Assembly: GCA_947486785.1 (NCBI GenBank)
Contig: CANKUU010000006.1
Location: 1 to 64,000 of the forward strand
DNA length: 64,000 bases
Direction: 5' to 3'
Source: an uncultured Flavobacteriaceae bacterium
GTDB taxonomy: Bacteria; Bacteroidota; Bacteroidia; Flavobacteriales; Flavobacteriaceae
This document shows, piece by piece, positions 1 to 64,000 of this stretch (position 1 is the stretch's first letter; each line of letters opens with the position of its first letter). The notes beneath the pieces were generated by a model. That model had not been told where the DNA came from, made no database searches, and saw only the letters and a list, made by a program, of their open reading frames with translations. The translations under genes and the position numbers were made by a program.

Positions 1-720
1 TTAAATTCGGCTTATCCAGATGGTATTACGCCCAATAATCATGATGATACAGATACCCCAGATTATATAGATTTAGACAGTGATAATGATACTGTTCCCG
101 ATAATAATGAGGGTAATGACTTTAATTTTGATGGTGAGCCCGATCAAACCTTTTTAGGTACAGATGCCGACGGCGATGGTTTAGATGACGGTTATGAGGG
201 TAGTGATATTAATGATGGCTTTGATGTAAATGATGAGATAGATGACCCGGCAAATGATCTTCCAGATACAGATGAAACAGAAGATGTTAACTATCGAGAT
301 CTTGATGATGATGGTGATGGTATTGATACCCCTGATGAAGATGCTGATGGCGATGGCGATCCTACAAATGATGATACTGATAATGACGGTACCCCAGATT
401 ATTTAGATCCTGATAATGAAATTGAAGTGAATCAAATGTTAACGCCAAATATTGATGGAAAAAATGACTTTCTATTTATAAGAGGTTTAGATAAAGTTCA
501 GAGTAGTACGTTGAGAATTTTTAATAGATGGGGTGTAATTGTTTATGAAGGAGTAGATTATGATAACCAAACTAATGTGTTTGACGGTCGATCTAAAGGA
601 AGATCAACTATTGCAGTAAACGACTACCTGCCATCTGGAATATATTTTTATATTTTTGATTACACTACAGTTGACGGGAAGCAAAAAACAGATAGCGAAT
701 ACATTTATTTAAGTAGATAA
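1..720 (+). CDS. C-terminal part of a large T9SS type B secreted protein (5' truncated)
   Basis: The frame is open from base 1, so the gene begins before the window; 239 residues are visible. The first ~140 residues are a very Asp-rich series (DxDxDG-type units such as DADGDGLDDG), like thrombospondin type 3 calcium-binding repeats. The last ~95 residues match the gliding-motility-associated C-terminal domain (TIGR04131 type): TPNIDGKNDF, then FNRWG, then PSGIYFYIF, ending in YIYLSR. In known systems this domain directs export by the type IX secretion system with an SprF/PorP partner, and a porP/sprF-family gene starts 5 bp downstream. The protein is probably a cell-surface or secreted adhesin-like product; the function of its missing N-terminal part cannot be judged. 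Confidence 0.9.
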   Translation, partial: LNSAYPDGITPNNHDDTDTPDYIDLDSDNDTVPDNNEGNDFNFDGEPDQTFLGTDADGDGLDDGYEGSDINDGFDVNDEIDDPANDLPDTDETEDVNYRDLDDDGDGIDTPDEDADGDGDPTNDDTDNDGTPDYLDPDNEIEVNQMLTPNIDGKNDFLFIRGLDKVQSSTLRIFNRWGVIVYEGVDYDNQTNVFDGRSKGRSTIAVNDYLPSGIYFYIFDYTTVDGKQKTDSEYIYLSR

Positions 721-724
721 TTTT

Positions 725-1687
725 ATGAAAAATATAACCTTAAAAAAGAAGTCACTTTTATCCATAGCATTATTTTTACTTCTAGTATTTGGGGTAAAAG
801 GGCAGCAAGATGCACAATTTACCCAATACATGTTTAATACTATGAGTGTTAATCCGGCCTATGCTGGGTCAAGAGGTCAGCTTAGTGCAGCGGCTTTGTA
901 TCGCTCACAATGGGTAGGTTTGGCTGGTGCACCCGAGACGTTTACTTTAAACCTTCACTCTCCAATAAGAAATAGTAGATTAGGATATGGTGTTTCTGTT
1001 GTAAAAGATGATATTGGAGATGGCGTGGTTTCAGAAACATATTTGGATGCCCTTTTATCTTATACAATTGACGTATCATTAGATGGTAAACTATCTTTTG
1101 GTTTAAAAGTAGGGGCAAATCTTTTAAATCTTGATTTTAGCAAATTAAGAAACTTTGATTTAGAACCTGTAGATGTAGACAACGTAGAGAATAATTTTTC
1201 GCCAAATTTTGGTATTGGTATTTATTATCATACAGATAAGTTTTACGCTGGTTTTTCGGCTCCAAATCTGGTTGAAACACAACATTTTGATAGCTCGCAG
1301 TCTAGCGCTAATTCAGTTAATTTTTTATCAAAAGAAAGAATTAATTTTTATTTGATTACCGGCTATGTTTTCGACCTTGGGTCTGATTTTAAATTTAAAC
1401 CAGCCCTGTTAACTAAGGTTGTTAGTGGCGCACCACTTCAACTAGATTTTTCAGCAAATTTTTTGTACAATGATAAATTTTCATTTGGTGCAGCCTACAG
1501 ATGGGATGCTGCGCTAAGTGGTCTTGTAGGCTTCCAGATTACCGATCAATTAATGCTTGGTTTAGCCTATGACAGGGAAACAACAGCACTAGGTAGTTCG
1601 CAATTCAATGATGGATCTTTTGAAATATTTTTACGATTTGAACTATTAAAATCTTTCAATAAACTCGTATCTCCACGCTTCTTTTAA
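725..1687 (+). CDS. PorP/SprF family type IX secretion outer-membrane protein
   Basis: 320 residues with a signal peptide (hydrophobic LLSIALFLLLVFG, cleavage probably before QQDAQF). It carries the family hallmarks QDAQFTQYMFN near the mature N-terminus, then NPAYAGSRG and LYRSQWVGL, and a C-terminal FxLRFE-like outer-membrane strand. Members are beta-barrels that assist export and surface attachment of type B CTD substrates. It lies 5 bp after such a substrate gene and 11 bp before a PorE-like gene, so the three are probably one operon. A paralogue lies at 5685-6629. The ATG at 725 is chosen because it gives a complete signal peptide. Confidence 0.9.
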   Translation: MKNITLKKKSLLSIALFLLLVFGVKGQQDAQFTQYMFNTMSVNPAYAGSRGQLSAAALYRSQWVGLAGAPETFTLNLHSPIRNSRLGYGVSVVKDDIGDGVVSETYLDALLSYTIDVSLDGKLSFGLKVGANLLNLDFSKLRNFDLEPVDVDNVENNFSPNFGIGIYYHTDKFYAGFSAPNLVETQHFDSSQSSANSVNFLSKERINFYLITGYVFDLGSDFKFKPALLTKVVSGAPLQLDFSANFLYNDKFSFGAAYRWDAALSGLVGFQITDQLMLGLAYDRETTALGSSQFNDGSFEIFLRFELLKSFNKLVSPRFF

Positions 1688-1698
1688 AACTTATTATT

Positions 1699-3645
1699 AT
1701 GATTAAAATAAAATATATACTGACGCTAGTAATATTGTTATGGCTTGGTGTCACAGCATACTCCCAAGAAGATAATAAGTTAGTAACCAAAGCAAATGCA
1801 AAATACGAGAATTATTCTTTTAGCCCAGCGATTGATATTTATAAAAAGATTTTAGATAAAGGATATGTTTCTGCCGATTTACTTAAAAAATTAGGTAATT
1901 CATATTATTTTAATTCTAAATATCCAGAAGCTGCTGAGATTTACAAAAGACTAGAGGCGGAGTATAAGACTGAAATGTCGCCTGAGTATTACTTTAGATA
2001 TGCCCAAACCTTAAAGTCGATTGGAGATTATAAAAATTCTGAGAAAGCCATGAGTGCTTTTATCAAGGCAACAAGTAATGACTTAAGAGCTTCGGTATAC
2101 AAAAGCGAAAAAGATTACATTAAAGAAATAGAGAAAAACTCAGGAAGATATGAGTTAACTTCTTTTAAATATAATTCTAAATATTCTGAGTTCGCACCAT
2201 CATTTTATAACGAAGGAATTATTTTTTCTTCAGACAGAGATACGGGTAATTTTGCTCGTTATCGTTCTACTTGGAATGCAAAAGACTTTTTAGACCTGTA
2301 TAAAGTTGATGCAGATAGTGCTTCAGCAAATAAGGTGTTTAAGTTTGATAAAGAAATTAATACCAGGCTGCATGAATCCACCTCTATAACTACTAAAGAT
2401 GGTAGTACTTTGTATTTTACAAGAAATAATTTTGTAGATGGTAAGTATGTTAAAGATGAGAAAGGCGTAATACGCTTAAAGATTTTTAGAGCAAAATTAA
2501 TAGATGGAATTTGGACAAATGTAGAGGAATTATCAATTAATAGTGATGCATATTCTGTTGCACACCCAGCTTTAAGCTCTGATGAAAAAACTTTATATTT
2601 TGCTTCTGATATGCCTGGTACTTTAGGAGAATCTGATATTTTTAAAGTAGACATTAATGAAGATGGCACCTTGGGTAAACCTATTAATTTAGGAAATACG
2701 ATTAATACAGAAGCAAGAGAGACTTTTCCATTTGTAACTAGTAAAGATGTACTTTACTTTTCATCAGATGGGCATCCTGGTCTTGGAGGTTTAGATGTTT
2801 TTGCAACAAGTATTTCTACGGGGTCATTAGATGGTTTTGTAACAAATGTGGGTAGGCCGATAAATAGTAAAATGGATGATTTTACTTTTGTTTTTAATGA
2901 AGATACTCGAAAAGGATATTTTGCGTCAAACAGACCCGGGGGGCTAGGTGGCGATGATATTTATGCATTCATTGAAAATAAAGCACTAGAACTTAACTGC
3001 GAGCAATTGGTTTCAGGATCAGTACGTGATAAAATAACCAATGAGGTTTTAGTTGGCGCAACCGTTAAGGTTATTAACGAAGATAATCAAGAGATTATTT
3101 CTACAATTACAGATGAAGACGGACATTATTCTTTATCTATTGATTGTAATAAGGGTAATTTTGTTAGAGCCATGACCCATGGATACATACCTTCAGAAGA
3201 ATATCTTGAGAGATCAGATGCAAAAGCAAAAATGATTGATTTTTATCTAGAGAGAGACAGTATTACTGCAGGTTTTGGTGATGATTTATCAAAACTACTT
3301 CAATTAAGTACTATCTATTTTGATTTTGATAAGTATAACATCAGACAAGATTCAGAAATAGAGGTTGAAAAGGTAATAGCAGCAATGGAAAAATATCCTA
3401 GCCTTAAGATTAAGGTAAACTCGCATACAGATAGTCAAGGTAAAGATTCTTATAACTTATGGTTATCTCAAAAGAGGGCAGAGGCTACGGTGAATTATAT
3501 GATCTCTAAAGGCATTGCAAAAGAACGTCTTCAAGGTGAAGGCTTTGGAGAGACTAAGTTAATTAATAACTGTGTTAATGGCTCTAAATGCTCTGCTGTT
3601 GAACATGAATTAAACAGAAGGTCTGAGTTTATTATTTTGGAATAG
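1699..3645 (+). CDS. PorE-like OmpA-family protein (TPR, beta-propeller, CRD, OmpA_C)
   Basis: 648 residues with a signal peptide ending near AYSQ. Domains in order: TPR-like helices (about 25-150); PD40/WD40-like propeller blades (about 160-430, repeated FSSDR/FASD/FASNRPGG motifs); a carboxypeptidase-regulatory-like beta sandwich (about 435-510); and an OmpA_C peptidoglycan-binding domain (about 530-648, YFDFDKYNIR, NSHTDSQG, LNRRSEF). This is the architecture described for PorE of the T9SS. Unlike lipoprotein PorE, no lipobox Cys is visible at the signal peptide. It is the last gene of the 1-3645 operon and is followed by a strong terminator. It probably links the PorP/SprF barrel to peptidoglycan; that role is inferred. 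Confidence 0.85.
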   Translation: MIKIKYILTLVILLWLGVTAYSQEDNKLVTKANAKYENYSFSPAIDIYKKILDKGYVSADLLKKLGNSYYFNSKYPEAAEIYKRLEAEYKTEMSPEYYFRYAQTLKSIGDYKNSEKAMSAFIKATSNDLRASVYKSEKDYIKEIEKNSGRYELTSFKYNSKYSEFAPSFYNEGIIFSSDRDTGNFARYRSTWNAKDFLDLYKVDADSASANKVFKFDKEINTRLHESTSITTKDGSTLYFTRNNFVDGKYVKDEKGVIRLKIFRAKLIDGIWTNVEELSINSDAYSVAHPALSSDEKTLYFASDMPGTLGESDIFKVDINEDGTLGKPINLGNTINTEARETFPFVTSKDVLYFSSDGHPGLGGLDVFATSISTGSLDGFVTNVGRPINSKMDDFTFVFNEDTRKGYFASNRPGGLGGDDIYAFIENKALELNCEQLVSGSVRDKITNEVLVGATVKVINEDNQEIISTITDEDGHYSLSIDCNKGNFVRAMTHGYIPSEEYLERSDAKAKMIDFYLERDSITAGFGDDLSKLLQLSTIYFDFDKYNIRQDSEIEVEKVIAAMEKYPSLKIKVNSHTDSQGKDSYNLWLSQKRAEATVNYMISKGIAKERLQGEGFGETKLINNCVNGSKCSAVEHELNRRSEFIILE

Positions 3646-3671
3646 TACTTCGCTATAATTTATTTTACAAG

Positions 3672-3704
3672 AGACCGTCTAAAAACATTTAGGCGGTCTT
3701 TTTA
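3672..3704 (+). terminator. Rho-independent terminator after the porP-porE-like operon
   Basis: A 12-bp stem (3672-3683 pairing with 3688-3699, one G-U pair) with a 4-base AACA loop is followed at once by a T run. It lies 27 bp after the stop codon of the PorE-like gene. Confidence 0.85.
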
Positions 3705-4192
3705 TTTATTAATGTTAGTTTCAGAGACAAAGGTATTAGAGCATTAATTTTCGGCTCTCTGAAGATCAAATAAAAGATATGTAAACTTACTATTTTTAAA
3801 ATTCATTTAATGGTTATCAAGCCTCGAGTAGGTATAAAGTCTCGTTATGCAATGTAATAATTGAAACCTCATTTTTCTAAGCTTATACATTGAGTTTTAT
3901 TACGTTCACAACATTTATTTTTTTTCGAAAAAGTAATATCTAATTTTGTTTCATAATTTATATTTATTCACGAAAATATTTTTTTAACGTCCCAGGCTAT
4001 AATAATGTAAAACGAAAATTGAATGAGGTTTTTTTTAAACGCATTAGTTTTTAGATTGTTTTTTTTCTTAAAATCATTCTTTTAACCAACAATTTTAGTT
4101 AAGCAAGAAAGCTGTTTTAATTTGATAAGCATTCTGATTTATGGCAATTTAGATTGAAAATTGTAAAATAGTATTGTGTTTAAATAAGGGAG
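3705..4192. other. AT-rich intergenic region without recognisable genes
   Basis: About 490 bp of very A+T-rich sequence between the terminator and the orphan ORF. It contains many T runs and short ORFs without family resemblance. It presumably contains the promoter of the 4193 gene, but no clear Bacteroidetes -33/-7 pair was found. Confidence 0.5.
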
Positions 4193-5557
4193 ATGAATTA
4201 TATATTTTTTTGTTCTAAAGGCTTCATTTTATCTCAATTTTGGTTTGCCCAAAGAGCGCTTATTTTAAAAGAACAATGTAATTTTGAAGTCATCAGCCTT
4301 GTTAAATATGCCTCATTTGGAACAAGCTTTAGTACAGAAGAATATGTTGTAGATATTAATGTAAAAAGCAATACATCGAGTAAATTTTTTTGGGATGGTG
4401 ATTTGTGGATTTTAACACCTTCTAAAACAAAACAAATACAAAACTTTAATTTTAATGGTACATCAAATACTTGGTTCTTGGGTGTTGAAAATAAAGGTAT
4501 TCTCAATCCACACCTAACAGTTTTAAGTCTTCAAGATGATTTGGTTGATAGCTTTGAATCTGATTCAAACGAAAAGACCTTAGGTGATACTAGCAAGAAT
4601 ATTAATTTAGCCTCAAAGGATGTCCGATTTAAAGGGGTAAGCTCTGCAGCCGTAGGTTCAGTTGATCATTATGCCTACGAGCTAGTTTTTAGAAAGTGTA
4701 AACTTGATTATGGTGAATTAGTAACTAGAAATGATAAAAAAAATCAAGGTCCTGCGCTAATTAACTCGAAAGCGATTAGCACCTTTTTCATATCAAAAAC
4801 AGCAATTAATTCAAATTCACATCAAAATTACACAATCATTACCCAATCCGTAGACTATAATCCGTTAATTAACGTTGTAGATGTGGTAAAATGGTTAAAC
4901 GAACCTTCAAAAATTGATTTGAAACAATCTAGAGTACATAAAACACAAGTTTTAAGCATGGTTAATACGAAGCAAGACATTGTTTTGGACGATGATCATA
5001 TATTGCTTCTGTTGTTAAATATTGCAGGTGAAAATAAGTATAATTGTTCTGCTACTCAAAATACAATTAATAGGTTAGATGAAGATTTTTTTATTGAAGT
5101 TAATCAGCAAATGGCCAACAAGTTTATTTATTTTAAGGTTTTAACAACCAAACCTGTAAAGAAATACACAACATCAGTTACAAAAGTAGGTTTCCATAGA
5201 ATCTTTGCTTCTCATGGTACAGTAAGCAGCCCCCAGCAAATAACTACTAAAGGCGTGGTTAACCAATCAAACTATAGTAAGTCAATTGAAACCATTGCTA
5301 TTACCAATTTGGATGACATTAATGGCCAAGTTGATGCATTAAAAAGTACTATTAACAGTAATCATGTGAGCTACAAAGGAGATCCATATTTACATTTACC
5401 GTTTAATACCCAAGCTAGTTATTCCTATGTGGCGAATAATTATAATGGTATGTTGCAAGATTTAGGGTCAAATAGTACTGAAGGGTTAGATAAGGTTTTT
5501 AATGTTAGTTCTAACGCAGCAAATAATAATCTTTTTACAGTAAAGAGACTAGAATGA
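4193..5557 (+). CDS. Hypothetical 454-residue protein between two T9SS accessory genes
   Basis: I do not recognise a family. The ORF is long and uninterrupted in A+T-rich sequence, with an ATG start just after AAGGGAG. The N-terminus (FFCSKGFILSQFWFAQRALI) is mildly hydrophobic but not a clean signal peptide. The rest is hydrophilic and rich in Asn, Ser, Thr, Lys and Val, with few Cys and no obvious catalytic motif, transmembrane segment or internal repeat. No T9SS C-terminal domain is visible. It sits directly upstream of a PorP/SprF gene, the position where a T9SS substrate is usually encoded, so it may be a diverged or decayed substrate or a specific partner. That is inference only. Confidence 0.55.
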   Translation: MNYIFFCSKGFILSQFWFAQRALILKEQCNFEVISLVKYASFGTSFSTEEYVVDINVKSNTSSKFFWDGDLWILTPSKTKQIQNFNFNGTSNTWFLGVENKGILNPHLTVLSLQDDLVDSFESDSNEKTLGDTSKNINLASKDVRFKGVSSAAVGSVDHYAYELVFRKCKLDYGELVTRNDKKNQGPALINSKAISTFFISKTAINSNSHQNYTIITQSVDYNPLINVVDVVKWLNEPSKIDLKQSRVHKTQVLSMVNTKQDIVLDDDHILLLLLNIAGENKYNCSATQNTINRLDEDFFIEVNQQMANKFIYFKVLTTKPVKKYTTSVTKVGFHRIFASHGTVSSPQQITTKGVVNQSNYSKSIETIAITNLDDINGQVDALKSTINSNHVSYKGDPYLHLPFNTQASYSYVANNYNGMLQDLGSNSTEGLDKVFNVSSNAANNNLFTVKRLE

Positions 5558-5684
5558 TTATTAAAGAAAAAATGAATTTACGAGTCGGAAATTTTTCCTA
5601 CTTTTTTAAATATCAAAATTTAAAAGGCGAAATCAAATCGCTCTTTGGTTATGAATATCTAACCATTTGAAACATAATTATTTT

Positions 5685-6629
5685 ATGAAACAGACAATGA
5701 AATTGAGCAAGACACTCTTTAAAAGATTTTTTTTATTCTTAGTACTTAGTAGTGCTGGTGTATTTGCACAACAAGACGCTCAATATACGCAATATATGTA
5801 TAATACTACTAGTGTTAACCCTGGTTATGCGGGCTCTCGAGGTCACCTAAGTATTGCAGCTCTTTATCGATCTCAATGGGTTGGCTTAGATGGAGCACCT
5901 ACAACTCAAACTTTAAATCTACATTCGCCAATTGGGTATAAAGGTGTTGGTTTGGGTTTTTCGGTCGTTAACGATAAGATTGGCCCAACTTCAGAAACTA
6001 GTTTTGACATCGACTTTTCGTACACCCTTTATACTTCATCAGAAGGACGTTTAAGTTTTGGTTTAAAGGCTAGTGCGAATTTATTAGATATTAGGTTTTC
6101 TGAACTTAGACAAGTTTCTCCAGATCCTATTTTAGATGGTGATATAGAAAATCGATTTTCTCCAAATTTTGGTGCAGGAGTTTATTATCATACCAACAAT
6201 TTTTATGCAGGCCTTTCGGTACCTAGATTTTTAGAAACCTCACATTTTGATGCTTCTACCTTATCAGAGGCTAATGAGCGAATGAACTTTTACTTTATTC
6301 TTGGTTATGTTTGGGAACTTAATAGATTTTTAAAGTTTAAACCTTCTCTGCTTACCAAAGCGGTACAAGGAGCACCTCTTCAAGTCGATGTTTCTGCAAA
6401 CTTTATGATGAAAAATAAATTTGTTTTAGGTGTTGCATACCGATGGGATGCCGCATTAAGCGGCTTGGCTGGTTTTCAGGTTTCAGATAATATTTTCTTA
6501 GGAGTGGCTTACGACAAAGAAATTACTGAATTAGGTAATGCAACGTTTAACGATGGCTCATTTGAATTAGTTTTTCGATATGACTTTGTAAAAGTAAACG
6601 GCAGTATGAAATCACCCCGCTTTTTTTAA
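5685..6629 (+). CDS. PorP/SprF family type IX secretion outer-membrane protein (second copy)
   Basis: About 314 residues, clearly paralogous to the 725-1687 product. Shared features are QQDAQYTQYMYN after the signal peptide, NPGYAGSRG, LYRSQWVGLDG, AYRWDAALSGLAGFQ and the ending SPRFF. The ATG at 5685 is preferred; an in-frame TTG at 5667 would add six residues, and a further ATG lies at 5697. The N-terminus (KLSKTLFKRFFLFLVLSSAGVFAQ) is a good signal peptide. No type B substrate gene precedes it; the upstream neighbour is the unrecognised 4193-5557 ORF. It is probably a beta-barrel helping export or anchoring of a T9SS substrate. Confidence 0.88.
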   Translation: MKQTMKLSKTLFKRFFLFLVLSSAGVFAQQDAQYTQYMYNTTSVNPGYAGSRGHLSIAALYRSQWVGLDGAPTTQTLNLHSPIGYKGVGLGFSVVNDKIGPTSETSFDIDFSYTLYTSSEGRLSFGLKASANLLDIRFSELRQVSPDPILDGDIENRFSPNFGAGVYYHTNNFYAGLSVPRFLETSHFDASTLSEANERMNFYFILGYVWELNRFLKFKPSLLTKAVQGAPLQVDVSANFMMKNKFVLGVAYRWDAALSGLAGFQVSDNIFLGVAYDKEITELGNATFNDGSFELVFRYDFVKVNGSMKSPRFF

Positions 6630-6920
6630 TGCTTTTTCTTAGTTAGCGATTAAGCAAAATGGGGGACTTCAAAACCATTGAAACTAATTTCTAAATATTT
6701 AAAATAGAAAAAACATAGTTGCGTTAGCAAAGAGAAAAAATATGGGTTCAACCCTAGGATTATGATAAAATAGCCACTACCTTTTTTGAGAACCATAAAC
6801 CTAAAGTAAATTACAAACGATAAGTTAATACATAGGGGTAAAACCAATATTTGGCTAAATATTTAATCTTAATTTATTGTGCTTTAATAAGCTACGTTTC
6901 ATAATGCTAACTATTATTTT

Positions 6921-7301
6921 TTACTTAACAGCAATCATAGAAATTTCAACATTAACAAATTTTGGCAGATTAGCTACTTCTACGGTTTCTCGAGCTGGAG
7001 CGGTTTCGGCGTTAAAATAAGAAGCATATACTTCGTTTACTTCTGAAAATTGCTTCATATCACTTAAAAATATAGAGGTTTTTACTACGTTTTCAAAGCC
7101 CATGTTAGCTGCAGAGAGTATGGCCTGAAGGTTTTTTAAGCATTGATTGGTTTCTTTTTTGATATCACCCTCAATCAAATTTCCCGTTGTAGCATCCATA
7201 GGAATTTGACCTGATATATATAAAGTGTTACCGCTCAAAATAGCTTGATTATAGGGGCCTATTGGTGCTGGCGCTTTAGTTGTATTGATGATTTTCTTCA
7301 T
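6921..7301 (-). CDS. ridA: RidA family reactive imine/enamine deaminase
   Basis: 126 residues, the usual RidA length. Family marks are PxPIGPYNQA at the N-terminus, SGQIPMD, and APARETVEVANLPKFVNVEI, which carries the conserved arginine that binds the imino-acid carboxylate. RidA proteins hydrolyse reactive 2-aminoacrylate-type intermediates released by PLP enzymes and act in the cytosol. The gene follows lptD on the minus strand with a ~98-bp gap and may be cotranscribed with it. Confidence 0.93.
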   Translation of the reverse strand: MKKIINTTKAPAPIGPYNQAILSGNTLYISGQIPMDATTGNLIEGDIKKETNQCLKNLQAILSAANMGFENVVKTSIFLSDMKQFSEVNEVYASYFNAETAPARETVEVANLPKFVNVEISMIAVK

Positions 7302-7399
7302 AGTATTATTATCTTTTGCAAATCGCGTTTTATCACATTATTTAGGGCTAAACCTTTGCTCTTTTAAGATAGGTTATGCTTAACATTTAGAATTTTAGG

Positions 7400-10183
7400 T
7401 TATCGCGTTCGTCGACTTCTATTTTCCCACTTTAAATCTTTCAGAATACTTGAGCTAATTCCGATAAAGAAGTCCCATCTTCTGTATTGTCCAAAAGGCG
7501 TCCAATTGAATCTCATATTAAAACTACCTAATTTGCGTGTAAATTCTAATTGAGTAAGTGTAAATCCTTTGCCTTTAAAGTCATAACCTGTTGAGCCCCC
7601 AATTTTCCACCTTGGGCTTAGTTGTATATTACCCCTAACCATTAACGAATGACGGCTAATTTCGTTTTGCCTTGAATTGTTAATATAGGATGCCGAGTAG
7701 GTCAAATTAAAATCCCAAGGTATTTTTGTGGCATAATAGGGATTTTCAATATCACGATCTTTACGTTCGTCTTTTTCAATGATTGGGTTGCCAAATTCAT
7801 CAACCTTTTCAAAGGGGTTGTTAAGTTCTTCTTGTGCAGCGTAATCATATTGACTTGGATCATCATTTTCTTCTTCCTCCGCTTCCTCTTTTTTTCTTTT
7901 AAACGTTTCACTATCAATGCGGTATCCAATATTTAAATTAGCTCTTGTTAATCTGAAAAGACTACCGCCATTATCAATATTAAAGGTATTTATTCTTCTT
8001 CCGGTATTGTCAATTGCGTAGGGGTCTAGACCTGCAGAAAAGTTAATTGACATTTTATTTTCTAAGATAGAAGTTCCGCCATTAATTCGAAGTGGGTTTA
8101 TTTTTAAAGAATCTGATTCAAAATTATATCCTGTTGAGATATTAAAATTATTTAGAATTGGAACTTTTTTTGGTTCTGTAATAGTAGAATCTTTATCTCT
8201 GACTTTTGCTTCTAAGGTATTCGCTAAACCAAAATTTATACTGTTGGATTTGTTTAGCCTAGGGGCACCATTTAATGTTCCTGCAAACCTGCTGTATTGT
8301 ATTACTACATTGTTATCTTCATTTAAGTATTCATCATAATATTGCTCAAATGAAGGTGAGTATCCATAACTAATAGACGGCCTCATAACATGACGAATAG
8401 CTTGTATTTTCTTGTCTGCACCAAAATTGTAAGTTCCGTAAATCGTGGTGCCTATGCTGGCGTTAAAATTATAAGTGTTGTACCGGTCAAAACCAGAAAT
8501 AGTATCTTGTACTACAGTACCTCGGCTCGTGGGGGTTTCCCTAGGCACAAAACGTTGATTAAAGGTCTCTAGGGTCCAAACATCTTCATAATTTGCACCC
8601 ATAGTTACACTAAAAAATTTCGCGATTTTAAAATTTGTAGAAATAGGAATACGATGTTTTGTGCCAAATTTACCTTTATCGAACATTGCGCTCGTAAAAA
8701 AATCTTCATCATTAGTGGTAAGCTGATATCTAGAGTTTACATCATATTGAAAATTAATATTTTGAAAAACTCCCTTTTTAATTCCATCTCTTCTTGCAAA
8801 GGGGTAAATACGTTCTACACTTGCTTGAAAAGTAGGTAAGGTCATCTGTATATTGTCTACACCATCATCTTGCGAGCTGGTCGAGGTTCTTTGGCTGTGT
8901 GATGCTGTTAAACTCATGTTCACCGAAGGGTAAGCCGGAAAAGTTTTAGAATAAGATATAGATGAAGAATTATTATTACTAAGAAGGTTAGAGCTACTTA
9001 CTTGACCCAGAGCGTTTCTAAAATATTGGCTACTTCCTAAATTTACTGAGGCCGAAAATCGCGAATTTGGACTTGCCTTTGTATCTTGGGTGTGTGATAT
9101 TTGAATGTTGTAATTAAGGCTATTGCTAAAATCACTAAAACCCTTTTGACTCGTGACAATATTTTCATAACGTAGGTTTACGCTGCCTCGATATCGATAT
9201 CTTTTGGCATAATTTGATCGTGAACGTATGCCCCAACTACCATTGGTATAGAAGTCACCCGTAATTTCTAAGTCAACATTGTCACCAATAGGTAGGTAGT
9301 AGCCGCCACCTTGTAAAAAGTAACCTCTATTTGGGTCATTTCCTACTGAAGGCATTAAAAGCCCTGCAGTTTTACCTATGCTTAAGGGAAAATATGCAAA
9401 AGGAAGCGCAATTGGTGTTGGTACATCAGCGATGTAAATATTACTTAAACCTGCAATAACTTTTTTGCCAGGTACAAATTTGGCTTTTCTAACCCGTATG
9501 TAATAATCAGGATTTATGGAGTCTTCCGCTGTTGTTATTTTAGCTTCACTCATAAAGTATACTGAGTCGTTTTCTTTTTTGGTAACACTCGCATATACTT
9601 TCATAGCATCGCTGCCCAACTGTCCGGCGCCTGCTTGCTGTTCGGTTCTTGAATTAAAAATTAATGCTTTTTGACTGTCAAAATTAAAACGTATTGAGTC
9701 AGGTATAACTACGTTAGTACCTTGCTTAAAATATGGCAACTGAGAGTAAACACCTAATGAATCTTTCATTCTACCTGCATAAACCTCGTTTTTCAGATAA
9801 TCTAAGACTATAACACCAGCCTTAAGTTCGGTGTCTTGGTAGTAAATTTCAGCTTCGTTATAAAGGTATATTTTTTGGTTTTTATGATGTAAAACAACAG
9901 AATCTTTAGCGCTGTATTTAATGTTGTCTAATAAAATTGACTTCTTATTACGAGTAGAGTCAGTAAGTACCGAATCTTTAGAGATACTCTCTTTTTTATT
10001 TGTTCCAAGAAATACTGGTGCAACAATAGAGTCAGACTCCGCATCAATAGGCAAAATGACGGATTGGTCTTCTTGCGCAAGCCCAGAAACCAAGCCAACC
10101 AAAACTAATATTATGAAAAGAAAATGCTGTTTATTTGATTGCAAGGCTATATATCCTATTTTTGTAAAGGTTTGTCTTGGCAT
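7400..10183 (-). CDS. lptD: LPS-assembly protein LptD (Bacteroidetes type)
   Basis: 927 residues with an N-terminal signal peptide (HFLFIILVLVGLVSGLAQ). An OstA/LptA-like beta-jellyroll follows (about 85-250, with KIYLYNEAEIYYQD and VVLDYLKNEVYAG). A long C-terminal beta-barrel rich in alternating aromatic strands contains the family signature FAYFPLSIGKTAGLLMPSVG. LptD inserts lipopolysaccharide into the outer leaflet of the outer membrane. Residues about 757-815 form a highly charged Glu/Asp/Lys-rich segment (KRKKEEAEEEENDDP), probably a loop outside the barrel. The ATG at 10183 faces the divergent amidase gene across ~70 bp. Confidence 0.88.
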   Translation of the reverse strand: MPRQTFTKIGYIALQSNKQHFLFIILVLVGLVSGLAQEDQSVILPIDAESDSIVAPVFLGTNKKESISKDSVLTDSTRNKKSILLDNIKYSAKDSVVLHHKNQKIYLYNEAEIYYQDTELKAGVIVLDYLKNEVYAGRMKDSLGVYSQLPYFKQGTNVVIPDSIRFNFDSQKALIFNSRTEQQAGAGQLGSDAMKVYASVTKKENDSVYFMSEAKITTAEDSINPDYYIRVRKAKFVPGKKVIAGLSNIYIADVPTPIALPFAYFPLSIGKTAGLLMPSVGNDPNRGYFLQGGGYYLPIGDNVDLEITGDFYTNGSWGIRSRSNYAKRYRYRGSVNLRYENIVTSQKGFSDFSNSLNYNIQISHTQDTKASPNSRFSASVNLGSSQYFRNALGQVSSSNLLSNNNSSSISYSKTFPAYPSVNMSLTASHSQRTSTSSQDDGVDNIQMTLPTFQASVERIYPFARRDGIKKGVFQNINFQYDVNSRYQLTTNDEDFFTSAMFDKGKFGTKHRIPISTNFKIAKFFSVTMGANYEDVWTLETFNQRFVPRETPTSRGTVVQDTISGFDRYNTYNFNASIGTTIYGTYNFGADKKIQAIRHVMRPSISYGYSPSFEQYYDEYLNEDNNVVIQYSRFAGTLNGAPRLNKSNSINFGLANTLEAKVRDKDSTITEPKKVPILNNFNISTGYNFESDSLKINPLRINGGTSILENKMSINFSAGLDPYAIDNTGRRINTFNIDNGGSLFRLTRANLNIGYRIDSETFKRKKEEAEEEENDDPSQYDYAAQEELNNPFEKVDEFGNPIIEKDERKDRDIENPYYATKIPWDFNLTYSASYINNSRQNEISRHSLMVRGNIQLSPRWKIGGSTGYDFKGKGFTLTQLEFTRKLGSFNMRFNWTPFGQYRRWDFFIGISSSILKDLKWENRSRRTR

Positions 10184-10191
10184 TGACAGTT

Positions 10192-10199
10192 CAAACTTA
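10192..10199 (-). promoter_or_regulatory. Possible Bacteroidetes -7 element (TAAGTTTG) for lptD
   Basis: TAAGTTTG matches the TAnnTTTG consensus and lies 8 bases before the lptD ATG. No TTG was found at the usual -33 distance. If functional, the transcript would be almost leaderless. The match could arise by chance in A+T-rich DNA. Confidence 0.3.
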
Positions 10200-10254
10200 C
10201 ATATATTTTTTGTTCCCTTAATAGGGCATTACAAAAAATTTAACCATTTCAACC

Positions 10255-11667
10255 ATGTTAAAAGATTATAAATCTATGAATTTAGAGCGTTTTTCAGCCA
10301 TACCTATTTTATTGTTTTTTCTGCTATTTACCGCTTTTAGCAATAAGATAGCAAAAGTAGATAAAAAAGGTGATTTTGTAGTGGTTTTAGATGCGGGTCA
10401 TGGAGGGCATGATCCAGGTAACTTGGGTAATGGATATCTAGAGAAGAATATTGCCCTTAATATTGTTTTAAAAGTAGGTTCTATTTTAGAGAAAAGCTCA
10501 AATATAAAGGTGTTGTACACAAGAAAAGACGATACTTTTGTAGATTTATTTGTGAGGGGTGAAATTGCAAATAAAGCAAATGCCGATCTTTTTGTTTCTG
10601 TTCATTGTGATTCACATACTTCTGATGCTCATGGTGCGGGCACTTTTGTCTTAGGTTTACATGCAAACAAACAAAATTTTGAGATTGCCAAAAAAGAGAA
10701 TCAGGTAATTTATTTAGAAGATAATTATGAGACACGTTATGCTGATTATAATATAAATTCTCCGGAGTCTGTTATAGGTCTTACGATAATGCAAGAAGAA
10801 TTTTTAGATCAAAGTATAGCTTTGGCTAAAGCAATTCAAGACAACTTTTCTAACAAACTAAAACGAAAAAATAGAGAAGTAAAGCAAGCAGGTTTTATTG
10901 TTTTGCATCAGACATTTATGCCGAGTGTATTAGTAGAAACAGGTTTTTTAACAAACGATGAAGAAGGGGCTTATTTAAATTCTTCAAAGGGGCAGTCACA
11001 GATGGGTACTGCAATTGCTGAAGCCATTTTAGCATATAGAAAAGGAGTAGAAGTAAATGATTGGCAATTTACCAATCAAGTAAATAACCCTGTACCCGAT
11101 CCTGATTTAGAAATAGCAAGTTCAAAAGCTGATGCTGTTGAAAAGTTAACTGAAGTTGCAGAAGAAAAAATAGATACTGCGAAAGACCAACATTTAAGTA
11201 AAAGTGAAAATGTACTGCTTGGAGCTGAAAACGAAGAAATTAAAGTTGATGCTAATCCTACTAAGGAAATTTTAGAAAAAAAAGGAGACAATAAAAAGCC
11301 AAAAGAAACAGTTGTTTTAAAAGAGCAAGCAAAAGAGTTAAAAGAAAAAATAGTGGAGAAGAGTTTGCCTCCAAAAAGAAAAGTTGTAGACGAAAAAAAA
11401 GCAACTATTATTTTTAAAGTACAGTTAATGGCAAGTAATAAGGTTATTCCATTAATTTCAAGTCAATTTAGAGGACTCAATAACCTTTCTAAAGAGCCAA
11501 TAAAAGGTATGTTTCGTTATATGTACGGTAGTTCAACTACCTATAATGAGGCTTTGCAGTTAAAAAATGTGGCAAATGACAAAGGTTACACCTCCGCCTA
11601 TATTGTAGCGTATAAAGATGGTGTTCGTATTTCCACCACCGAAGCCAGAAAATTGGTTTCAGAATAA
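10255..11667 (+). CDS. N-acetylmuramoyl-L-alanine amidase (Amidase_3) with SPOR-like C-terminus
   Basis: 470 residues; a second ATG at 10276 gives an equally good signal peptide (FSAIPILLFFLLFTAFS). The Amidase_3 domain (about 40-255) shows the zinc and catalytic residues: DAGHGGHDPG (His about 49), YLEKNIAL (Glu about 63), SVHCDSH (His about 117) and LVETGFL (Glu about 228). A Lys/Glu-rich linker (about 280-380) leads to a C-terminal segment about 385-470 (FKVQLMAS, then YNEALQLKNVANDKGYTSAYIVAY) that resembles a SPOR septal-glycan-binding domain. It probably cleaves the stem peptide from muramic acid in the periplasm, for example during cell separation. It is divergent from lptD and precedes the MCE gene. 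Confidence 0.9.
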   Translation: MLKDYKSMNLERFSAIPILLFFLLFTAFSNKIAKVDKKGDFVVVLDAGHGGHDPGNLGNGYLEKNIALNIVLKVGSILEKSSNIKVLYTRKDDTFVDLFVRGEIANKANADLFVSVHCDSHTSDAHGAGTFVLGLHANKQNFEIAKKENQVIYLEDNYETRYADYNINSPESVIGLTIMQEEFLDQSIALAKAIQDNFSNKLKRKNREVKQAGFIVLHQTFMPSVLVETGFLTNDEEGAYLNSSKGQSQMGTAIAEAILAYRKGVEVNDWQFTNQVNNPVPDPDLEIASSKADAVEKLTEVAEEKIDTAKDQHLSKSENVLLGAENEEIKVDANPTKEILEKKGDNKKPKETVVLKEQAKELKEKIVEKSLPPKRKVVDEKKATIIFKVQLMASNKVIPLISSQFRGLNNLSKEPIKGMFRYMYGSSTTYNEALQLKNVANDKGYTSAYIVAYKDGVRISTTEARKLVSE

Positions 11668-11722
11668 ATACGTTGTCAAAATATTTATTTCTAATTTTGT
11701 TAAAAACACTAAAAATATCCAT

Positions 11723-12688
11723 TTGAAATTATCTAGAGAAATCAAAACAGGGTTAATCGTTATTTTAGGAATTGTTTGTGTCGTTTTTGGATACAGTTTT
11801 TTAAAGTCTTCCTCATATTTTAGTGATGAATTAAGGCTTTTTGCAATTTACGATGACGTTGGTGGATTGCAGGTTGGTACCGCGGTCTCGATAAACGGAA
11901 AGCCAGTCGGAGCAGTAAATAGTATAAAGTTCAAAGATAAATCAGGTAAACTTTTAGTCGGTTTTACGGTGAATAGAGAGCTTTCTTTTTCGAAAAAAAG
12001 CACCGTAGAACTATATGATACAGGTTTGATAGGCGGTAAGGGTTTGCGAGTAAACCCCATTTTTGATGGTGAACCTGTTGCCGATAACGATTTTTTAGAA
12101 ACCACCACAAAGGCAAGCCTAACTGAAGTTGCCGATCGTAAAATATCTCCAATTTTAGAAAAATTCGAATCGGCGTTGTCAGGTGCAGATTCGGTTTTGT
12201 TTAATGTAAATGAAGTATTAGACGAAAAAGCAAAGAAAGATTTAAGAAGATCAATAGGTGATCTTAGCGTTTTAATGTCAGAATTAAAAGAATCATCAGG
12301 GTCGTTAAATAAATTATTAAAAAATAACGAGCAAAAGCTTAATACTTCTCTGACAAATTTTGAAAAGCTAAGTGCTAATTTTGCACAGCTTTCTGAGTCT
12401 TTAAATAATGCCGGATTAGGTGAAACTTTGTCTCAATTAAATGGTACTATGGCAAATTTGAATAAGATGATGTCCAAAATTGAACAAGGCAACGGCACAA
12501 TGGGCAAGTTAATGAAGGACGAAGCTCTTTATGACAACTTGAGTAATGCTTCTCGTCAACTTGATTTACTTTTACAAGATTTTAGATTAAACCCAAAGCG
12601 ATATGTTAATGTATCAGTTTTTGGTAAAAAACAAATAGAATATATGGTGCCAGAAGAAGATCCGGCCAAAACAATAGAAAATAAATAG
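11723..12688 (+). CDS. MCE/MlaD family lipid-transport protein
   Basis: About 322 residues from a TTG start at 11723 (KLSREIKTGLIVILGIV). Upstream in-frame ATG 11618 is rejected because it lies inside the amidase gene. The protein has one N-terminal membrane anchor (about 8-28), an MCE/MlaD domain (about 35-120: FAIYDDVGGLQVGTAVSING, then VGAVNSIKF and GLIGGKGLRV), and a long helical C-terminal region. MlaD-type proteins form hexameric rings that carry phospholipids between inner and outer membranes. No ATPase or permease partner is adjacent, which is usual for this gene order in Flavobacteria. The next gene starts immediately after the stop codon. Confidence 0.85.
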   Translation: MKLSREIKTGLIVILGIVCVVFGYSFLKSSSYFSDELRLFAIYDDVGGLQVGTAVSINGKPVGAVNSIKFKDKSGKLLVGFTVNRELSFSKKSTVELYDTGLIGGKGLRVNPIFDGEPVADNDFLETTTKASLTEVADRKISPILEKFESALSGADSVLFNVNEVLDEKAKKDLRRSIGDLSVLMSELKESSGSLNKLLKNNEQKLNTSLTNFEKLSANFAQLSESLNNAGLGETLSQLNGTMANLNKMMSKIEQGNGTMGKLMKDEALYDNLSNASRQLDLLLQDFRLNPKRYVNVSVFGKKQIEYMVPEEDPAKTIENK

Positions 12689-14014
12689 ATGGCGTACTTA
12701 CCTAGTATTTTATTTGCTTGTGTTTTAATTGCGGGCCTTGGATTTTTTGCTAAAAATGTTACTCGATTGCGACGTAACATTAATTTAGGTAAAGCTGTGG
12801 ATGTTTCAGATAATAAATCGCAGCGATTTAAAAATATGGCTAAAATTGCGCTTGGTCAAACCAAAATGGTGGTAAGGCCTATTGCAGGAGCGCTACATAT
12901 AATCGTTTATATCGGTTTCATTATTATTAATATTGAAGTTTTAGAAATTATAATAGACGGTTTATTTGGTACCCATCGCGTGTTTGCTCCACTTGGTGTC
13001 GTTTATGATTTTTTAATAGGATCTTTTGAAATATTAGCTCTTTTAGTTTTAATAGCAGTAATTGTTTTTTGGATTCGAAGAAATGTAATTAGACTTAAGC
13101 GGTTTATGAAACCAGAAATGCAGGGGTGGCCAAAACAAGACGGTAACCTCATTCTTTATATTGAAATGGTTTTAATGGTTTTATTTTTAATCATGAATGG
13201 AGCGGATTATCAATTACAACAGTTAGATGTTGCGCAGTATACCCAAGCAGGTGCTTTCCCCGTAAGCCATTATTTAGCACCATTTTTTGATGGACTTTCA
13301 ACCAGTTCTCTAATCCTGATAGAGCGTAGTGCTTGGTGGCTTCATATTATTGGTATTTTATGCTTTTTAAACTATTTATATTATTCCAAGCATTTACATA
13401 TTTTGTTGGCTTTTCCTAATACATTCTATGGTAAATTGGCGCCTAAAGGTCAGTTTGAAAATTTAGATGCGGTTACTCAAGAGGTAAAATTAATGATGGA
13501 TCCTGATGCAGACCCCTATGCCGCTTCTACCGAAGAGGAGGCTGTACCAGAAAAATTTGGCGCATCTGATGTTACAGATCTCAGTTGGGTTCAATTATTA
13601 AATGCATACACGTGTACAGAGTGCGGTAGATGTTCTAGTGAGTGCCCGGCCAACCAAACAGGCAAATTACTTTCTCCAAGAAAAGTAATGATGGATACTC
13701 GAGATAGACTAGAAGAAGTAGGAAAAAATATTGAAGCTAATAATGGCACTTTTGTTGATGATGGTAAGCAATTATTAGGTAATTATATTAGTCATGAAGA
13801 GTTATGGGCCTGTACCTCATGTAATGCATGTGTTCAGGCTTGCCCAGTAAGTATAGACCCTTTATCGATTATAATGAACATGCGGCAGTATTTGGTTATG
13901 GAAGAATCAGCCGCGCCCTCAGATTTAAATAATATGATGGGTAACATAGAAAACAATGGTGCGCCATGGCCTTTTAACCAAATGGATAGGCTTAATTGGG
14001 TAACCGAAAATTAA
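12689..14014 (+). CDS. Membrane 4Fe-4S dicluster protein (HdrD/respiratory electron-transfer type)
   Basis: 441 residues. About five hydrophobic segments occupy the first ~260 residues (for example PSILFACVLIAGLGFFA, EILALLVLIAVIVFWI, LIERSAWWLHIIGILC). A cytosolic ferredoxin-like domain follows with two CxxCxxCxxxCP motifs (CTECGRCSSECP near residue 308 and CTSCNACVQACP near 375). This resembles a fusion of a heme- or quinone-interacting membrane subunit with an iron-sulfur subunit. The adjacent CCG-domain gene (11 bp downstream) probably encodes its partner. Likely role: moving electrons between a cytosolic donor and the quinone pool; the substrate is unknown. Its start abuts the MCE stop codon. 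Confidence 0.85.
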   Translation: MAYLPSILFACVLIAGLGFFAKNVTRLRRNINLGKAVDVSDNKSQRFKNMAKIALGQTKMVVRPIAGALHIIVYIGFIIINIEVLEIIIDGLFGTHRVFAPLGVVYDFLIGSFEILALLVLIAVIVFWIRRNVIRLKRFMKPEMQGWPKQDGNLILYIEMVLMVLFLIMNGADYQLQQLDVAQYTQAGAFPVSHYLAPFFDGLSTSSLILIERSAWWLHIIGILCFLNYLYYSKHLHILLAFPNTFYGKLAPKGQFENLDAVTQEVKLMMDPDADPYAASTEEEAVPEKFGASDVTDLSWVQLLNAYTCTECGRCSSECPANQTGKLLSPRKVMMDTRDRLEEVGKNIEANNGTFVDDGKQLLGNYISHEELWACTSCNACVQACPVSIDPLSIIMNMRQYLVMEESAAPSDLNNMMGNIENNGAPWPFNQMDRLNWVTEN

Positions 14015-14024
14015 TAAGATTTTT

Positions 14025-14816
14025 ATGGATAATATTTTAAAAGTACCTACAATGGCAGAACTTTTTGCCGCAGGTAAACAACCAGAAGTTCTTTTTTGGG
14101 TGGGTTGTGCAGGTAGTTTTGATGACAGGGCAAAAAAAATCACAAAAGCTTTTGTAAAAATTTTGAATAAAGCCAATGTCTCTTTTGCTGTTTTGGGTAC
14201 TGAAGAGAGTTGTTCAGGTGACCCTGCTAAAAGAGCAGGTAATGAGTTTTTGTTTCAAATGCAAGCTGTCACCAATATAGAGGTCATGAATGCCTACGAG
14301 ATTAAAAAAGTGGTTACCGCATGTCCGCATTGCTTTAACACTTTAAAGAACGAATACCCAGGTTTGGGAGGTACCTATGAAGTTGTTCATCACACGCAGT
14401 TTTTAAGTCAACTTTTAGAAGAAGGTCGTATTTCTTTAGAGGGCGGACAGTTTAAAGGTAAACGTATAACATTTCATGATCCTTGTTATTTGGGCAGGGC
14501 AAATGGGGTATACGAAGCTCCAAGAGAACTGATTCGAAAATTAGATGCTGAATTGGTGGAAATGAAAAACTGCAAGAAAAAAGGGCTTTGCTGTGGAGCT
14601 GGTGGTGCTCAAATGTTTAAAGAACCCGAGAAGGGAAACAAAGACATTAATATTGAGCGTACCGAACAAGCATTAGAAACACAACCCGAAATTATTGCAG
14701 CCGGATGTCCTTTTTGTAATACCATGATGACAGATGGGGTTAAAAACAAAGAAAAAGAAGCAAGCGTAGCAGTTTTAGATATTGCAGAATTGATAGCTAC
14801 CGCTGAAGACTTATAA
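14025..14816 (+). CDS. CCG-domain iron-sulfur protein (HdrB/LutA-like)
   Basis: 263 residues with two cysteine-rich CCG-type modules: one with VGCAGSFDDR, ESCSGDPAKR and ACPHCFNTL, and one with FHDPCYLGR, GLCCGAGGAQ and AGCPFCNTM. Such domains bind unusual Fe-S clusters in heterodisulfide reductase B, glycolate oxidase GlpC/GlcF and LutA proteins. No signal peptide is present, so it is cytosolic. It lies 11 bp after the membrane dicluster protein and probably forms a complex with it. The electron donor or acceptor cannot be named from sequence. Confidence 0.87.
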   Translation: MDNILKVPTMAELFAAGKQPEVLFWVGCAGSFDDRAKKITKAFVKILNKANVSFAVLGTEESCSGDPAKRAGNEFLFQMQAVTNIEVMNAYEIKKVVTACPHCFNTLKNEYPGLGGTYEVVHHTQFLSQLLEEGRISLEGGQFKGKRITFHDPCYLGRANGVYEAPRELIRKLDAELVEMKNCKKKGLCCGAGGAQMFKEPEKGNKDINIERTEQALETQPEIIAAGCPFCNTMMTDGVKNKEKEASVAVLDIAELIATAEDL

Positions 14817-14830
14817 AATAAAAATTCACT

Positions 14831-14859
14831 CAACACTATTCAATATTTATGTAGTGTTG
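14831..14859 (+). other. Small inverted repeat between the CCG gene and the next gene
   Basis: An 8-bp perfect inverted repeat (CAACACTA at 14831-14838, TAGTGTTG at 14852-14859) has a 13-base loop. It is followed by only a weak T tract (AATTTTAA). It could be an attenuating hairpin or a weak terminator. Confidence 0.35.
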
Positions 14860-14876
14860 GAATTTTAACTAACATT

Positions 14877-15359
14877 ATGCTCGTAAATTTTAAAGATTTA
14901 CCAAACCACGCTAGGGTTTGGATTTATCAATCTAATCGCAGCTTTAGCGAAATTGAACTCGCTGAGTTGAAATTGGCTTTAGAGAATTTTATCAATGGAT
15001 GGACAGCTCACGGAAGCCATCTAAAGGCAAGTTATGAGTTTCGGTATAATCGATTTATTGTAATTGCTCTAGATCAATCAGAAACCTTAGCGTCGGGTTG
15101 CAGTATAGATGCTTCGGTACATTTTATTCAGAGTTTAGAAAAAAAGTATAATGTAGAACTGTTAGATAAGATGAATGTTTCTTATAAACAGGGCGATTTT
15201 GTAGCCTACAAATCTCTTGTTGATTTTAAAAAGATGGCCAAGCAAAAAGCGGTATCTAAAAACACTATTGTCTTTAATAATTTAGTTGCGAACAAAGGTG
15301 AATATTTAGAACATTGGGAGGTGCCGGCTTCAGAAAGTTGGCATAGTCGGTTTTTGTAA
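14877..15359 (+). CDS. Conserved flavobacterial protein of unknown function (160 aa)
   Basis: A soluble protein without signal peptide or transmembrane segment. From memory, close homologues in Flavobacteria are often labelled 'ABC transporter ATPase', but no Walker A (GxxGxGKS), signature or Walker B motif is present here, so that name is not supported. Visible conserved-looking parts are RVWIYQSNR, FINGWTAHG and a Trp/His-rich tail (EHWEVPASESWHSRFL). It follows the Fe-S gene pair by 60 bp. Function unknown. Confidence 0.75.
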   Translation: MLVNFKDLPNHARVWIYQSNRSFSEIELAELKLALENFINGWTAHGSHLKASYEFRYNRFIVIALDQSETLASGCSIDASVHFIQSLEKKYNVELLDKMNVSYKQGDFVAYKSLVDFKKMAKQKAVSKNTIVFNNLVANKGEYLEHWEVPASESWHSRFL

Positions 15360-15440
15360 AGATATTTCTTAAAAACGGGTTAAAATGAGCTTTAGGTGTT
15401 TTTCGCTGAGCTGCAATGAAATGATTACAAAAATATTATA

Positions 15441-18386
15441 GTGATTTTGATAAAAAACATAGATAATTTTTTTAAGCCGCATTGTAGCGTATTTACTTTT
15501 TTTATGCTTTCGATGATTTGCTTAAATGCACAAGAACACCCCTTAGTTACTAAAGATAGTGTTCAGCAAAAAAAATGGGTTGATGCGAGGTACAGCGAAA
15601 TGTCACTTGATGAAAAATTAGGTCAATTGTTTATGGTTAGCGTTGCTTCCGATCAATCTAAAGCAAGTACAGATAAAATAGCAACTCTAATAAAAAATCA
15701 AAGTATAGGTGGCATTATATTTTCTACAGGCGGTCCTGTTCGCCAAGCACAATTAACAAATAAATATCAAGCGGCGTCAAAAATTCCTCTAATGATTGGC
15801 ATGGATGCCGAATGGGGGCTCTCGATGCGATTAGATTCTACCTATGCCTTTCCTTATAATATGACTTTAGGTGCCATTTCCAATAACGCTATAGTAGAAA
15901 AAGTAGGAAAGCAGATAGGTAAACACGCAAAGCGTTTAGGCGTTCATATTAATTTTGCTCCAGATGTAGACATTAATACAAACCCTAAAAACCCTATAAT
16001 TGGAAGTCGTTCATTTGGTGAAGATCGTGATAACGTTACCGAAAAAGGAATTGCTTTTTTAAAAGGTATGGAGAGTGAGGGTGTTCTTTCAAGTGCAAAA
16101 CATTTTCCTGGGCATGGCGATACTGCCACAGATTCTCATAAAGCATTACCCGTAATTAGTTTTAATAGAACTCGTTTAGATAGCGTAGAATTATACCCAT
16201 ACAAAAAGTTAATTCAGGCTGGTTTAAGTAGTGTTATGGTGGGTCATTTAGAAGTACCTGCATTAGAATTAAAAAAAGAATTACCATCCTCGTTGTCAGA
16301 TCAAATTATAACCACGGTTCTTAAACAGCAAATGGGTTTTAAAGGGCTTGTTTTTACTGATGCTCTAAATATGAAAGGAGTTTCTAACAAGGGTAATAAC
16401 GGATCGGTTGAGCTAAAAGCTTTCATAGCCGGAAATGATATGTTGTTAATGCCAACGGAAGTGGCTAAAGCCAAAGAGAAATTGGCAAAAGCCTACAAGA
16501 GTGGTAAAATTACCGAAACCCGACTAGCAAGTTCAGTGAAGAAAATATTGATGGCTAAATATAAAGTAGGATTACATAGATATCGTCCAATAGAGATTAA
16601 AAATCTTTACGAAGACTTAAATAGTAGGGCAGATGATCTTGTGTATGCCGAGGCAATTGAAAATGCGATTACTGTTGTGAAAAATTCATATTATTTAATG
16701 GGTATTAAAAAGCTTGAAAATAAAAAGATAGCCTACATAAAGTTTGGAGAGGCCGACAGTAAGCCTTTTTTAAACACCCTAAATAAATATGCTACTGTTA
16801 CACAAATTAATGCCAAAGATATTAGCACTTTTAATACAAAGCTGAAAGATTACAATTTGGTAATAATTGGACTTCATAAAAATAACGATAGTCCTTGGAA
16901 ATCGTATAGCTTTTCTAAAAACGAAAAAGTCTGGTTGCGGCAGATTGCTCAAGCGAGAAACTCAAACTTAATTTTAACGGTTTTTGCAAAACCCTACGCT
17001 CTTTTTGGGGTTAATTCGTTTAAAAATATCGACGGGGTTGTTGTTGCTTACCAAAATAGTAAATTGGCACAAGAAAAAGCGGCTCAAGTTATTTTTGGAG
17101 CTTTGCCAGCAAAGGGAATTTTACCAGTAAGTGCACATTCAATTTTTCCTGTTAATACGAATATACAGCTTAAGTCTTTGTTGCGTTTAGGCTATAGTTA
17201 CCCAGAGCGTTTAGGTTTTGATCCTGCTAAATTACAAGTTGTAGATAAGCTAGTGCAAGACGGTCTTGATTCGCTTATGTTTCCTGGAGCTCAAGTACTA
17301 GTCGCACGCAGGGGAAAAGTTATTTATAACAAAGCTTTTGGTAAGCCCACTTACGATGCTAAAGAAAAAGTAACTACGGAGCACCTTTATGACTTGGCTT
17401 CGATTACAAAAATTTTAGGAACGTTGCCTCTATTAATGAAAATGGAAGAAGATAATCAATTACATTTAAGTGATACTTTTTCAGAATTATTGCCGCAATA
17501 CGCAAATACAAAATTAAAGAACGTTACTGTTTTAAAAGCCTTGTCGCATTATGGTAGACTACCTGCGTGGATTGCCTTTTATATAAGTACCTTGGATAAG
17601 AAAAAGAAACCCTCAAAAGAGTTTTACAGGTCTAGGCCAGTAAAAGGTTTTTCAACCAAAGTAGCTAATAACCTATATATTACTGACGCCTATAATGACT
17701 CTATTTATAATAGAATTGGGCGACAGAGTTTAAAATCAAATCGATATAGATATAGTGATATTGCTTATTACGTAATGAAAAAGTATATTGAAGATTTAAA
17801 AAAAAAAAGTATTGATGAATTAGTAGATGAATTTTTGTTTAAACCCATCGGTGCTACTCATATGTGTTATAATCCATTAAATAAATTTCCTAAAAGCAGA
17901 ATTATTCCTACCGAGGATGATGAATATTTTAGATACCAAACAATTCAGGGGTATGTTCATGATATGGGTGCTGCTATGCAAGGCGGAGTAGGAGGGCATG
18001 CTGGCTTATTTAGTAATGCTAATGATGTTGCAAAGATAATGCAGATGTACTTACAAAATGGTACTTATGGTGGGCAGCGTTTTTTAGAAGGCAGAACTAT
18101 TAAGAAGTTCAACAACTGTTATTTTTGCGATAAACAAGTACGAAGAGGCGTTGGGTTTGATAAACCACAGTTAAAGGATAAGGGGCCAACCTGTGGATGT
18201 GTTTCGCGAAAAAGTTTTGGACATAGTGGTTTTACAGGAACTTATACATGGGCAGATCCTGAAAAAGAGATTGTTTATGTTTTTCTATCTAATAGAACCT
18301 ACCCAAAATCATCAAACACATTACTTATAAAATCGGGTCTTCGAACTAGAATTCAGCAAGCTATTTATGATGCTATTATTAACTAA
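15441..18386 (+). CDS. Glycoside hydrolase family 3 / serine hydrolase (beta-lactamase-like) fusion
   Basis: 981 residues from a GTG start (an upstream ATG at 15421 runs into a stop) with a signal peptide ending near CLNAQ. The N-terminal GH3 domain (about 40-375) has the NagZ-type signature KHFPGHGDTATDSH near residue 220 and FTDALNMKG near 306, pointing to beta-N-acetylglucosaminidase activity. A GH3 C-terminal-like part follows. The last ~380 residues form a class C beta-lactamase/penicillin-binding-like domain with SITK (Ser about 654), YSD (about 771) and HSG (about 928). The fusion probably acts on peptidoglycan in the periplasm, combining glycan and peptide/ester cleavage. Exact substrates are inferred. 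Confidence 0.88.
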   Translation: MILIKNIDNFFKPHCSVFTFFMLSMICLNAQEHPLVTKDSVQQKKWVDARYSEMSLDEKLGQLFMVSVASDQSKASTDKIATLIKNQSIGGIIFSTGGPVRQAQLTNKYQAASKIPLMIGMDAEWGLSMRLDSTYAFPYNMTLGAISNNAIVEKVGKQIGKHAKRLGVHINFAPDVDINTNPKNPIIGSRSFGEDRDNVTEKGIAFLKGMESEGVLSSAKHFPGHGDTATDSHKALPVISFNRTRLDSVELYPYKKLIQAGLSSVMVGHLEVPALELKKELPSSLSDQIITTVLKQQMGFKGLVFTDALNMKGVSNKGNNGSVELKAFIAGNDMLLMPTEVAKAKEKLAKAYKSGKITETRLASSVKKILMAKYKVGLHRYRPIEIKNLYEDLNSRADDLVYAEAIENAITVVKNSYYLMGIKKLENKKIAYIKFGEADSKPFLNTLNKYATVTQINAKDISTFNTKLKDYNLVIIGLHKNNDSPWKSYSFSKNEKVWLRQIAQARNSNLILTVFAKPYALFGVNSFKNIDGVVVAYQNSKLAQEKAAQVIFGALPAKGILPVSAHSIFPVNTNIQLKSLLRLGYSYPERLGFDPAKLQVVDKLVQDGLDSLMFPGAQVLVARRGKVIYNKAFGKPTYDAKEKVTTEHLYDLASITKILGTLPLLMKMEEDNQLHLSDTFSELLPQYANTKLKNVTVLKALSHYGRLPAWIAFYISTLDKKKKPSKEFYRSRPVKGFSTKVANNLYITDAYNDSIYNRIGRQSLKSNRYRYSDIAYYVMKKYIEDLKKKSIDELVDEFLFKPIGATHMCYNPLNKFPKSRIIPTEDDEYFRYQTIQGYVHDMGAAMQGGVGGHAGLFSNANDVAKIMQMYLQNGTYGGQRFLEGRTIKKFNNCYFCDKQVRRGVGFDKPQLKDKGPTCGCVSRKSFGHSGFTGTYTWADPEKEIVYVFLSNRTYPKSSNTLLIKSGLRTRIQQAIYDAIIN

Positions 18387-18411
18387 TGTCTAATATGCTT
18401 TATTAACGTGA

Positions 18412-18433
18412 ATTGATAGAATATTCTATTAAT
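18412..18433. other. Near-perfect palindrome upstream of bshA
   Basis: A 22-bp near-palindrome centred on ATAGAATATTCTAT (a perfect 14-bp core) lies between the GH3 fusion gene and bshA. There is no T run, so it is not a typical terminator; an operator is possible. Confidence 0.3.
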
Positions 18434-18477
18434 ATGTAATATAATCGACCTCCACTCGTCTAACTCCTAGTTTTTAC

Positions 18478-18485
18478 TAAATTTG
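18478..18485 (+). promoter_or_regulatory. Possible -7 element (TAAATTTG) for bshA
   Basis: Matches the Bacteroidetes TAnnTTTG consensus 4 bases before the bshA ATG. No TTG was found at -33 spacing. It would imply a leaderless transcript; chance occurrence is possible. Confidence 0.3.
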
Positions 18486-18489
18486 AATC

Positions 18490-19638
18490 ATGAAGATAGC
18501 AATTGTATGTTACCCTACTTTTGGTGGTAGTGGTGTAGTCGCAACAGAATTAGGTATAGCTTTAGCTGGTCGTGGTCATGAAATTCATTTTGTAACCTAT
18601 AATCAACCTGTTCGACTTGGCTTACTAAGTAATAAAATACATTTTCATGAAGTTCATGTGCCAGAATATCCACTATTTAAATATCAGCCATACGAGTTAG
18701 CTTTATCAAGTAAATTGGTAGATACCGTAAAGCTACATGGTATTGAATTACTTCATGTACATTACGCAATACCTCATGCCTATGCCGGTTATATGGCAAA
18801 ACAGATGTTGGCAGAGGAAGATATTCATATCCCAATGATAACTACCTTGCATGGAACTGATATTACTTTGGTTGGAAAACATCCTTTTTATAAAACTGCG
18901 GTAACTTTTAGTATCAATAATTCTGATGTAGTTACTTCAGTTTCGGAAAGTTTAAAACAACAGACTTTAGATATTTTTGATATTAAGAATGAGATTGAAG
19001 TAATTCCTAATTTTATTGATATTAAAAAGTATAGTACTTCTTTTACCGACTGTCAGAGGTCTTTAATGGCCTCCGATGATGAAAAAATAATTACACATAT
19101 TAGTAATTTTAGAAAAGTAAAGCGAATACCAGATGTAATAAAAGTGTTTTTTAAGATTCAAGAAAAAATTAAAGCTAAGCTAGTTTTAGTTGGTGACGGA
19201 CCAGAGAAAGAGGGTGCTGAAATTTTATGTGAAGAATTAGGAATTTTAGATAAGGTTATTTTTCTTGGCAATAGCATTGAAATAGATCGTATCCTTTGTT
19301 TTTCAGACTTATTCTTGCTGCCTTCCACCTCAGAAAGTTTTGGTTTAGCCGCACTAGAAGCTATGATTAATAAAGTACCGGTTATTTCAAGTAACGCAGG
19401 TGGTATTCCAGAGGTTAATGAGCATGGTTTTTCTGGTTTTTTAAGTGACGTAGGTAATGTTGATGAAATGGCTCATAATGCACTTAAAATATTAAGTGAT
19501 AACGAAGTACTAGAAAAGTTCAAAGAAAATGCCGTAAATTCGGCAAAGAGGTTTGATATTTCAAAGGTACTGCCTCTTTATGAAGAAGTTTACCAAAAAG
19601 CATATGACGGTAGATTTAAGATAACCAATAGCTTATGA
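18490..19638 (+). CDS. bshA: N-acetyl-alpha-D-glucosaminyl L-malate synthase BshA
   Basis: 382-residue GT4-family protein, the usual BshA length. The N-terminus KIAIVCYPTFGGSGVVATEL is characteristic of BshA, followed by ELLHVHYAIPHA, TLHGTDITLVG, VGDGPEKE and the C-terminal SESFGLAALEAM motif with its catalytic Glu. BshA joins UDP-GlcNAc and L-malate in the first step of bacillithiol synthesis in the cytosol. No bshB or bshC lies in this window. It overlaps the next gene by ATGA, indicating translational coupling. Confidence 0.93.
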   Translation: MKIAIVCYPTFGGSGVVATELGIALAGRGHEIHFVTYNQPVRLGLLSNKIHFHEVHVPEYPLFKYQPYELALSSKLVDTVKLHGIELLHVHYAIPHAYAGYMAKQMLAEEDIHIPMITTLHGTDITLVGKHPFYKTAVTFSINNSDVVTSVSESLKQQTLDIFDIKNEIEVIPNFIDIKKYSTSFTDCQRSLMASDDEKIITHISNFRKVKRIPDVIKVFFKIQEKIKAKLVLVGDGPEKEGAEILCEELGILDKVIFLGNSIEIDRILCFSDLFLLPSTSESFGLAALEAMINKVPVISSNAGGIPEVNEHGFSGFLSDVGNVDEMAHNALKILSDNEVLEKFKENAVNSAKRFDISKVLPLYEEVYQKAYDGRFKITNSL

Positions 19639-20099
19639 AATTAGTTGTATTTATACTATCATTTCTAGCGTTCTCCTGCAACCTACAAAAGGGGGTAGTT
19701 TCAGAACAAGAAGAAATGGTTAAAAAAGACTCGCAAAATAATTTAAGTCTCATTATGCATGAGCAACAAGGCGTTTACCCAACGAATCAATTTTTGGTCG
19801 TAAGAGATGAAAAGACATTGGCGAGTTTCTTTGCTAAAATTAATAGAACCCGAAAACCAGGTTTAGCTTTACCGACCATAGATTTTTCCAAGAATATACT
19901 CATTATACAATGTAATGGTGAAATTGAGGCTAATGTGCTAAGAGCTCTTTCAATAGAAGAGGAGAACAAAGATCAAGTACTAATAAGCGATATAAATCAA
20001 ACAAAGACAGACAAGGAAGTTTCCAATGCGAATTCATTTTCTATTTATAGTATGCCGCATACCTCCAAAGAAATTATTTTTAAAGGAGATAAAAAATAG
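19635..20099 (+). CDS. Small lipoprotein of unknown function
   Basis: 154 residues with a lipoprotein signal peptide (LVVFILSFLAFSC, lipidated Cys about residue 15). The mature part is mixed alpha/beta without a family I recognise; it contains NQFLVVRDEKTLASFFAKIN and a C-terminal KEIIFKGDKK. It overlaps bshA by 4 bp (ATGA), so it is translated with bshA. A role in thiol metabolism is not shown by the sequence. Confidence 0.8.
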   Translation: MKLVVFILSFLAFSCNLQKGVVSEQEEMVKKDSQNNLSLIMHEQQGVYPTNQFLVVRDEKTLASFFAKINRTRKPGLALPTIDFSKNILIIQCNGEIEANVLRALSIEEENKDQVLISDINQTKTDKEVSNANSFSIYSMPHTSKEIIFKGDKK

Positions 20100-20212
20100 T
20101 TTAACTTCAATATATTTAATTTCAACGATAATATAATCTTTTTACAGCTGATTTTATTTCATCTCAAATATCTGTAGTAATTTTATTATTTAGAGGGCGA
20201 AATTATTTGGAC

Positions 20213-21385
20213 ATGAAACAATCATATTTTTATTTAATTCTTTTTTTTCTGTACTCTATACTTTTAAAGGGGCAAGAGAATGTACAACTTACTTCAAAAG
20301 ATAGTATCGTTCAGAGCTCATGGATGTTTGGGATAGGCTATAATTTTGTGGATGATTCTGGAGACGCATTTAATAACCTTACTGCTTTTAAAACACAATG
20401 GAATGCGCTAGCCTATCCAAATAGGTTAAGTTTAGGGCGCTATTTTAAAAGCGGATTAGGTGTAGAAGCAATTGCAACCTACAATAGGTATAAAGTAGGT
20501 AAAATTATTGATCAAGTTATAAATACAACTGATACTCCATATTGGGCGATAGATGGTAGAATAAGTTATGATTTAAATAAAATAATAGGTCAAACTGGAT
20601 GGTTTGACCCATATGTAGGTGCAGGTTTTGGATATACAGATGCCAAGAATGAGCCAAGAACTACATATAATGCGATAATTGGCTTTAGAGCTTGGCTCTC
20701 TGAACGTATAGGGTTAGACTTTAGCTCTTCTGGAAAATGGCGAACAGGTGATAAAGCAACTAACCATATACAGCATGCAGCTGGTATCGTGTATCAGTTT
20801 GGTATAGAAAAAGGACTTTCTAAAAAAGGAGAAGAGAAGTTGGCTCTTATTAATGCGTTAGAAAAAGAGCAACAACGTGTTAAAGACTCTCTATCAGCAG
20901 ATAAAGCAGAGAAAGAAGCAAAAGCACTTGCCGAGCGATTGGCAAAAGAAAAAGAGCTAACAATGTTAGCTAATATTGAAAAAGAAGCGCAGCAAGAAAA
21001 AATTAAAAGAAAGCAAAGTATAGAACAAGCGATTCGTGATTTAGGCTTTGTATATTTTGATTTAAATTCATCATATTTAAACAGTAAATCAAAGCGTATT
21101 TTAGATAATTTAGCAAAATTATTAAAAGAAACCCCTGAATTACAATTGAAGGTTTCGTCTCACACAGATTCTAGAGGTAAATCGAATTACAATAAATGGC
21201 TTTCGCAAAGAAGAGTTAATAGAACTGTAGCTTATTTAATTGATCAAGGTATTAGCGAGAGCAGGCTTACTAAAGAGGCATACGGAGAAGAACATCTTTT
21301 AAATGATTGTGATGATAATACCTATTGCCCAGAAGAAAAACACCAGATAAATCGAAGGTCAGAATTTTCAGTAGTCAATTTTTAG
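20213..21385 (+). CDS. OmpA-family outer-membrane protein
   Basis: About 390 residues from the ATG at 20213 (an in-frame TTG lies 6 bp upstream). Signal peptide (YFYLILFFLYSILLKGQ), N-terminal OmpA-like eight-strand barrel (about 30-205, DPYVGAGFGYTDA), a charged Lys/Glu/Ala-rich helical linker (about 210-275), and a C-terminal OmpA_C domain (about 280-390: VYFDLNSSYLN, SSHTDSRGKSNYN, QINRRSEF). It anchors the outer membrane to peptidoglycan. A two-Cys insertion before the final NRRSEF also occurs in the PorE-like protein at 1699. Confidence 0.9.
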   Translation: MKQSYFYLILFFLYSILLKGQENVQLTSKDSIVQSSWMFGIGYNFVDDSGDAFNNLTAFKTQWNALAYPNRLSLGRYFKSGLGVEAIATYNRYKVGKIIDQVINTTDTPYWAIDGRISYDLNKIIGQTGWFDPYVGAGFGYTDAKNEPRTTYNAIIGFRAWLSERIGLDFSSSGKWRTGDKATNHIQHAAGIVYQFGIEKGLSKKGEEKLALINALEKEQQRVKDSLSADKAEKEAKALAERLAKEKELTMLANIEKEAQQEKIKRKQSIEQAIRDLGFVYFDLNSSYLNSKSKRILDNLAKLLKETPELQLKVSSHTDSRGKSNYNKWLSQRRVNRTVAYLIDQGISESRLTKEAYGEEHLLNDCDDNTYCPEEKHQINRRSEFSVVNF

Positions 21386-21392
21386 TTAAAAG

Positions 21393-23438
21393 TTATAAAA
21401 GACGTTTTGGAAAACATTTCTTTTTTATCCAAAAATTAAACTTCATGTAGTAATACACTAGGTTTACTGGTGAAGATAACCAATAAAAGCCTTTGGCAAG
21501 TAAATATGGTTTAACCTTAACTACAAATCGAAAGACCTTTTCAGGTGTTCTTAGAAAGGTTTTAATAAGATTTCTTTTTTTTAATTGAAGTTGCTTAGGG
21601 CTGTATGCCAAGCCTAACTTATTTTCACCAACATTTTGATAAAATCCTTTGGAAATATCGTTAAAAAATTTGATTTTCTTTTTTGTACTAAAAACACCTA
21701 TTCTTAGCGCCATGTCGGTCATATACATTTGAGCCATTTTTTGAGTATAATTTATGGGGCGCAGGGTTAAAAATAATTCTTCAAATTTGATAAGCATAAA
21801 TTCTTGAAGATCTTTTATGTAATGGTCGAACACGTATTTTTCGTTTTCGTCGTAAAATTCAATAGTTGTAGCTACTCCATTTTCAAAAGTATAGCCTAGG
21901 GTGCTACCGTGTGGTGCGCCTAAAAGTTGTTCATATAGTTGACCATTTGCTTTTAAAATATCAAATGAAATATCATGACTTGGGTACAACGAGAAATTTA
22001 GACCAAATCGTTTAGTGTTGGGTTCAATTTGGTAAATTTCTTTTAAGCCAATATAATAGCCAGTAACGGGTATATTTTTGCCTAAAAAATTATAAATACA
22101 TTCTTGCATAGTTCCACCCCAACCAACATCTACAAGTGCCATTCCTTCACTTTCTATATCTGGTTTAAAAGCATATAAATAATTTTTAAATGCTTTTTTT
22201 TGAAGTGTTCTGTTGGTTTCATAATGTTCTTTGAAAACAACATCTTCTCTTAAAGTATTCATTATGGCAGATTCAAAAATATTTTCATGAACCTGTTCAA
22301 AATCTAGCGCTATATTTTCAACAATTTTGGTCTTAGTTTTAGCACTAAATAAAAACCAATCTAATAATTTAGTACCAGACATATGACCAAAATTTTTAGC
22401 ACAGTCTCTAAAATTTTCTTGCTCAAGTGGTTTTAAAGACACAAGAAGCCCAGATCGACGCGAAGCTTTTAAATAATGGGTGTTAATTTTATGCGTATCC
22501 TCAATTTGATTTAGTTCTTGGTAGTTATCAAATAGTGTTTTTAAATAAAGTCCTTCTCGGGCAAGAAAGAATAAATCTTTAATTCCGTCTTTTCGCACCC
22601 GACTGTAAAGGCGTTCGGTGAAGAAATAATAGTTTATGATATACTCGCTATATTGATGTTTGCTTTGCTTGCAACTACGCTCTACAGCCTTACAGGCCTT
22701 TTTAAAACTAGTGGTATCGCTGCCAAATAAATTTTTCTTGTTTCTAAAATGATGTTTCAAATTTTTGGTATGAACACTATCAATTTTAAATTTGTTGGCA
22801 TTAATAATATCGCTCCTCTTATTGTCGCCCACCATAATAACTTCATTAGGGCTAACTTGTAATTTATTAAGAATTGTAGGGTATATATTGGCCCCTTCTT
22901 TGCTCTTTGATAGTTCACAGGATACAAATACATCATCAAAGATAGGTAGTATTTGATGAAAGTTTAAAATCTTAAGCATTACAGCTTGTGAAAGATAAAT
23001 GTCGGTAACCAAATAAATTTGAAAGCCTTTTTTCTTTAAAATTTCTAATGAAGTAATTAAATCATCGTTTTTAAACTGAACGGATGTTTCTGAAATAAAA
23101 TCGGCTTGCTCAAAAATCGTTTTAAAATTTGAATATAAACACTTAGACAAGTACTCATTATTTCTTAACCTCTTGTATACTTCTTTAACTACTTCTTCAT
23201 AAGAAATTTCTAAAGCTCTTTTTTTTTGTTTCTTAGCTAAATACCGAAGTGAATCTTTGCGAATGATGAAAAGTTCGCAGGCTGAAATTGATAAGCCAAG
23301 TTCACGTACCAAAAATTTAGCCCATAATTTTAGCGTATAATTAGGATGTACATTACGGTGTATTAATGTATCGAAAAAGTCGGTAAAAATTATTTTACAC
23401 AAGTTATTTTTCGAAACCTTTTGATGTAGATCTTTCAA
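21393..23438 (-). CDS. COG5610-type HAD-superfamily hydrolase, large two-part protein
   Basis: 681 residues from a TTG start; no ATG is available before the first HAD motif. The N-terminal HAD domain shows FTDFFDTL (motif I, about residue 18), LVTDIYLS (motif II) and IMVGDNKRSD (motif IV). The C-terminal ~430 residues (FLAREGLYL, ALVDVGWGGTMQECIYNFL, YYIGL) resemble proteins known as 'predicted hydrolase, HAD superfamily' near polysaccharide glycosyltransferase genes. A role in cell-surface glycan assembly or modification is likely by context, but the reaction is unknown. It ends 7 bp from the convergent OmpA gene. Confidence 0.75.
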   Translation of the reverse strand: MKDLHQKVSKNNLCKIIFTDFFDTLIHRNVHPNYTLKLWAKFLVRELGLSISACELFIIRKDSLRYLAKKQKKRALEISYEEVVKEVYKRLRNNEYLSKCLYSNFKTIFEQADFISETSVQFKNDDLITSLEILKKKGFQIYLVTDIYLSQAVMLKILNFHQILPIFDDVFVSCELSKSKEGANIYPTILNKLQVSPNEVIMVGDNKRSDIINANKFKIDSVHTKNLKHHFRNKKNLFGSDTTSFKKACKAVERSCKQSKHQYSEYIINYYFFTERLYSRVRKDGIKDLFFLAREGLYLKTLFDNYQELNQIEDTHKINTHYLKASRRSGLLVSLKPLEQENFRDCAKNFGHMSGTKLLDWFLFSAKTKTKIVENIALDFEQVHENIFESAIMNTLREDVVFKEHYETNRTLQKKAFKNYLYAFKPDIESEGMALVDVGWGGTMQECIYNFLGKNIPVTGYYIGLKEIYQIEPNTKRFGLNFSLYPSHDISFDILKANGQLYEQLLGAPHGSTLGYTFENGVATTIEFYDENEKYVFDHYIKDLQEFMLIKFEELFLTLRPINYTQKMAQMYMTDMALRIGVFSTKKKIKFFNDISKGFYQNVGENKLGLAYSPKQLQLKKRNLIKTFLRTPEKVFRFVVKVKPYLLAKGFYWLSSPVNLVYYYMKFNFWIKKKCFPKRLL

Positions 23439-23721
23439 CTGATTAAATTAGAGATAATACAAAAAAGGACAGATTTTTAACTAAAGCAACAATGTAAATA
23501 GTACGGGATATTTTTTGTAAAAATAAATAACAGCATTATCCTTAAAACTATTTTTTACATCAATTAGTAAATTATGCATAGAACTTTTGTTAAAATATAA
23601 CTTTGATAAAAAATTAAATAATCGTTGAAGACCTTTAATTTACGTTAAAATTTAACTTTTAGATCTTTTTAGCTATGCTTTTTATAGGTTTTATATCAAT
23701 TTTCTTATCGAATTTAAATAA

Positions 23722-24378
23722 CTATTTGATATTAAGTTCTTTGAAATTTAAAATGTAAGAGCGTGGTATAAATTTATCTTGATAATAAGTGTGCGCATGT
23801 GCGTGAATATTTAAGCCATTATCTATCAAAGCAACTGATTGCCAGCCTAATTTATTTGGGGCAATAAAATCTTTTTTATAATTGTCAGCGATATAGTAGT
23901 AAATTTTTCGATTAAAATAATTTTCAACTGCCTTAAAATTTAACTCATTTGGCTTTTCAGAACCTATTTCTTCAGAAATAACTATATAATCGATAAAAGA
24001 TAGCAAGCCTAAGCTTTGAAGTTTATTCATTTGTGTTACCTTTCGTCCATCTGTAATGACAGCTATTTTTCCTTCTGCGACCTTTATTTTTTTAAAAACC
24101 TCTACTACACCTTCAAAAGGTTTAATTTTTGGAATATGGTTGCGGTACCGCTGAATTAAATTATTCTTGTCGATATTATAAGTTGTTGCTAAGTATTCAA
24201 AAACATCGTGTTTGTTTCTGTAAAGCGATAATAGCCGTGTGTATAAATTTTGCCATTGCTGCTTCTCAAACTCTTTAGAGATCTCTATATATGCAGATTT
24301 TAAAAAATCTATTTCATTATATAATGTGTCGTCTAAATCGAAAACGATAACCGTATTTGTATCAACCTTTATATCCAT
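23722..24378 (-). CDS. HAD family hydrolase
   Basis: 218 residues with HAD motifs: VFDLDDTLYNE (motif I, nucleophile Asp), VITDGRK (motif II), SEKPNELNF with the conserved Lys, and YYIADNYKKDF (motif IV). Probably a small-molecule or sugar phosphatase. Its start overlaps the upstream ATP-grasp gene by 17 bp, so the two are translationally coupled and probably act in one pathway step. Confidence 0.85.
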   Translation of the reverse strand: MDIKVDTNTVIVFDLDDTLYNEIDFLKSAYIEISKEFEKQQWQNLYTRLLSLYRNKHDVFEYLATTYNIDKNNLIQRYRNHIPKIKPFEGVVEVFKKIKVAEGKIAVITDGRKVTQMNKLQSLGLLSFIDYIVISEEIGSEKPNELNFKAVENYFNRKIYYYIADNYKKDFIAPNKLGWQSVALIDNGLNIHAHAHTYYQDKFIPRSYILNFKELNIK

Positions 24379-25330
24379 GAACTAAAATTTCATCATCATA
24401 TCGTATCATTAGTAAATTATCTTCCCAAGAGTCAAACTTATCTGTGATTTGTTCATCAAAGAAATATTCAGCAATAATCCATTTTGGAAAATTAGCTCCT
24501 GCTAGATAAGACAATGGATAACCACCACCAAACCTTGGATTTATCTCAATACCATAAATTTTTTCTTCTGAAATATGCATAAAAAATTGAGCAGTTAGGC
24601 AACCCACAGCGCCATCAATAAAGCTTAAGTTTTTACGAATATAAGCGACAAGTGCATTATTTGATGTAAGCGCTTTGTTTACCTCTCCATCTCTAACCTC
24701 AATACGCTTACGAGGTACTGCGCATTTCAAATTATGATTCTTATCATAATAAAGGTCGCAAGTATATTCATCATATAGCGTATGATCTATATATTCTAAA
24801 AACATCAGTTTTTCATTAGAAAAGTGATAATCGGTAAGATCCTCTTTTGTTCTTATTAGAAAAGTATCTACACTTCTGCTGCCATCTAAAGGTTTTATAA
24901 ATAAGGGTAACTTATAGTTGTCTTTACTATATTCTTTTGCAATTGCTACGTTATTCTCTGTGAAAAAATCGTGAATTACCCTTTTATTTCTGCACTTTTC
25001 TATAAAATCTTGCGAGGCAACAAGCGTTTGAATACCAAATTTTTTTAGCATTTTTTTACTCTTGGCAAGTATTAGAAGCTCGGTGTCAATAGTTGGAATA
25101 ATTAACGCAATTTTATGCTCTTTTGCTTTTTCAAGCAAAGCTTCAATATAATTTGGATGATCTAAGCGGGGTACCTCAAAATAATCATCTGCCGCATGAC
25201 AAGCTGCCGAAAGTTTTGGGTTTGCATCTGCAGCAATAACTTTTGCTTCTGGATGTACCTTTTTTAGTTCATTTTGAAACGCTCTCACTAAAGAAACGCG
25301 TCTGCCGGCAGAGGTAATTAATATATTCAT
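24362..25330 (-). CDS. ATP-grasp domain protein (carboxylate-amine ligase-like)
   Basis: 322 residues. An N-terminal pre-ATP-grasp fold (NILITSAGRRVSLVRAF) is followed by the ATP-grasp core: PLFIKPLDGSRSVDTF (nucleotide-binding strand and loop), FLEYIDHTLYDEYTCDLY, and IYGIEINPRFGGGYP (metal-binding Glu/Asn). It resembles the carbamoyl-phosphate-synthase large-chain-like ATP-grasp proteins found in surface-polysaccharide loci. It overlaps a HAD gene downstream and a GT2 gene upstream. It may attach an amino acid or similar group to a sugar, but the substrates are unknown. Confidence 0.85.
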   Translation of the reverse strand: MNILITSAGRRVSLVRAFQNELKKVHPEAKVIAADANPKLSAACHAADDYFEVPRLDHPNYIEALLEKAKEHKIALIIPTIDTELLILAKSKKMLKKFGIQTLVASQDFIEKCRNKRVIHDFFTENNVAIAKEYSKDNYKLPLFIKPLDGSRSVDTFLIRTKEDLTDYHFSNEKLMFLEYIDHTLYDEYTCDLYYDKNHNLKCAVPRKRIEVRDGEVNKALTSNNALVAYIRKNLSFIDGAVGCLTAQFFMHISEEKIYGIEINPRFGGGYPLSYLAGANFPKWIIAEYFFDEQITDKFDSWEDNLLMIRYDDEILVHGYKG

Positions 25331-26346
25331 TTGATTAAGTTATAAAAAGTTCTAAAGACCTTTATAGAAGGATTTATTAAGTGTGGACGATTAAAGATGT
25401 AAACTAAAATAGAATAAGCAATTCCATTATAATCGTCACTCAAAAATTTGTTAAGCGGGTACGCATCAATTTTTTCGAACTCTTTTAACATTGTTGGAAT
25501 TTTATCTATAGAAATATCTGATTTCATCAAACGAACAAGCAAGAAAAAAACAAAAGATTGTTGCCGCGTTTTAAGTCTTTTTAAACACCCATCAGCATTA
25601 GCATGATTTTTAGGTACTGACTTTATTAGCTCTGCATAAGCATGAGCCGCGTTCGCATTATCGAAAATTACTTTGTTGTAATGTTCAGGGCTTTTATTTC
25701 GCATTGCCGAAGTGGGTAAAATTCGATAGCGATGCACATCGTAGTCCACATGTGCCATGCGATTTGCCACGATGAAAAGCTCAGCGGTAAGTATGGCATC
25801 TTCCATCCATTTACCTTCTACAAATCGAATGCCACTAGCCTCAATAAATTTGCGTTTAATAAAAAACCACCAAATTTCATTAGAATATTTATAATCTGCA
25901 ATGTATGAGATGCCATCTTGTACTTCTAAATTTTTTACGCCATATTCAATATTCTTTGAAAGTGGTACATGCCGTTTAACTACAGGCATACTTTGAAAAG
26001 TAAGAATATCAAGATTATTGCGCTCCATTAAATCTAAGATAGTGGTAACGGTATTTTTTGCCAGATAATCATCAGGGTCTAAGAAGTATATATATTTTCC
26101 TTTCGATAGGTCATAGCCTGTATTTCTTGCAGCACCAACACCCGCATTCTTTTTATCGATTACAATAATATTTGAATGTTCTGCAGCGTAGTTTTGTGCA
26201 ACTTTTAAGGTAGCATCTTTTGATTCATCATTTACAATAATGATTTCATACTCGGTCGGATTCAAATTTTGCTGCAACAAGCTATCTATACATTCGGGTA
26301 GATAGCGCTCCATATTATAACAAGGGATGATAATACTTAGTAGCAT
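25327..26346 (-). CDS. Glycosyltransferase family 2
   Basis: 339 residues with a GT-A fold: LSIIIPCYNMERYLPECIDSL at the N-terminus, EIIIVNDESKD, AARNTGYDLSKG and the metal-binding YFLDPDDYL. No transmembrane segments. It transfers one sugar to the lipid-linked polysaccharide unit; donor and linkage are not predictable. It overlaps the ATP-grasp gene by 4 bp and is 2 bp from the priming transferase gene. Confidence 0.9.
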   Translation of the reverse strand: MLLSIIIPCYNMERYLPECIDSLLQQNLNPTEYEIIIVNDESKDATLKVAQNYAAEHSNIIVIDKKNAGVGAARNTGYDLSKGKYIYFLDPDDYLAKNTVTTILDLMERNNLDILTFQSMPVVKRHVPLSKNIEYGVKNLEVQDGISYIADYKYSNEIWWFFIKRKFIEASGIRFVEGKWMEDAILTAELFIVANRMAHVDYDVHRYRILPTSAMRNKSPEHYNKVIFDNANAAHAYAELIKSVPKNHANADGCLKRLKTRQQSFVFFLLVRLMKSDISIDKIPTMLKEFEKIDAYPLNKFLSDDYNGIAYSILVYIFNRPHLINPSIKVFRTFYNLIK

Positions 26347-26348
26347 AT

Positions 26349-26954
26349 TTATTGATTACCGGTAAAAGTTTCCATAGTCGCATGGGTATCTGATGAGATA
26401 TCCGCACGTTTAATTACTTTTTTAAAAGTAAGCCAGAAGATTTTTAGATCAATCAAAAAAGAACAATGATCTACGTACCAAACGTCATATTCAAATTTTT
26501 TCTTCCAAGAAATCGTATTTCTTCCATTAACTTGAGCCCAGCCTGTTATACCGGGTTTTACAAGGTGTCTTCTTTTTTGTTCTGTTGAATACAATTCTAA
26601 ATAAGATATTAGTAAAGGCCTAGGGCCAATTAAACTCATGTCTCCTTTTAGAACGTTTAATAACTGAGGTATTTCATCTAAAGATGTATTTCTTACAAAT
26701 TGCCCCACTTTTGTAATTCGCTCTTCATCTGGTAGTAAAGACCCATCTGAATGTTTTTTGTCATTCATTGATTTAAACTTGATGATTTTAAATATTTTTT
26801 CGTCTTTACCTGGTCTTTTTTGAACAAAAAATGCTTTTCCATTATTGGCTATTACTAAAAGTACAAATACTAATAAAAATATAGGACTTAGAAGCATTAA
26901 GATGCAAAACGAAACAATAATATCTATTAATCTTTTAAAAAAAATGGTATACAT
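26349..26954 (-). CDS. Priming sugar transferase (PglC-like phosphoglycosyl transferase)
   Basis: 201 residues, the short monotopic PglC-type form. An N-terminal re-entrant hydrophobic helix (RLIDIIVSFCILMLLSPIFLL), QKRPGKDEKIF, KFKSMND, catalytic Asp-Glu in NTSLDEIPQLLNVLKGDMS, and IGPRPLL then PGITGWAQVNG. It moves a sugar-1-phosphate from UDP-sugar to undecaprenyl phosphate, starting each repeat unit at the inner membrane. PglC homologues often use UDP-diacetylbacillosamine or a related UDP-sugar. Confidence 0.92.
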   Translation of the reverse strand: MYTIFFKRLIDIIVSFCILMLLSPIFLLVFVLLVIANNGKAFFVQKRPGKDEKIFKIIKFKSMNDKKHSDGSLLPDEERITKVGQFVRNTSLDEIPQLLNVLKGDMSLIGPRPLLISYLELYSTEQKRRHLVKPGITGWAQVNGRNTISWKKKFEYDVWYVDHCSFLIDLKIFWLTFKKVIKRADISSDTHATMETFTGNQ

Positions 26955-27094
26955 ATTATGGGTTTAATTCGATTTTTAGCAAATTAATATTTTTAATTTT
27001 CATTTATAGATGTATTAGCCACGACACAGTTTTACTGGTTAAATAGAAAATTACATCGGTTAATATTCTGTTCTTAGCAACTTAAAAGCTAGTA

Positions 27095-28294
27095 TTAAGT
27101 TTTTTCTATCTCATTAATAATTGTTAGATATGTATTTAAACTAGTTAACTCTTTGTTCATATAGTTAAATCCATTTTCGCCAAGTTTTTTACGAAAATCT
27201 TTATTATGAACCAATTTTAGTAATTTATTTTTAAGGGCATCTGTGTCTCCTGCTTCTGCCCAAACGCCAACTTCATTACTTTCTAAAATAGCACCAAAAT
27301 CGGTGTTTTTGTCAACAGAAGCCAAAATGGGTGTTTTAGTATTGTAATATGATAAAGACTTAGAAGGTATGTTTGGAATGGTAAATTTTTCACTTAGCGA
27401 AATAATACCTATATCTGCCATTTGTACCCACTTAAAGTACTCTTTGTGAGGTAAACTATCTCGCAACCATATGTTTTCAACATTTTTAGATTGAATAAGT
27501 TTTTTTAGATTATCATATTCGTTTCCATTACCCATAATGATAAATACAAGGTCTTTTTCGTTCTTGCATGCGATGGCTAATTCAACAATATTTTCTAATT
27601 TTTGAGGAAGACCTATATTTCCACCAAAAATTGCAACTATTTTATTTTCAAGTTTTTCTTTTTTGCGTAATTCAATTATTTCAGTTTCAGGTACTAGCGG
27701 TAATTGATCGCCCCAATTAGGTAATAAATGCAATTTACTAAGCTGCACTTCTGGGTTGTGTTCTTTAATAAAGTCAATATTACCTTGAGACATACAACCA
27801 ATATGATCTGATTTTTGGTAAAGTTTTTTTTCTTTTCGCCTAAAGTAGCTATGAATAAGCCCTGATTTTTTCATCATACCTAAATCAACAGCATTTTGCG
27901 GAAAAATATCTCTTAAAATAAGATAGATTTTTCCTCTTGATTTTTTTTTCAGCCATCCCGCAAGTCCATAAAGTGTAATTGGTGGGGTGGGGGTGATGAT
28001 CAAATCAAAATTGAGATCTATTTTATGGTTTTTTAAAGCTTTTTTTAATTGATACGGTAGCATTAAATTAGCTATACCTTTTTTTATTAGCCCTACTCCA
28101 AAAAGTGGTAATGTACGAACGCGAAGCACTTTAATTCCGCTTTCTATTTGCAGACCAGCTTCAATATCATCGTAAATAGGGGCTACAACAGTAATATCGT
28201 GACCATTTTCGTTAAATTGAGAAACTAGTTGTGGGTATAAGTACATTGACCTATCCATTTTAGGAAAAGCAAGTGCTAAAAAAATAACCTTCAT
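27095..28294 (-). CDS. Glycosyltransferase family 4 (WbuB-like)
   Basis: 399 residues, GT-B fold: an N-terminal acceptor domain (VIFLALAFPKMDRS, DLIITPTPPITLYGLA) and a C-terminal donor domain (VAIFGGNIGLPQKLEN, IMGNGNEYDNLKK, IPSKSLSYYN). The Gly-rich ITPTPP region and its place beside the FucNAc genes fit WbuB, the L-FucNAc transferase. It begins 9 bp after the 2-epimerase gene. Confidence 0.87.
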   Translation of the reverse strand: MKVIFLALAFPKMDRSMYLYPQLVSQFNENGHDITVVAPIYDDIEAGLQIESGIKVLRVRTLPLFGVGLIKKGIANLMLPYQLKKALKNHKIDLNFDLIITPTPPITLYGLAGWLKKKSRGKIYLILRDIFPQNAVDLGMMKKSGLIHSYFRRKEKKLYQKSDHIGCMSQGNIDFIKEHNPEVQLSKLHLLPNWGDQLPLVPETEIIELRKKEKLENKIVAIFGGNIGLPQKLENIVELAIACKNEKDLVFIIMGNGNEYDNLKKLIQSKNVENIWLRDSLPHKEYFKWVQMADIGIISLSEKFTIPNIPSKSLSYYNTKTPILASVDKNTDFGAILESNEVGVWAEAGDTDALKNKLLKLVHNKDFRKKLGENGFNYMNKELTSLNTYLTIINEIEKT

Positions 28295-28303
28295 AATTTT
28301 TTG

Positions 28304-29467
28304 TTATTTAGACCAAACTACGCGGTTTACATAATCTACGTATGACAAAATTATTCGAACCACTTTTTCACTAACGTTTGGCATCGAATAGTCGGCTACC
28401 GGTCTAAAGTTTCGTTCAGGGTTTCTTTTTTGCACCTCAAGGGCTGCTAATGCTTGCATAATGCGTTCAGGGTTCATGCCCACCATCATTACAGAAGCTT
28501 CTTCCATTGCTTCTGGTCTTTCGTGTGCTTCTCTAATATTTAAGGCTCTAAAGTTTAGAGTAGAAGATTCTTCTGAAATTGTACCACTATCAGAAAGCAC
28601 TGCAAAAGAATTATATTGTAATGCATTGTAATCAGTAAAACCTAAAGGTTTTAAAAATTGAATATTTTTGTGCGTTTTCAATTTTTTTGAGTTCAACATA
28701 TTTCGCGTTCGCGGATGTGTTGAGACAATTACGGGATAATCGTATTTTTCAGCAATCTGATTTAGAGAAGTTATTAAGCCTTCAAAGTTTTTAGGGTTGC
28801 TTATGTTTTCTTCTCTGTGAGAAGAGATAACAAAGTATTTTTCTTTTTCAAGGTTTAAATCTTTTAAAACATTTGAAACTTGAATTTTAGGAAGAAATTG
28901 ATGAAGTACCTCGTACATTGGGCTTCCTGTTTTGATAATTCTATCGGCAGGTAAACCTTCTCTTAAAAGGTATTCTCTCGCAATATCGCTGTATGTTAAA
29001 TTAACATCTGCTACGTGATCTACAATTTTGCGGTTTGTTTCTTCTGGTACGCGCTGATCGAAACAGCGGTTACCAGCCTCCATATGAAAAACAGGAATTT
29101 TGCGTTTTTTAGCAGGTATAGCACAAAGACAAGAATTAGTATCGCCTAAAACTAAAAATGCATCTGGGTTTATATCTTCTAATACGGGGTCAATTTTGAT
29201 GAGAATATTACCAACTGTTTCTGTTGCATTTTTTCCTGCAGCGTTTAAAAAGTGATCTGGTTTTCGAATGCCTAGGTCGTCAAAGAATATTTCATTTAGT
29301 TCATAATCATAATTTTGACCTGTGTGCACCAAAGTGTGCTCAATGGCATTGTTAGCGTCTAATGCGTTCAGCACGCATGCAAGTCGAATGATTTCTGGTC
29401 GTGTTCCAACAACGGTAAGTACTTTTAATTTTTTCAAAGGATAACTCTTAGGGTTTGTAAAATTCAA
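28304..29467 (-). CDS. fnlC: Non-hydrolysing UDP-N-acetylglucosamine 2-epimerase family (WbjD/FnlC)
   Basis: 387 residues from a TTG at 29467; a second TTG at 29437 gives the more usual start KKLKVLTVVGTRPEIIRL. Family motifs: VVGTRPE, HTGQNYDYELNEIFF, VLGDTNSCLC, MEAGNRCFDQRVPEE, SHREEN and LSDSGTISEE. In the UDP-L-FucNAc route (FnlC/WbjD/CapG) the enzyme epimerises C2 of UDP-L-PneNAc to give UDP-L-FucNAc. Neighbouring FnlA and FnlB homologues support this over ManNAc synthesis. Confidence 0.9.
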   Translation of the reverse strand: MNFTNPKSYPLKKLKVLTVVGTRPEIIRLACVLNALDANNAIEHTLVHTGQNYDYELNEIFFDDLGIRKPDHFLNAAGKNATETVGNILIKIDPVLEDINPDAFLVLGDTNSCLCAIPAKKRKIPVFHMEAGNRCFDQRVPEETNRKIVDHVADVNLTYSDIAREYLLREGLPADRIIKTGSPMYEVLHQFLPKIQVSNVLKDLNLEKEKYFVISSHREENISNPKNFEGLITSLNQIAEKYDYPVIVSTHPRTRNMLNSKKLKTHKNIQFLKPLGFTDYNALQYNSFAVLSDSGTISEESSTLNFRALNIREAHERPEAMEEASVMMVGMNPERIMQALAALEVQKRNPERNFRPVADYSMPNVSEKVVRIILSYVDYVNRVVWSK

Positions 29468-29540
29468 ATTTACTAGCTTATTTTTTAGTCTAGTATTTTT
29501 CTTTCTTTTTTCGATGTATGCTTAATCAATTTAGTCTAAA

Positions 29541-30674
29541 TCATACATTTACAAAATATGTGTCGGCATCTTCTGGATTATAAGGCTCATTAATCCAGAA
29601 TAATGTAATTAGCTCTTCATCTCCAATATTCTTTATATTATGAGTGTACCAGATAGGCATGTCTACGTAAGAGGGTTCATCACCATCTAAATAGTAGTCA
29701 ATTATCTCATTTGTTCCAATCTTCCGTAATTGAATTAAAGCTTTTCCGCTAATTACAGCAAACCGTTCTGCTTTTCGGGTATGAAAATGATTTCCTCTAG
29801 TGATACCAGGTACCGTTGTTGAAAACGAAAATTGACCGCTAGTTTGGGTTCTTGCAATTTCAACAAAGCTACCTCTGGGGTCTGTATGCTTTGTAAATTT
29901 AACTGGATAATGCTCTTTTGGTACATAACACCTGAAGGTATTAAACAAAGCTTTTTCAAAAGAATCTTCTAAATTTGGAAATATACCATTACCCATATAA
30001 TCAGTTTTAAACTGATTTAGTAATTCTAAAATTCGAGATACTTTGTTGGTGCTTGTAGGTTTAATTTTAACTTCAAAACTATTTTTACCTATTGTTTCTG
30101 CGGCTACCTCATTTTTAATAGTTGCGATAAAAATAGCAACTAATTCATTAATGTAAATAAGACCTACTTCGCTATCTTGAATAATTTTAGGCTCTTCTCC
30201 TCGAGCTACTTTATGGCAGAAGGTAGCTACTACAGAATTATAATTAGGCTTTCCAAAAGGACCAAATACATTTGGTATGGTTAATGAGCTAAATTTTCCA
30301 CCTGTTTCTGCGGCCCAAGAGATAAATAATTCTTTTCCTTCTTTTTTAGATTTTCCGTAAAGGTTGTCTCGATCTTCTTGAGATGAAGATGAAAAAATAA
30401 TATGAGGCGTAACCGAAGCGTTTTTACATGCTGAGGTTAATGATTGTACAAGTTGTAGATTAGTCTCATAAATCACATTCATATCATCATGACGATTCAT
30501 CGCTGCTAAGTGAACAATTATATCACATTCAGCTACAAATTTTTCTAGTGCCTGTGCATCATCAAAATAAGATCGTTTAAACGGAATTAATTTTACCGTT
30601 TCGTCTAATGATAGGGTGGTGTAGAGGTGATTGCCTACAAAACCTGCTTGACCTGTAATTCCTATTTTTTTCAT
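29541..30674 (-). CDS. fnlB: UDP-2-acetamido-2,6-dideoxy-hexulose reductase with C-terminal cupin (CapF/WbjC/FnlB)
   Basis: 377 residues. An N-terminal SDR Rossmann domain (GITGQAGFVGNHL; YGKSKKEGKEL with Tyr and Lys) is followed by a C-terminal cupin (KHTDPRGSFVEI, PGITRGNHFHTRKAERFAVI with metal-binding His, and YTHNIKNIG). This two-domain form is typical of CapF/WbjC, which with CapE makes the reduced 6-deoxy-L-talose intermediate of FucNAc synthesis. It lies between fnlC and the small cupin gene. Confidence 0.9.
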   Translation of the reverse strand: MKKIGITGQAGFVGNHLYTTLSLDETVKLIPFKRSYFDDAQALEKFVAECDIIVHLAAMNRHDDMNVIYETNLQLVQSLTSACKNASVTPHIIFSSSSQEDRDNLYGKSKKEGKELFISWAAETGGKFSSLTIPNVFGPFGKPNYNSVVATFCHKVARGEEPKIIQDSEVGLIYINELVAIFIATIKNEVAAETIGKNSFEVKIKPTSTNKVSRILELLNQFKTDYMGNGIFPNLEDSFEKALFNTFRCYVPKEHYPVKFTKHTDPRGSFVEIARTQTSGQFSFSTTVPGITRGNHFHTRKAERFAVISGKALIQLRKIGTNEIIDYYLDGDEPSYVDMPIWYTHNIKNIGDEELITLFWINEPYNPEDADTYFVNV

Positions 30675-30719
30675 AAATAGTATGTAAGTTGTTTTTAGTC
30701 TTTTGATTAAGAATTAAAT

Positions 30720-31148
30720 TTACCAATCTGCCTGCCAGCTTTCAATGGCATATCTATAATCATCGTTTTTAGAGTCTTCTAATGACAAATCTGAAAAAAC
30801 CATCAGTTTCGAGTCAATTTCTCGGGCTTTAAAGGCAGTTGCATATCCGCCTGTTATTTCTAAAACAGTTGGTTTTTTAGCTTCTAAAATAAACCGGTTT
30901 GCAACTAATATTGAAGATGGATTATCAAAGTTATCCACCTCAATTAAATTTAAAATGAAGCTGCCTTTACTGCAATAAAACCATTTTTTTTCTTTCTTAT
31001 GCGCTTGCCAACCCCTAATATTTTTGATGTCTTTTGGGTTAATTATATACATGCGCACAATTTCGCGCATATCAAAGTCATTAAAAAAATGTAGTGTGCC
31101 CCGATTATCTGAAAATTGAGACCCAGGAACTAGATGATGAGTAACCAT
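30720..31148 (-). CDS. WxcM/FdtA-like cupin sugar-modifying protein
   Basis: 142 residues of a single cupin domain: GSQFSDNRGTLHFFN, IRGWQAHKKEKKWFYC, GSFILNLIEV and EITGGYATAF. It resembles WxcM-like or dTDP-4-keto-sugar epimerase/isomerase-type cupins. It sits exactly between the fnlA and fnlB homologues, its start codon directly following the fnlA stop, so it is cotranscribed with the FucNAc genes. Its reaction is uncertain: an epimerase, a ketoisomerase or an accessory factor. Confidence 0.75.
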   Translation of the reverse strand: MVTHHLVPGSQFSDNRGTLHFFNDFDMREIVRMYIINPKDIKNIRGWQAHKKEKKWFYCSKGSFILNLIEVDNFDNPSSILVANRFILEAKKPTVLEITGGYATAFKAREIDSKLMVFSDLSLEDSKNDDYRYAIESWQADW

Positions 31149-32153
31149 TTACAGTTGCTCTTTTATATAGTCTAAGTTAAGTAATGTTTCTTTTAATTCA
31201 GCTGGTGTTAATTGATTGGTATTATGCGAATGGTAATCTTCTATTGCGCTAATATCTGTTTCACCTTCAGAGAAGTATCTGCTATAATTTAAGTCTCTAT
31301 TGTCAGCTGGTATTCTATAAAACTCGCCCATATCTTGAGCTTTCTGCATTTCTTCACGAGTGCATAAAGTTTCATATAGTTTTTCGCCGTGTCTTGTACC
31401 AATTACTTTAATATCGTTATTCGCATTAAAGATAGACTTTACCGCTTCGGCCAAATCACCTATGGTACTAGCGGGGGCTTTATTAACAAAAAGATCTCCC
31501 TGATTTCCATGTTCAAAAGCAAACAATACTAAATCTACAGCGTCTTCTAATGACATAAGAAAGCGTGTCATTTTTGGATCTGTTATGGTAAGAGGTGTTT
31601 TCTCTTCAATCTGTTTTACAAATAAAGGAATTACAGAACCTCGTGAAGCCATTACATTACCGTAACGTGTTAGACACACGATGGTGTCATCATTGGGTAT
31701 ATTTCTTGAAGCAGCAACGGCTACTTTCTCCATTAAAGCTTTACTAATACCCATAGCATTAATAGGGTAAGCTGCTTTATCTGTGCTTAAGCATATAATA
31801 CGTTTCACTTTGCAGGCAACGGCTGCATCTATTGTATTTTGTGTTCCAAATACATTCGTTTTTGCAGCTTCAATAGGAAAAAATTCGCAAGAAGGTACTT
31901 GTTTTAAGGCCGCGGCATGAAAAACATAGTCAACACCACTCATTGCTCTCAAAATACTGTTGTAATCACGAACATCACCGATATAAAATTTTATCTTTTC
32001 GTTTTTAAGCGTATTTCGCATGTCATCTTGTTTTTTCTCATCTCTAGAAAAAATTCGAATTTCTTTGATATTTGTTTCTAAAAAACGATTCAATACCGCA
32101 TTTCCGAAAGAGCCTGTACCGCCTGTTATAAGTAGTGTTTTGTTTTTGAACAT
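31149..32153 (-). CDS. fnlA: UDP-GlcNAc 4,6-dehydratase/5-epimerase (CapE/WbjB/FnlA)
   Basis: 334 residues: NAD-binding TGGTGSFGNAV, IFSRDEKKQDDMR, HAAALKQVPSCEFFPIEA, LSTDKAAYPINAMGISKALMEK (a Met-x-x-x-Lys catalytic pair instead of Tyr-x-x-x-Lys, as in CapE) and TRYGNVMASRGS. CapE/FnlA converts UDP-GlcNAc to UDP-4-keto-6-deoxy-L-hexoses, the first step to UDP-L-FucNAc. It is first in the minus-strand run that leads through the cupin, fnlB, fnlC and the GT4. Confidence 0.92.
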   Translation of the reverse strand: MFKNKTLLITGGTGSFGNAVLNRFLETNIKEIRIFSRDEKKQDDMRNTLKNEKIKFYIGDVRDYNSILRAMSGVDYVFHAAALKQVPSCEFFPIEAAKTNVFGTQNTIDAAVACKVKRIICLSTDKAAYPINAMGISKALMEKVAVAASRNIPNDDTIVCLTRYGNVMASRGSVIPLFVKQIEEKTPLTITDPKMTRFLMSLEDAVDLVLFAFEHGNQGDLFVNKAPASTIGDLAEAVKSIFNANNDIKVIGTRHGEKLYETLCTREEMQKAQDMGEFYRIPADNRDLNYSRYFSEGETDISAIEDYHSHNTNQLTPAELKETLLNLDYIKEQL

Positions 32154-32644
32154 TGTATTTATGGATTATTCTTTAAGACGATGAAGTTTAGTTTTTAACT
32201 TTTTTTACGCCGTTTTAGTTAATGTTTTTTTGTTGTATTACTTTAGGTAAACGATAATAATTGATAATTTGTATATGGTTTTGAAATTAATCGAAAGAAA
32301 AATGTAGGTTCTTTCTCCTTTTTTGTGTGATAAAAATCATCTTTTTAGACGTAAAGGCAATTAATCTTTTGCTATATGCTACCAATAATAGGGTAAAATT
32401 ATTAATTAAATTGAACCGATGAAAGTATATATAAATTATTCTTTTTAAATCAGGTTTAGAATTTAGAACTAAAGTAGTCGTTTTTCAATCAATTTATATT
32501 TAACGACCTAGCTATACTAAAGAAAAACTTTAATAGTTTAATATATTAATTAGGTTAATAGGTCTTTATATCAAAAGATGTTAGAAAGGTACTAATTTAG
32601 CCACGTAACATCTATAAGAAAAATTTACTTATTTTTTAATTTAT
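32154..32644. other. Divergent intergenic region between fnlA and the flippase gene
   Basis: About 490 bp, very A+T-rich, without a plausible gene. It must hold the start signals for the minus-strand fnlA operon and for the plus-strand flippase gene. I found no perfect TAnnTTTG element; TAATTTAG near 32593 is the closest match on the plus strand. Confidence 0.5.
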
Positions 32645-33961
32645 ATGCTTAAAAAATTAATTGAGCTTAAGAACAATTCGGGCTTCATGAAGTATTTTAA
32701 AAATACATCATGGCTAATGATCGAAAAAATACTTCGAATTGTTGCAGCTTTGACGATTGGCGCCTGGGTTATTAGGTATCTAGGACCTACTGACTACGGA
32801 ATTTTAAGCGTTGCACAGGCTTTTGTAGGCTTATTTATTGCATTTTCGTCTTTGGGCCTTGATGGTTTATTAGCCAGAGAATTGGTTGGTAATGCAGATA
32901 AAAAAAACACACTTTTAGGAACTGCTTTTGTGATGCAAACCTTGGGGTCTACTATACTCACAGGTTTTTTATTGATTGCTATTTATTTTAGGCAAGAAGA
33001 TAGTTTAAGTAGTAAAATAATGCTTATTCTAGCTTTAATGACTTTTGTTAATAGCTTTAATGTAATAGGCGCGTATTTTCAAAGTATTGTTAAAAGTAAG
33101 ATGCCGGTCATAACTAGTATTGTTGGCTTAGTAATTTCTTCTTTAATTAAGGTCTATTTAATCTTAAATAACTTTTCATTAATTTATTTTGCTTACGCTC
33201 TTTTATTTGACACCGTTTTTTTAGCGCTTGGTTTAATTTATGTTTATCACAAGAGTAACGAGTCTTTATTTAAGTGGAAGTTTTCTAGCTCTTTAGCTAA
33301 ATCTCTTATTTCTGATAGCTGGCCCCTTATAATGAATACTATTTTTATATCGATCTATGTGCGCATAGATCAAATAATGATAGAAGCCTTTATGGAAGCT
33401 GAATTTGCTGGTCAATACAGCGCAGCAGTAAATTTAAGTCAGGCTTGGTATTTTATTCCAGGTATTATTAGTGGGTCTCTTTTCCCTGCGATTATAAATG
33501 CTAAAAGAAGTAATGAGTCTCTTTACAAAGATAGGCTTCAACAATTATACGATTTAATGGTAGTGATAGCATTGGCTATTGCCATTCCAATGACATTTTT
33601 AAGTGATTGGGTAGTTTCTATTATTTATGACGATCAGTTCTATCTAACAGGTGGTGTTTTGAGTATTCATATTTGGTCTGGTGTGTTTGTTTTTCTTGGA
33701 GTTTCTGTTCAGAAATGGATTTTAGCAGAGAATTTACAACGCGTAAGTACCTTTACTCGTTTTATTGGAATGGCTGCAAATATTATCTTAAACTATATAT
33801 TAATACCTACTTACGGAATCTACGGAGCCGCATTTGCAACGCTATTTTCTCAAGCTATTTCGGTACTTTTTGCGCCATTGCTGTTTAGAAAAACTAGGCC
33901 TTCATTTTTTATGATGATTAAAGCGTTAAGCTTTGTTAATTTATTTAAAAAAATTAGGTAA
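32645..33961 (+). CDS. Wzx-type polysaccharide flippase (MOP superfamily)
   Basis: 438 residues, strongly hydrophobic with about 12 predicted membrane segments. The N-terminus NTSWLMIEKILRIVAALTIG followed by RYLGPTDYGILSVAQAF is typical of RfbX/Wzx flippases. It moves undecaprenyl-linked repeat units from the cytoplasmic to the periplasmic face of the inner membrane for Wzy polymerisation. It is the only plus-strand gene between 21.4 and 53.4 kb and stands alone, next to an IS remnant. Confidence 0.9.
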   Translation: MLKKLIELKNNSGFMKYFKNTSWLMIEKILRIVAALTIGAWVIRYLGPTDYGILSVAQAFVGLFIAFSSLGLDGLLARELVGNADKKNTLLGTAFVMQTLGSTILTGFLLIAIYFRQEDSLSSKIMLILALMTFVNSFNVIGAYFQSIVKSKMPVITSIVGLVISSLIKVYLILNNFSLIYFAYALLFDTVFLALGLIYVYHKSNESLFKWKFSSSLAKSLISDSWPLIMNTIFISIYVRIDQIMIEAFMEAEFAGQYSAAVNLSQAWYFIPGIISGSLFPAIINAKRSNESLYKDRLQQLYDLMVVIALAIAIPMTFLSDWVVSIIYDDQFYLTGGVLSIHIWSGVFVFLGVSVQKWILAENLQRVSTFTRFIGMAANIILNYILIPTYGIYGAAFATLFSQAISVLFAPLLFRKTRPSFFMMIKALSFVNLFKKIR

Positions 33962-34085
33962 ATAAATTAAGTTATATTTTAAATAGATGGTAATCTAGGC
34001 ACTTTCAGGAGTAAGTCATTTTTTAAAAATAGGATAGTACAATACTCCCAATCTGCAGGACAGCTTAAAGGTACTACTTAGTTTA

Positions 34086-34538
34086 TTATGACGCTTTTTT
34101 CTTCATGTGATATACTTGAATAGGAGGTAGTTTTCCTATCTCTGTATGCCTTCTTTTTGTGTTATAGAATTCTATATATTCGTTTACCATTTCATATAAG
34201 TCAAGACCTCCGTTAGGAGGATTAAGATATATCTTTTCATATTTGATAGACTTCCAGAAACGTTCGATATAAATATTGTCTAGAGCCCTTCCCTTGCCGT
34301 CCATCGATATTTGAATATTATGGCTCTTAAGCACTTCGATATATTGGGTACTGGTATATTGAGAGCCCTGATCTGAATTATGTATTTCAGGCGCACCATG
34401 TTTACTGATAGTATCTTCTAATAGGATATGGATACTTATAGTTTTTAGGGTCTTTGATGGTGGTTCAAAATAAGAACTATATATCTGAAAATCAACAGAT
34501 TGAATTGCTACCGAAAGTGCCTGGTTAAATAGCCGCAA
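34086..34538 (-). pseudogene. IS3-family transposase remnant (C-terminal integrase-core fragment)
   Basis: 150 codons, of which about the last 105 match the C-terminal half of an IS3-family OrfB: SKHGAPEIHNSDQGSQYTS (second catalytic Asp), DGKGRALDNIYIERFWKSIKYE (catalytic Glu) and EYIEFYNTKRRHTEIG. The first catalytic Asp region and OrfA are missing, and the first ~40 codons do not look like transposase, so the copy is truncated and surely inactive. No clear terminal inverted repeats or target duplication were found. It marks past insertion or recombination inside the polysaccharide locus. Confidence 0.8.
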
Positions 34539-34581
34539 TTGCGCTTTTAAAGAACTTGTTAGTACTATATGGTTTAGGTGT

Positions 34582-34607
34582 CAAATTAATTTTTTAAAAT
34601 TAATTTG
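34582..34607. repeat. Perfect 12-bp inverted repeat with 2-base loop
   Basis: 34582-34593 pairs perfectly with 34596-34607. The second arm also overlaps a further inverted pair (AATTTGGCT at 34602-34610, AGCCAAATT at 34630-34638). The set lies in the ~240-bp gap between the IS3 remnant and the next glycosyltransferase gene. It could be a terminator or a leftover of mobile DNA. Confidence 0.55.
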
Positions 34608-34779
34608 GCTAGTTTAAAGCTGTAGAGTAAGCCAAATTAGCCGTTTTTAACATTTTTAAAGTTAAATAGTATTGCTTTTTACATCTTAGCAGAAGCCTTA
34701 AATAAAATTTGATAACGTAAGAATGTACCCTTTAATTTTTTTTAGATGCTTTAATTTATTGATTTAACGTTATAAATAG

Positions 34780-35913
34780 TTAGGGCGTAGTGTTACTTCT
34801 CCATAGTTTTTGGTAATCACTAAATACCTTTTGCATAGTATAATTAGCGAGTACTTTTTTTATTCCATTCTGTCCCATTTCTTGCAATTTGTTTGGGCTA
34901 GTTACTGCATATTCGATGGCTTTTGTAAGTTCTTCTGTATTTTTTGGCTTAACGCATAAACCACATTTTTGTTTGCTTTCAATATCAAGCATTTGCGGAA
35001 TAGCGCCTACATTGGTTGCAATTATTGCCGCCCCCATGGCCATACCTTCGAGAACTACATTTGGGAAACCTTCGGTGTAACTTGGAAGAGCAACCATGGA
35101 ATGAGCTCTCATTTTTTCTAAAACCTTAGACTTCTCTAAGGCTCCTTCAAATATAAGCCAGGCACCACTAGCTCTTTTTTTAGCTATTTCCATTAAAGCA
35201 ACTTTCGTGTGCTCTTCGTAGGGGCCAACTAAGGTTAAGCATTCTACTTTTTCAATTACGGCACAGGCCTCAACAAGTTCAAAAACACCTTTTTGTTTTA
35301 CTACATGGCCAACAAACAATATGTTGCCAGGAGGTCTTTTTTGATAATTTTCATTTACAGTGATACATTGATTAGCTACACCAATTGAAATTGGGTTAGG
35401 CATTTGACAAATATTTGTAAATCCTTTAGATATTAGTGTATTGTAAGAGAGTAAATCAAGGACTATTGAGTATTTGCTTTTTTTTATAACCTTACTTATT
35501 AGCTTGTATTCCCAGTTAGGTTGTTCGGCTAATTGAGGTATTCGACCAAACCTCCAATGTGCGATAACAGGTATATTGTTTTGTTTTGCTAACCTAATAA
35601 TTAATAAATCTTTTAGCAGAGAGTAGGAGGCGCTACTTACTAAATGAATAATGTCAGGCTTGTTCTTAATTAGATTTTTTACTTTTTTGTAGATCCGAAA
35701 AGAATTTATAATACCGGTATAAATTCTAGTAAATTGAGACCTCGAGGTAATTCGGCGATGCTTACTTGAAGAATCGCATAATGTTAATGCTATTTCTTTA
35801 TTCTCTAAGGTTTTGTAGTAATCGGTTACATTTACAGTCCAAGAAGCGATTCCGCCTATAGGTGGCGGTAAAGGAGCAACTAGTACTACGTTGAGAAGTT
35901 TTTTGGGTGGCAT
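34780..35913 (-). CDS. Glycosyltransferase family 4
   Basis: 377 residues, GT-B fold. The N-terminal motif VVLVAPLPPPIGGIASWT is typical of GT4 enzymes. Later come NILFVGHVVKQKGVFELVEA, TLVGPYEEH and PSYTEGFPNVVLEGMAMGAAII (E-x7-E donor-binding region). It adds a sugar to the repeat unit; specificity is unknown. It is the last intact gene of the minus-strand run starting near 38.4 kb. Confidence 0.9.
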   Translation of the reverse strand: MPPKKLLNVVLVAPLPPPIGGIASWTVNVTDYYKTLENKEIALTLCDSSSKHRRITSRSQFTRIYTGIINSFRIYKKVKNLIKNKPDIIHLVSSASYSLLKDLLIIRLAKQNNIPVIAHWRFGRIPQLAEQPNWEYKLISKVIKKSKYSIVLDLLSYNTLISKGFTNICQMPNPISIGVANQCITVNENYQKRPPGNILFVGHVVKQKGVFELVEACAVIEKVECLTLVGPYEEHTKVALMEIAKKRASGAWLIFEGALEKSKVLEKMRAHSMVALPSYTEGFPNVVLEGMAMGAAIIATNVGAIPQMLDIESKQKCGLCVKPKNTEELTKAIEYAVTSPNKLQEMGQNGIKKVLANYTMQKVFSDYQKLWRSNTTP

Positions 35914-35986
35914 TAGTTTTGCTTTTTAATATTGTTATTTATTCAATACCTATGGTTGTTTGAATAAGAAACTGTCTTTCGATAGC

Positions 35987-37174
35987 TCAAATAATTTTTG
36001 AAATAAAGGCGTCAAAATTATCAATATGTTTTTTGTAATAAAAAGACTTTTCTGCTTCACGCTGTGCAGCGGCCTTAAATTTACTTTTTAGAGTATGGTC
36101 TAAATTTATAGCTTTAGTGAGCGCCTTTACTAATGCTTCAATGGTATTGTCGGTAACAATAAAGCCATTGGTATTTTCGTGTAAGTATAATCCAATATCG
36201 CTTGTTAAGTTTGCTATTACAGGAAGACCTGCCGCTAAACTTTCTACGAATTTTGTTGGAAATCCGGCATTTGCGTATCGCATGTTTGGTCTAATTAATA
36301 CAGAAAAATCAGCTTTTGCTAAATTTTCAGGTATTTCATTTTGATTTATTCTGCCATGAAAAACAATTGTTTGGCCTAGTTCTTTTAATAATTCTCTTTC
36401 CTCTCCTAAAACGTCTTGAATTTGTTCTGGACTGGGGCCGAATAAATGCAGTTTAATTGAATGCCCTTGATCTACAATTTTTTTGACACTCTTAATGATA
36501 ATATCTATGGAGTCTTTTTTTGCTGGAACCCCTGCATATAAAAGATTTAGGCTCTTTTGATCGAAAGAACTAACCTGGTCAAATTTCCATTTTTCATCAT
36601 CAAGGTCGAACAGCTGAGGTATTCTAATTGTGGTCATTCCCTTTTCTATAAAATACTTTTGTAGAAAAGAACTAATAGCTATGACTCCATCACATTTTGG
36701 TATTAATTTTTGAATTGCAAAATTCATATCCCAAAACATCGGACTCCATTTGCCTCCATTTATTTGCACAGGATCGTACCATTCGACAATATCGGTTATT
36801 AGTTTTATGTTATTTTTTTTTACATATTTTAAAAGCGGTTGTAGATATGTTGCGCTATTTCCGTAGTAAATAATAATATCACATGCTATGGCTTTTTCTT
36901 TTAAAATTGCAATGGTCATTTTACCTGAAAACATTACCTGTTTTGCTCTATTAACTAAAGAGGGTTTATTAGGTATGTTAAAGTATCTAAAATCTTGATA
37001 ATTGCCTGATAAACAGTTGGGGTCATCTGTACGCATACACTTTCCTATGTAAACCACATCATAACCAATACTTTTTAATATTTTACCTATACCGATAACT
37101 CTCGTACTTGCAGCATCACCAAACGGAAAATTAAATCTACCAACGATTGCTACTGTTTTTTTTTTCTTGTTCAA
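35987..37174 (-). CDS. Glycosyltransferase family 4
   Basis: 395 residues from a TTG start (NKKKKTVAIVGRFNFPFGDAAST). The N-terminal domain contains CDIIIYYGNSATYLQPLL. The C-terminal domain has LNLLYAGVPAKKDSID, HLFGPSPEQ and FPTKFVESLAAGLPVIAN (donor-binding Glu). It lies 12 bp after the Wzy-like gene. The start region contains a run of ten A residues in coding sense, a possible slippage site. Confidence 0.87.
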   Translation of the reverse strand: MNKKKKTVAIVGRFNFPFGDAASTRVIGIGKILKSIGYDVVYIGKCMRTDDPNCLSGNYQDFRYFNIPNKPSLVNRAKQVMFSGKMTIAILKEKAIACDIIIYYGNSATYLQPLLKYVKKNNIKLITDIVEWYDPVQINGGKWSPMFWDMNFAIQKLIPKCDGVIAISSFLQKYFIEKGMTTIRIPQLFDLDDEKWKFDQVSSFDQKSLNLLYAGVPAKKDSIDIIIKSVKKIVDQGHSIKLHLFGPSPEQIQDVLGEERELLKELGQTIVFHGRINQNEIPENLAKADFSVLIRPNMRYANAGFPTKFVESLAAGLPVIANLTSDIGLYLHENTNGFIVTDNTIEALVKALTKAINLDHTLKSKFKAAAQREAEKSFYYKKHIDNFDAFISKII

Positions 37175-37186
37175 GATGTGCTAATT

Positions 37187-38383
37187 TTATTTAATAGTTT
37201 TAATGGTGTGTATTTTAAATTTTTCATTGTAAGCGTTTATTACACCTAAAAAGATGCAAGAAACCGAGAATAGGTTAAAGTAACCTATCATTATTGGTTC
37301 AACAAAAAACACCAAAATGATACAAATACTGTAAGATAAAACTAAGGCGTTAAAAGATAATTCTTTAGGGTGAAGCGCTAGTGCTTTTTTAATGTCAAAA
37401 AAAGATTTAAAATGAAAAAAAATCAAGAAAATCATAGGCAATATTCCACCAATCATAGCTACATCTAGCCAAAGGTTGTGTGCGAAACCAAATTCATTTT
37501 TACTCCAACCCATTGGCTTTGTAAATATGTTTTCTGCTGCTTTTTCCCACCTTTGGCTTCTTCCTCCAGCACTTGCAACATTTTTTGAGTCTTCCATTCT
37601 ACTAGCGTACACACTCATCCAATCGGCATCTTTATCAAAATTAACCTGAGTAGCGAAAAGGCCAATAAATACAACAAGACCGAGCAACATTGGAAGGTTT
37701 TTCTTAAGGGACTGTTTTTTTAACGCATACAATACTGTTATTAGTATTGAAATAAAGCCAATTGCCAATTGAGTTCTACTACCAAGTCTAATAACACAAA
37801 TTAAGGAAAGAAAGAATATGACTCCACTAAAAATTTTAAAACTTAAACTAAGTTTTAATTGCTTTATTAGAAGTAGACCAGGTAAACTCATATTGAATAA
37901 AAAATAAGAACTCATATTTGTTGCATTTAGTACACTACCATTCCAAAATAACGGTAAGTTTCTTTCAACTGAGGCAAAACCACCTTTTAGAAATACTTGT
38001 AAAACCGAAATCATTGGTGTTATAGAAAAAGTAAAACCAATACAAATAAGAAGAATAAATAAGTTTTTATGACTACAAAATTGATTTATAAAGTATTTCC
38101 CTAAAAGATAAAATCCTGGAGGTATAATGGCATAAACAAAGATATATTGTTGCCCGCCAGTTGGATCAAAACTGTAAAAAAGAGCATAGGTAATTGAAAA
38201 TATACTAATTAGTACATAACCTTTATCTAAATTTTTTAAAAGGAAGTCTTTTTTGAAAAATATTAAGGTAACGGCAATCCAACCAAAAACATATCCTCTA
38301 GCATATGGATCTAATAAGTATAAAAATAGACTCATACTTATAGGAAAATCAAAAGACTTAAAGTATTTTATTGTTGCGTTCAT
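37187..38383 (-). CDS. Wzy-like polysaccharide polymerase / O-antigen ligase family protein
   Basis: 398 residues with about 10-11 hydrophobic segments. A large loop (about 265-315) carries the Wzy_C pattern: GGRSQRWEKAAENIFTKPMG followed by FAHNLWLDVAMIGG. Such proteins join repeat units (Wzy) or ligate polymer to lipid A (WaaL) in the periplasm. Locus context with Wzx, Wza and Wzc favours Wzy. Confidence 0.82.
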   Translation of the reverse strand: MNATIKYFKSFDFPISMSLFLYLLDPYARGYVFGWIAVTLIFFKKDFLLKNLDKGYVLISIFSITYALFYSFDPTGGQQYIFVYAIIPPGFYLLGKYFINQFCSHKNLFILLICIGFTFSITPMISVLQVFLKGGFASVERNLPLFWNGSVLNATNMSSYFLFNMSLPGLLLIKQLKLSLSFKIFSGVIFFLSLICVIRLGSRTQLAIGFISILITVLYALKKQSLKKNLPMLLGLVVFIGLFATQVNFDKDADWMSVYASRMEDSKNVASAGGRSQRWEKAAENIFTKPMGWSKNEFGFAHNLWLDVAMIGGILPMIFLIFFHFKSFFDIKKALALHPKELSFNALVLSYSICIILVFFVEPIMIGYFNLFSVSCIFLGVINAYNEKFKIHTIKTIK

Positions 38384-38559
38384 TAGTTATTTCTAAAAAA
38401 AAATACTGTGCTTTTAGCGTCTATTTTTATAACTGTAATTCTTCATCAGTATACGTATCATAAGATGAAATTTAATAGTTCTTTTTAAAGAAACGCAAAA
38501 AAATATAGTTTTATAAAGTTAGGCAGCGATTTATAATAAACTTAAAGATTAATAAGTCA

Positions 38560-39735
38560 TTAAAATATTTTTCGTTTTAAATTTCCAAGTCTAATCAAGG
38601 TGATTTTGAAAAATAAGAAGGCCGCATCTTTGAGTGTAACAATTTTGTAATTGTATACTAATTCATTATATCGGTTTTTTGTAAAATTATTTGCTTTGGG
38701 TTGTGATAAGTCATAAAGGAATATGTCATCACCTGAAATTTTAAATATAATATTTATGTCAATGGGTTTTAATCTTTTACCAAAACTTTTTAAAATAGTA
38801 TAGTCTATTTTTTTTGTGGTAAGTAAATATTGAACATTTGACGGTAATGGTTTAAAGCCATATAGATCAATACAACAATTATCACTAGTTAGATCAAGAT
38901 GTTTAGCTAGGTTTTTGTTTTCGTAAAAAGCATCGTAAATACTGTTCGATTCTTCTAAACGAGAAAAATTAAAATTTGATTGAATGTTGTATCTTAAAGT
39001 AACTTGATAAGCAGTAGTATTCTGAAAATTATGAGTGCCTGCCTCCCCAAAATTGGTAGATAAAGCAATTTTTGGATATAAGAAATATTTATTTGTTTCA
39101 ATCAAATATACGATGTAGTATTTTAACCAAGATTTTTCGGACCAGCTAGTAACCGTATAAGGTATGGTAGAAGGTTTTACCTGCAGAATTTGATTGGTTT
39201 CATACCATTGTATAAAAGATTGCCATTGTACTTTAGTCCAACATTGACCCCATGATGCGGCATACTGAAAATACCAGTTATCAAAACCATCCTCTATAGG
39301 AGAAAAATTTTGATGAGTTTGTTGATTTAATTGGTGATTATAGAGTGAGATACCGCCTATATAGTCTTTGTCACTACTAAATTTTAATGCCTCAACTGCG
39401 TATCTATAAAACGTTGGCGCTACAAGAAGATCATCTTCAAGTACAATAACACTACCATACTCAACAGCAAAATTAGCACACTTGATTATATGTTTTCTTA
39501 AGCCTAAATTTTCTTCGTGATATTTGATGATTTTTTCTCCGAATGACCAAATAAATTGTTTAGCAATTTTTAATACTTCGTTATTTGTTTCGTGATAGTC
39601 GATACTAATTATCAAGGGAATTTCATCAAATTCTTTATAATCAGCAAGCGCAAGTGAATTTAAAATTCTTGCCAAACAATCTGGCCTATTGTAAGCCACA
39701 ACAACGATTGGAGTAATGGTGTTTTTCAATGTCAT
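38560..39735 (-). CDS. Glycosyltransferase, GT-A fold (GT2 / GNT-I-like)
   Basis: 391 residues: ITPIVVVAYNRPDCLARILNSL, a positioning region HEENLGLRKHIIKCANFA, and metal-binding VIVLEDDLLVAPTFYRY. The middle part contains an aromatic stretch (WYFQYAASWGQCWTKVQW) often seen in this group. It probably adds a sugar to the lipid-linked unit. A 176-bp gap separates it from the downstream Wzy gene. Confidence 0.82.
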   Translation of the reverse strand: MTLKNTITPIVVVAYNRPDCLARILNSLALADYKEFDEIPLIISIDYHETNNEVLKIAKQFIWSFGEKIIKYHEENLGLRKHIIKCANFAVEYGSVIVLEDDLLVAPTFYRYAVEALKFSSDKDYIGGISLYNHQLNQQTHQNFSPIEDGFDNWYFQYAASWGQCWTKVQWQSFIQWYETNQILQVKPSTIPYTVTSWSEKSWLKYYIVYLIETNKYFLYPKIALSTNFGEAGTHNFQNTTAYQVTLRYNIQSNFNFSRLEESNSIYDAFYENKNLAKHLDLTSDNCCIDLYGFKPLPSNVQYLLTTKKIDYTILKSFGKRLKPIDINIIFKISGDDIFLYDLSQPKANNFTKNRYNELVYNYKIVTLKDAAFLFFKITLIRLGNLKRKIF

Positions 39736-39940
39736 TGCTTTTAGCTTAATCTTTTTTGCATTTTAAAGTAACAAACATTCTCATAACTTTAAAGTCATTT
39801 AAAATTTATAAAGAAAAGTTGTTATGCAAATATAATTGTTAAATGGTAGGATTACTACCAAAGCTAAAAAACGTTTTTAAAACAAGTTTATTGTAAGAAA
39901 TTAATCTCTTATATTTTTGGGAAAAATCTGTTTTTTGTAA

Positions 39941-42900
39941 TTACTGGTTAGTAGGGGGCGTAAATCTTACATTGTTCCAAGAGCAGTTTTGCCATTTTAC
40001 ATCAAACCTACTATACGGTGCATACTTACCCTGAACTTCAATTATTAATTCATTTCCGTTTGTAAAATTGCAGTTTGTAAAAAGTATATCTTCTGTTTTG
40101 TAATAAGTAACTGCAACAGAATTAAAGTCTCTAAAATTACAATTAGTAAATTTATTTCTACTTGCTTTAACACTAAAATTGGTAGCAGACCCTACGTTAA
40201 GAACTCTATCCACATTTTTAACTGTTATATGCTCAAAATTATTATCGTGTCCCATACTAGCAGCATCACGATCGCCACCTTCTCCGACAGCTCCGTCATT
40301 ATTATCTCTCCAGGTAATGGCTTTATAGGTGTTCTCAATAGTCATATTTTTAATGGTGTTGTGATGAGCTCCATTTAAAATAAAAAGGCTAACTTCTGAT
40401 GGTTCTTTTCCTGGACCAATTATTTTACAGCCATCCATTGTATTGTTTTTAACTCCTGAAAAATTAAACTCAAAGGTGGTATTTTTAGCGATACAGTTCT
40501 TAAACGTATTATTTTCGGCTAAATCTTTCATGTCGAATCCATGTCCAGTATGAAAAAGATCTCCAACACGTTCCGCGTAACTATTTTCTATTCTTGAATT
40601 ATTTGTGCCATTGGAAAATAAGAAATAGTAATCGGTTGGGTTAGTGGCGTTATTACTATAGGCCTTAGAGTTTTTTATCAAACCGTAATCAGCACCAGCC
40701 AAATTATAACCTTCTGCACCAGCATTTAGAATGAAGCAATTTTCAATTTTTACATTATTTCCTTTTAAATTGAAACCAAAACCGTCGTAGCTATTTCTAT
40801 TTTGAATGCCAATATTTACAGAAATAATATTTTTAAATGTATTATGGGTGGCTCTTTCAATATTAAGTACCGCTTTAGAGTATCCAGTAATTTGAAAATT
40901 CTCAAATTCAATATAACTATGATACGATGTAATAGCCTGTCCACTGCCCGGTGTACCTGTTAGTAAAGGCATCTCACTTGCACTAATTCTATCGCCATAA
41001 TTGAAGGTCGATTCTTGACTACTAGATATATCACCAGGAGAATTTTTGTAACCAACAAACCGTATTGGATTTCCACTAGACCCATTGTTTTGTGTTAGAA
41101 GTTCTTTATTACCATAATTACCCGCCTTTACGTAAACTATGTCTCCTGCTCTTGCAACGTTTAAGGCATGCTCTATACTCCAAGCAGAAGATTCTGATTG
41201 ACCATTATTTGAAGAATTTCCGCTAGTGGTTACGTAATATCCTGTCCTAGATCCTTGTGAAGGGTTTGATTGTTGAACAGTTATAGTAATTGATTTAGAA
41301 TTTGTTAATCCTTCGGCATCTCTAACTGTTAAATTAACAACATAAGTTCCAGCCGTTGTAAAGGTATGCGATGGTGTAGCATTTGTTGCTGTTTCTCCAT
41401 CTTTAAAATCCCATAGGTAGCTAACGATGCCTTTGTCATCTGTTGAATTTTGACCTGAAAATTCAACATTCAAAGGAGCTTTACCTACCACTTTATTAGA
41501 GTTTACTACAGCAATTGGAGCTCTATTTTGTGCGGGCTCAGCAATTACAGTAACCGTTTTAGTACTCGAGAGTCCTTCTTCGTCCGTTACAACTAGTTCA
41601 ACTACATAGGTACCTGGTGTTGTAAATTTGTGCCTAGGGTTTGATGTAGTTGAGGTTGATCCATTTTTAAAGTCCCATGCGTAATTTACTACTCCCTTAT
41701 CATCTGTAGAATTATCACCAACAAATTGTACATTTAACGGAACTGTCCCAGAGGATGGAGTAGCAATAGCTACAGCAACAGGAGCCTCATTAGCTTTGGG
41801 CAAAACAGTTATGGTAATATCTTTTTTGTTAGATAAACCATTTTCATCAGTAACCGTTAACTCAACTACATACGTGCCAGCAGTTGTAAAGGTATGAGCT
41901 GTATTTGCTGAATTTGCTGTGCTACCATCCTTAAAGTTCCAAAGATAACTTGATATGGCGTTGTCATCTGTTGATTTATCACCAGTAAAAGAAATTTCTA
42001 AAGGGGCCTCTCCTGTTAGTTTGTTTGCAGTTGCAATTGCTTTAGGTGCTTGGTTAGGTGTTTCGTTAACAGTAATGGTTACATTGTCTGTTGATGAGAG
42101 TCCATCTTCATCGGTAACTGTTAGTACTACTTGGTACGTGCCGATTGCTGTAAAGGTATGAACAGGATTAGAAGAACTAGACCTAGCTCCGTCATTAAAA
42201 TCCCAAGCGTAAGATTTAATTTTGTTGTCGTCACTTGAGTTACTTCCTGTAAAAGTTACTGATAAGGGAGCATTGCCAGTAGTAGGAGATCCATCTGCAA
42301 CCGCAATTGGCGCATTATTATTTTGTTGCTGCTCTTCTTCATTAGTTCCGTTACCTTCTTCTTCGGTGTTGTTTTCTTCTTCGGTGTTGTTTTCTTCTTC
42401 GGTGTTGTTTTCTTCTCCGGTGTTATTTTCTTCTTCGGTGTTGTTCTCTTCTTCGGTGTTGTTTTCTTCTTCGGTGTTGTTTTCTTCTTCGGTGTTGTTC
42501 TCTTCTTCAGTATCGTTTTCTCCTTCAGTTTCTGGTATTGCATCCGAATCTTTAGCTACTTCATATGTAACTACTAATTTAGGACCAATTCCTAAATGGT
42601 GTTCTTTTGAGGCAAAGGCCAAATCATTTGCGCCTTTATGATCTAAGACTAGAGTTGAATTTTCAGGTGCGATGTTCTCCGTATTCAAAGAAATTGACTC
42701 CGTCGATCCTAAATGATATTCTTTTAAAATTGAGCCTAATTCCATATCTATTTCTGGCGCAGTTTCTGCTGATAAGTTATTTTCTGTCCAACTACTGGTT
42801 TCAGCTTTATATACAGTTACTTTACCATTTCCATCATCACTATCAATGGTAAACTGAAGTTTAACATCAACAATTTTACCTCCAATAGCTTCAATTGGAT

Positions 42901-43234
42901 TAAGGTTAAACATTAAATAACTTGTTCTATAATCCTCTTGTAATCTTACAATACTTTGATTATACCCTTTGCCGCTTTGAATATGAGCGTCATGAATGGC
43001 AGAGAAACTTGTGGTTCTAACTTCAATATCGTCATCTTCGGTTGTGTTTTCTTCAGGAGATTCTTCAGGAGATTCTTCTTCAATAGTTCTTTCTTCTTCG
43101 GTAGTGTTAGATGAAGAATTACCTAAAGTCTCAGCTAATAAATCAGAATCTTTGGTACATGCTAAATTCACTATAATGGAAGAGATGATAAAAATAATAA
43201 AGGTAAAGTGAACTTTGGTAAGATTAAATTTCAT
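39941..43234 (-). CDS. Surface-type lipoprotein: DNRLRE/CBM96-like, Glu/Asn repeat, four PKD domains, parallel beta-helix
   Basis: 1097 residues. Lipoprotein signal with Cys26 (IIVNLAC) followed by TKDSDLL. Then an acidic linker, a DNRLRE/CBM96-like beta sandwich (about 70-228: HDAHIQSGKGYNQSIVRLQE, RTSYLMFNL), a repeated Asn-Thr-Glu linker (about 240-295), four PKD domains (about 306-392, 393-479, 480-568, 569-658; each with YxWDF/YLWNF and HTFTTAGTYVVELTV-type motifs), and a right-handed parallel beta-helix (about 665-1097) containing VGDLFHTGHGFDMK. The fold is typical of polysaccharide lyases and epimerases. Lying inside an exopolysaccharide locus, it may modify, cut or bind the polymer at the surface; activity is unproven. 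A paralogue is at 43708. Confidence 0.85.
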   Translation of the reverse strand: MKFNLTKVHFTFIIFIISSIIVNLACTKDSDLLAETLGNSSSNTTEEERTIEEESPEESPEENTTEDDDIEVRTTSFSAIHDAHIQSGKGYNQSIVRLQEDYRTSYLMFNLNPIEAIGGKIVDVKLQFTIDSDDGNGKVTVYKAETSSWTENNLSAETAPEIDMELGSILKEYHLGSTESISLNTENIAPENSTLVLDHKGANDLAFASKEHHLGIGPKLVVTYEVAKDSDAIPETEGENDTEEENNTEEENNTEEENNTEEENNTEEENNTGEENNTEEENNTEEENNTEEEGNGTNEEEQQQNNNAPIAVADGSPTTGNAPLSVTFTGSNSSDDNKIKSYAWDFNDGARSSSSNPVHTFTAIGTYQVVLTVTDEDGLSSTDNVTITVNETPNQAPKAIATANKLTGEAPLEISFTGDKSTDDNAISSYLWNFKDGSTANSANTAHTFTTAGTYVVELTVTDENGLSNKKDITITVLPKANEAPVAVAIATPSSGTVPLNVQFVGDNSTDDKGVVNYAWDFKNGSTSTTSNPRHKFTTPGTYVVELVVTDEEGLSSTKTVTVIAEPAQNRAPIAVVNSNKVVGKAPLNVEFSGQNSTDDKGIVSYLWDFKDGETATNATPSHTFTTAGTYVVNLTVRDAEGLTNSKSITITVQQSNPSQGSRTGYYVTTSGNSSNNGQSESSAWSIEHALNVARAGDIVYVKAGNYGNKELLTQNNGSSGNPIRFVGYKNSPGDISSSQESTFNYGDRISASEMPLLTGTPGSGQAITSYHSYIEFENFQITGYSKAVLNIERATHNTFKNIISVNIGIQNRNSYDGFGFNLKGNNVKIENCFILNAGAEGYNLAGADYGLIKNSKAYSNNATNPTDYYFLFSNGTNNSRIENSYAERVGDLFHTGHGFDMKDLAENNTFKNCIAKNTTFEFNFSGVKNNTMDGCKIIGPGKEPSEVSLFILNGAHHNTIKNMTIENTYKAITWRDNNDGAVGEGGDRDAASMGHDNNFEHITVKNVDRVLNVGSATNFSVKASRNKFTNCNFRDFNSVAVTYYKTEDILFTNCNFTNGNELIIEVQGKYAPYSRFDVKWQNCSWNNVRFTPPTNQ
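42353..42514. repeat. 18-bp tandem repeat, nine units, coding for (N/D)TEEEN
   Basis: Nine imperfect copies of an 18-bp unit encode the Glu/Asn/Thr linker of the lipoprotein gene. Copies differ by single bases (one encodes NTGEEN). The array is in frame, so copy-number change would lengthen or shorten the linker without breaking the gene. Confidence 0.9.
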
Positions 43235-43649
43235 TTTTCTATTAACTAATTGTGACTACTTTAAACTAATTGGCGGTAAACTTGAATTTTGGGCTGGTTT
43301 TAAAATTTGATTATTTTATTGATAAAGGACATTAAAATATTTAATTACTAAAGACTGTTTTAATGGAATTTGGTGTTTTTTATTTCTAAATATTGGACTT
43401 GTATCGGATCAAAAATTTAGGAAATAGCCTACAATTAGAATTCGTAAATCGTTGTAAATTTAAAGCTGCAAACTTAAAAATTAATTTTTTGTAAATCGTT
43501 GTAAAGCGATTATTTTCGATGAAATGCACAAAATTGTGATTTTTTTAAGAAAAAGATGTGCTTTTTGAGAACTGTTCTCGGTATTTTAGTTGAAATAGGC
43601 AGCGATGTAATAGAAGCTTTAACCTTTATTGTACATTTTCTGTAAAAAG
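43235..43649. other. AT-rich intergenic region upstream of the PKD lipoprotein gene
   Basis: About 415 bp without a recognisable gene. TTGTAAATCGTTGTAAA-like words recur near 43445-43505. It presumably carries the promoter of the minus-strand gene starting at 43234. Confidence 0.45.
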
Positions 43650-43679
43650 TAAAAACCTCGATATGTGAATATCGAGGTG
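43650..43679 (-). terminator. Rho-independent terminator of the second beta-helix lipoprotein gene
   Basis: A perfect 10-bp stem (43655-43664 with 43669-43678) and GTGA loop lie 30 bp after the minus-strand stop codon. Read on the minus strand, the stem is followed by TTTTTAC. Confidence 0.85.
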
Positions 43680-43707
43680 GTATCTACGTATAATAAAATG
43701 GTATGGT

Positions 43708-45777
43708 TTAGTTGGGTTTGGTAAAACCTAGGTTTGACCAATGGCAATTTTGATAACTGGCATCTACTTGATAGGTCGCTCCTCCTTTTATACGTTCTAT
43801 TTTGAAATTTCTTACATTATCAATCGTACAGTCGATTAATCTCGTGTTAGAATTTGCTCTATCAACTTCAAATAAAAAATCAATATTTGAAAATGAACAG
43901 TTGGTGAAAGTATTATTGTCGGCGCTACTAGCATTATTTGTTTCTAAAAAATGAGAAAAGGCTATTGCTGAAAACGCATCTTTTACTTGAATGTTTAAAA
44001 AGGTATTGTTATCACTTGTATCATTTACATCGCCCGCTAAGCCATCATTCCAATCGCTAAATTTTATAGAACAGTTAGTTAATATGATATTTTCATAATG
44101 GTTGTTTCTAGCCCCATTTGCCAGTCGCATTCCACTAGCATCTCTTGTACGAGCATTAACATTAGCTTCTTTTTCAACTCTTCCATTTTTAAAAATATTA
44201 CTCGTAGTTTTTGGAAATTGAACTTCTAAAAAAGTATTCAATATTGAAAACTCATCAACAATGTTGCCCGTTATGGCACTTTGTCCTTTTGCTACTATGC
44301 CATGACCTAAATGAGTTAATGCGCCAACTCGATGTACAAAAGTATTTTTAAAAAGTGAATTAACTGTTCCTCCGCCAATTAGGAAATAATAATCAGTTGG
44401 ATTTATGTTATTGTCAGCATATACTTTATTGTTATAGGATTTTATTCCAGACCCATTTTGAAAAGTAATGCCTTGGGCTCCACAATTCAACGCAAAGCTA
44501 TTGTGTAATTCTATGTTATCACCTTCAATAATAAAACCTAGTCCTGTATAATTTAAATGTTTGTTACTGGTTGCTGTAGGGTAGGTGTGGTTAGGGTTAT
44601 AATCTCCTATTTTCGAAACGATTATATTTTTAAATAAACCATTGTTCGCCTTTGCGTATAAACCGTTTTTAAATTGAGTTATCTGAAAATTTTCAATTTG
44701 AACGTATGGTTCAACTATTTTTAAAGCAGTACCTTGACCTTCTCCGTTTGGTGCTGCTCCTGTTAATAGAGGCATTTTATTAGGGTCTAGTGTATCGCCG
44801 TAGGTGAAGGTAGAGCCTTCATTACTTACAATATCACCTGGCGTATTAGTATATCCAATAAACTTAATAGGCTTATTTGAAGTTCCTGAGTTATCAGCAA
44901 GCAATTCTTTATTACCATAATTTCCTGCTTTTATGTATACAATATCTCCTGCGGTGGCATTTTCAAATGCATGTTCAATACTCCACGCATTAGCCTCAGA
45001 TCGTCCATCATTTGATGAGCTTCCATTAACTGAAACAAAGTAGGTGTTTTCTGTGGATTCTGTATTTCCATTTTCTTCTTCTGTCTCTTTATCTGTTTCT
45101 TCTTCTTCTTCTTCTTCTTCTGATTGCCCAATTTCGGGGCTATCTTCCGGTGCCATGTAGGTAATTACCAATTGCGGCCCTTCATTTGAGGGATGTTCTT
45201 TAGATGCGAAAGCAAGGTCGTTTCCTGAATTATGGGTTAATACTAAAGTGGTTTTTTCGGCTTCAATTTCATTAAAATCTAATGTAACTTTTTGGGGTAA
45301 GCCTACTTTGTATTCTTTATTTAAACTGGCCAGTTGTTTTTTGGGTTGTGGCGCATTGGCTACTGTTAAGTTCTCCTCTGTCCAGTTCGTTTGGTCTCCT
45401 TTGTGCACGTTTATACTCCCGTCACCCTCATCACTTGCAACAGAAAATTGCAAAACAGCTTTTGTTATTGCCCCATTTACTTCGCTAAGGTCGAACATAA
45501 GATAGCTTGTTCTATAGTTTTCTTGCAAACGAACTATAGACCGATCATAACCTTGGTTCTCTTGAACATAAGCATCATTAATGGGTGAAAACGTATACGT
45601 TCTACTTACTAAATTACTTTCTGATGGTTCTTCAGTGGACGGATCTTCGACACCTATTTCGGGTTCGTTAATTACGGCGTCAAGTAATAAATCAGAATCT
45701 TTGTTGCAGGAAAATAATAAAGTAATAACTGCCATTATTAAGGTCATCTGACTTACTTTTTTTAGGGTGATTTGCAT
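43708..45777 (-). CDS. Surface-type lipoprotein: DNRLRE/CBM96-like domain plus parallel beta-helix (paralogue)
   Basis: About 689 residues from the ATG at 45777; an in-frame TTG at 45831 would add 18 residues but weakens the signal peptide. Lipidated Cys24 (VITLLFSC) is followed by NKDSDLL, nearly the same as in the 39941 gene. A DNRLRE/CBM96-like domain (NDAYVQENQGYDRSIVRLQE, YRTSYLMFDL), an acidic Glu/Thr linker with eight Glu codons in a row, and a parallel beta-helix (FVSVNGSSSNDGRSEANAWS, then GDIVYIKAGNYGNKELLADN and VGALTHLGHGIVAKG) follow. PKD domains are absent. It is probably a polysaccharide-active or -binding surface protein and has its own terminator. Confidence 0.85.
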   Translation of the reverse strand: MQITLKKVSQMTLIMAVITLLFSCNKDSDLLLDAVINEPEIGVEDPSTEEPSESNLVSRTYTFSPINDAYVQENQGYDRSIVRLQENYRTSYLMFDLSEVNGAITKAVLQFSVASDEGDGSINVHKGDQTNWTEENLTVANAPQPKKQLASLNKEYKVGLPQKVTLDFNEIEAEKTTLVLTHNSGNDLAFASKEHPSNEGPQLVITYMAPEDSPEIGQSEEEEEEEETDKETEEENGNTESTENTYFVSVNGSSSNDGRSEANAWSIEHAFENATAGDIVYIKAGNYGNKELLADNSGTSNKPIKFIGYTNTPGDIVSNEGSTFTYGDTLDPNKMPLLTGAAPNGEGQGTALKIVEPYVQIENFQITQFKNGLYAKANNGLFKNIIVSKIGDYNPNHTYPTATSNKHLNYTGLGFIIEGDNIELHNSFALNCGAQGITFQNGSGIKSYNNKVYADNNINPTDYYFLIGGGTVNSLFKNTFVHRVGALTHLGHGIVAKGQSAITGNIVDEFSILNTFLEVQFPKTTSNIFKNGRVEKEANVNARTRDASGMRLANGARNNHYENIILTNCSIKFSDWNDGLAGDVNDTSDNNTFLNIQVKDAFSAIAFSHFLETNNASSADNNTFTNCSFSNIDFLFEVDRANSNTRLIDCTIDNVRNFKIERIKGGATYQVDASYQNCHWSNLGFTKPN
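45097..45120. repeat. TTC trinucleotide microsatellite (8 units) coding poly-Glu
   Basis: Eight TTC units (GAA on the coding strand) make an uninterrupted run of eight Glu residues in the linker of the 43708 lipoprotein. The run is in frame and could vary in length. Confidence 0.9.
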
Positions 45778-46664
45778 AGGTAGGTAAAATTTGGGGGGTA
45801 ATAAAGATTTTGGGATAATTTTTGTTGCCAATTATAAATAGGTATTTTTTTAGAATTGGTAACAAGGTTTATTGGGTTTGATTTTTAGTCTTTGTTATTA
45901 TTTGACAACAAAATTTACTAGGTTAAGGTAAATCTCAGAATGCCACTTTTTTATGATTTGTAATGGTTAAACATGTTCTTATAACTTTTGAAAAAAGAAT
46001 ATGTTTTGATCTATTGTACTATTTTAGACGAACTACATAGTTTTGCTAATAAATTCGATAAACTGTTTTTTTTGAAGGCTAAGAATCATGTTTTTTGTCG
46101 ATGTACAACACTTATAAATTCTTATTTAATGTAAAATTGACTCCTATAAACTTGTTTACATATGATTCTTTTGAAAATTGAAAACTAAGGTCAATATTTA
46201 GAATTATCTTATTTATAAGACTGTAGCGCTATGAGTTTATCTTTAAGTTTTGGTAAAGAAATTTGAAGATATTAATAAACTAATTATCTTTTAATAAGTG
46301 AACTATTGAGCTTATTTTAGAGAAGAAATAGTGAAGTTGATAAAAACATTATAGCTAACAAGAATTAGTAGAAGTGGAGCAGTTTTAAAAATAAGGCGGC
46401 TATTGTTTAGAATAGGGGTAAAAATTAAAACAATACATTAAAAGGCAGAAACGTAATAGTATCTTTATTAACCTGAAGTTATTCGTATTTACGCTAAAAA
46501 TTTAGTTTCAATTGGTTTTGTCGATTTTGAAAATCGTATATCAATTGCTAAGCTAATCTTCGAATTTGAAGCTAAAACTCTTTGAGAAATCACTTTTAAA
46601 AAGGTAAAAAAGGGCTCTTTTTTAATTCTAACAAAAGTGAATAAGCACAGCATTTTATCTTTAC
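45778..46664. other. Long AT-rich intergenic region without a recognisable gene
   Basis: About 890 bp between the beta-helix lipoprotein start and the WbpO-like operon terminator, the largest empty stretch in the window. Both strands contain frequent stops and no family motifs. A small AT-rich inverted repeat (AAAAAAG...CTTTTTT) lies near 46607-46623. It may be a decayed gene or a regulatory leader. Confidence 0.5.
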
Positions 46665-46723
46665 TAAAAAAATCTCCATGATATCAATTACGTAGAAATA
46701 TAAAGATATCTAATGGAGATTTT
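46665..46723 (-). terminator. Terminator hairpin after the WbpO-like gene
   Basis: An 11-bp perfect outer stem (46669-46679 with 46713-46723) continues through an inner GATATC/GATATC pair (46680-46685 with 46705-46710) after a 2-base bulge. On the minus strand it is followed by a T run. It lies 37 bp past the WbpO-like stop codon. Confidence 0.75.
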
Positions 46724-46759
46724 AATGTGTAAAAAGTAAGCCTAGCTCTTTGATTTTAT

Positions 46760-48040
46760 TTAGAGTCTGCCGTCAACTTTTCCTTTAAGTATGCCTTTAA
46801 CATCATATAAAATACTTTTGTTATTTAACATTGCATTTAAATCTAGTGACAAAAATTCTTTATGAGCTACAGTTAGTACGATGGCATCAAACTTCGCATT
46901 TGGCAGTTTATTGGTAGTTTTTAGTTGGTATTCATGTATTACTTCGTTTGGATCAGCCCATGGATCATATATAGTAACATCAGCTCCATAACTTTGAAGG
47001 TTATTAATTACATCAACTGCCTTGGTATTTCTAACATCAGGACAGTTCTCTTTAAAGGTGACACCAAGTACTAAAATGTTAGAATTTTTTATTTTAATAT
47101 CTTTCTGGACCATTAATTTAATAACCTCGGAAGAAACATATTTGCCCATTCCATCATTCATACGTCTGCCAGCAAGTATTATTTCTGGATGATATCCATA
47201 TTCTTGTGCTTTTTGAGCAAGGTAATAAGGATCTACCCCAATACAATGTCCGCCAACTAAACCTGGTTTAAATGGAAGGAAATTCCATTTGGTACCTGCG
47301 GCCTTTAAAACTTCATTGGTATCTACACCCATGAGGTTAAAAATTTTCGCCAGTTCATTTACAAAAGCAATGTTGATATCTCTTTGCGAATTCTCAATAA
47401 CTTTTGCCGCTTCGGCAACTTTTATAGATGGGGCTAAGTAAGTGCCAGCCGTAATAACTGAAGCATATAGCTCATTAATTTTTTGTCCTGTTTGTGGTGT
47501 AGAACCTGCTGTTACTTTCAATATTTTTTCAACCGTATGTTCCTTGTCTCCTGGGTTTATTCTTTCTGGTGAATACCCGACAAAGAAATCAACATTAAAT
47601 TTTAGACCGCTAATTTTCTCTAAAACGGGTACACATTCGTCTTCTGTGACACCAGGATAAACAGTAGATTCGTATACAACGATATCTCCTTTCTTTAAAA
47701 CTTTACCCACCGTTTCGCTTGATTTATATAGCGGCGTTAGGTCGGGTCTGTTGGTACTGTCTACTGGTGTAGGTACGGTTACAATAAAATAGTTGCAATC
47801 GTTAAGAATATCTAGTTTATTAGTGCAATAGAGGCCAATTTCTGAAGATGATTTATCTTTTGTAACCTCCTTTAGAAGCGTTTCACTTACTTCAAGGGTG
47901 CTGTCATAACCGCTTTGTAGTTCAGATATTCTACTTTCATTTATATCAAAACCTATTACAGAATATTTGGTAGCAAATAATCGGGCTAGTGGTAGGCCAA
48001 CATAGCCTAAACCTATTACAGCAATTTTAGTGTTGTTCAT
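46760..48040 (-). CDS. UDP-N-acetylhexosamine 6-dehydrogenase (WbpO/TviB-like)
   Basis: 426 residues: NAD-binding KIAVIGLGYVGLPLARLF, substrate-binding region with YESTVYPGVTEDECVPVLE, catalytic Cys in GGHCIGVDPYYL, and C-terminal VLGVTFKENCPDVRNTK. The family oxidises UDP-GlcNAc or UDP-GalNAc at C6 to the uronic acid. Its neighbour, a WbpP/TviC-like 4-epimerase, suggests UDP-GalNAcA as the product, as in Vi antigen. It is distinct from the ugd at 51710. Last gene of its run, with a terminator downstream. Confidence 0.9.
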   Translation of the reverse strand: MNNTKIAVIGLGYVGLPLARLFATKYSVIGFDINESRISELQSGYDSTLEVSETLLKEVTKDKSSSEIGLYCTNKLDILNDCNYFIVTVPTPVDSTNRPDLTPLYKSSETVGKVLKKGDIVVYESTVYPGVTEDECVPVLEKISGLKFNVDFFVGYSPERINPGDKEHTVEKILKVTAGSTPQTGQKINELYASVITAGTYLAPSIKVAEAAKVIENSQRDINIAFVNELAKIFNLMGVDTNEVLKAAGTKWNFLPFKPGLVGGHCIGVDPYYLAQKAQEYGYHPEIILAGRRMNDGMGKYVSSEVIKLMVQKDIKIKNSNILVLGVTFKENCPDVRNTKAVDVINNLQSYGADVTIYDPWADPNEVIHEYQLKTTNKLPNAKFDAIVLTVAHKEFLSLDLNAMLNNKSILYDVKGILKGKVDGRL

Positions 48041-48097
48041 TTAGAAATAATTATAAGATTTTATAAATAAATATGTGCACATGTATAGCAGTTAAAC

Positions 48098-49096
48098 TTA
48101 GCGTTCTAAATTTTCCCAGTACCATTTTATTGCTTCTTTAAGACCTGCTTTGATATCAAATTGTGGGTTGTAGCCTAAAAGATCTTTAGCTTTTTCAATA
48201 GACGCCAAGGAATGAGGAATATCTCCTGCACGTTCTGGGCCATGCAATATTTCGATCGATCCTATTTTTGAATCATATGCGGTTAGATATTCTTTAACTA
48301 TCTGTATCAACTCGATTAATGTGGTACGATCACCAAAAGCAACGTTGTAAACATGATTCGCAGAAGCTGAAGGTGCAACAATAGCTCTTACATTAGCTTC
48401 TATCACATTGTCAATATAGGTAAAATCTCTAGAATAACTACCATCACCATTTATCGTCGGAGATTCATGATTTATGAATGACAAAACAAATTTAGGAATT
48501 ACGGCTGCATATGCTCCATTGGGGTCTTGATGTCGCCCAAAAACATTAAAGTATCGAAGGCCAATTGTTTCCATGCCATAAGTTTTTCCAAAGACGTCTG
48601 CATAAAGCTCATTAACATATTTGGTTATGGCATAAGGAGAAAGTGGTTTGCCTATTTTATCTTCTACTTTTGGTAATGATTTAGAATCTCCATAAGTGGA
48701 AGAGCTGGCAGCATATATAAAACGTTTTACACCTGCTTCTCTTGTGGCAACTAGCATGTTTAAAAAACCAGAAACATTTACTTCATTACTGGTTATAGGG
48801 TCATTTATTGATCTGGGTACCGAACCCAAAGCTGCCTGATGTAAAACATAATCTATTCCTTCAGTTGCTTTTTTACAGGTGTCTAAATCTCTTATGTCGC
48901 CTTCAATAAAATTAAAGTTTGGATTTGATAAAATGGGTTCTAAATTCTTTATTTTACCAGTAGCTAAATTATCTAAAACCCTGACTGTATTTCCATTTTT
49001 AAGAAGCGCTTTGCATAAATTTGATCCAATGAAACCTGCTCCACCAGTAACTAATATATGGTATTTTGAATTTAATTTTAAATGTTTAATGTTCAT
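48098..49096 (-). CDS. UDP-N-acetylglucosamine 4-epimerase family SDR (WbpP/TviC-like)
   Basis: About 332 residues from the ATG at 49096; an in-frame TTG lies 12 bp upstream. SDR motifs: VTGGAGFIGSNLCKALL, HQAALGSVPRSINDP, AASSSTYGDS, YAITKYVNELYADVF (Tyr-x-x-x-Lys) and LRYFNVFGRHQDPNGAYAAV. The PRSINDP and GRHQDP segments are typical of WbpP/TviC. It interconverts UDP-GlcNAc(A) and UDP-GalNAc(A). It pairs with the dehydrogenase 57 bp downstream. Confidence 0.9.
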   Translation of the reverse strand: MNIKHLKLNSKYHILVTGGAGFIGSNLCKALLKNGNTVRVLDNLATGKIKNLEPILSNPNFNFIEGDIRDLDTCKKATEGIDYVLHQAALGSVPRSINDPITSNEVNVSGFLNMLVATREAGVKRFIYAASSSTYGDSKSLPKVEDKIGKPLSPYAITKYVNELYADVFGKTYGMETIGLRYFNVFGRHQDPNGAYAAVIPKFVLSFINHESPTINGDGSYSRDFTYIDNVIEANVRAIVAPSASANHVYNVAFGDRTTLIELIQIVKEYLTAYDSKIGSIEILHGPERAGDIPHSLASIEKAKDLLGYNPQFDIKAGLKEAIKWYWENLER

Positions 49097-49278
49097 GTAT
49101 TTATTCAATTTTAAAAATTCTGGTTTACTTTGGAGATAGATTTCATTTCGTTAAACGTATATTTATAGCTTAAATTGCTGATTCTACTTTCTGTTTTAGT
49201 TTTTGTTAACCTAATTTTTTATTCAAAGAGAAGAAGTTTATTTGGCTTTAACTGTACTTTAATTTTTTTTTGCTAAAA

Positions 49279-50364
49279 TTATTCTAAAAGAGTATACCAG
49301 TCAATTAATTTTCTGACCCCCTCGTTAAGCTCAATTTTATGTTTCCAGCCTAAATTATTTAGCTTAGTTACATCAGTTAATTTTCTTAAGGTTCCATCCG
49401 GTTTTTCAGAATTAAATATAAATTCCCCTTTGAAACCAACTTCTGTTTTTATTATATCTGCTAACTCTGCAATTGAGATATCGACACCTGTCCCAATATT
49501 AATGTGTGTATTTCGAATATTTTTTTCATCAATATAGGTATCTGAAAAATTTCTTTTTTCCATCAAAAAAACGCATGCATCTGCCATGTCTTCGGACCAT
49601 AAAAATTCGCGCATTGGCTTACCGCTGCCCCAAATTTCAACTGAAACCGTTTTATCTATTAAACGAATCCCGTATTTATTCAATATGGTTAATATTTTTT
49701 CTTTATCCGAGTTTCCATTAACACCCTCAATAGGCAGTTTATTGAGGTCTTGTGCTATAATATCCCAGTTGTCATTATCTAGTGCTTTACCCAATATGAT
49801 TTTACGAATTAAAGCTGGTAAAACATGTGATTTTTCTAAATCGAAATTATCATTAGGACCATAAAGGTTGGTAGGCATAACAGAAATATAGTTGGTGCCA
49901 TATTGCAAATTATAACTTTCACAAAGCTTTATTCCTGCAATTTTTGCAATTGCATAGGGTTCATTAGTATATTCAAGAGTGTCGGTAAGTAAATATTCTT
50001 CTTTCATCGGTTGCGCACAATTTTTAGGATATATACATGTGCTTCCTAAAAAAAGTAACTTTTTAACCTTATTACGATACGCTTGATGAACCACATTATT
50101 CTGGATCATCAGATTTTCATAAATAAAATCTGCCCTGTAGTTGTTATTTGCAATAATACCACCGACTTTAGCCGCGGCTAAAATTACGCAATCTGGTTTT
50201 TCATTTTTAAAAAATAACTTCACTTTTTCAGTGTCAGTTAAATCTAATTCAGAATGAGTTCTTGTAATTAAATTAGTATATCCTTTTTTAACTAAGTTTT
50301 TAATAATTGCGCTTCCAACAAGACCACGATGACCGGCTACATATATTTTCGAATTCTTATTCAT
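49279..50364 (-). CDS. fcl: GDP-L-fucose synthase
   Basis: 361 residues: KIYVAGHRGLVGSAIIKNL, AAAKVGGIIANNNYRADFI, LGSTCIYP, EPYAIAKIAG (catalytic Tyr and Lys) and PTNLYGPNDNFD. It is longer than the common ~315-residue form because of an insertion about 200-245 (EGVNGNSDKEKILTILNKYG) before EIWGSGKPMREFL, as seen in several Bacteroidetes. It converts GDP-4-keto-6-deoxymannose to GDP-L-fucose. It lies 3 bp from gmd, in one operon. Confidence 0.94.
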   Translation of the reverse strand: MNKNSKIYVAGHRGLVGSAIIKNLVKKGYTNLITRTHSELDLTDTEKVKLFFKNEKPDCVILAAAKVGGIIANNNYRADFIYENLMIQNNVVHQAYRNKVKKLLFLGSTCIYPKNCAQPMKEEYLLTDTLEYTNEPYAIAKIAGIKLCESYNLQYGTNYISVMPTNLYGPNDNFDLEKSHVLPALIRKIILGKALDNDNWDIIAQDLNKLPIEGVNGNSDKEKILTILNKYGIRLIDKTVSVEIWGSGKPMREFLWSEDMADACVFLMEKRNFSDTYIDEKNIRNTHINIGTGVDISIAELADIIKTEVGFKGEFIFNSEKPDGTLRKLTDVTKLNNLGWKHKIELNEGVRKLIDWYTLLE

Positions 50365-50367
50365 AAA

Positions 50368-51483
50368 TTATTCAAAGTAGTTTAGAATGCGATATCCACC
50401 TTGTTTTAAGTATTGCTCTTTTTTCATTTGGGTTAAGTCGCTAACAACCATATCTTTAACTAAATCACTTAATTCGTACTCTAGTTTCCAGCCCAATTTA
50501 TTTTTGGCTTTGGTAGGGTCACCAATAAGCAACTCAACCTCGGTAGGTCTAAAATATTTAGGATCAATTGAAAGTACTTCTTTGCCAATTTCAAGTTGGT
50601 ATTCAGGATTATTACATGCCTTAATTAGCGCTTTTTCATTAACTCCGCTGCCTTTGAATTCTAATTCAATTCCGGCTTCAGCAAAACTCATACGAACAAA
50701 TTCTCTCACTGAGGTAGTTTTACCCGTTGCTATAACCCAATCTTCTGCCTCATTCGCTTGTAAAATCATCCACATCATTCGAACGTAGTCTTTTGCATGC
50801 CCCCAATCTCTCTGAGCATCTAAATTGCCAAGGTAGATCTTATCTTGAAGGCCAAGAGCAATTCTAGCGGTAGCTCGTGTAATTTTTCGGGTAACAAAAG
50901 TTTCTCCTCTAATAGGTGATTCGTGGTTAAATAAAATACCATTACAGGCGAACATACCATACGCCTCTCTATAATTTACAGTAATCCAATAGGCATACAT
51001 TTTTGCAACTGCATACGGACTTCTAGGGTAAAAAGGAGTGGTTTCTGATTGCGGAACTTCTTGAACTTTACCGTAAAGTTCAGAAGTAGAAGCTTGATAA
51101 ATACGGGTTTTCTTCTCCATTCCTAAAAGACGTACTGCGTCTAAAACTCTTAAAGTTCCAATACCATCGGCATTCGCTGTATATTCAGGAATTTCAAAGG
51201 AAACATGTACATGACTCATTGCCGCCAAATTATATATTTCATCGGGTTGAATTTCCTTTATTAACCGAATTAAATTGGTGCTATCAGTCATGTCACCATA
51301 GTGCAAAATAAAGTTTCTATTTTCGATATGAGGATCTTGATATAAATGATCAATTCTGTCCGTATTAAAAAGTGAAGATCTTCTTTTTAAGCCATGAACT
51401 TCATACCCTTTTTTCAATAAAAACTCACTTAGATAAGCACCATCTTGCCCTGTTACTCCTGTAATTAATGCAATTTTTTTCAA
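50368..51483 (-). CDS. gmd: GDP-mannose 4,6-dehydratase
   Basis: 371 residues from a TTG start ([20 protein letters not shown]). Motifs: [59 protein letters not shown] (catalytic Tyr and Lys) and [13 protein letters not shown]. It makes GDP-4-keto-6-deoxymannose for fcl, 3 bp downstream. The mannose-1-phosphate guanylyltransferase needed to make GDP-mannose is not in this window. Confidence 0.95.
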
Positions 51484-51709
51484 TATACTGATTTTAAGGT
51501 TAGGTGTTTTTATAAAACTTTTTTAATCTCCTCTTTAGTTACTCTTTGTTCTTGTGATTTGTTTTTACTTAATCAAGGGTGATTTTTGTTAAATAAAACA
51601 TGAATTTTGATAAATACAGTCATACTAAGTGAAGTAAAGTCTTGTTGACTTTATCTTGATATTACACTTAATAAAATTGTGCTAAAATTTAAGAGCAATT
51701 GAGCTGCTT

Positions 51710-53104
51710 TTAAGATTGGCCTATTTTATAATATTCAAAACCAATTTCTTCCATATGCTCTTTCTCCAAAAGACGTCTGCCATCAAAAATAAAAGCTGGT
51801 TTTAACATTTTAGAGTAAATGTCTTTCCAATTATATGATTTAAACTCGTCCCATTCGGTTAAAATAGCTATTGCATGAGCATCTTCTGAAGCTTTAATTG
51901 GGTTTTCAACCACAGTTAAAAGTTTTCTATTTTCTTCTGGCGATCTTGTACCTAAATAGTCCAAATCAGCATAGATTTGGCTTGCAGGTACTTTTGGATC
52001 ATAAATTACAATCTCTGCTTTTTCATCTAGTAAGGCGTCGGCAACATATATCGCGGCAGATTCTCTTGTATCATTGGTGTCTTTTTTAAAGGCCCAACCA
52101 TAAAATAAAATCTTTTTTCCCGAAACCGTGTTGTATAATGTGGTTACTATATTTTCGGCAAAACGTCTTTTTTGGTAATCATTCATAATAATTACCTGTT
52201 CCCAATAATCAGCAACTTCACTAAGACCGTAACTTTGCGCTATATACACAAGATTTAGAATATCTTTTTGAAAACAAGATCCTCCAAAGCCCACAGAAGA
52301 GCTTAAAAATTTAGAGCCAATTCTGCTGTCAAATCCGATCGCTCTAGAAACTTCATCGACATTTGCATCTGTTTTCTCACACAGAGCCGAAATAGAATTT
52401 ATTGACGAAACTCGTTGCGCTAAAAATGCATTTGCAACTAGTTTAGAAAGTTCTGATGACCAAACATTGGTTTGCAGAATACGCTCTTTCGGAAGCCAAT
52501 TTTCATAAATACTACTTAGGGCATCTTTGGCCGCCTGACCCTTGGTGGTTTCAGCACCTCCAATTAAAACTCTATCGGCATTCAATAAATCTTCAATAGC
52601 TGTACCTTCTGCTAAAAATTCAGGATTAGACAAGATTTCAAAATCAACGCCATTTCCTGTATTGTCGAGGATGCTTTTAATGGCACTAGCCGTTCGAACA
52701 GGTAAGGTAGATTTTTCAACAACAATTTTATTTGTTTTGGCTACTTTGGCAATATTTCTAGCACATAACTCAATATTTTTTAAATCTGCAGCCTGACCCT
52801 TACCTTTTCCATAAGTTTTTGTAGGGGTATTAACAGAAATAAATATAATTTCTGCTTCATCAATAGCTGTATCAATGTCATTAGAAAAGAAAAGGTTTTT
52901 TCCTCTGGTTTTTTCAACTAATTCTTTTAAACCAGGCTCATAAATTGGAAGCTTATCTAAATCTTGATGATTCCATAAAGCGATTCGCTCTTTACTCAAG
53001 TCTACAACAGTTACCTGAATATTTGGGCATTGGCTAGCGATAACAGACATAGTTGGTCCGCCAACATAACCAGCTCCAATACAGCATATTTTTTTAATGA
53101 TCAT
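51710..53104 (-). CDS. ugd: UDP-glucose 6-dehydrogenase
   Basis: 464 residues, the long eukaryote-like form common in Bacteroidetes: [62 protein letters not shown], catalytic Cys in [15 protein letters not shown] and [16 protein letters not shown]. It oxidises UDP-glucose to UDP-glucuronate in the cytosol. It is the first minus-strand gene of the run toward gmd (227-bp gap) and is divergent from the DegT gene. Confidence 0.94.
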
Positions 53105-53436
53105 TATATAATTTTTAGGTTAATTAAATGGATAAATTTAAATAGTGATAGTAATAATTTGTAGTTTTCTGAAAAAAGTCTTTTAAGAGTTTATTTCTAC
53201 TTTCGAAGTGCAAAGATTACAAAATAACTCTTTAATACTTTAAATATTGTCGTTAAAAAGGATTAAAAGTCTATGACAGGATGATTAAGCCTAAACTAAC
53301 GATAATTCTACAAAATCGGTAATAGTTTTACTTTGCCGTTAACCGAGTATTATAAATTGTTAAACGAAATAAGTGGTTAATTTGCTAAACAATGGTTATT
53401 TTTGGAAATCAAACGAACTAACCTAAACTTCTCTTT
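53105..53436. other. Divergent intergenic region between ugd and the DegT aminotransferase gene
   Basis: About 330 bp without a gene. It must contain divergent start signals. TTAATTTG near 53378-53385 is a one-mismatch -7-like word on the plus strand, too weak to call as a promoter. Confidence 0.45.
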
Positions 53437-54567
53437 TTGAAAAACCAAACTAAAATTTGGCTTTCCTCGCCGCATATGGGAGGCAACGAACAGCATTATG
53501 TCGACGAAGCCTTTAAAACGAATTGGATCGCCCCTTTGGGACCGAACGTAAATCTTTTTGAGGAAGCTATTCAAAAATATGTATCTAACGAGGTTCATGT
53601 TGCTGCTCTCAGCGCAGGTACAGCAGCCATTCATTTAGCCTTAGAAATATTAGGAGTACAAAGCGGTGATGAGGTGCTGTGTCAAAGTTTTACTTTTTCT
53701 GCTTCTGCAAACCCAATAAGATATCTTGGTGCAACCCCAATTTTTATTGATAGTGAAAGAGATACTTGGAATATTAGCCCCAAACTTTTAGAAGAGGCAA
53801 TATTGGATAGGATAGAAAAAGGAAGAAAACCAAAAGCCATCATTGCGGTGCATTTATACGGAATGCCTTACAAGATTGCTGAAATTAATGCTTTATCCAA
53901 GGCATACAATATACCAGTTATTGAAGATAGTGCTGAAGCTTTGGGTAGTTCAGTAAATGGTATTAATTGCTCGAGTTTTGGTGATATAGGTATTTTATCT
54001 TTTAACGGTAATAAGATTATTACCACTTCTGGTGGAGGAGCCTTAGTTACCAAAAAAAATGAATACAAAAATAAAGCTGTCTTTTTAGCTACTCAAGCAA
54101 GAGACGATGCACCACATTACCAGCATTCGAATGTAGGATATAATTATAGAATGAGTAACGTTTTAGCAGGTATTGGTCGCGGACAGATGGAGGTTTTAGA
54201 TGATCGTGTAGCTGCAAGAAGAGCTAATTTTGAGTACTATAAAGAAGAACTGGGTCATTTAAAAGAAATTGAATTTTTAAATGAGCCATCAGGTTTTTTT
54301 TCTAATAGATGGTTGAGTTGTATTTTGACCGAATCATACGAAAAGCGAGAACAAATACGTTATGCTCTTTTAGAACACAATATTGAATCTCGCCCTCTGT
54401 GGAAACCAATGCACTTGCAACCCATATTTGAAAATTTCCCAAACTATTCTGATGGTACCTCCGATGATCTTTTTAAAAGAGGTCTCTGCTTGCCTAGTGG
54501 CTCAAACTTAACAAAAAGTGATTTAGAGCGAATAGTGCACATAATACATAAAGAATATACCTCATGA
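53437..54567 (+). CDS. DegT/DnrJ/EryC1/StrS sugar aminotransferase (PglE-like)
   Basis: 376 residues from a TTG start (KNQTKIWLSSPHMGGNEQHY). PLP-enzyme features: LSAGTAAIHLALEILG, VIEDSAEALGS and the PLP-binding Lys in GILSFNGNKIITTSGGGALV. Such enzymes aminate C4 of UDP-4-keto-6-deoxy-GlcNAc. Its stop overlaps the start of the CapD/PglF-like dehydratase gene by ATGA, so product and substrate enzymes are coupled. The likely product is a UDP-4-amino-4,6-dideoxy sugar. Confidence 0.92.
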   Translation: MKNQTKIWLSSPHMGGNEQHYVDEAFKTNWIAPLGPNVNLFEEAIQKYVSNEVHVAALSAGTAAIHLALEILGVQSGDEVLCQSFTFSASANPIRYLGATPIFIDSERDTWNISPKLLEEAILDRIEKGRKPKAIIAVHLYGMPYKIAEINALSKAYNIPVIEDSAEALGSSVNGINCSSFGDIGILSFNGNKIITTSGGGALVTKKNEYKNKAVFLATQARDDAPHYQHSNVGYNYRMSNVLAGIGRGQMEVLDDRVAARRANFEYYKEELGHLKEIEFLNEPSGFFSNRWLSCILTESYEKREQIRYALLEHNIESRPLWKPMHLQPIFENFPNYSDGTSDDLFKRGLCLPSGSNLTKSDLERIVHIIHKEYTS

Positions 54568-56495
54568 TAAAAAATTATTTTGTTAATAATGCACATAGAT
54601 ATGCCTCCAAATGGCTTGTTTTAGCAATTGATGTTTTTTTAATATCGATTTCTTTTACTTTAGCATACATAATAAGGTTTAATCTTACGTTTGACTTTAA
54701 AAGTGAAAACTTATTTGTTCAACTGCCTATTGTTGCTGTAATCGCAATAATATCTTTCTTATTTACAGAGTCTTACAAAGGGGTAGTTAGACATACCGGA
54801 GTTAGAGATGTTTATAAAATTTTTAACGCAATTTGTCTTTCTAGTATTTTGATGATTTTTTTAGTGATTGTAAATCGTCAAATGGTAATGCTTGAGAATT
54901 TCACCATTCCTTTAGGCATAATCATCATTCATAGCTTGTTGGCTTTTGTGGCACTAGTGACTTCGAGATATGTATTTAAAACAGCTTTTTTTAACCTTGT
55001 TAAGAAAATTAAGGTTTCTAAAAACGTTTTGATTTATGGTGCAGGTGAATCGGGTATGTTAACTTATAATGCGTTAACAAACCAAACAAGTAGTAATACC
55101 AGAGTTGTTGCCTATTTAGACGATGATCCAAAAAAGATTGGAAAGATCATTAACGGCGTAATGGTTTTAGGTAAAGAGGTTTTATCTGAATATTTTCTTA
55201 GTACAAAAGAGATTACAGAAATAATTGTATCGATAAATAATGTGCCAAGTGAACAGCTTCGTAAATTGGTAGAAAGTTTAGTTGAATTTCCGGTTCTCGT
55301 AAAAATAATACCACCCGTTGAAAGTTGGATTAATGGAGAGTTAAAAGTTTCTCAAATTAAGAAGGTTCAAATTGAAGATTTGTTAGATCGTGTGCCAATA
55401 GATATTAAACTATCTAAGGTTTCAGAACAATTGAAAAACCAAGTAATTATGGTGACTGGAGGAGCTGGGTCAATTGGAAGTGAAATTGTACGCCAAATAG
55501 CAAATTACGATTATAGATCACTAATTGTTATCGATCAAGCCGAATCTGCGCTTTATGATATTCAGCAAGAGCTAAAACAAAATGGATTTCATAATTTTGT
55601 GCCAATTGTAGGTGATATAAGAGATAAAAATAGAATGAACTCTTATTTTCAAGAATATAAACCTACAATGGTTTTTCATGCGGCAGCTTACAAGCATGTG
55701 CCGCTAATGGAGTATAACTATTATGAGGCAATCAAGATAAACGTAGCGGGTACAAAAACTATTGTTGATCTTGCAATGAATCACAAGGTAGAAAAGTTTG
55801 TTTTTGTATCAACTGATAAAGCGGTAAACCCAACCAATGTGATGGGGGCGACCAAAAGAATTGCAGAAATGTATATCAGTAGTGCGCAGCAAGAGAATAA
55901 AACAAAATTTATTACCACAAGGTTTGGAAATGTTTTGGGCTCAAATGGGTCGGTAATACCCTTGTTTAAAAAACAAATTGAAAAAGGGGGTCCACTTACG
56001 GTAACCCATAAAGATATTACAAGGTATTTTATGACTATTCCAGAAGCTTCTCAGTTAGTTTTAGAAGCTGCTGTTATGGGGCAAGGTGGAGAAATATTTA
56101 TTTTCGATATGGGTAAATCAGTGAAAATATTTGATTTAGCCAAAAACATGATAAAATTATCAGGTCTTAAATATCCAGATGACATAGATATAGAAATTAC
56201 CGGACTTAGACCAGGGGAAAAGCTATATGAAGAGCTACTAGCGAATGGAGAAAATACGCTACCTACATACCACAAAAAAATAATGATAGGCAAGGTGAGA
56301 CCGTTAGATTATGCTTTAGTTAAATCAAAGATTGATGAGCTCTGTGTTTCTAACATGTTTTTTAATAATAACACCATGGCTTTAATGAAAGAAATCGTAC
56401 CTGAATATGTTTCAAACAATTCTAAGTTTTGCTCGCTTGACGAAGACAAGGTTCAAAAGGGTAAAGACGATAAGGTGAAAACCATGTATCAATAA
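54564..56495 (+). CDS. Membrane UDP-GlcNAc 4,6-dehydratase (PglF/WbpM/CapD-like)
   Basis: 643 residues. Four N-terminal membrane segments within about 15-140 (WLVLAIDVFLISISFTLAYI and others), a CoA-binding-like Rossmann domain (about 150-270, VLIYGAGESGMLTYNAL), and a catalytic SDR domain (about 290-590: VTGGAGSIGSEIVRQI, AAAYKHVPLMEYN, STDKAVNPTNVMGATKRIAEMY and TRFGNVLGSNGSVIPLF). It converts UDP-GlcNAc to UDP-4-keto-6-deoxy-GlcNAc, the substrate of the overlapping aminotransferase. Start of the plus-strand run to wza and wzc homologues. Confidence 0.93.
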   Translation: MIKNYFVNNAHRYASKWLVLAIDVFLISISFTLAYIIRFNLTFDFKSENLFVQLPIVAVIAIISFLFTESYKGVVRHTGVRDVYKIFNAICLSSILMIFLVIVNRQMVMLENFTIPLGIIIIHSLLAFVALVTSRYVFKTAFFNLVKKIKVSKNVLIYGAGESGMLTYNALTNQTSSNTRVVAYLDDDPKKIGKIINGVMVLGKEVLSEYFLSTKEITEIIVSINNVPSEQLRKLVESLVEFPVLVKIIPPVESWINGELKVSQIKKVQIEDLLDRVPIDIKLSKVSEQLKNQVIMVTGGAGSIGSEIVRQIANYDYRSLIVIDQAESALYDIQQELKQNGFHNFVPIVGDIRDKNRMNSYFQEYKPTMVFHAAAYKHVPLMEYNYYEAIKINVAGTKTIVDLAMNHKVEKFVFVSTDKAVNPTNVMGATKRIAEMYISSAQQENKTKFITTRFGNVLGSNGSVIPLFKKQIEKGGPLTVTHKDITRYFMTIPEASQLVLEAAVMGQGGEIFIFDMGKSVKIFDLAKNMIKLSGLKYPDDIDIEITGLRPGEKLYEELLANGENTLPTYHKKIMIGKVRPLDYALVKSKIDELCVSNMFFNNNTMALMKEIVPEYVSNNSKFCSLDEDKVQKGKDDKVKTMYQ

Positions 56496-56539
56496 TTTTT
56501 TTAATTTAGCATTAATATTACTAACAGAGACACTTAATT

Positions 56540-57319
56540 ATGTTTAAACAAAACAAACGTTTTGGATTGATATTATCTTTTTTGACCATATCTTTTCTTA
56601 TTTTATCCTCTTGCGCAACCAAAAAAGAGGTGGTTTATTTTCAAAATACTGGAAATTTCGAAACCTTAGTGGACAAAAACAGTTTTACTCCCAAATTTAA
56701 AGTTGATGATTTGGTAAGTATTCACGTTTCAACTTTAAATAGTGAGGCGAGCGTCCCTTTTAACCTATTTAGAGGAAAAACCACTGGTGTGAGTACCCCA
56801 GAGCAAGTAGATTATTTGATTGATAAAGACGGGGAAATAGATTTTCCTGTTATCGGTAAAATAAAAATTTCTGGCCTCTCAAAAGAAGAATTAAGAACTT
56901 TGTTAAGAGAAAAACTCTCTGACTATTTAAAGAATCCTATCATAAACATAAGGTTAAAGAACTTTACCGTTACAATACTTGGACAAGTAAATCGTCCGGG
57001 TACGTATCCTGTGAGCGGAGAGAGAATTACTCTTTTAGAGGCATTGGGTCTTGCTGGAGATTTAACAGTAAAAGGGGTGCGAAGTAATGTTATGGTTATT
57101 CGAGATTATGATGGCACCAAAGTTTATAACAGAGTTGATTTAACTAAAAAGGAGGTAATGAGCTCTCCAGTTTACTATCTAACTCAAAATGATGTTGTTT
57201 ATGTAGAACCCAATAAATCTGCAATTACATCATCTAGTCTAGATAATAGGGCTACAATTGCTGTTTCTATAGCCTCAGTATTAATTACTTCTGCGGTAAT
57301 TATACTTACAAGAAACTAA
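56540..57319 (+). CDS. Wza-like polysaccharide export lipoprotein
   Basis: 259 residues with lipidated Cys25 (LILSSCATKKEVVYFQN). A polysaccharide-export (poly_export) domain (about 50-140: KFKVDDLVSIHVSTLN, DGEIDFPVIGKIKISGLS) is followed by one SLBB domain (about 145-215: VTILGQVNRPGTYPV, LLEALGLAGDL) and a C-terminal hydrophobic helix (TIAVSIASVLITSAVIIL). It forms the outer-membrane/periplasmic export channel and works with the Wzc-like kinase encoded 34 bp downstream. Confidence 0.92.
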   Translation: MFKQNKRFGLILSFLTISFLILSSCATKKEVVYFQNTGNFETLVDKNSFTPKFKVDDLVSIHVSTLNSEASVPFNLFRGKTTGVSTPEQVDYLIDKDGEIDFPVIGKIKISGLSKEELRTLLREKLSDYLKNPIINIRLKNFTVTILGQVNRPGTYPVSGERITLLEALGLAGDLTVKGVRSNVMVIRDYDGTKVYNRVDLTKKEVMSSPVYYLTQNDVVYVEPNKSAITSSSLDNRATIAVSIASVLITSAVIILTRN

Positions 57320-57353
57320 AGAATACATTTTAAACTTAGAAACAGATCTTATA

Positions 57354-59744
57354 ATGAATCTCGATGCACATAATTCCGATGGCAATGCTATTGACTTAAA
57401 GGAGGTGGTTTCAGGCTATCTCAAACATTGGAAATGGTTTCTTTTTTCTTCCATTTTAATGCTAGTATTAGCCTCAGTTTATATTCGGTATTCCACAGCC
57501 CAATTTGCCGCAGTTGCAAAAATTCAAATTTTAGAAGATGAGAATTCAAGTTCTACGTTATCGGCTTTCTCAGACTTAGATGTTTTGGGTGGATCAAAGA
57601 ACAAAGTGATTGATGAAATTGAGCTAATTGGCTCTCGTTCTAATTTTATAGAGGTGGTAAAAAAACTAAGGTTGAATACTAAAATTTCAGTTTTAGGAAA
57701 TGTTATAAGTTCAGAGATATATCAAAACCCTCCAATTAATATTAATTTCATTGCGGAAGATTCAACACTCAATAATGCACATTATGATTTTTATATAGAG
57801 TTGTCTTCGTCAACATCATTTGGATTTAGTGAGGAAGAAGATAAACCAAATAAGGTTTACTCTTTTGGTAAAAATATAAAAACACCAATAGGTGATATCG
57901 TAATTACACCAAATCTTGTCAGTTTTGCTCGATTCAAAGAAAATAAACTTAGAATTTCGATAAGACCCTTACAAGCCGTCGCTTTAGCTTACAAGAAAAA
58001 AATGTCAATTGTGAATAGCGATGATAAATCTAACATCGTTGACTTACGTTTAGAAGACCCTATTAAAGAAAAAGCTATAGATATTATAAATGAGCTTATT
58101 AGAGTTTATAATATAAATGCAATAAAAGATAAACAACAAATTGCAGATAAAACATCTCAGTTCATAAATGATCGTATTGTAGAAATATCAGGTAATTTGT
58201 CAAATATCGATCAAGGTGCTCAAGATTTTAAAATCGAGCAAGGGGTAACAAACATCCCTGTAGAGACAAATATCAACCTTAGTGCAGGGGTAGAAACGCA
58301 GCAAAGTTTGTCTAGAGCAAGAAATGAGCTAAATATGGCTGCTTCCATGAATGATATCATTGAAAATCAAAGTGGTTATGAGGTATTGCCTGCTAATATT
58401 GGTGGTCCTTCAATTTCTACTACAACAGCTCAGTATAATCAATTAGTATCTGAAAGAAAAAGACTTTTAGAAAGCTCAAACGAAAAAAACCCCATCATTG
58501 TACAGTTAGACCAGCGACTAGATAATCTTAAAAAGAGTCTCTCTGCTAGTCTAAAAGGAACGGTAAGTAACTTAGAATTAACTGTAAACTCTTTAAGTAG
58601 TCAAACCGCACGTTTTAACAATAAAATATATGCATCTCCTGGAAAAGAAAGGGCGTTAAGAGATATTGAAAGAAAACAACAAACTACAGAGCAATTGTAT
58701 TTATACCTGTTAACAAAAAGAGAAGAATCACAAATTGCCGTTGCTTCACAAGCGCCTAAATCTAAAACAATTGATAGTGCATATAGCTTTAGTGCGGCTC
58801 CCGTTTCACCTAAGAAAAAGTTGGTGTATTTGGCTTCTTTAATCTTAGGCTTATTAATACCTTTTTCTGTAATTTATGGAAAGGATATGTTAGATAACAA
58901 GGTGCATAATATGACTAGCCTAGAGAAATTAACTTTAGATACACCAGTTCTAGGCGAAATTCCGAAATTATCTAGAAAAGACGATAAATTGGTAACGAAT
59001 GAAGACAGATCGGTACTTGCCGAATCTTTGAGGATTATTAGAACGAATTTAGATTATTTAATAAAAACTAAAGGTACAACAGGAGGTAAAAATAATATTG
59101 TGTTTGTAACTTCGAGTGTACCTGGTGAAGGTAAAACCTTTTTATCTACGAATCTATCTATGATTTTAGCAAGTACTGGTAAGAAAGTATTATTAATAGG
59201 TGCTGATATTAGAAACCCTAAAATATATACATTCTTCCCAGGTTTTAGCGGAAATAAAACTGCAAAGCCTATTAGAAATTCTGATCCAGGTCTTACCGAG
59301 TATTTGTATGATGATACTTTGAGTGCTAAAGATGTTATTAATTCTAAGCAAGTTCACCAAAATACTATAGATGTAATATATTCTGGTAGAATACCTCCTA
59401 ATCCTGCTGAGTTATTGATGAGTGCCCGAATGAACTCGCTTTTTAATGAAATGTCAGATTTATATGATTATGTGATAGTTGATACGGCACCGTTAATGGT
59501 TGTTACTGATACTTTATTGATAAGTCAAAATGCAAGTCATTTAATTTATGTTACTAGGGCAGGAATTACAGAAAATAAAGCGATAGGCTATCCTTTAAAG
59601 TTGCAAGAAGAAGGAAAAATAAAGGGACTTTGCTTTATTGTGAACGACGTTAAAAGTACTGATTTGGGGTATGGCGGTTCATATGGATATGGCTATGGAA
59701 AATCTCAAAAGAAGTGGTGGAAAAATTTTAACATATTTAAGTAA
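57354..59744 (+). CDS. Wzc-like polysaccharide co-polymerase / tyrosine autokinase
   Basis: 796 residues. Wzz-type N-terminus with TM1 (about 30-50, WFLFSSILMLVLASVYI), long periplasmic coiled coil (about 250-440), GNVR-like region and TM2 (about 490-510), then a cytosolic BY-kinase domain: Walker A in VTSSVPGEGKTFLSTN, Walker A' VLLIGADIRNPK, Walker B YDYVIVDTAPL, and a Tyr-rich tail (GYGGSYGYGYGKSQKKW) for autophosphorylation. It controls polymer length and export with Wza and Wzy. The first Asp of the canonical Walker A' DxDxR is Gly here. Confidence 0.93.
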   Translation: MNLDAHNSDGNAIDLKEVVSGYLKHWKWFLFSSILMLVLASVYIRYSTAQFAAVAKIQILEDENSSSTLSAFSDLDVLGGSKNKVIDEIELIGSRSNFIEVVKKLRLNTKISVLGNVISSEIYQNPPININFIAEDSTLNNAHYDFYIELSSSTSFGFSEEEDKPNKVYSFGKNIKTPIGDIVITPNLVSFARFKENKLRISIRPLQAVALAYKKKMSIVNSDDKSNIVDLRLEDPIKEKAIDIINELIRVYNINAIKDKQQIADKTSQFINDRIVEISGNLSNIDQGAQDFKIEQGVTNIPVETNINLSAGVETQQSLSRARNELNMAASMNDIIENQSGYEVLPANIGGPSISTTTAQYNQLVSERKRLLESSNEKNPIIVQLDQRLDNLKKSLSASLKGTVSNLELTVNSLSSQTARFNNKIYASPGKERALRDIERKQQTTEQLYLYLLTKREESQIAVASQAPKSKTIDSAYSFSAAPVSPKKKLVYLASLILGLLIPFSVIYGKDMLDNKVHNMTSLEKLTLDTPVLGEIPKLSRKDDKLVTNEDRSVLAESLRIIRTNLDYLIKTKGTTGGKNNIVFVTSSVPGEGKTFLSTNLSMILASTGKKVLLIGADIRNPKIYTFFPGFSGNKTAKPIRNSDPGLTEYLYDDTLSAKDVINSKQVHQNTIDVIYSGRIPPNPAELLMSARMNSLFNEMSDLYDYVIVDTAPLMVVTDTLLISQNASHLIYVTRAGITENKAIGYPLKLQEEGKIKGLCFIVNDVKSTDLGYGGSYGYGYGKSQKKWWKNFNIFK

Positions 59745-60028
59745 CTGGTTTTGATTACAGCCTCTAATCATGTTTTCAGTAAAATCAGCCTCAATAAAGC
59801 TTAAAAATGTAAAAGCCTAGCGGCTATAAACATTCTTTTGGTCTAATTTTTGATATTAATTTTTAAGAATTAGCTCAGATGAATTTGAAATTTTTTGTCG
59901 GAGACCTCATAAAATGCCTAGCTAATCGACTAAGTGCACGCTTATCGAACTTAATTGTATTTTATCGATGTACGGTCCGTTTTAAACGAAAATTTTAAGG
60001 GTATTTCTCACATTATAACTTATTAATA
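59745..60028. other. Intergenic region after the wzc-like gene
   Basis: About 285 bp (350 bp to the next start codon) with no recognisable gene and no convincing terminator; only a 4-bp AGCC/GGCT pair is visible near 59815. Confidence 0.4.
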
Positions 60029-60036
60029 TATCTTTG
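60029..60036 (+). promoter_or_regulatory. Possible -7 element (TATCTTTG) for the sugar-dehydrogenase gene
   Basis: Matches TAnnTTTG 59 bases before the ATG at 60096. No clear TTG at -33 spacing was found, so the call is tentative. Confidence 0.35.
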
Positions 60037-60095
60037 CATTCCAATTCATTTTTTTTAGATGATTGCTTCAAATTATTGCTTTTAAACGAGATGCT

Positions 60096-63000
60096 ATGAA
60101 CAAAAAATACTTTTTAGTACTGGATAGTCTTTTTACAAGAAACTTTTTGTGGTTTCCAAAAATGCACCAATTTTACATCACATTATTTGTTGCTATTGTT
60201 TTTAATGTTAGTTCGTTAAAAGCACAATTACCACCAGCAAATGCTAACAGTTTCGTAAAAGTAGCTTTAGCAGATAGGTTAGAAAACACAACCACCTTTA
60301 AGTTTGCCCCTGATGGGCGTATTTTTTTGTTAGATAGGTACGGTAAGTTACTTGTTTATAAAGAAAGTGATGGTTTTGTAAAATCTGCCGGAAATATTCC
60401 AGTTTTTCATGAATTAGAAGATGGACTTTTAGGCTTAGCATTTGATCCAAATTTTGCAACTAATAATATTATTTACATCTTTTATTCTCCATTATCCTCA
60501 GAATTTGTTGGCAATAGAGTTTCTCAATTTACCTTAAATGGCGATGATTTAGATCTTTCCTCTGAAAAGGTTTTATTACAATGGGAAACTTCACGAACGG
60601 CATTATATCACTCAGGTGGTGACATGGATTTTGATTCTCAAGGTAATTTATATATCGCAACTGGTGATAACACTACATATCCTGATAAATATACCGCGGT
60701 TAGCGAAGATGTTGAGGTTGCAAGTGCGGAAAGAACATCTGCTAATACCATGGATTTACGGGGTAAAATATTAAGAATTACTCCAGATGCGGATGGTGGA
60801 TATGTAGTTCCGCAAGGAAACTTATTTAGCAATCCTTCTCAAGGCAGACCTGAGATTTACGTGATGGGGGTTAGAAATCCTTATCGATTATTTGTTGATA
60901 AATCAAATACGGATTGGTTATTCTGGGGTGAAGTAGGTCCAGATGCTGCGCAAGCTTCTACAAAAGGTCCTGAAGGTTTAGATGAACTAAATTTAGCAAA
61001 GAGCCCTGGTAATTATGGATGGCCATATTTTTCAGGAAAAGATAATGATCCTTATCAGATTTCCTATGATGGTGTGCCTCCTTTTTATAATGACCCTACA
61101 AATCCAGTTAACCAATCTAGATGGAACACAGGAGCTACAACTTTGCCACCTGCTCAACCTGCTTGGTTAGAGATTTTTCATAGATGTCACTTACCTGGTT
61201 TTAGATATTACTACGATAGTAGCGCAACTGATTTACAAAGATTGCCAGAAGAGTTAGACGGAGCTCTGTTTTATTATGATTTTAATGCTAGTTTACTTTT
61301 TTATATTACCATGGATACAAATGGCAATATTGTAAGTAATAATATTTTTGCAAGAAGTGCATTCCCAGCTAGTCAAGAGGGTTTTATAGACATGGAACTA
61401 GGGCCAGATGGAAAAATGTATATTTTGGCATATGGAGTTTCTTGTTGTGATAGTAATACAGGTGCTACTGGAACGCTTTATAGAGTTGATTATACCGGTA
61501 TTACTCAAAATAGTCCACCAGTGGTTCAGCTTGAAGCAACCCCTACAAACGGAAATTTACCTTTAACGGTGCAATTTTCTTCAGCAGGTACAACCGATCC
61601 TAATGGAGATTCTCCTTTAACTTACGAATGGGATTTTGGAGATGGAACCCCGGTTTCAACAGATCCTAATCCAATGCATGTTTACACTACCCAAGGTACT
61701 TTCAATGCTCAAGTTAAAGTAAGTGATGGCAATACCGATAATGGATTAAGTATAAAAAATATTTTAATATATGCAGGTAATACAACTACTGAATTTACGG
61801 TAAATTCTCCGGTTGATGGAGGCTTATTTAACTGGGGTGATCAAGTGAATATTAATATTATTGGACAAGATGCAGAGGATGGAACTATTGATTGTTCTAA
61901 TATTTCAGCCACTCCAGGCTTAGGCCATATTAATCATGTGCATCCTGAAATTTCTCTAACAGGTTGTAATGATGTATACCAACTTGGCGGTGATGGATCA
62001 CATGGTACAGATGGGGGTGACGATATTTATGCCTCTATAGGAATAAGATTTACTGACTCAGGAGGATTAGTGGCAAGAGATTTAATTACGCTTCATCCGA
62101 AACGAAAAGAGGCCGAGTTTTTTGATGAGCAACAAGGTACAACGCTTATTGCAAATACAAATAGAGTAGAAGGCGGGGCAAGTGCCTTAAGAGTGGATGC
62201 AGGAGGGCATATGGCTTTCTATAATCGAAATCTCTTAAATATTAATGCGGTAAAATATCAAGTTGCGGCAACTAATGCTGGCGGTAGCATTGAAATGAGA
62301 TTAGGTAGTACTACTGGTACATTAGTGGCAACTACTCCCGTGCCAGCTACAGGTGGGCCAAATTCTTGGGTAAATGTTGAAACCAATTTTACTGCCCCTA
62401 GTGGTAAAAATAATTTGTTTTTTGTTTTTAAAGGATCAGGTTCTAACATATTTGACCTCAATTATATCGAGTTTAAGGGAGATGGTGTTTCTACAGACCT
62501 TTCTCCTCCACTAGTAGATGATGTGCTTGCTTCTTCTGAAACTACGATTGAAGTGAAGTTTTCTGAATACGTTACTAAAGCTACAGCAGAAAACTTAAAC
62601 AACTATGCTATAGACAAGGGCGTTACCATTTCTAGTGCTGTACTGCAGCCTAACAATCAAATTGTTGTTTTAACTACTTCTTCATTAAGTGCAGGTATAT
62701 CGTATAATCTAACTATTCAGAATGTTCAAAATGAGGCCAACTTACCGGTTGTAACCACTACTGAAACATTTACTACGTTTAATGGACTTCGAATTAATTC
62801 TGGTGGGCCTTCTGTAAATTGGTCAGGTAATTCTTTTAACGCAGATCAATTCAGTTCTGGAGGAGATGATTTTACTGCTACTATTCCTATTGAAGGAACA
62901 ACAGATGATGCACTTTATCAATCAGAACGATTTGCTCCAACTAACAATAGCCTAACGTATGAAATTCCGGTAGGAGTAGATGGAGAGTATGACATAAGAT

Positions 63001-64000
63001 TACATTTTGCTGAAATACGCTTTGGTGTTGCAGGTCAATCGGGTGGAATAGGCTCGCGAGTATTTAACGTTTTAATAGAAGGAAATCAAGTTTTATCAAA
63101 TTTTGATATTTTTGGTGAGGTGGGGCCGGCAACTGCTCTTCAAAAAGAATTTAATAACGTTAGAGTGCGTGACGGTTTTGCAACCATAACCCTATCTAAA
63201 ATAACAGGAAATCCAAAAATTTCTGGTCTCGAGGTACTACCCCCAGATTCTTTTGATGCTGCTTTAGATGCGAGTATTACAATAACCTCTCCGTCTAATG
63301 GCTGGGATGTAAATGAGCCTTTTGACGTTGCTTTTCGGGTTGATAATTGGACTATTTTAGAAGGTGATACCCATGTTCATTATTTCATTGATGATATGAT
63401 GATAGGCCCATATTACAGTTACGAGCCAATTCGTTTTGATAATTTGGGTGCAGGTAGCCATGTTATAAAGATTGAGCTATTTCAAGCAAATCATATGGGT
63501 ACTGGTATTTTCGATGAAGTTACAGTCAACGTAACAGGTGAAATTAGTTGTAATGATACGCCATTTCCTGATGATTGGGGAGTAAAACAATTAGAGACAA
63601 CTGCCTTACCCTATAGGTCAATTTATACTTTTGCTGATTATGATTTAGATGGTGACGGTTTAAAAGATATTGTTACCGGAGGATGGTGGTACAAAAACCC
63701 TGGTTCTGTTGCTGGCGTATGGCAACGAAGTGCAATAGGTCAATTTTTTGATAACGTAGCACATGTTTACGATTTTGATGATGATGGCGATTTAGATTTA
63801 CTTGGTGTAACTAGTGATAATCAAAGTCCAGTTGATTATACGGGGTCTACACTTGTATGGGCGAGTAATGATGGGTCAGGAAATTTCACTATTTTTCAAA
63901 ATATAGCCAATAGACAAGGAGGAAACGCAGCCAATGATCGAGAACCCTTCTTAGCGGGAATCGCAGGGGGAGTTTTTACGCCAGGCGGAAAGTATCAAAT
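60096..64000 (+). CDS. Large secreted PQQ-type sugar dehydrogenase with PKD, CBM6-like, malectin-like and FG-GAP domains (3' truncated)
   Basis: Open to the window end (about 1301 residues visible). Start ATG 60096, or ATG 60162 which gives a compact signal peptide (YITLFVAIVFNVSSLKAQ). Domains: soluble glucose/sorbosone dehydrogenase-like beta-propeller (about 48-465: FKFAPDGRIFLLDRYG, GLLGLAFDPNF, YHSGGDMDFDSQGNLYIATGDN, GVRNPYRLFVD); PKD (about 470-565, YEWDFGDGTPV); Ig-like; CBM6-like (about 670-795, EGGASALRVDAGGHMAFYN); Ig-like (about 800-890); malectin-like (about 900-1050, YDIRLHFAEI); Ig-like; FG-GAP/VCBS Asp-rich units from about 1165. It is probably a T9SS-exported carbohydrate-binding oxidoreductase; its C-terminal signal would lie beyond the window. 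Confidence 0.88.
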   Translation, partial: MNKKYFLVLDSLFTRNFLWFPKMHQFYITLFVAIVFNVSSLKAQLPPANANSFVKVALADRLENTTTFKFAPDGRIFLLDRYGKLLVYKESDGFVKSAGNIPVFHELEDGLLGLAFDPNFATNNIIYIFYSPLSSEFVGNRVSQFTLNGDDLDLSSEKVLLQWETSRTALYHSGGDMDFDSQGNLYIATGDNTTYPDKYTAVSEDVEVASAERTSANTMDLRGKILRITPDADGGYVVPQGNLFSNPSQGRPEIYVMGVRNPYRLFVDKSNTDWLFWGEVGPDAAQASTKGPEGLDELNLAKSPGNYGWPYFSGKDNDPYQISYDGVPPFYNDPTNPVNQSRWNTGATTLPPAQPAWLEIFHRCHLPGFRYYYDSSATDLQRLPEELDGALFYYDFNASLLFYITMDTNGNIVSNNIFARSAFPASQEGFIDMELGPDGKMYILAYGVSCCDSNTGATGTLYRVDYTGITQNSPPVVQLEATPTNGNLPLTVQFSSAGTTDPNGDSPLTYEWDFGDGTPVSTDPNPMHVYTTQGTFNAQVKVSDGNTDNGLSIKNILIYAGNTTTEFTVNSPVDGGLFNWGDQVNINIIGQDAEDGTIDCSNISATPGLGHINHVHPEISLTGCNDVYQLGGDGSHGTDGGDDIYASIGIRFTDSGGLVARDLITLHPKRKEAEFFDEQQGTTLIANTNRVEGGASALRVDAGGHMAFYNRNLLNINAVKYQVAATNAGGSIEMRLGSTTGTLVATTPVPATGGPNSWVNVETNFTAPSGKNNLFFVFKGSGSNIFDLNYIEFKGDGVSTDLSPPLVDDVLASSETTIEVKFSEYVTKATAENLNNYAIDKGVTISSAVLQPNNQIVVLTTSSLSAGISYNLTIQNVQNEANLPVVTTTETFTTFNGLRINSGGPSVNWSGNSFNADQFSSGGDDFTATIPIEGTTDDALYQSERFAPTNNSLTYEIPVGVDGEYDIRLHFAEIRFGVAGQSGGIGSRVFNVLIEGNQVLSNFDIFGEVGPATALQKEFNNVRVRDGFATITLSKITGNPKISGLEVLPPDSFDAALDASITITSPSNGWDVNEPFDVAFRVDNWTILEGDTHVHYFIDDMMIGPYYSYEPIRFDNLGAGSHVIKIELFQANHMGTGIFDEVTVNVTGEISCNDTPFPDDWGVKQLETTALPYRSIYTFADYDLDGDGLKDIVTGGWWYKNPGSVAGVWQRSAIGQFFDNVAHVYDFDDDGDLDLLGVTSDNQSPVDYTGSTLVWASNDGSGNFTIFQNIANRQGGNAANDREPFLAGIAGGVFTPGGKYQ

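Follow-up and report, generated by a model that had tools for sequence, protein, structure and literature searches.

The window analyzed here, i.e., a stretch of 64,000 nucleotides from an uncultured marine Flavobacteriaceae bacterium, encodes two beta-helix lipoproteins (designated A and B) among genes for exopolysaccharide synthesis. This raises the question of whether the two proteins act on the polymer made by their own locus and, if so, whether they cut, epimerize or retain it, as the original prediction had proposed.

Genomic setting of proteins A and B

Proteins A (39941..43234) and B (43708..45777) are both encoded on the minus strand, 473 bp apart, and are the only two copies in this genome. 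Their flanks carry, on one side, a Wzx-type flippase (32645..33961, plus strand; 45 bits against a cut-off of 800) and glycosyltransferases with a Wzy-like polymerase (34780..39735, minus strand; Wzy_C, 30.4 bits against a cut-off of 31.7), the Wzx and Wzy matches both being below the curated cut-offs. The other side carries a nucleotide-sugar block (46760..53104, minus strand) with TviB-like and TviC-like uronate genes (model matches below their cut-offs), a UDP-sugar dehydrogenase and two genes that were named Fcl-like and Gmd-like by eye, as well as an aminotransferase, a PglF-like dehydratase, a Wza-like export protein and a Wzc-like kinase (53437..59744, plus strand). The predicted placement between glycosyltransferase/polymerase genes and nucleotide-sugar genes was therefore confirmed, and the gene content suggests that the locus probably makes uronic acids. 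A terminator-like stem of 10 pairs (43655..43678, minus strand), which is a consensus match only, lies 3' of B; the scan found 4 terminator-like sites against 4.1 expected and 36 promoter-like sites against 26.8 expected. No tRNA was found in the window.

Domain architecture

Protein A (1097 aa) and protein B (689 aa) are lipoproteins of surface type with homology of 42% over residues 12-335 of B, consistent with the paralogy that had been predicted for them. Both carry the predicted lipobox, i.e., CTKDSDLL at Cys26 in A (43136..43159) and CNKDSDLL at Cys24 in B (45685..45708; these and all following features are on the minus strand). The motif resembles the export signal of Bacteroidota surface lipoproteins, given in PMC5080379 as C-x-K-(D/E)2-x following the lipid cysteine; both proteins read C-x-K-D-S-D, with the two charges non-adjacent. 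The predicted DNRLRE/CBM96-like domain was recovered in B (45157..45600) above the curated cut-offs of both Pfam (PF24517; 48 bits against 26) and NCBIfam (46.5 bits against 34), while in A, which gave no Pfam match to CBM96 at E ≤ 1, it was identified through homology to B (42563..43021; borders approximate). An acidic linker follows in both proteins, with D or E at 18 of 36 residues in B (45049..45156) and at 36 of 81 residues in A (42320..42562), where it contains an 18-bp tandem repeat of 9.5 copies. Four PKD domains (Pfam; 41276..42319), absent from the original prediction, lie between the linker and the helix of A. The C-terminal beta-helix modules (39944..41242 in A and 43711..45048 in B) belong to types III and I, respectively, of the helix tree described below.

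Conserved residues and relatives of the helix

A genome scan with two peptide patterns, of which the best 80 of 100 relatives were kept, yielded 75 distinct loci, and the helices of 69 of these loci (69 stretches) were aligned with the two window helices. Among these 71 helices, R240 (numbering of the helix of B) was conserved in 70, H249 and K254 in 68 each and H246 in 62; all four positions are outside both search patterns. The segment HxGHGxxxK that A and B had been said to share (HTGHGFDMK, 40526..40552, in A; HLGHGIVAK, 44287..44313, in B) thus holds across the alignment, and hardly any variation is seen in the R/H/H/K cluster, either in the 41 lipoprotein-type helices or in the 30 others. 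Chromosomal exceptions are L081 and L087, which carry R and H at positions 249 and 254, L104, without R240 and H249, and L080, without K254.

The helix is also carried in a virion protein by the Cellulophaga phages phi4:1 (gp48; E = 2e-21) and phi17:2 (gp49; E = 2e-24), both of which have R and Q in place of H249 and K254; PHROG 36353 was also matched (E = 4e-29), and the model match has a TMq of 0.88. A scan of putatively viral contigs found 6 relatives, 3 of them spanning most of the helix.

Assignment of the window helix to PL6, a family in which the catalytic lysine and arginine occupy set positions, was considered and rejected. The PL6 profile (Chondroitinas_B, PF14592) matched neither A nor B at E ≤ 1 and matched 5 of the 71 aligned helices at E ≤ 0.01 (best, 2.8e-5), and the helix profile aligned weakly and out of register with 8 PL6 sequences (probability of 55% in local mode, 96% when forced global). 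A search of solved structures with the single protein gave nothing useful, while the profile of the 71 helices matched 6 PDB sequences, mainly over the first coil, including PL9, a rhamnogalacturonan lyase and PL6, which is not enough to place the helix in any of these families; AlgE sequences were not among these 6 matches. Overall, the Pfam, PDB-sequence and PL6-profile comparisons placed the window helix in no known enzyme family. Of the predicted role as dedicated tailoring enzymes, the fold and the link to exopolysaccharide loci (see below) are supported, but no counterpart in a known lyase or epimerase was found for any catalytic residue, the PL6 comparison being weak.

A common anchor that bears other modules

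The N-terminal part of A and B is an anchor that bears other modules elsewhere in Flavobacteriaceae. An anchor search gave 37 matches, from which 18 regions with 19 matches extending near a lipobox were added; the other matches were already in the set or covered just part of the CBM96 region. The helix family of the window occurs in 5 added regions, 4 of which (L143, L146, L148 and L154) duplicate records of the genome scan, and the anchor protein of L128 was left out of the module counts. A polysaccharide lyase module of family PF14099 was found above the cut-off on 5 anchor proteins in one scan and on 1 in another; that of L045 had no PDB sequence match. PF00544 (PL1 pectate lyase) was found above the cut-off on one anchor protein only (L144:10205-12265), whose module matches VexL, a Vi depolymerase (E = 3e-10). 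The label PL1-like otherwise denotes BLAST similarity to the module of L127, which was named by eye, and neither L127 nor L152 and L156 reached PF00544 at E ≤ 0.01, so that L144 is the only one of L144, L152 and L156 to do so. A further, unnamed module is carried by L145 (no Pfam family and no PDB sequence match), L149, L155 and L157 (Pfam matches to PKD-type and Ig-like families only), while the module of L142 matched CBM96 alone in Pfam. Recognized lyase families on the same anchor in other glycan loci represent stronger support for an enzymatic role than the original prediction had offered.

These data bear on the alternative that the helices are non-catalytic, polymer-specific binding or retention factors, which would tether the polysaccharide to the cell. 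Lipoprotein anchoring, the CBM96-type domain and the PKD stalks would fit such a role, as would the phage relatives that lack H249 and K254; we nevertheless consider it unlikely, as the R/H/H/K cluster is nearly invariant in lipoprotein-type and other helices alike and the same anchor bears recognized lyases.

Fold of the beta-helix

The AlphaFold2 model of the helix of B (m1e9012256c56; pLDDT 96.5, pTM 0.94) is a confident right-handed parallel beta-helix, as predicted. In a VIA structure search, to whose listings no weight was given where a structure was absent, the best matches were the A-modules of AlgE6 and AlgE4 (Z 31, rmsd 2.6, approx. 318 residues), and PL6 lyases (Z 29) and RbmB (Z 26) were also matched, which bears out the proposed closeness to polysaccharide lyases and epimerases. 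However, the AlgE-type A-module fold is common to other families in the same list, including NosD, a non-enzyme (Z 30), and the top row by E-value in Foldseek was a hydrolase, lacto-N-biosidase; with both ranking this high, the modeled fold by itself cannot choose the function.

The AlgE6 and AlgE4 matches, together with a locus that probably makes uronic acids, would be expected if the helices were C5-epimerases that convert a uronate at the cell surface once the polymer is complete, as AlgE does on alginate. This alternative seems improbable, and somewhat more so than a tethering role, as PL6 lyases score nearly as high (Z 29 as compared to 31), no epimerase motif was matched, and the recognized modules that stand in place of the helix come from lyase families.

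Association with exopolysaccharide loci and exchange between strains

Among the best 80 of 100 relatives, 37 of the 40 loci with a lipobox form had at least 4 exopolysaccharide-type neighbors, as compared to 2 of the 35 loci of relatives without a lipobox; of 7 control regions from the same genus, each surrounding a PL6 lyase, none was in an exopolysaccharide locus. The proposed co-occurrence of homologues with polysaccharide loci therefore holds for the lipobox forms, while the other 33 of 35 loci in this set, located outside exopolysaccharide loci, show that the helix has wider uses. The lipobox was scored as a text pattern that also accepts variants (e.g., L051), L050 and L073-B were counted as lacking it, probably due to the ORF start codon chosen, and the neighbor count, seeded from the window and its relatives, may miss distant exopolysaccharide genes. 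A lipobox DNA pattern gave 22 matches in 14 genomes of the genus against 11 in a reversed control, which is weak alone and was not used as evidence. A literature search, weak in that subscription papers were mostly outside its coverage, turned up no report of CBM96/DNRLRE lipoproteins encoded within exopolysaccharide loci.

Paired trees of anchors and helices were compared for ten loci where both proteins carry the anchor. The anchors form one A clade and one B clade (support 100/99), whereas on the helix tree the A/B labels need 7 changes as compared to a shuffled mean of 7.0, and the one-clade arrangement was rejected; helix modules therefore move independently of the anchor. Flippase type, assessed on a quick tree of 40 helices, all from loci in which a single flippase type was recognized, needed 4 changes as compared to 11.7 when shuffled (0 of 500 as low; near-copies included). 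In one clear case, the helix was exchanged together with the flippase gene, i.e., between two Maribacter isolates (L079 and L088) with approx. 90% identity to either side of the exchange, the differences comprise the B-helix, protein A, the flippase and one additional gene, while the polymerase-like gene and adjoining transferases remain approx. 90% identical. As these genes were kept, a change of polymer is suggested by the flippase and the one extra gene only, and linkage and homologous recombination alone could suffice to explain the exchange. Swapping of enzyme-like ends between strains suggests that each coat has its own cutting or tailoring enzyme.

It is, finally, very improbable that A and B target foreign polysaccharides (algal uronates, e.g., alginate) or competitors' coats and are placed in the locus incidentally, for although an alginate lyase served to define CBM96 (PMC9971899) and relatives without a lipobox mostly lie elsewhere, the lipobox forms, unlike the PL6 regions, cluster in exopolysaccharide loci, and the helix was switched along with the flippase in the two Maribacter isolates.

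Proposed function

We slightly favor the reading that A and B are surface-tethered lyases (or epimerases) that process the cell's own uronate polymer at its exit. Lipidation and the C-x-K-D-x-D signal would place both proteins on the outside of the cell, where the CBM96-type domain, the acidic linker and the PKD stalk of A may keep the module close to the polymer or within it. The C-terminal beta-helix would bind the uronic-acid-containing polymer and use the conserved Y/R/H/H/K cluster to act on it. Judging from the fold and the lyase modules that replace the helix, the reaction would most likely be the beta-elimination of a lyase and less likely C5-epimerization; the polymer would thereby be trimmed, released or tailored.

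More tentatively, and with somewhat less than even confidence, we propose that these proteins belong to a Flavobacteriaceae cartridge system for own exopolysaccharides, in which one lipoprotein anchor (lipobox, CBM96, acidic linker and often a PKD stalk) would carry at least four kinds of interchangeable, polymer-matched lyase/epimerase modules that are swapped with the flippase when the polymer changes, come from a pool common with phage virion proteins and include, in the window helix, a new enzyme family. The retention of the polymerase-like and transferase genes in L079 and L088 lowers the odds of this proposal. Few enzymes are known that cut the matrix of the bacterium producing them, and such enzymes help to set biofilm formation and dispersal. 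If the anchor is fixed and the modules are polymer-matched, a genome would reveal the enzyme that belongs to a given marine exopolysaccharide, and the modules would provide tools for depolymerizing otherwise intractable polymers as well as a natural record of phage-host trade in polysaccharide enzymes.

Comparison with known systems

RbmB of Vibrio cholerae, the Vibrio polysaccharide lyase, is likewise a right-handed beta-helix and a lyase on the cell's own biofilm polysaccharide, cleaving at modified guluronate (PMC11637428); its role as a gene within its own polymer locus is paralleled by the position of A and B and of the lipobox forms. RbmB differs in sequence (15-16% identity) and in being described as secreted, and the part of PMC11637428 available mentions no lipid anchor, CBM96, PKD domain or module exchange. 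The mannuronan C5-epimerases AlgE4 and AlgE6 and the PL6 alginate lyases are the nearest solved folds by VIA, but show 11-16% identity in the VIA rows and act on alginate. VexL of Achromobacter denitrificans is a Vi antigen depolymerase whose source organism itself makes that capsule (PMC9597891); the relation found here is to the PL1-type module of L144, rather than to the helix of the window. In contrast to the outer-surface position predicted for A and B, a title cited in PMC9597891 describes VexL as a periplasmic enzyme with a link to an ABC exporter. The Cellulophaga phage proteins share the helix family of A and B, but carry the helix at the N-terminal end of a virion protein and with H249 and K254 changed. 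Phage tailspike depolymerases are modular host-range enzymes in which beta-helix modules are exchanged on a common anchor; here, by contrast, the anchor is a bacterial lipoprotein encoded in a polymer-making locus.

Architecture of the two lipoproteins

Genes A (39941-43234, minus strand; 1097 aa) and B (43708-45777, minus strand; 689 aa) encode paralogous lipoproteins with the organization originally predicted for them, i.e., x-KDSDLL after the lipobox cysteine, then a CBM96-type domain (above the cut-off in B, by homology to B in A), an acidic linker and a C-terminal right-handed beta-helix; A also carries four PKD domains between linker and helix. No third copy was found in the same genome. 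As 473 bp separate the two genes and a terminator-like stem (a consensus match only) follows B, A and B may be expressed separately. The linker of A contains an 18-bp repeat with 9.5 copies (42356-42526), whose length may differ from strain to strain. Elsewhere in the window, a partial transposase-like ORF (34086-34538, minus strand; integrase core recognized by eye) has a flippase on one side and transferases on the other, and a large surface-type protein with glucose/sorbosone dehydrogenase, PKD, CBM6 and malectin domains (60063-64000, plus strand) adjoins Wzc; genome G004 of the same genus has a relative of this protein at the same place.

Association of the lipobox form with exopolysaccharide loci

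Within the genus, the A/B pair was found again in G002, G004, G006 and G007, and B was found near a contig end in G003; these loci have the same export and nucleotide-sugar genes, with variable transferases. In a scan of genome contigs, the best 80 of 100 helix relatives fell into 75 loci. These belong to Flavobacteriaceae (Maribacter, Arenibacter, Cellulophaga, Robiginitalea and others), to Saprospiraceae and Bacteroidales, and to a small number of other taxa. Among these relatives, at least 4 exopolysaccharide-gene matches within up to 10 kb were observed for 37 of the 40 loci with a lipobox form as compared to 2 of the 35 loci without (Fisher p 1.8e-15, kinship uncorrected), so that the expected co-occurrence of homologues with polysaccharide loci was borne out for the lipobox form. 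The exceptions were L051, L053 and L070 (lipobox, below the threshold; L070 is a 7-kb contig) as well as L116 and L050 (no lipobox, above the threshold); the start codon of L050 was probably chosen too far downstream. Counted per protein, 47 of 52 with and 3 of 38 without a lipobox reached this threshold. Exopolysaccharide-type neighbors were absent from all seven control regions, which were centered on PL6 lyases of this genus. An asparagine-synthase-like gene, whose product may convert a polymer uronic acid to its amide, often lies beside or near helix genes (L048, L049, L053, L065, L068, L072 and L075); no ORF resembling it was seen by eye in the window.

A common anchor with other C-terminal modules

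The N-terminal anchor (lipobox, CBM96, linker, often PKD) was also found in proteins with other endings, and was present in 23 of the 249 family genomes drawn (E ≤ 1e-25). A PF14099 polysaccharide lyase (above the cut-off) is the ending in L045, L123, L125, L126, L129 and L130, where the neighboring genes, named from seed matches or by eye, are for glycosyltransferases, a polysaccharide-deacetylase-like protein or acyltransferases; a second beta-helix type (PF13229) is the ending in L044 and L124. Among 37 anchor matches, 18 regions with matches reaching near the lipobox were analyzed; their 19 anchor proteins (BLAST) comprised 5 of the window-helix family, 3 with the second helix type, 3 PL1-like, 3 of the PF14099 type and 5 with none of these. 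The PL1-like module of L144 reached the cut-off for PF00544, those of L152 and L156 did not; in PDB, the L144 module matched pectate lyase (E 3.8e-27) and VexL (E 3e-10). Matches to the UDP-sugar dehydrogenases of the window (Ugd or WecC seeds) occurred in 12 of the 18 regions, with none in L142, L146, L147, L151, L154 and L159, although L154 does have Wza and Wzc. Anchor proteins in exopolysaccharide loci with a C-terminal module outside the named types include L145:8357-10129 (no Pfam family or PDB sequence match), L149:9651-12617, L155:9450-12650 and L157:7496-10372.

Fold and conserved residues of the helix

An AlphaFold2 model of the B helix, built from a 71-row alignment (pLDDT 96.5, pTM 0.94), was compared to solved structures. 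Mannuronan C5-epimerase modules, those of AlgE6 and AlgE4, were the top VIA rows (Z 31; 2.6 A over approx. 318 residues). Next came NosD (Z 30), which is not such an enzyme, then PL6 lyases (Z 29) and phage tailspikes (Z 28), with the Vibrio lyase RbmB further down (Z 26); by E-value, the first Foldseek row was lacto-N-biosidase, a hydrolase (1.2e-7), with AlgE6 and alginate lyase close behind. The modeled fold is thus one that uronate lyases and epimerases use, and to this extent the original prediction stood. However, the helix could not be filed in a known family: profile matches to PL9 and PL6 were weak and chiefly in the first coil, PF14592 was matched weakly by 5 of the 71 members, and when eight PL6 sequences from the genus were compared by profile, the alignment was out of register. 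Among the 71 aligned helices, R240 (70), H246 (62), H249 (68), K254 (68) and Y220 (71) are conserved (B helix numbering); Y220 falls within a search pattern and is thus biased, while the other four fall outside. The secondary structure of the model would place these residues on adjacent coils. Stand-alone helix proteins without the anchor (L041:9029-10513 and L042:9846-11363) have H249 and K254 changed and adjoin genes resembling cytochrome oxidase (by eye).

Exchange of helices between strains

Paired trees were built for ten loci where both proteins bear the anchor. The anchor tree splits A from B with full support (100/99) and a single change, a count reached by none of 500 shuffles, whereas the helix tree leaves the labels mixed: they need seven changes, at least 6 of them forced, where shuffles average 7.0, and the one-clade arrangement was rejected (p-AU 3e-35). 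Three helix types occur, paired as I and III (window, L048, L049), I and I (L047), III and III (L060, L065, L079) or II and II (L066, L073, L088). The clearest case is that of two Maribacter isolates (L079 and L088). After 7.25 kb at 91% identity, their B genes are approx. 98% identical to codon 260, just within the helix (start at residue 244), then 65-73% to approx. codon 340 and mostly 20-55% thereafter; A differs throughout, as does the flippase, one additional gene is present in L088, and 90% identity resumes from the next transferase over 4.0 kb. The flippase family switches with the helices, but the polymerase-like gene and neighboring transferases are retained, so that only the flippase and the additional gene point to different polymers. 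On the tree of 40 helices, flippase type changed 4 times as compared to 11.7 in shuffles; linkage and near-copies could be behind part of this association, to which L050 and L060 are exceptions.

Phage relatives

Searching 50,697 phage records with the B helix gave seven matches, all to Cellulophaga phages phi4:1 and phi17:2. For phi4:1, the annotation as a virion protein derives from mass spectrometry, and the phage gene adjoins tail proteins and a pectate lyase; PHROG 36353 (head and packaging) also matched (E 4e-29), and phi17:2 was first among predicted viral structures (E 3.7e-24, TMq 0.88; next 2e-8). A chromosomal protein of G004 (L043:9106-11899) is 57-61% identical to the phi4:1/phi17:2 virion protein over approx. 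540 aa, and the 61% identity suggests that the module probably moved between host and phage. In the phage helices, R and Q replace H249 and K254. A second-type helix borne by the anchor, that of L150, matched the solved structure of a phage (crAss001) tail fibre (7qoj, E 7e-17) and 227 phage records; in the 12 rows shown, 10 of them Vibrio tail spikes, matches spanned at most about half its length.

Proposed function and known parallels

A and B are probably anchored outside the cell, and the product of the locus is probably a uronate polymer, judging from its TviB-like and TviC-like genes (matched below their cut-offs). Given these probable features, the lyase/epimerase fold, the recognized lyases on the same anchor and the exchange between strains, the simplest account is that the helix would act enzymatically, most likely as a lyase, on the polymer that the cell itself makes. 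Known parallels for such an enzyme are RbmB, a lyase that cleaves Vibrio polysaccharide where it carries a modified guluronate (PMC11637428), and VexL, a Vi antigen depolymerase (PMC9597891). As far as could be seen, three things are new: a surface anchor shared by interchangeable modules, the exchange of these modules, and a helix family not assigned to a known one.
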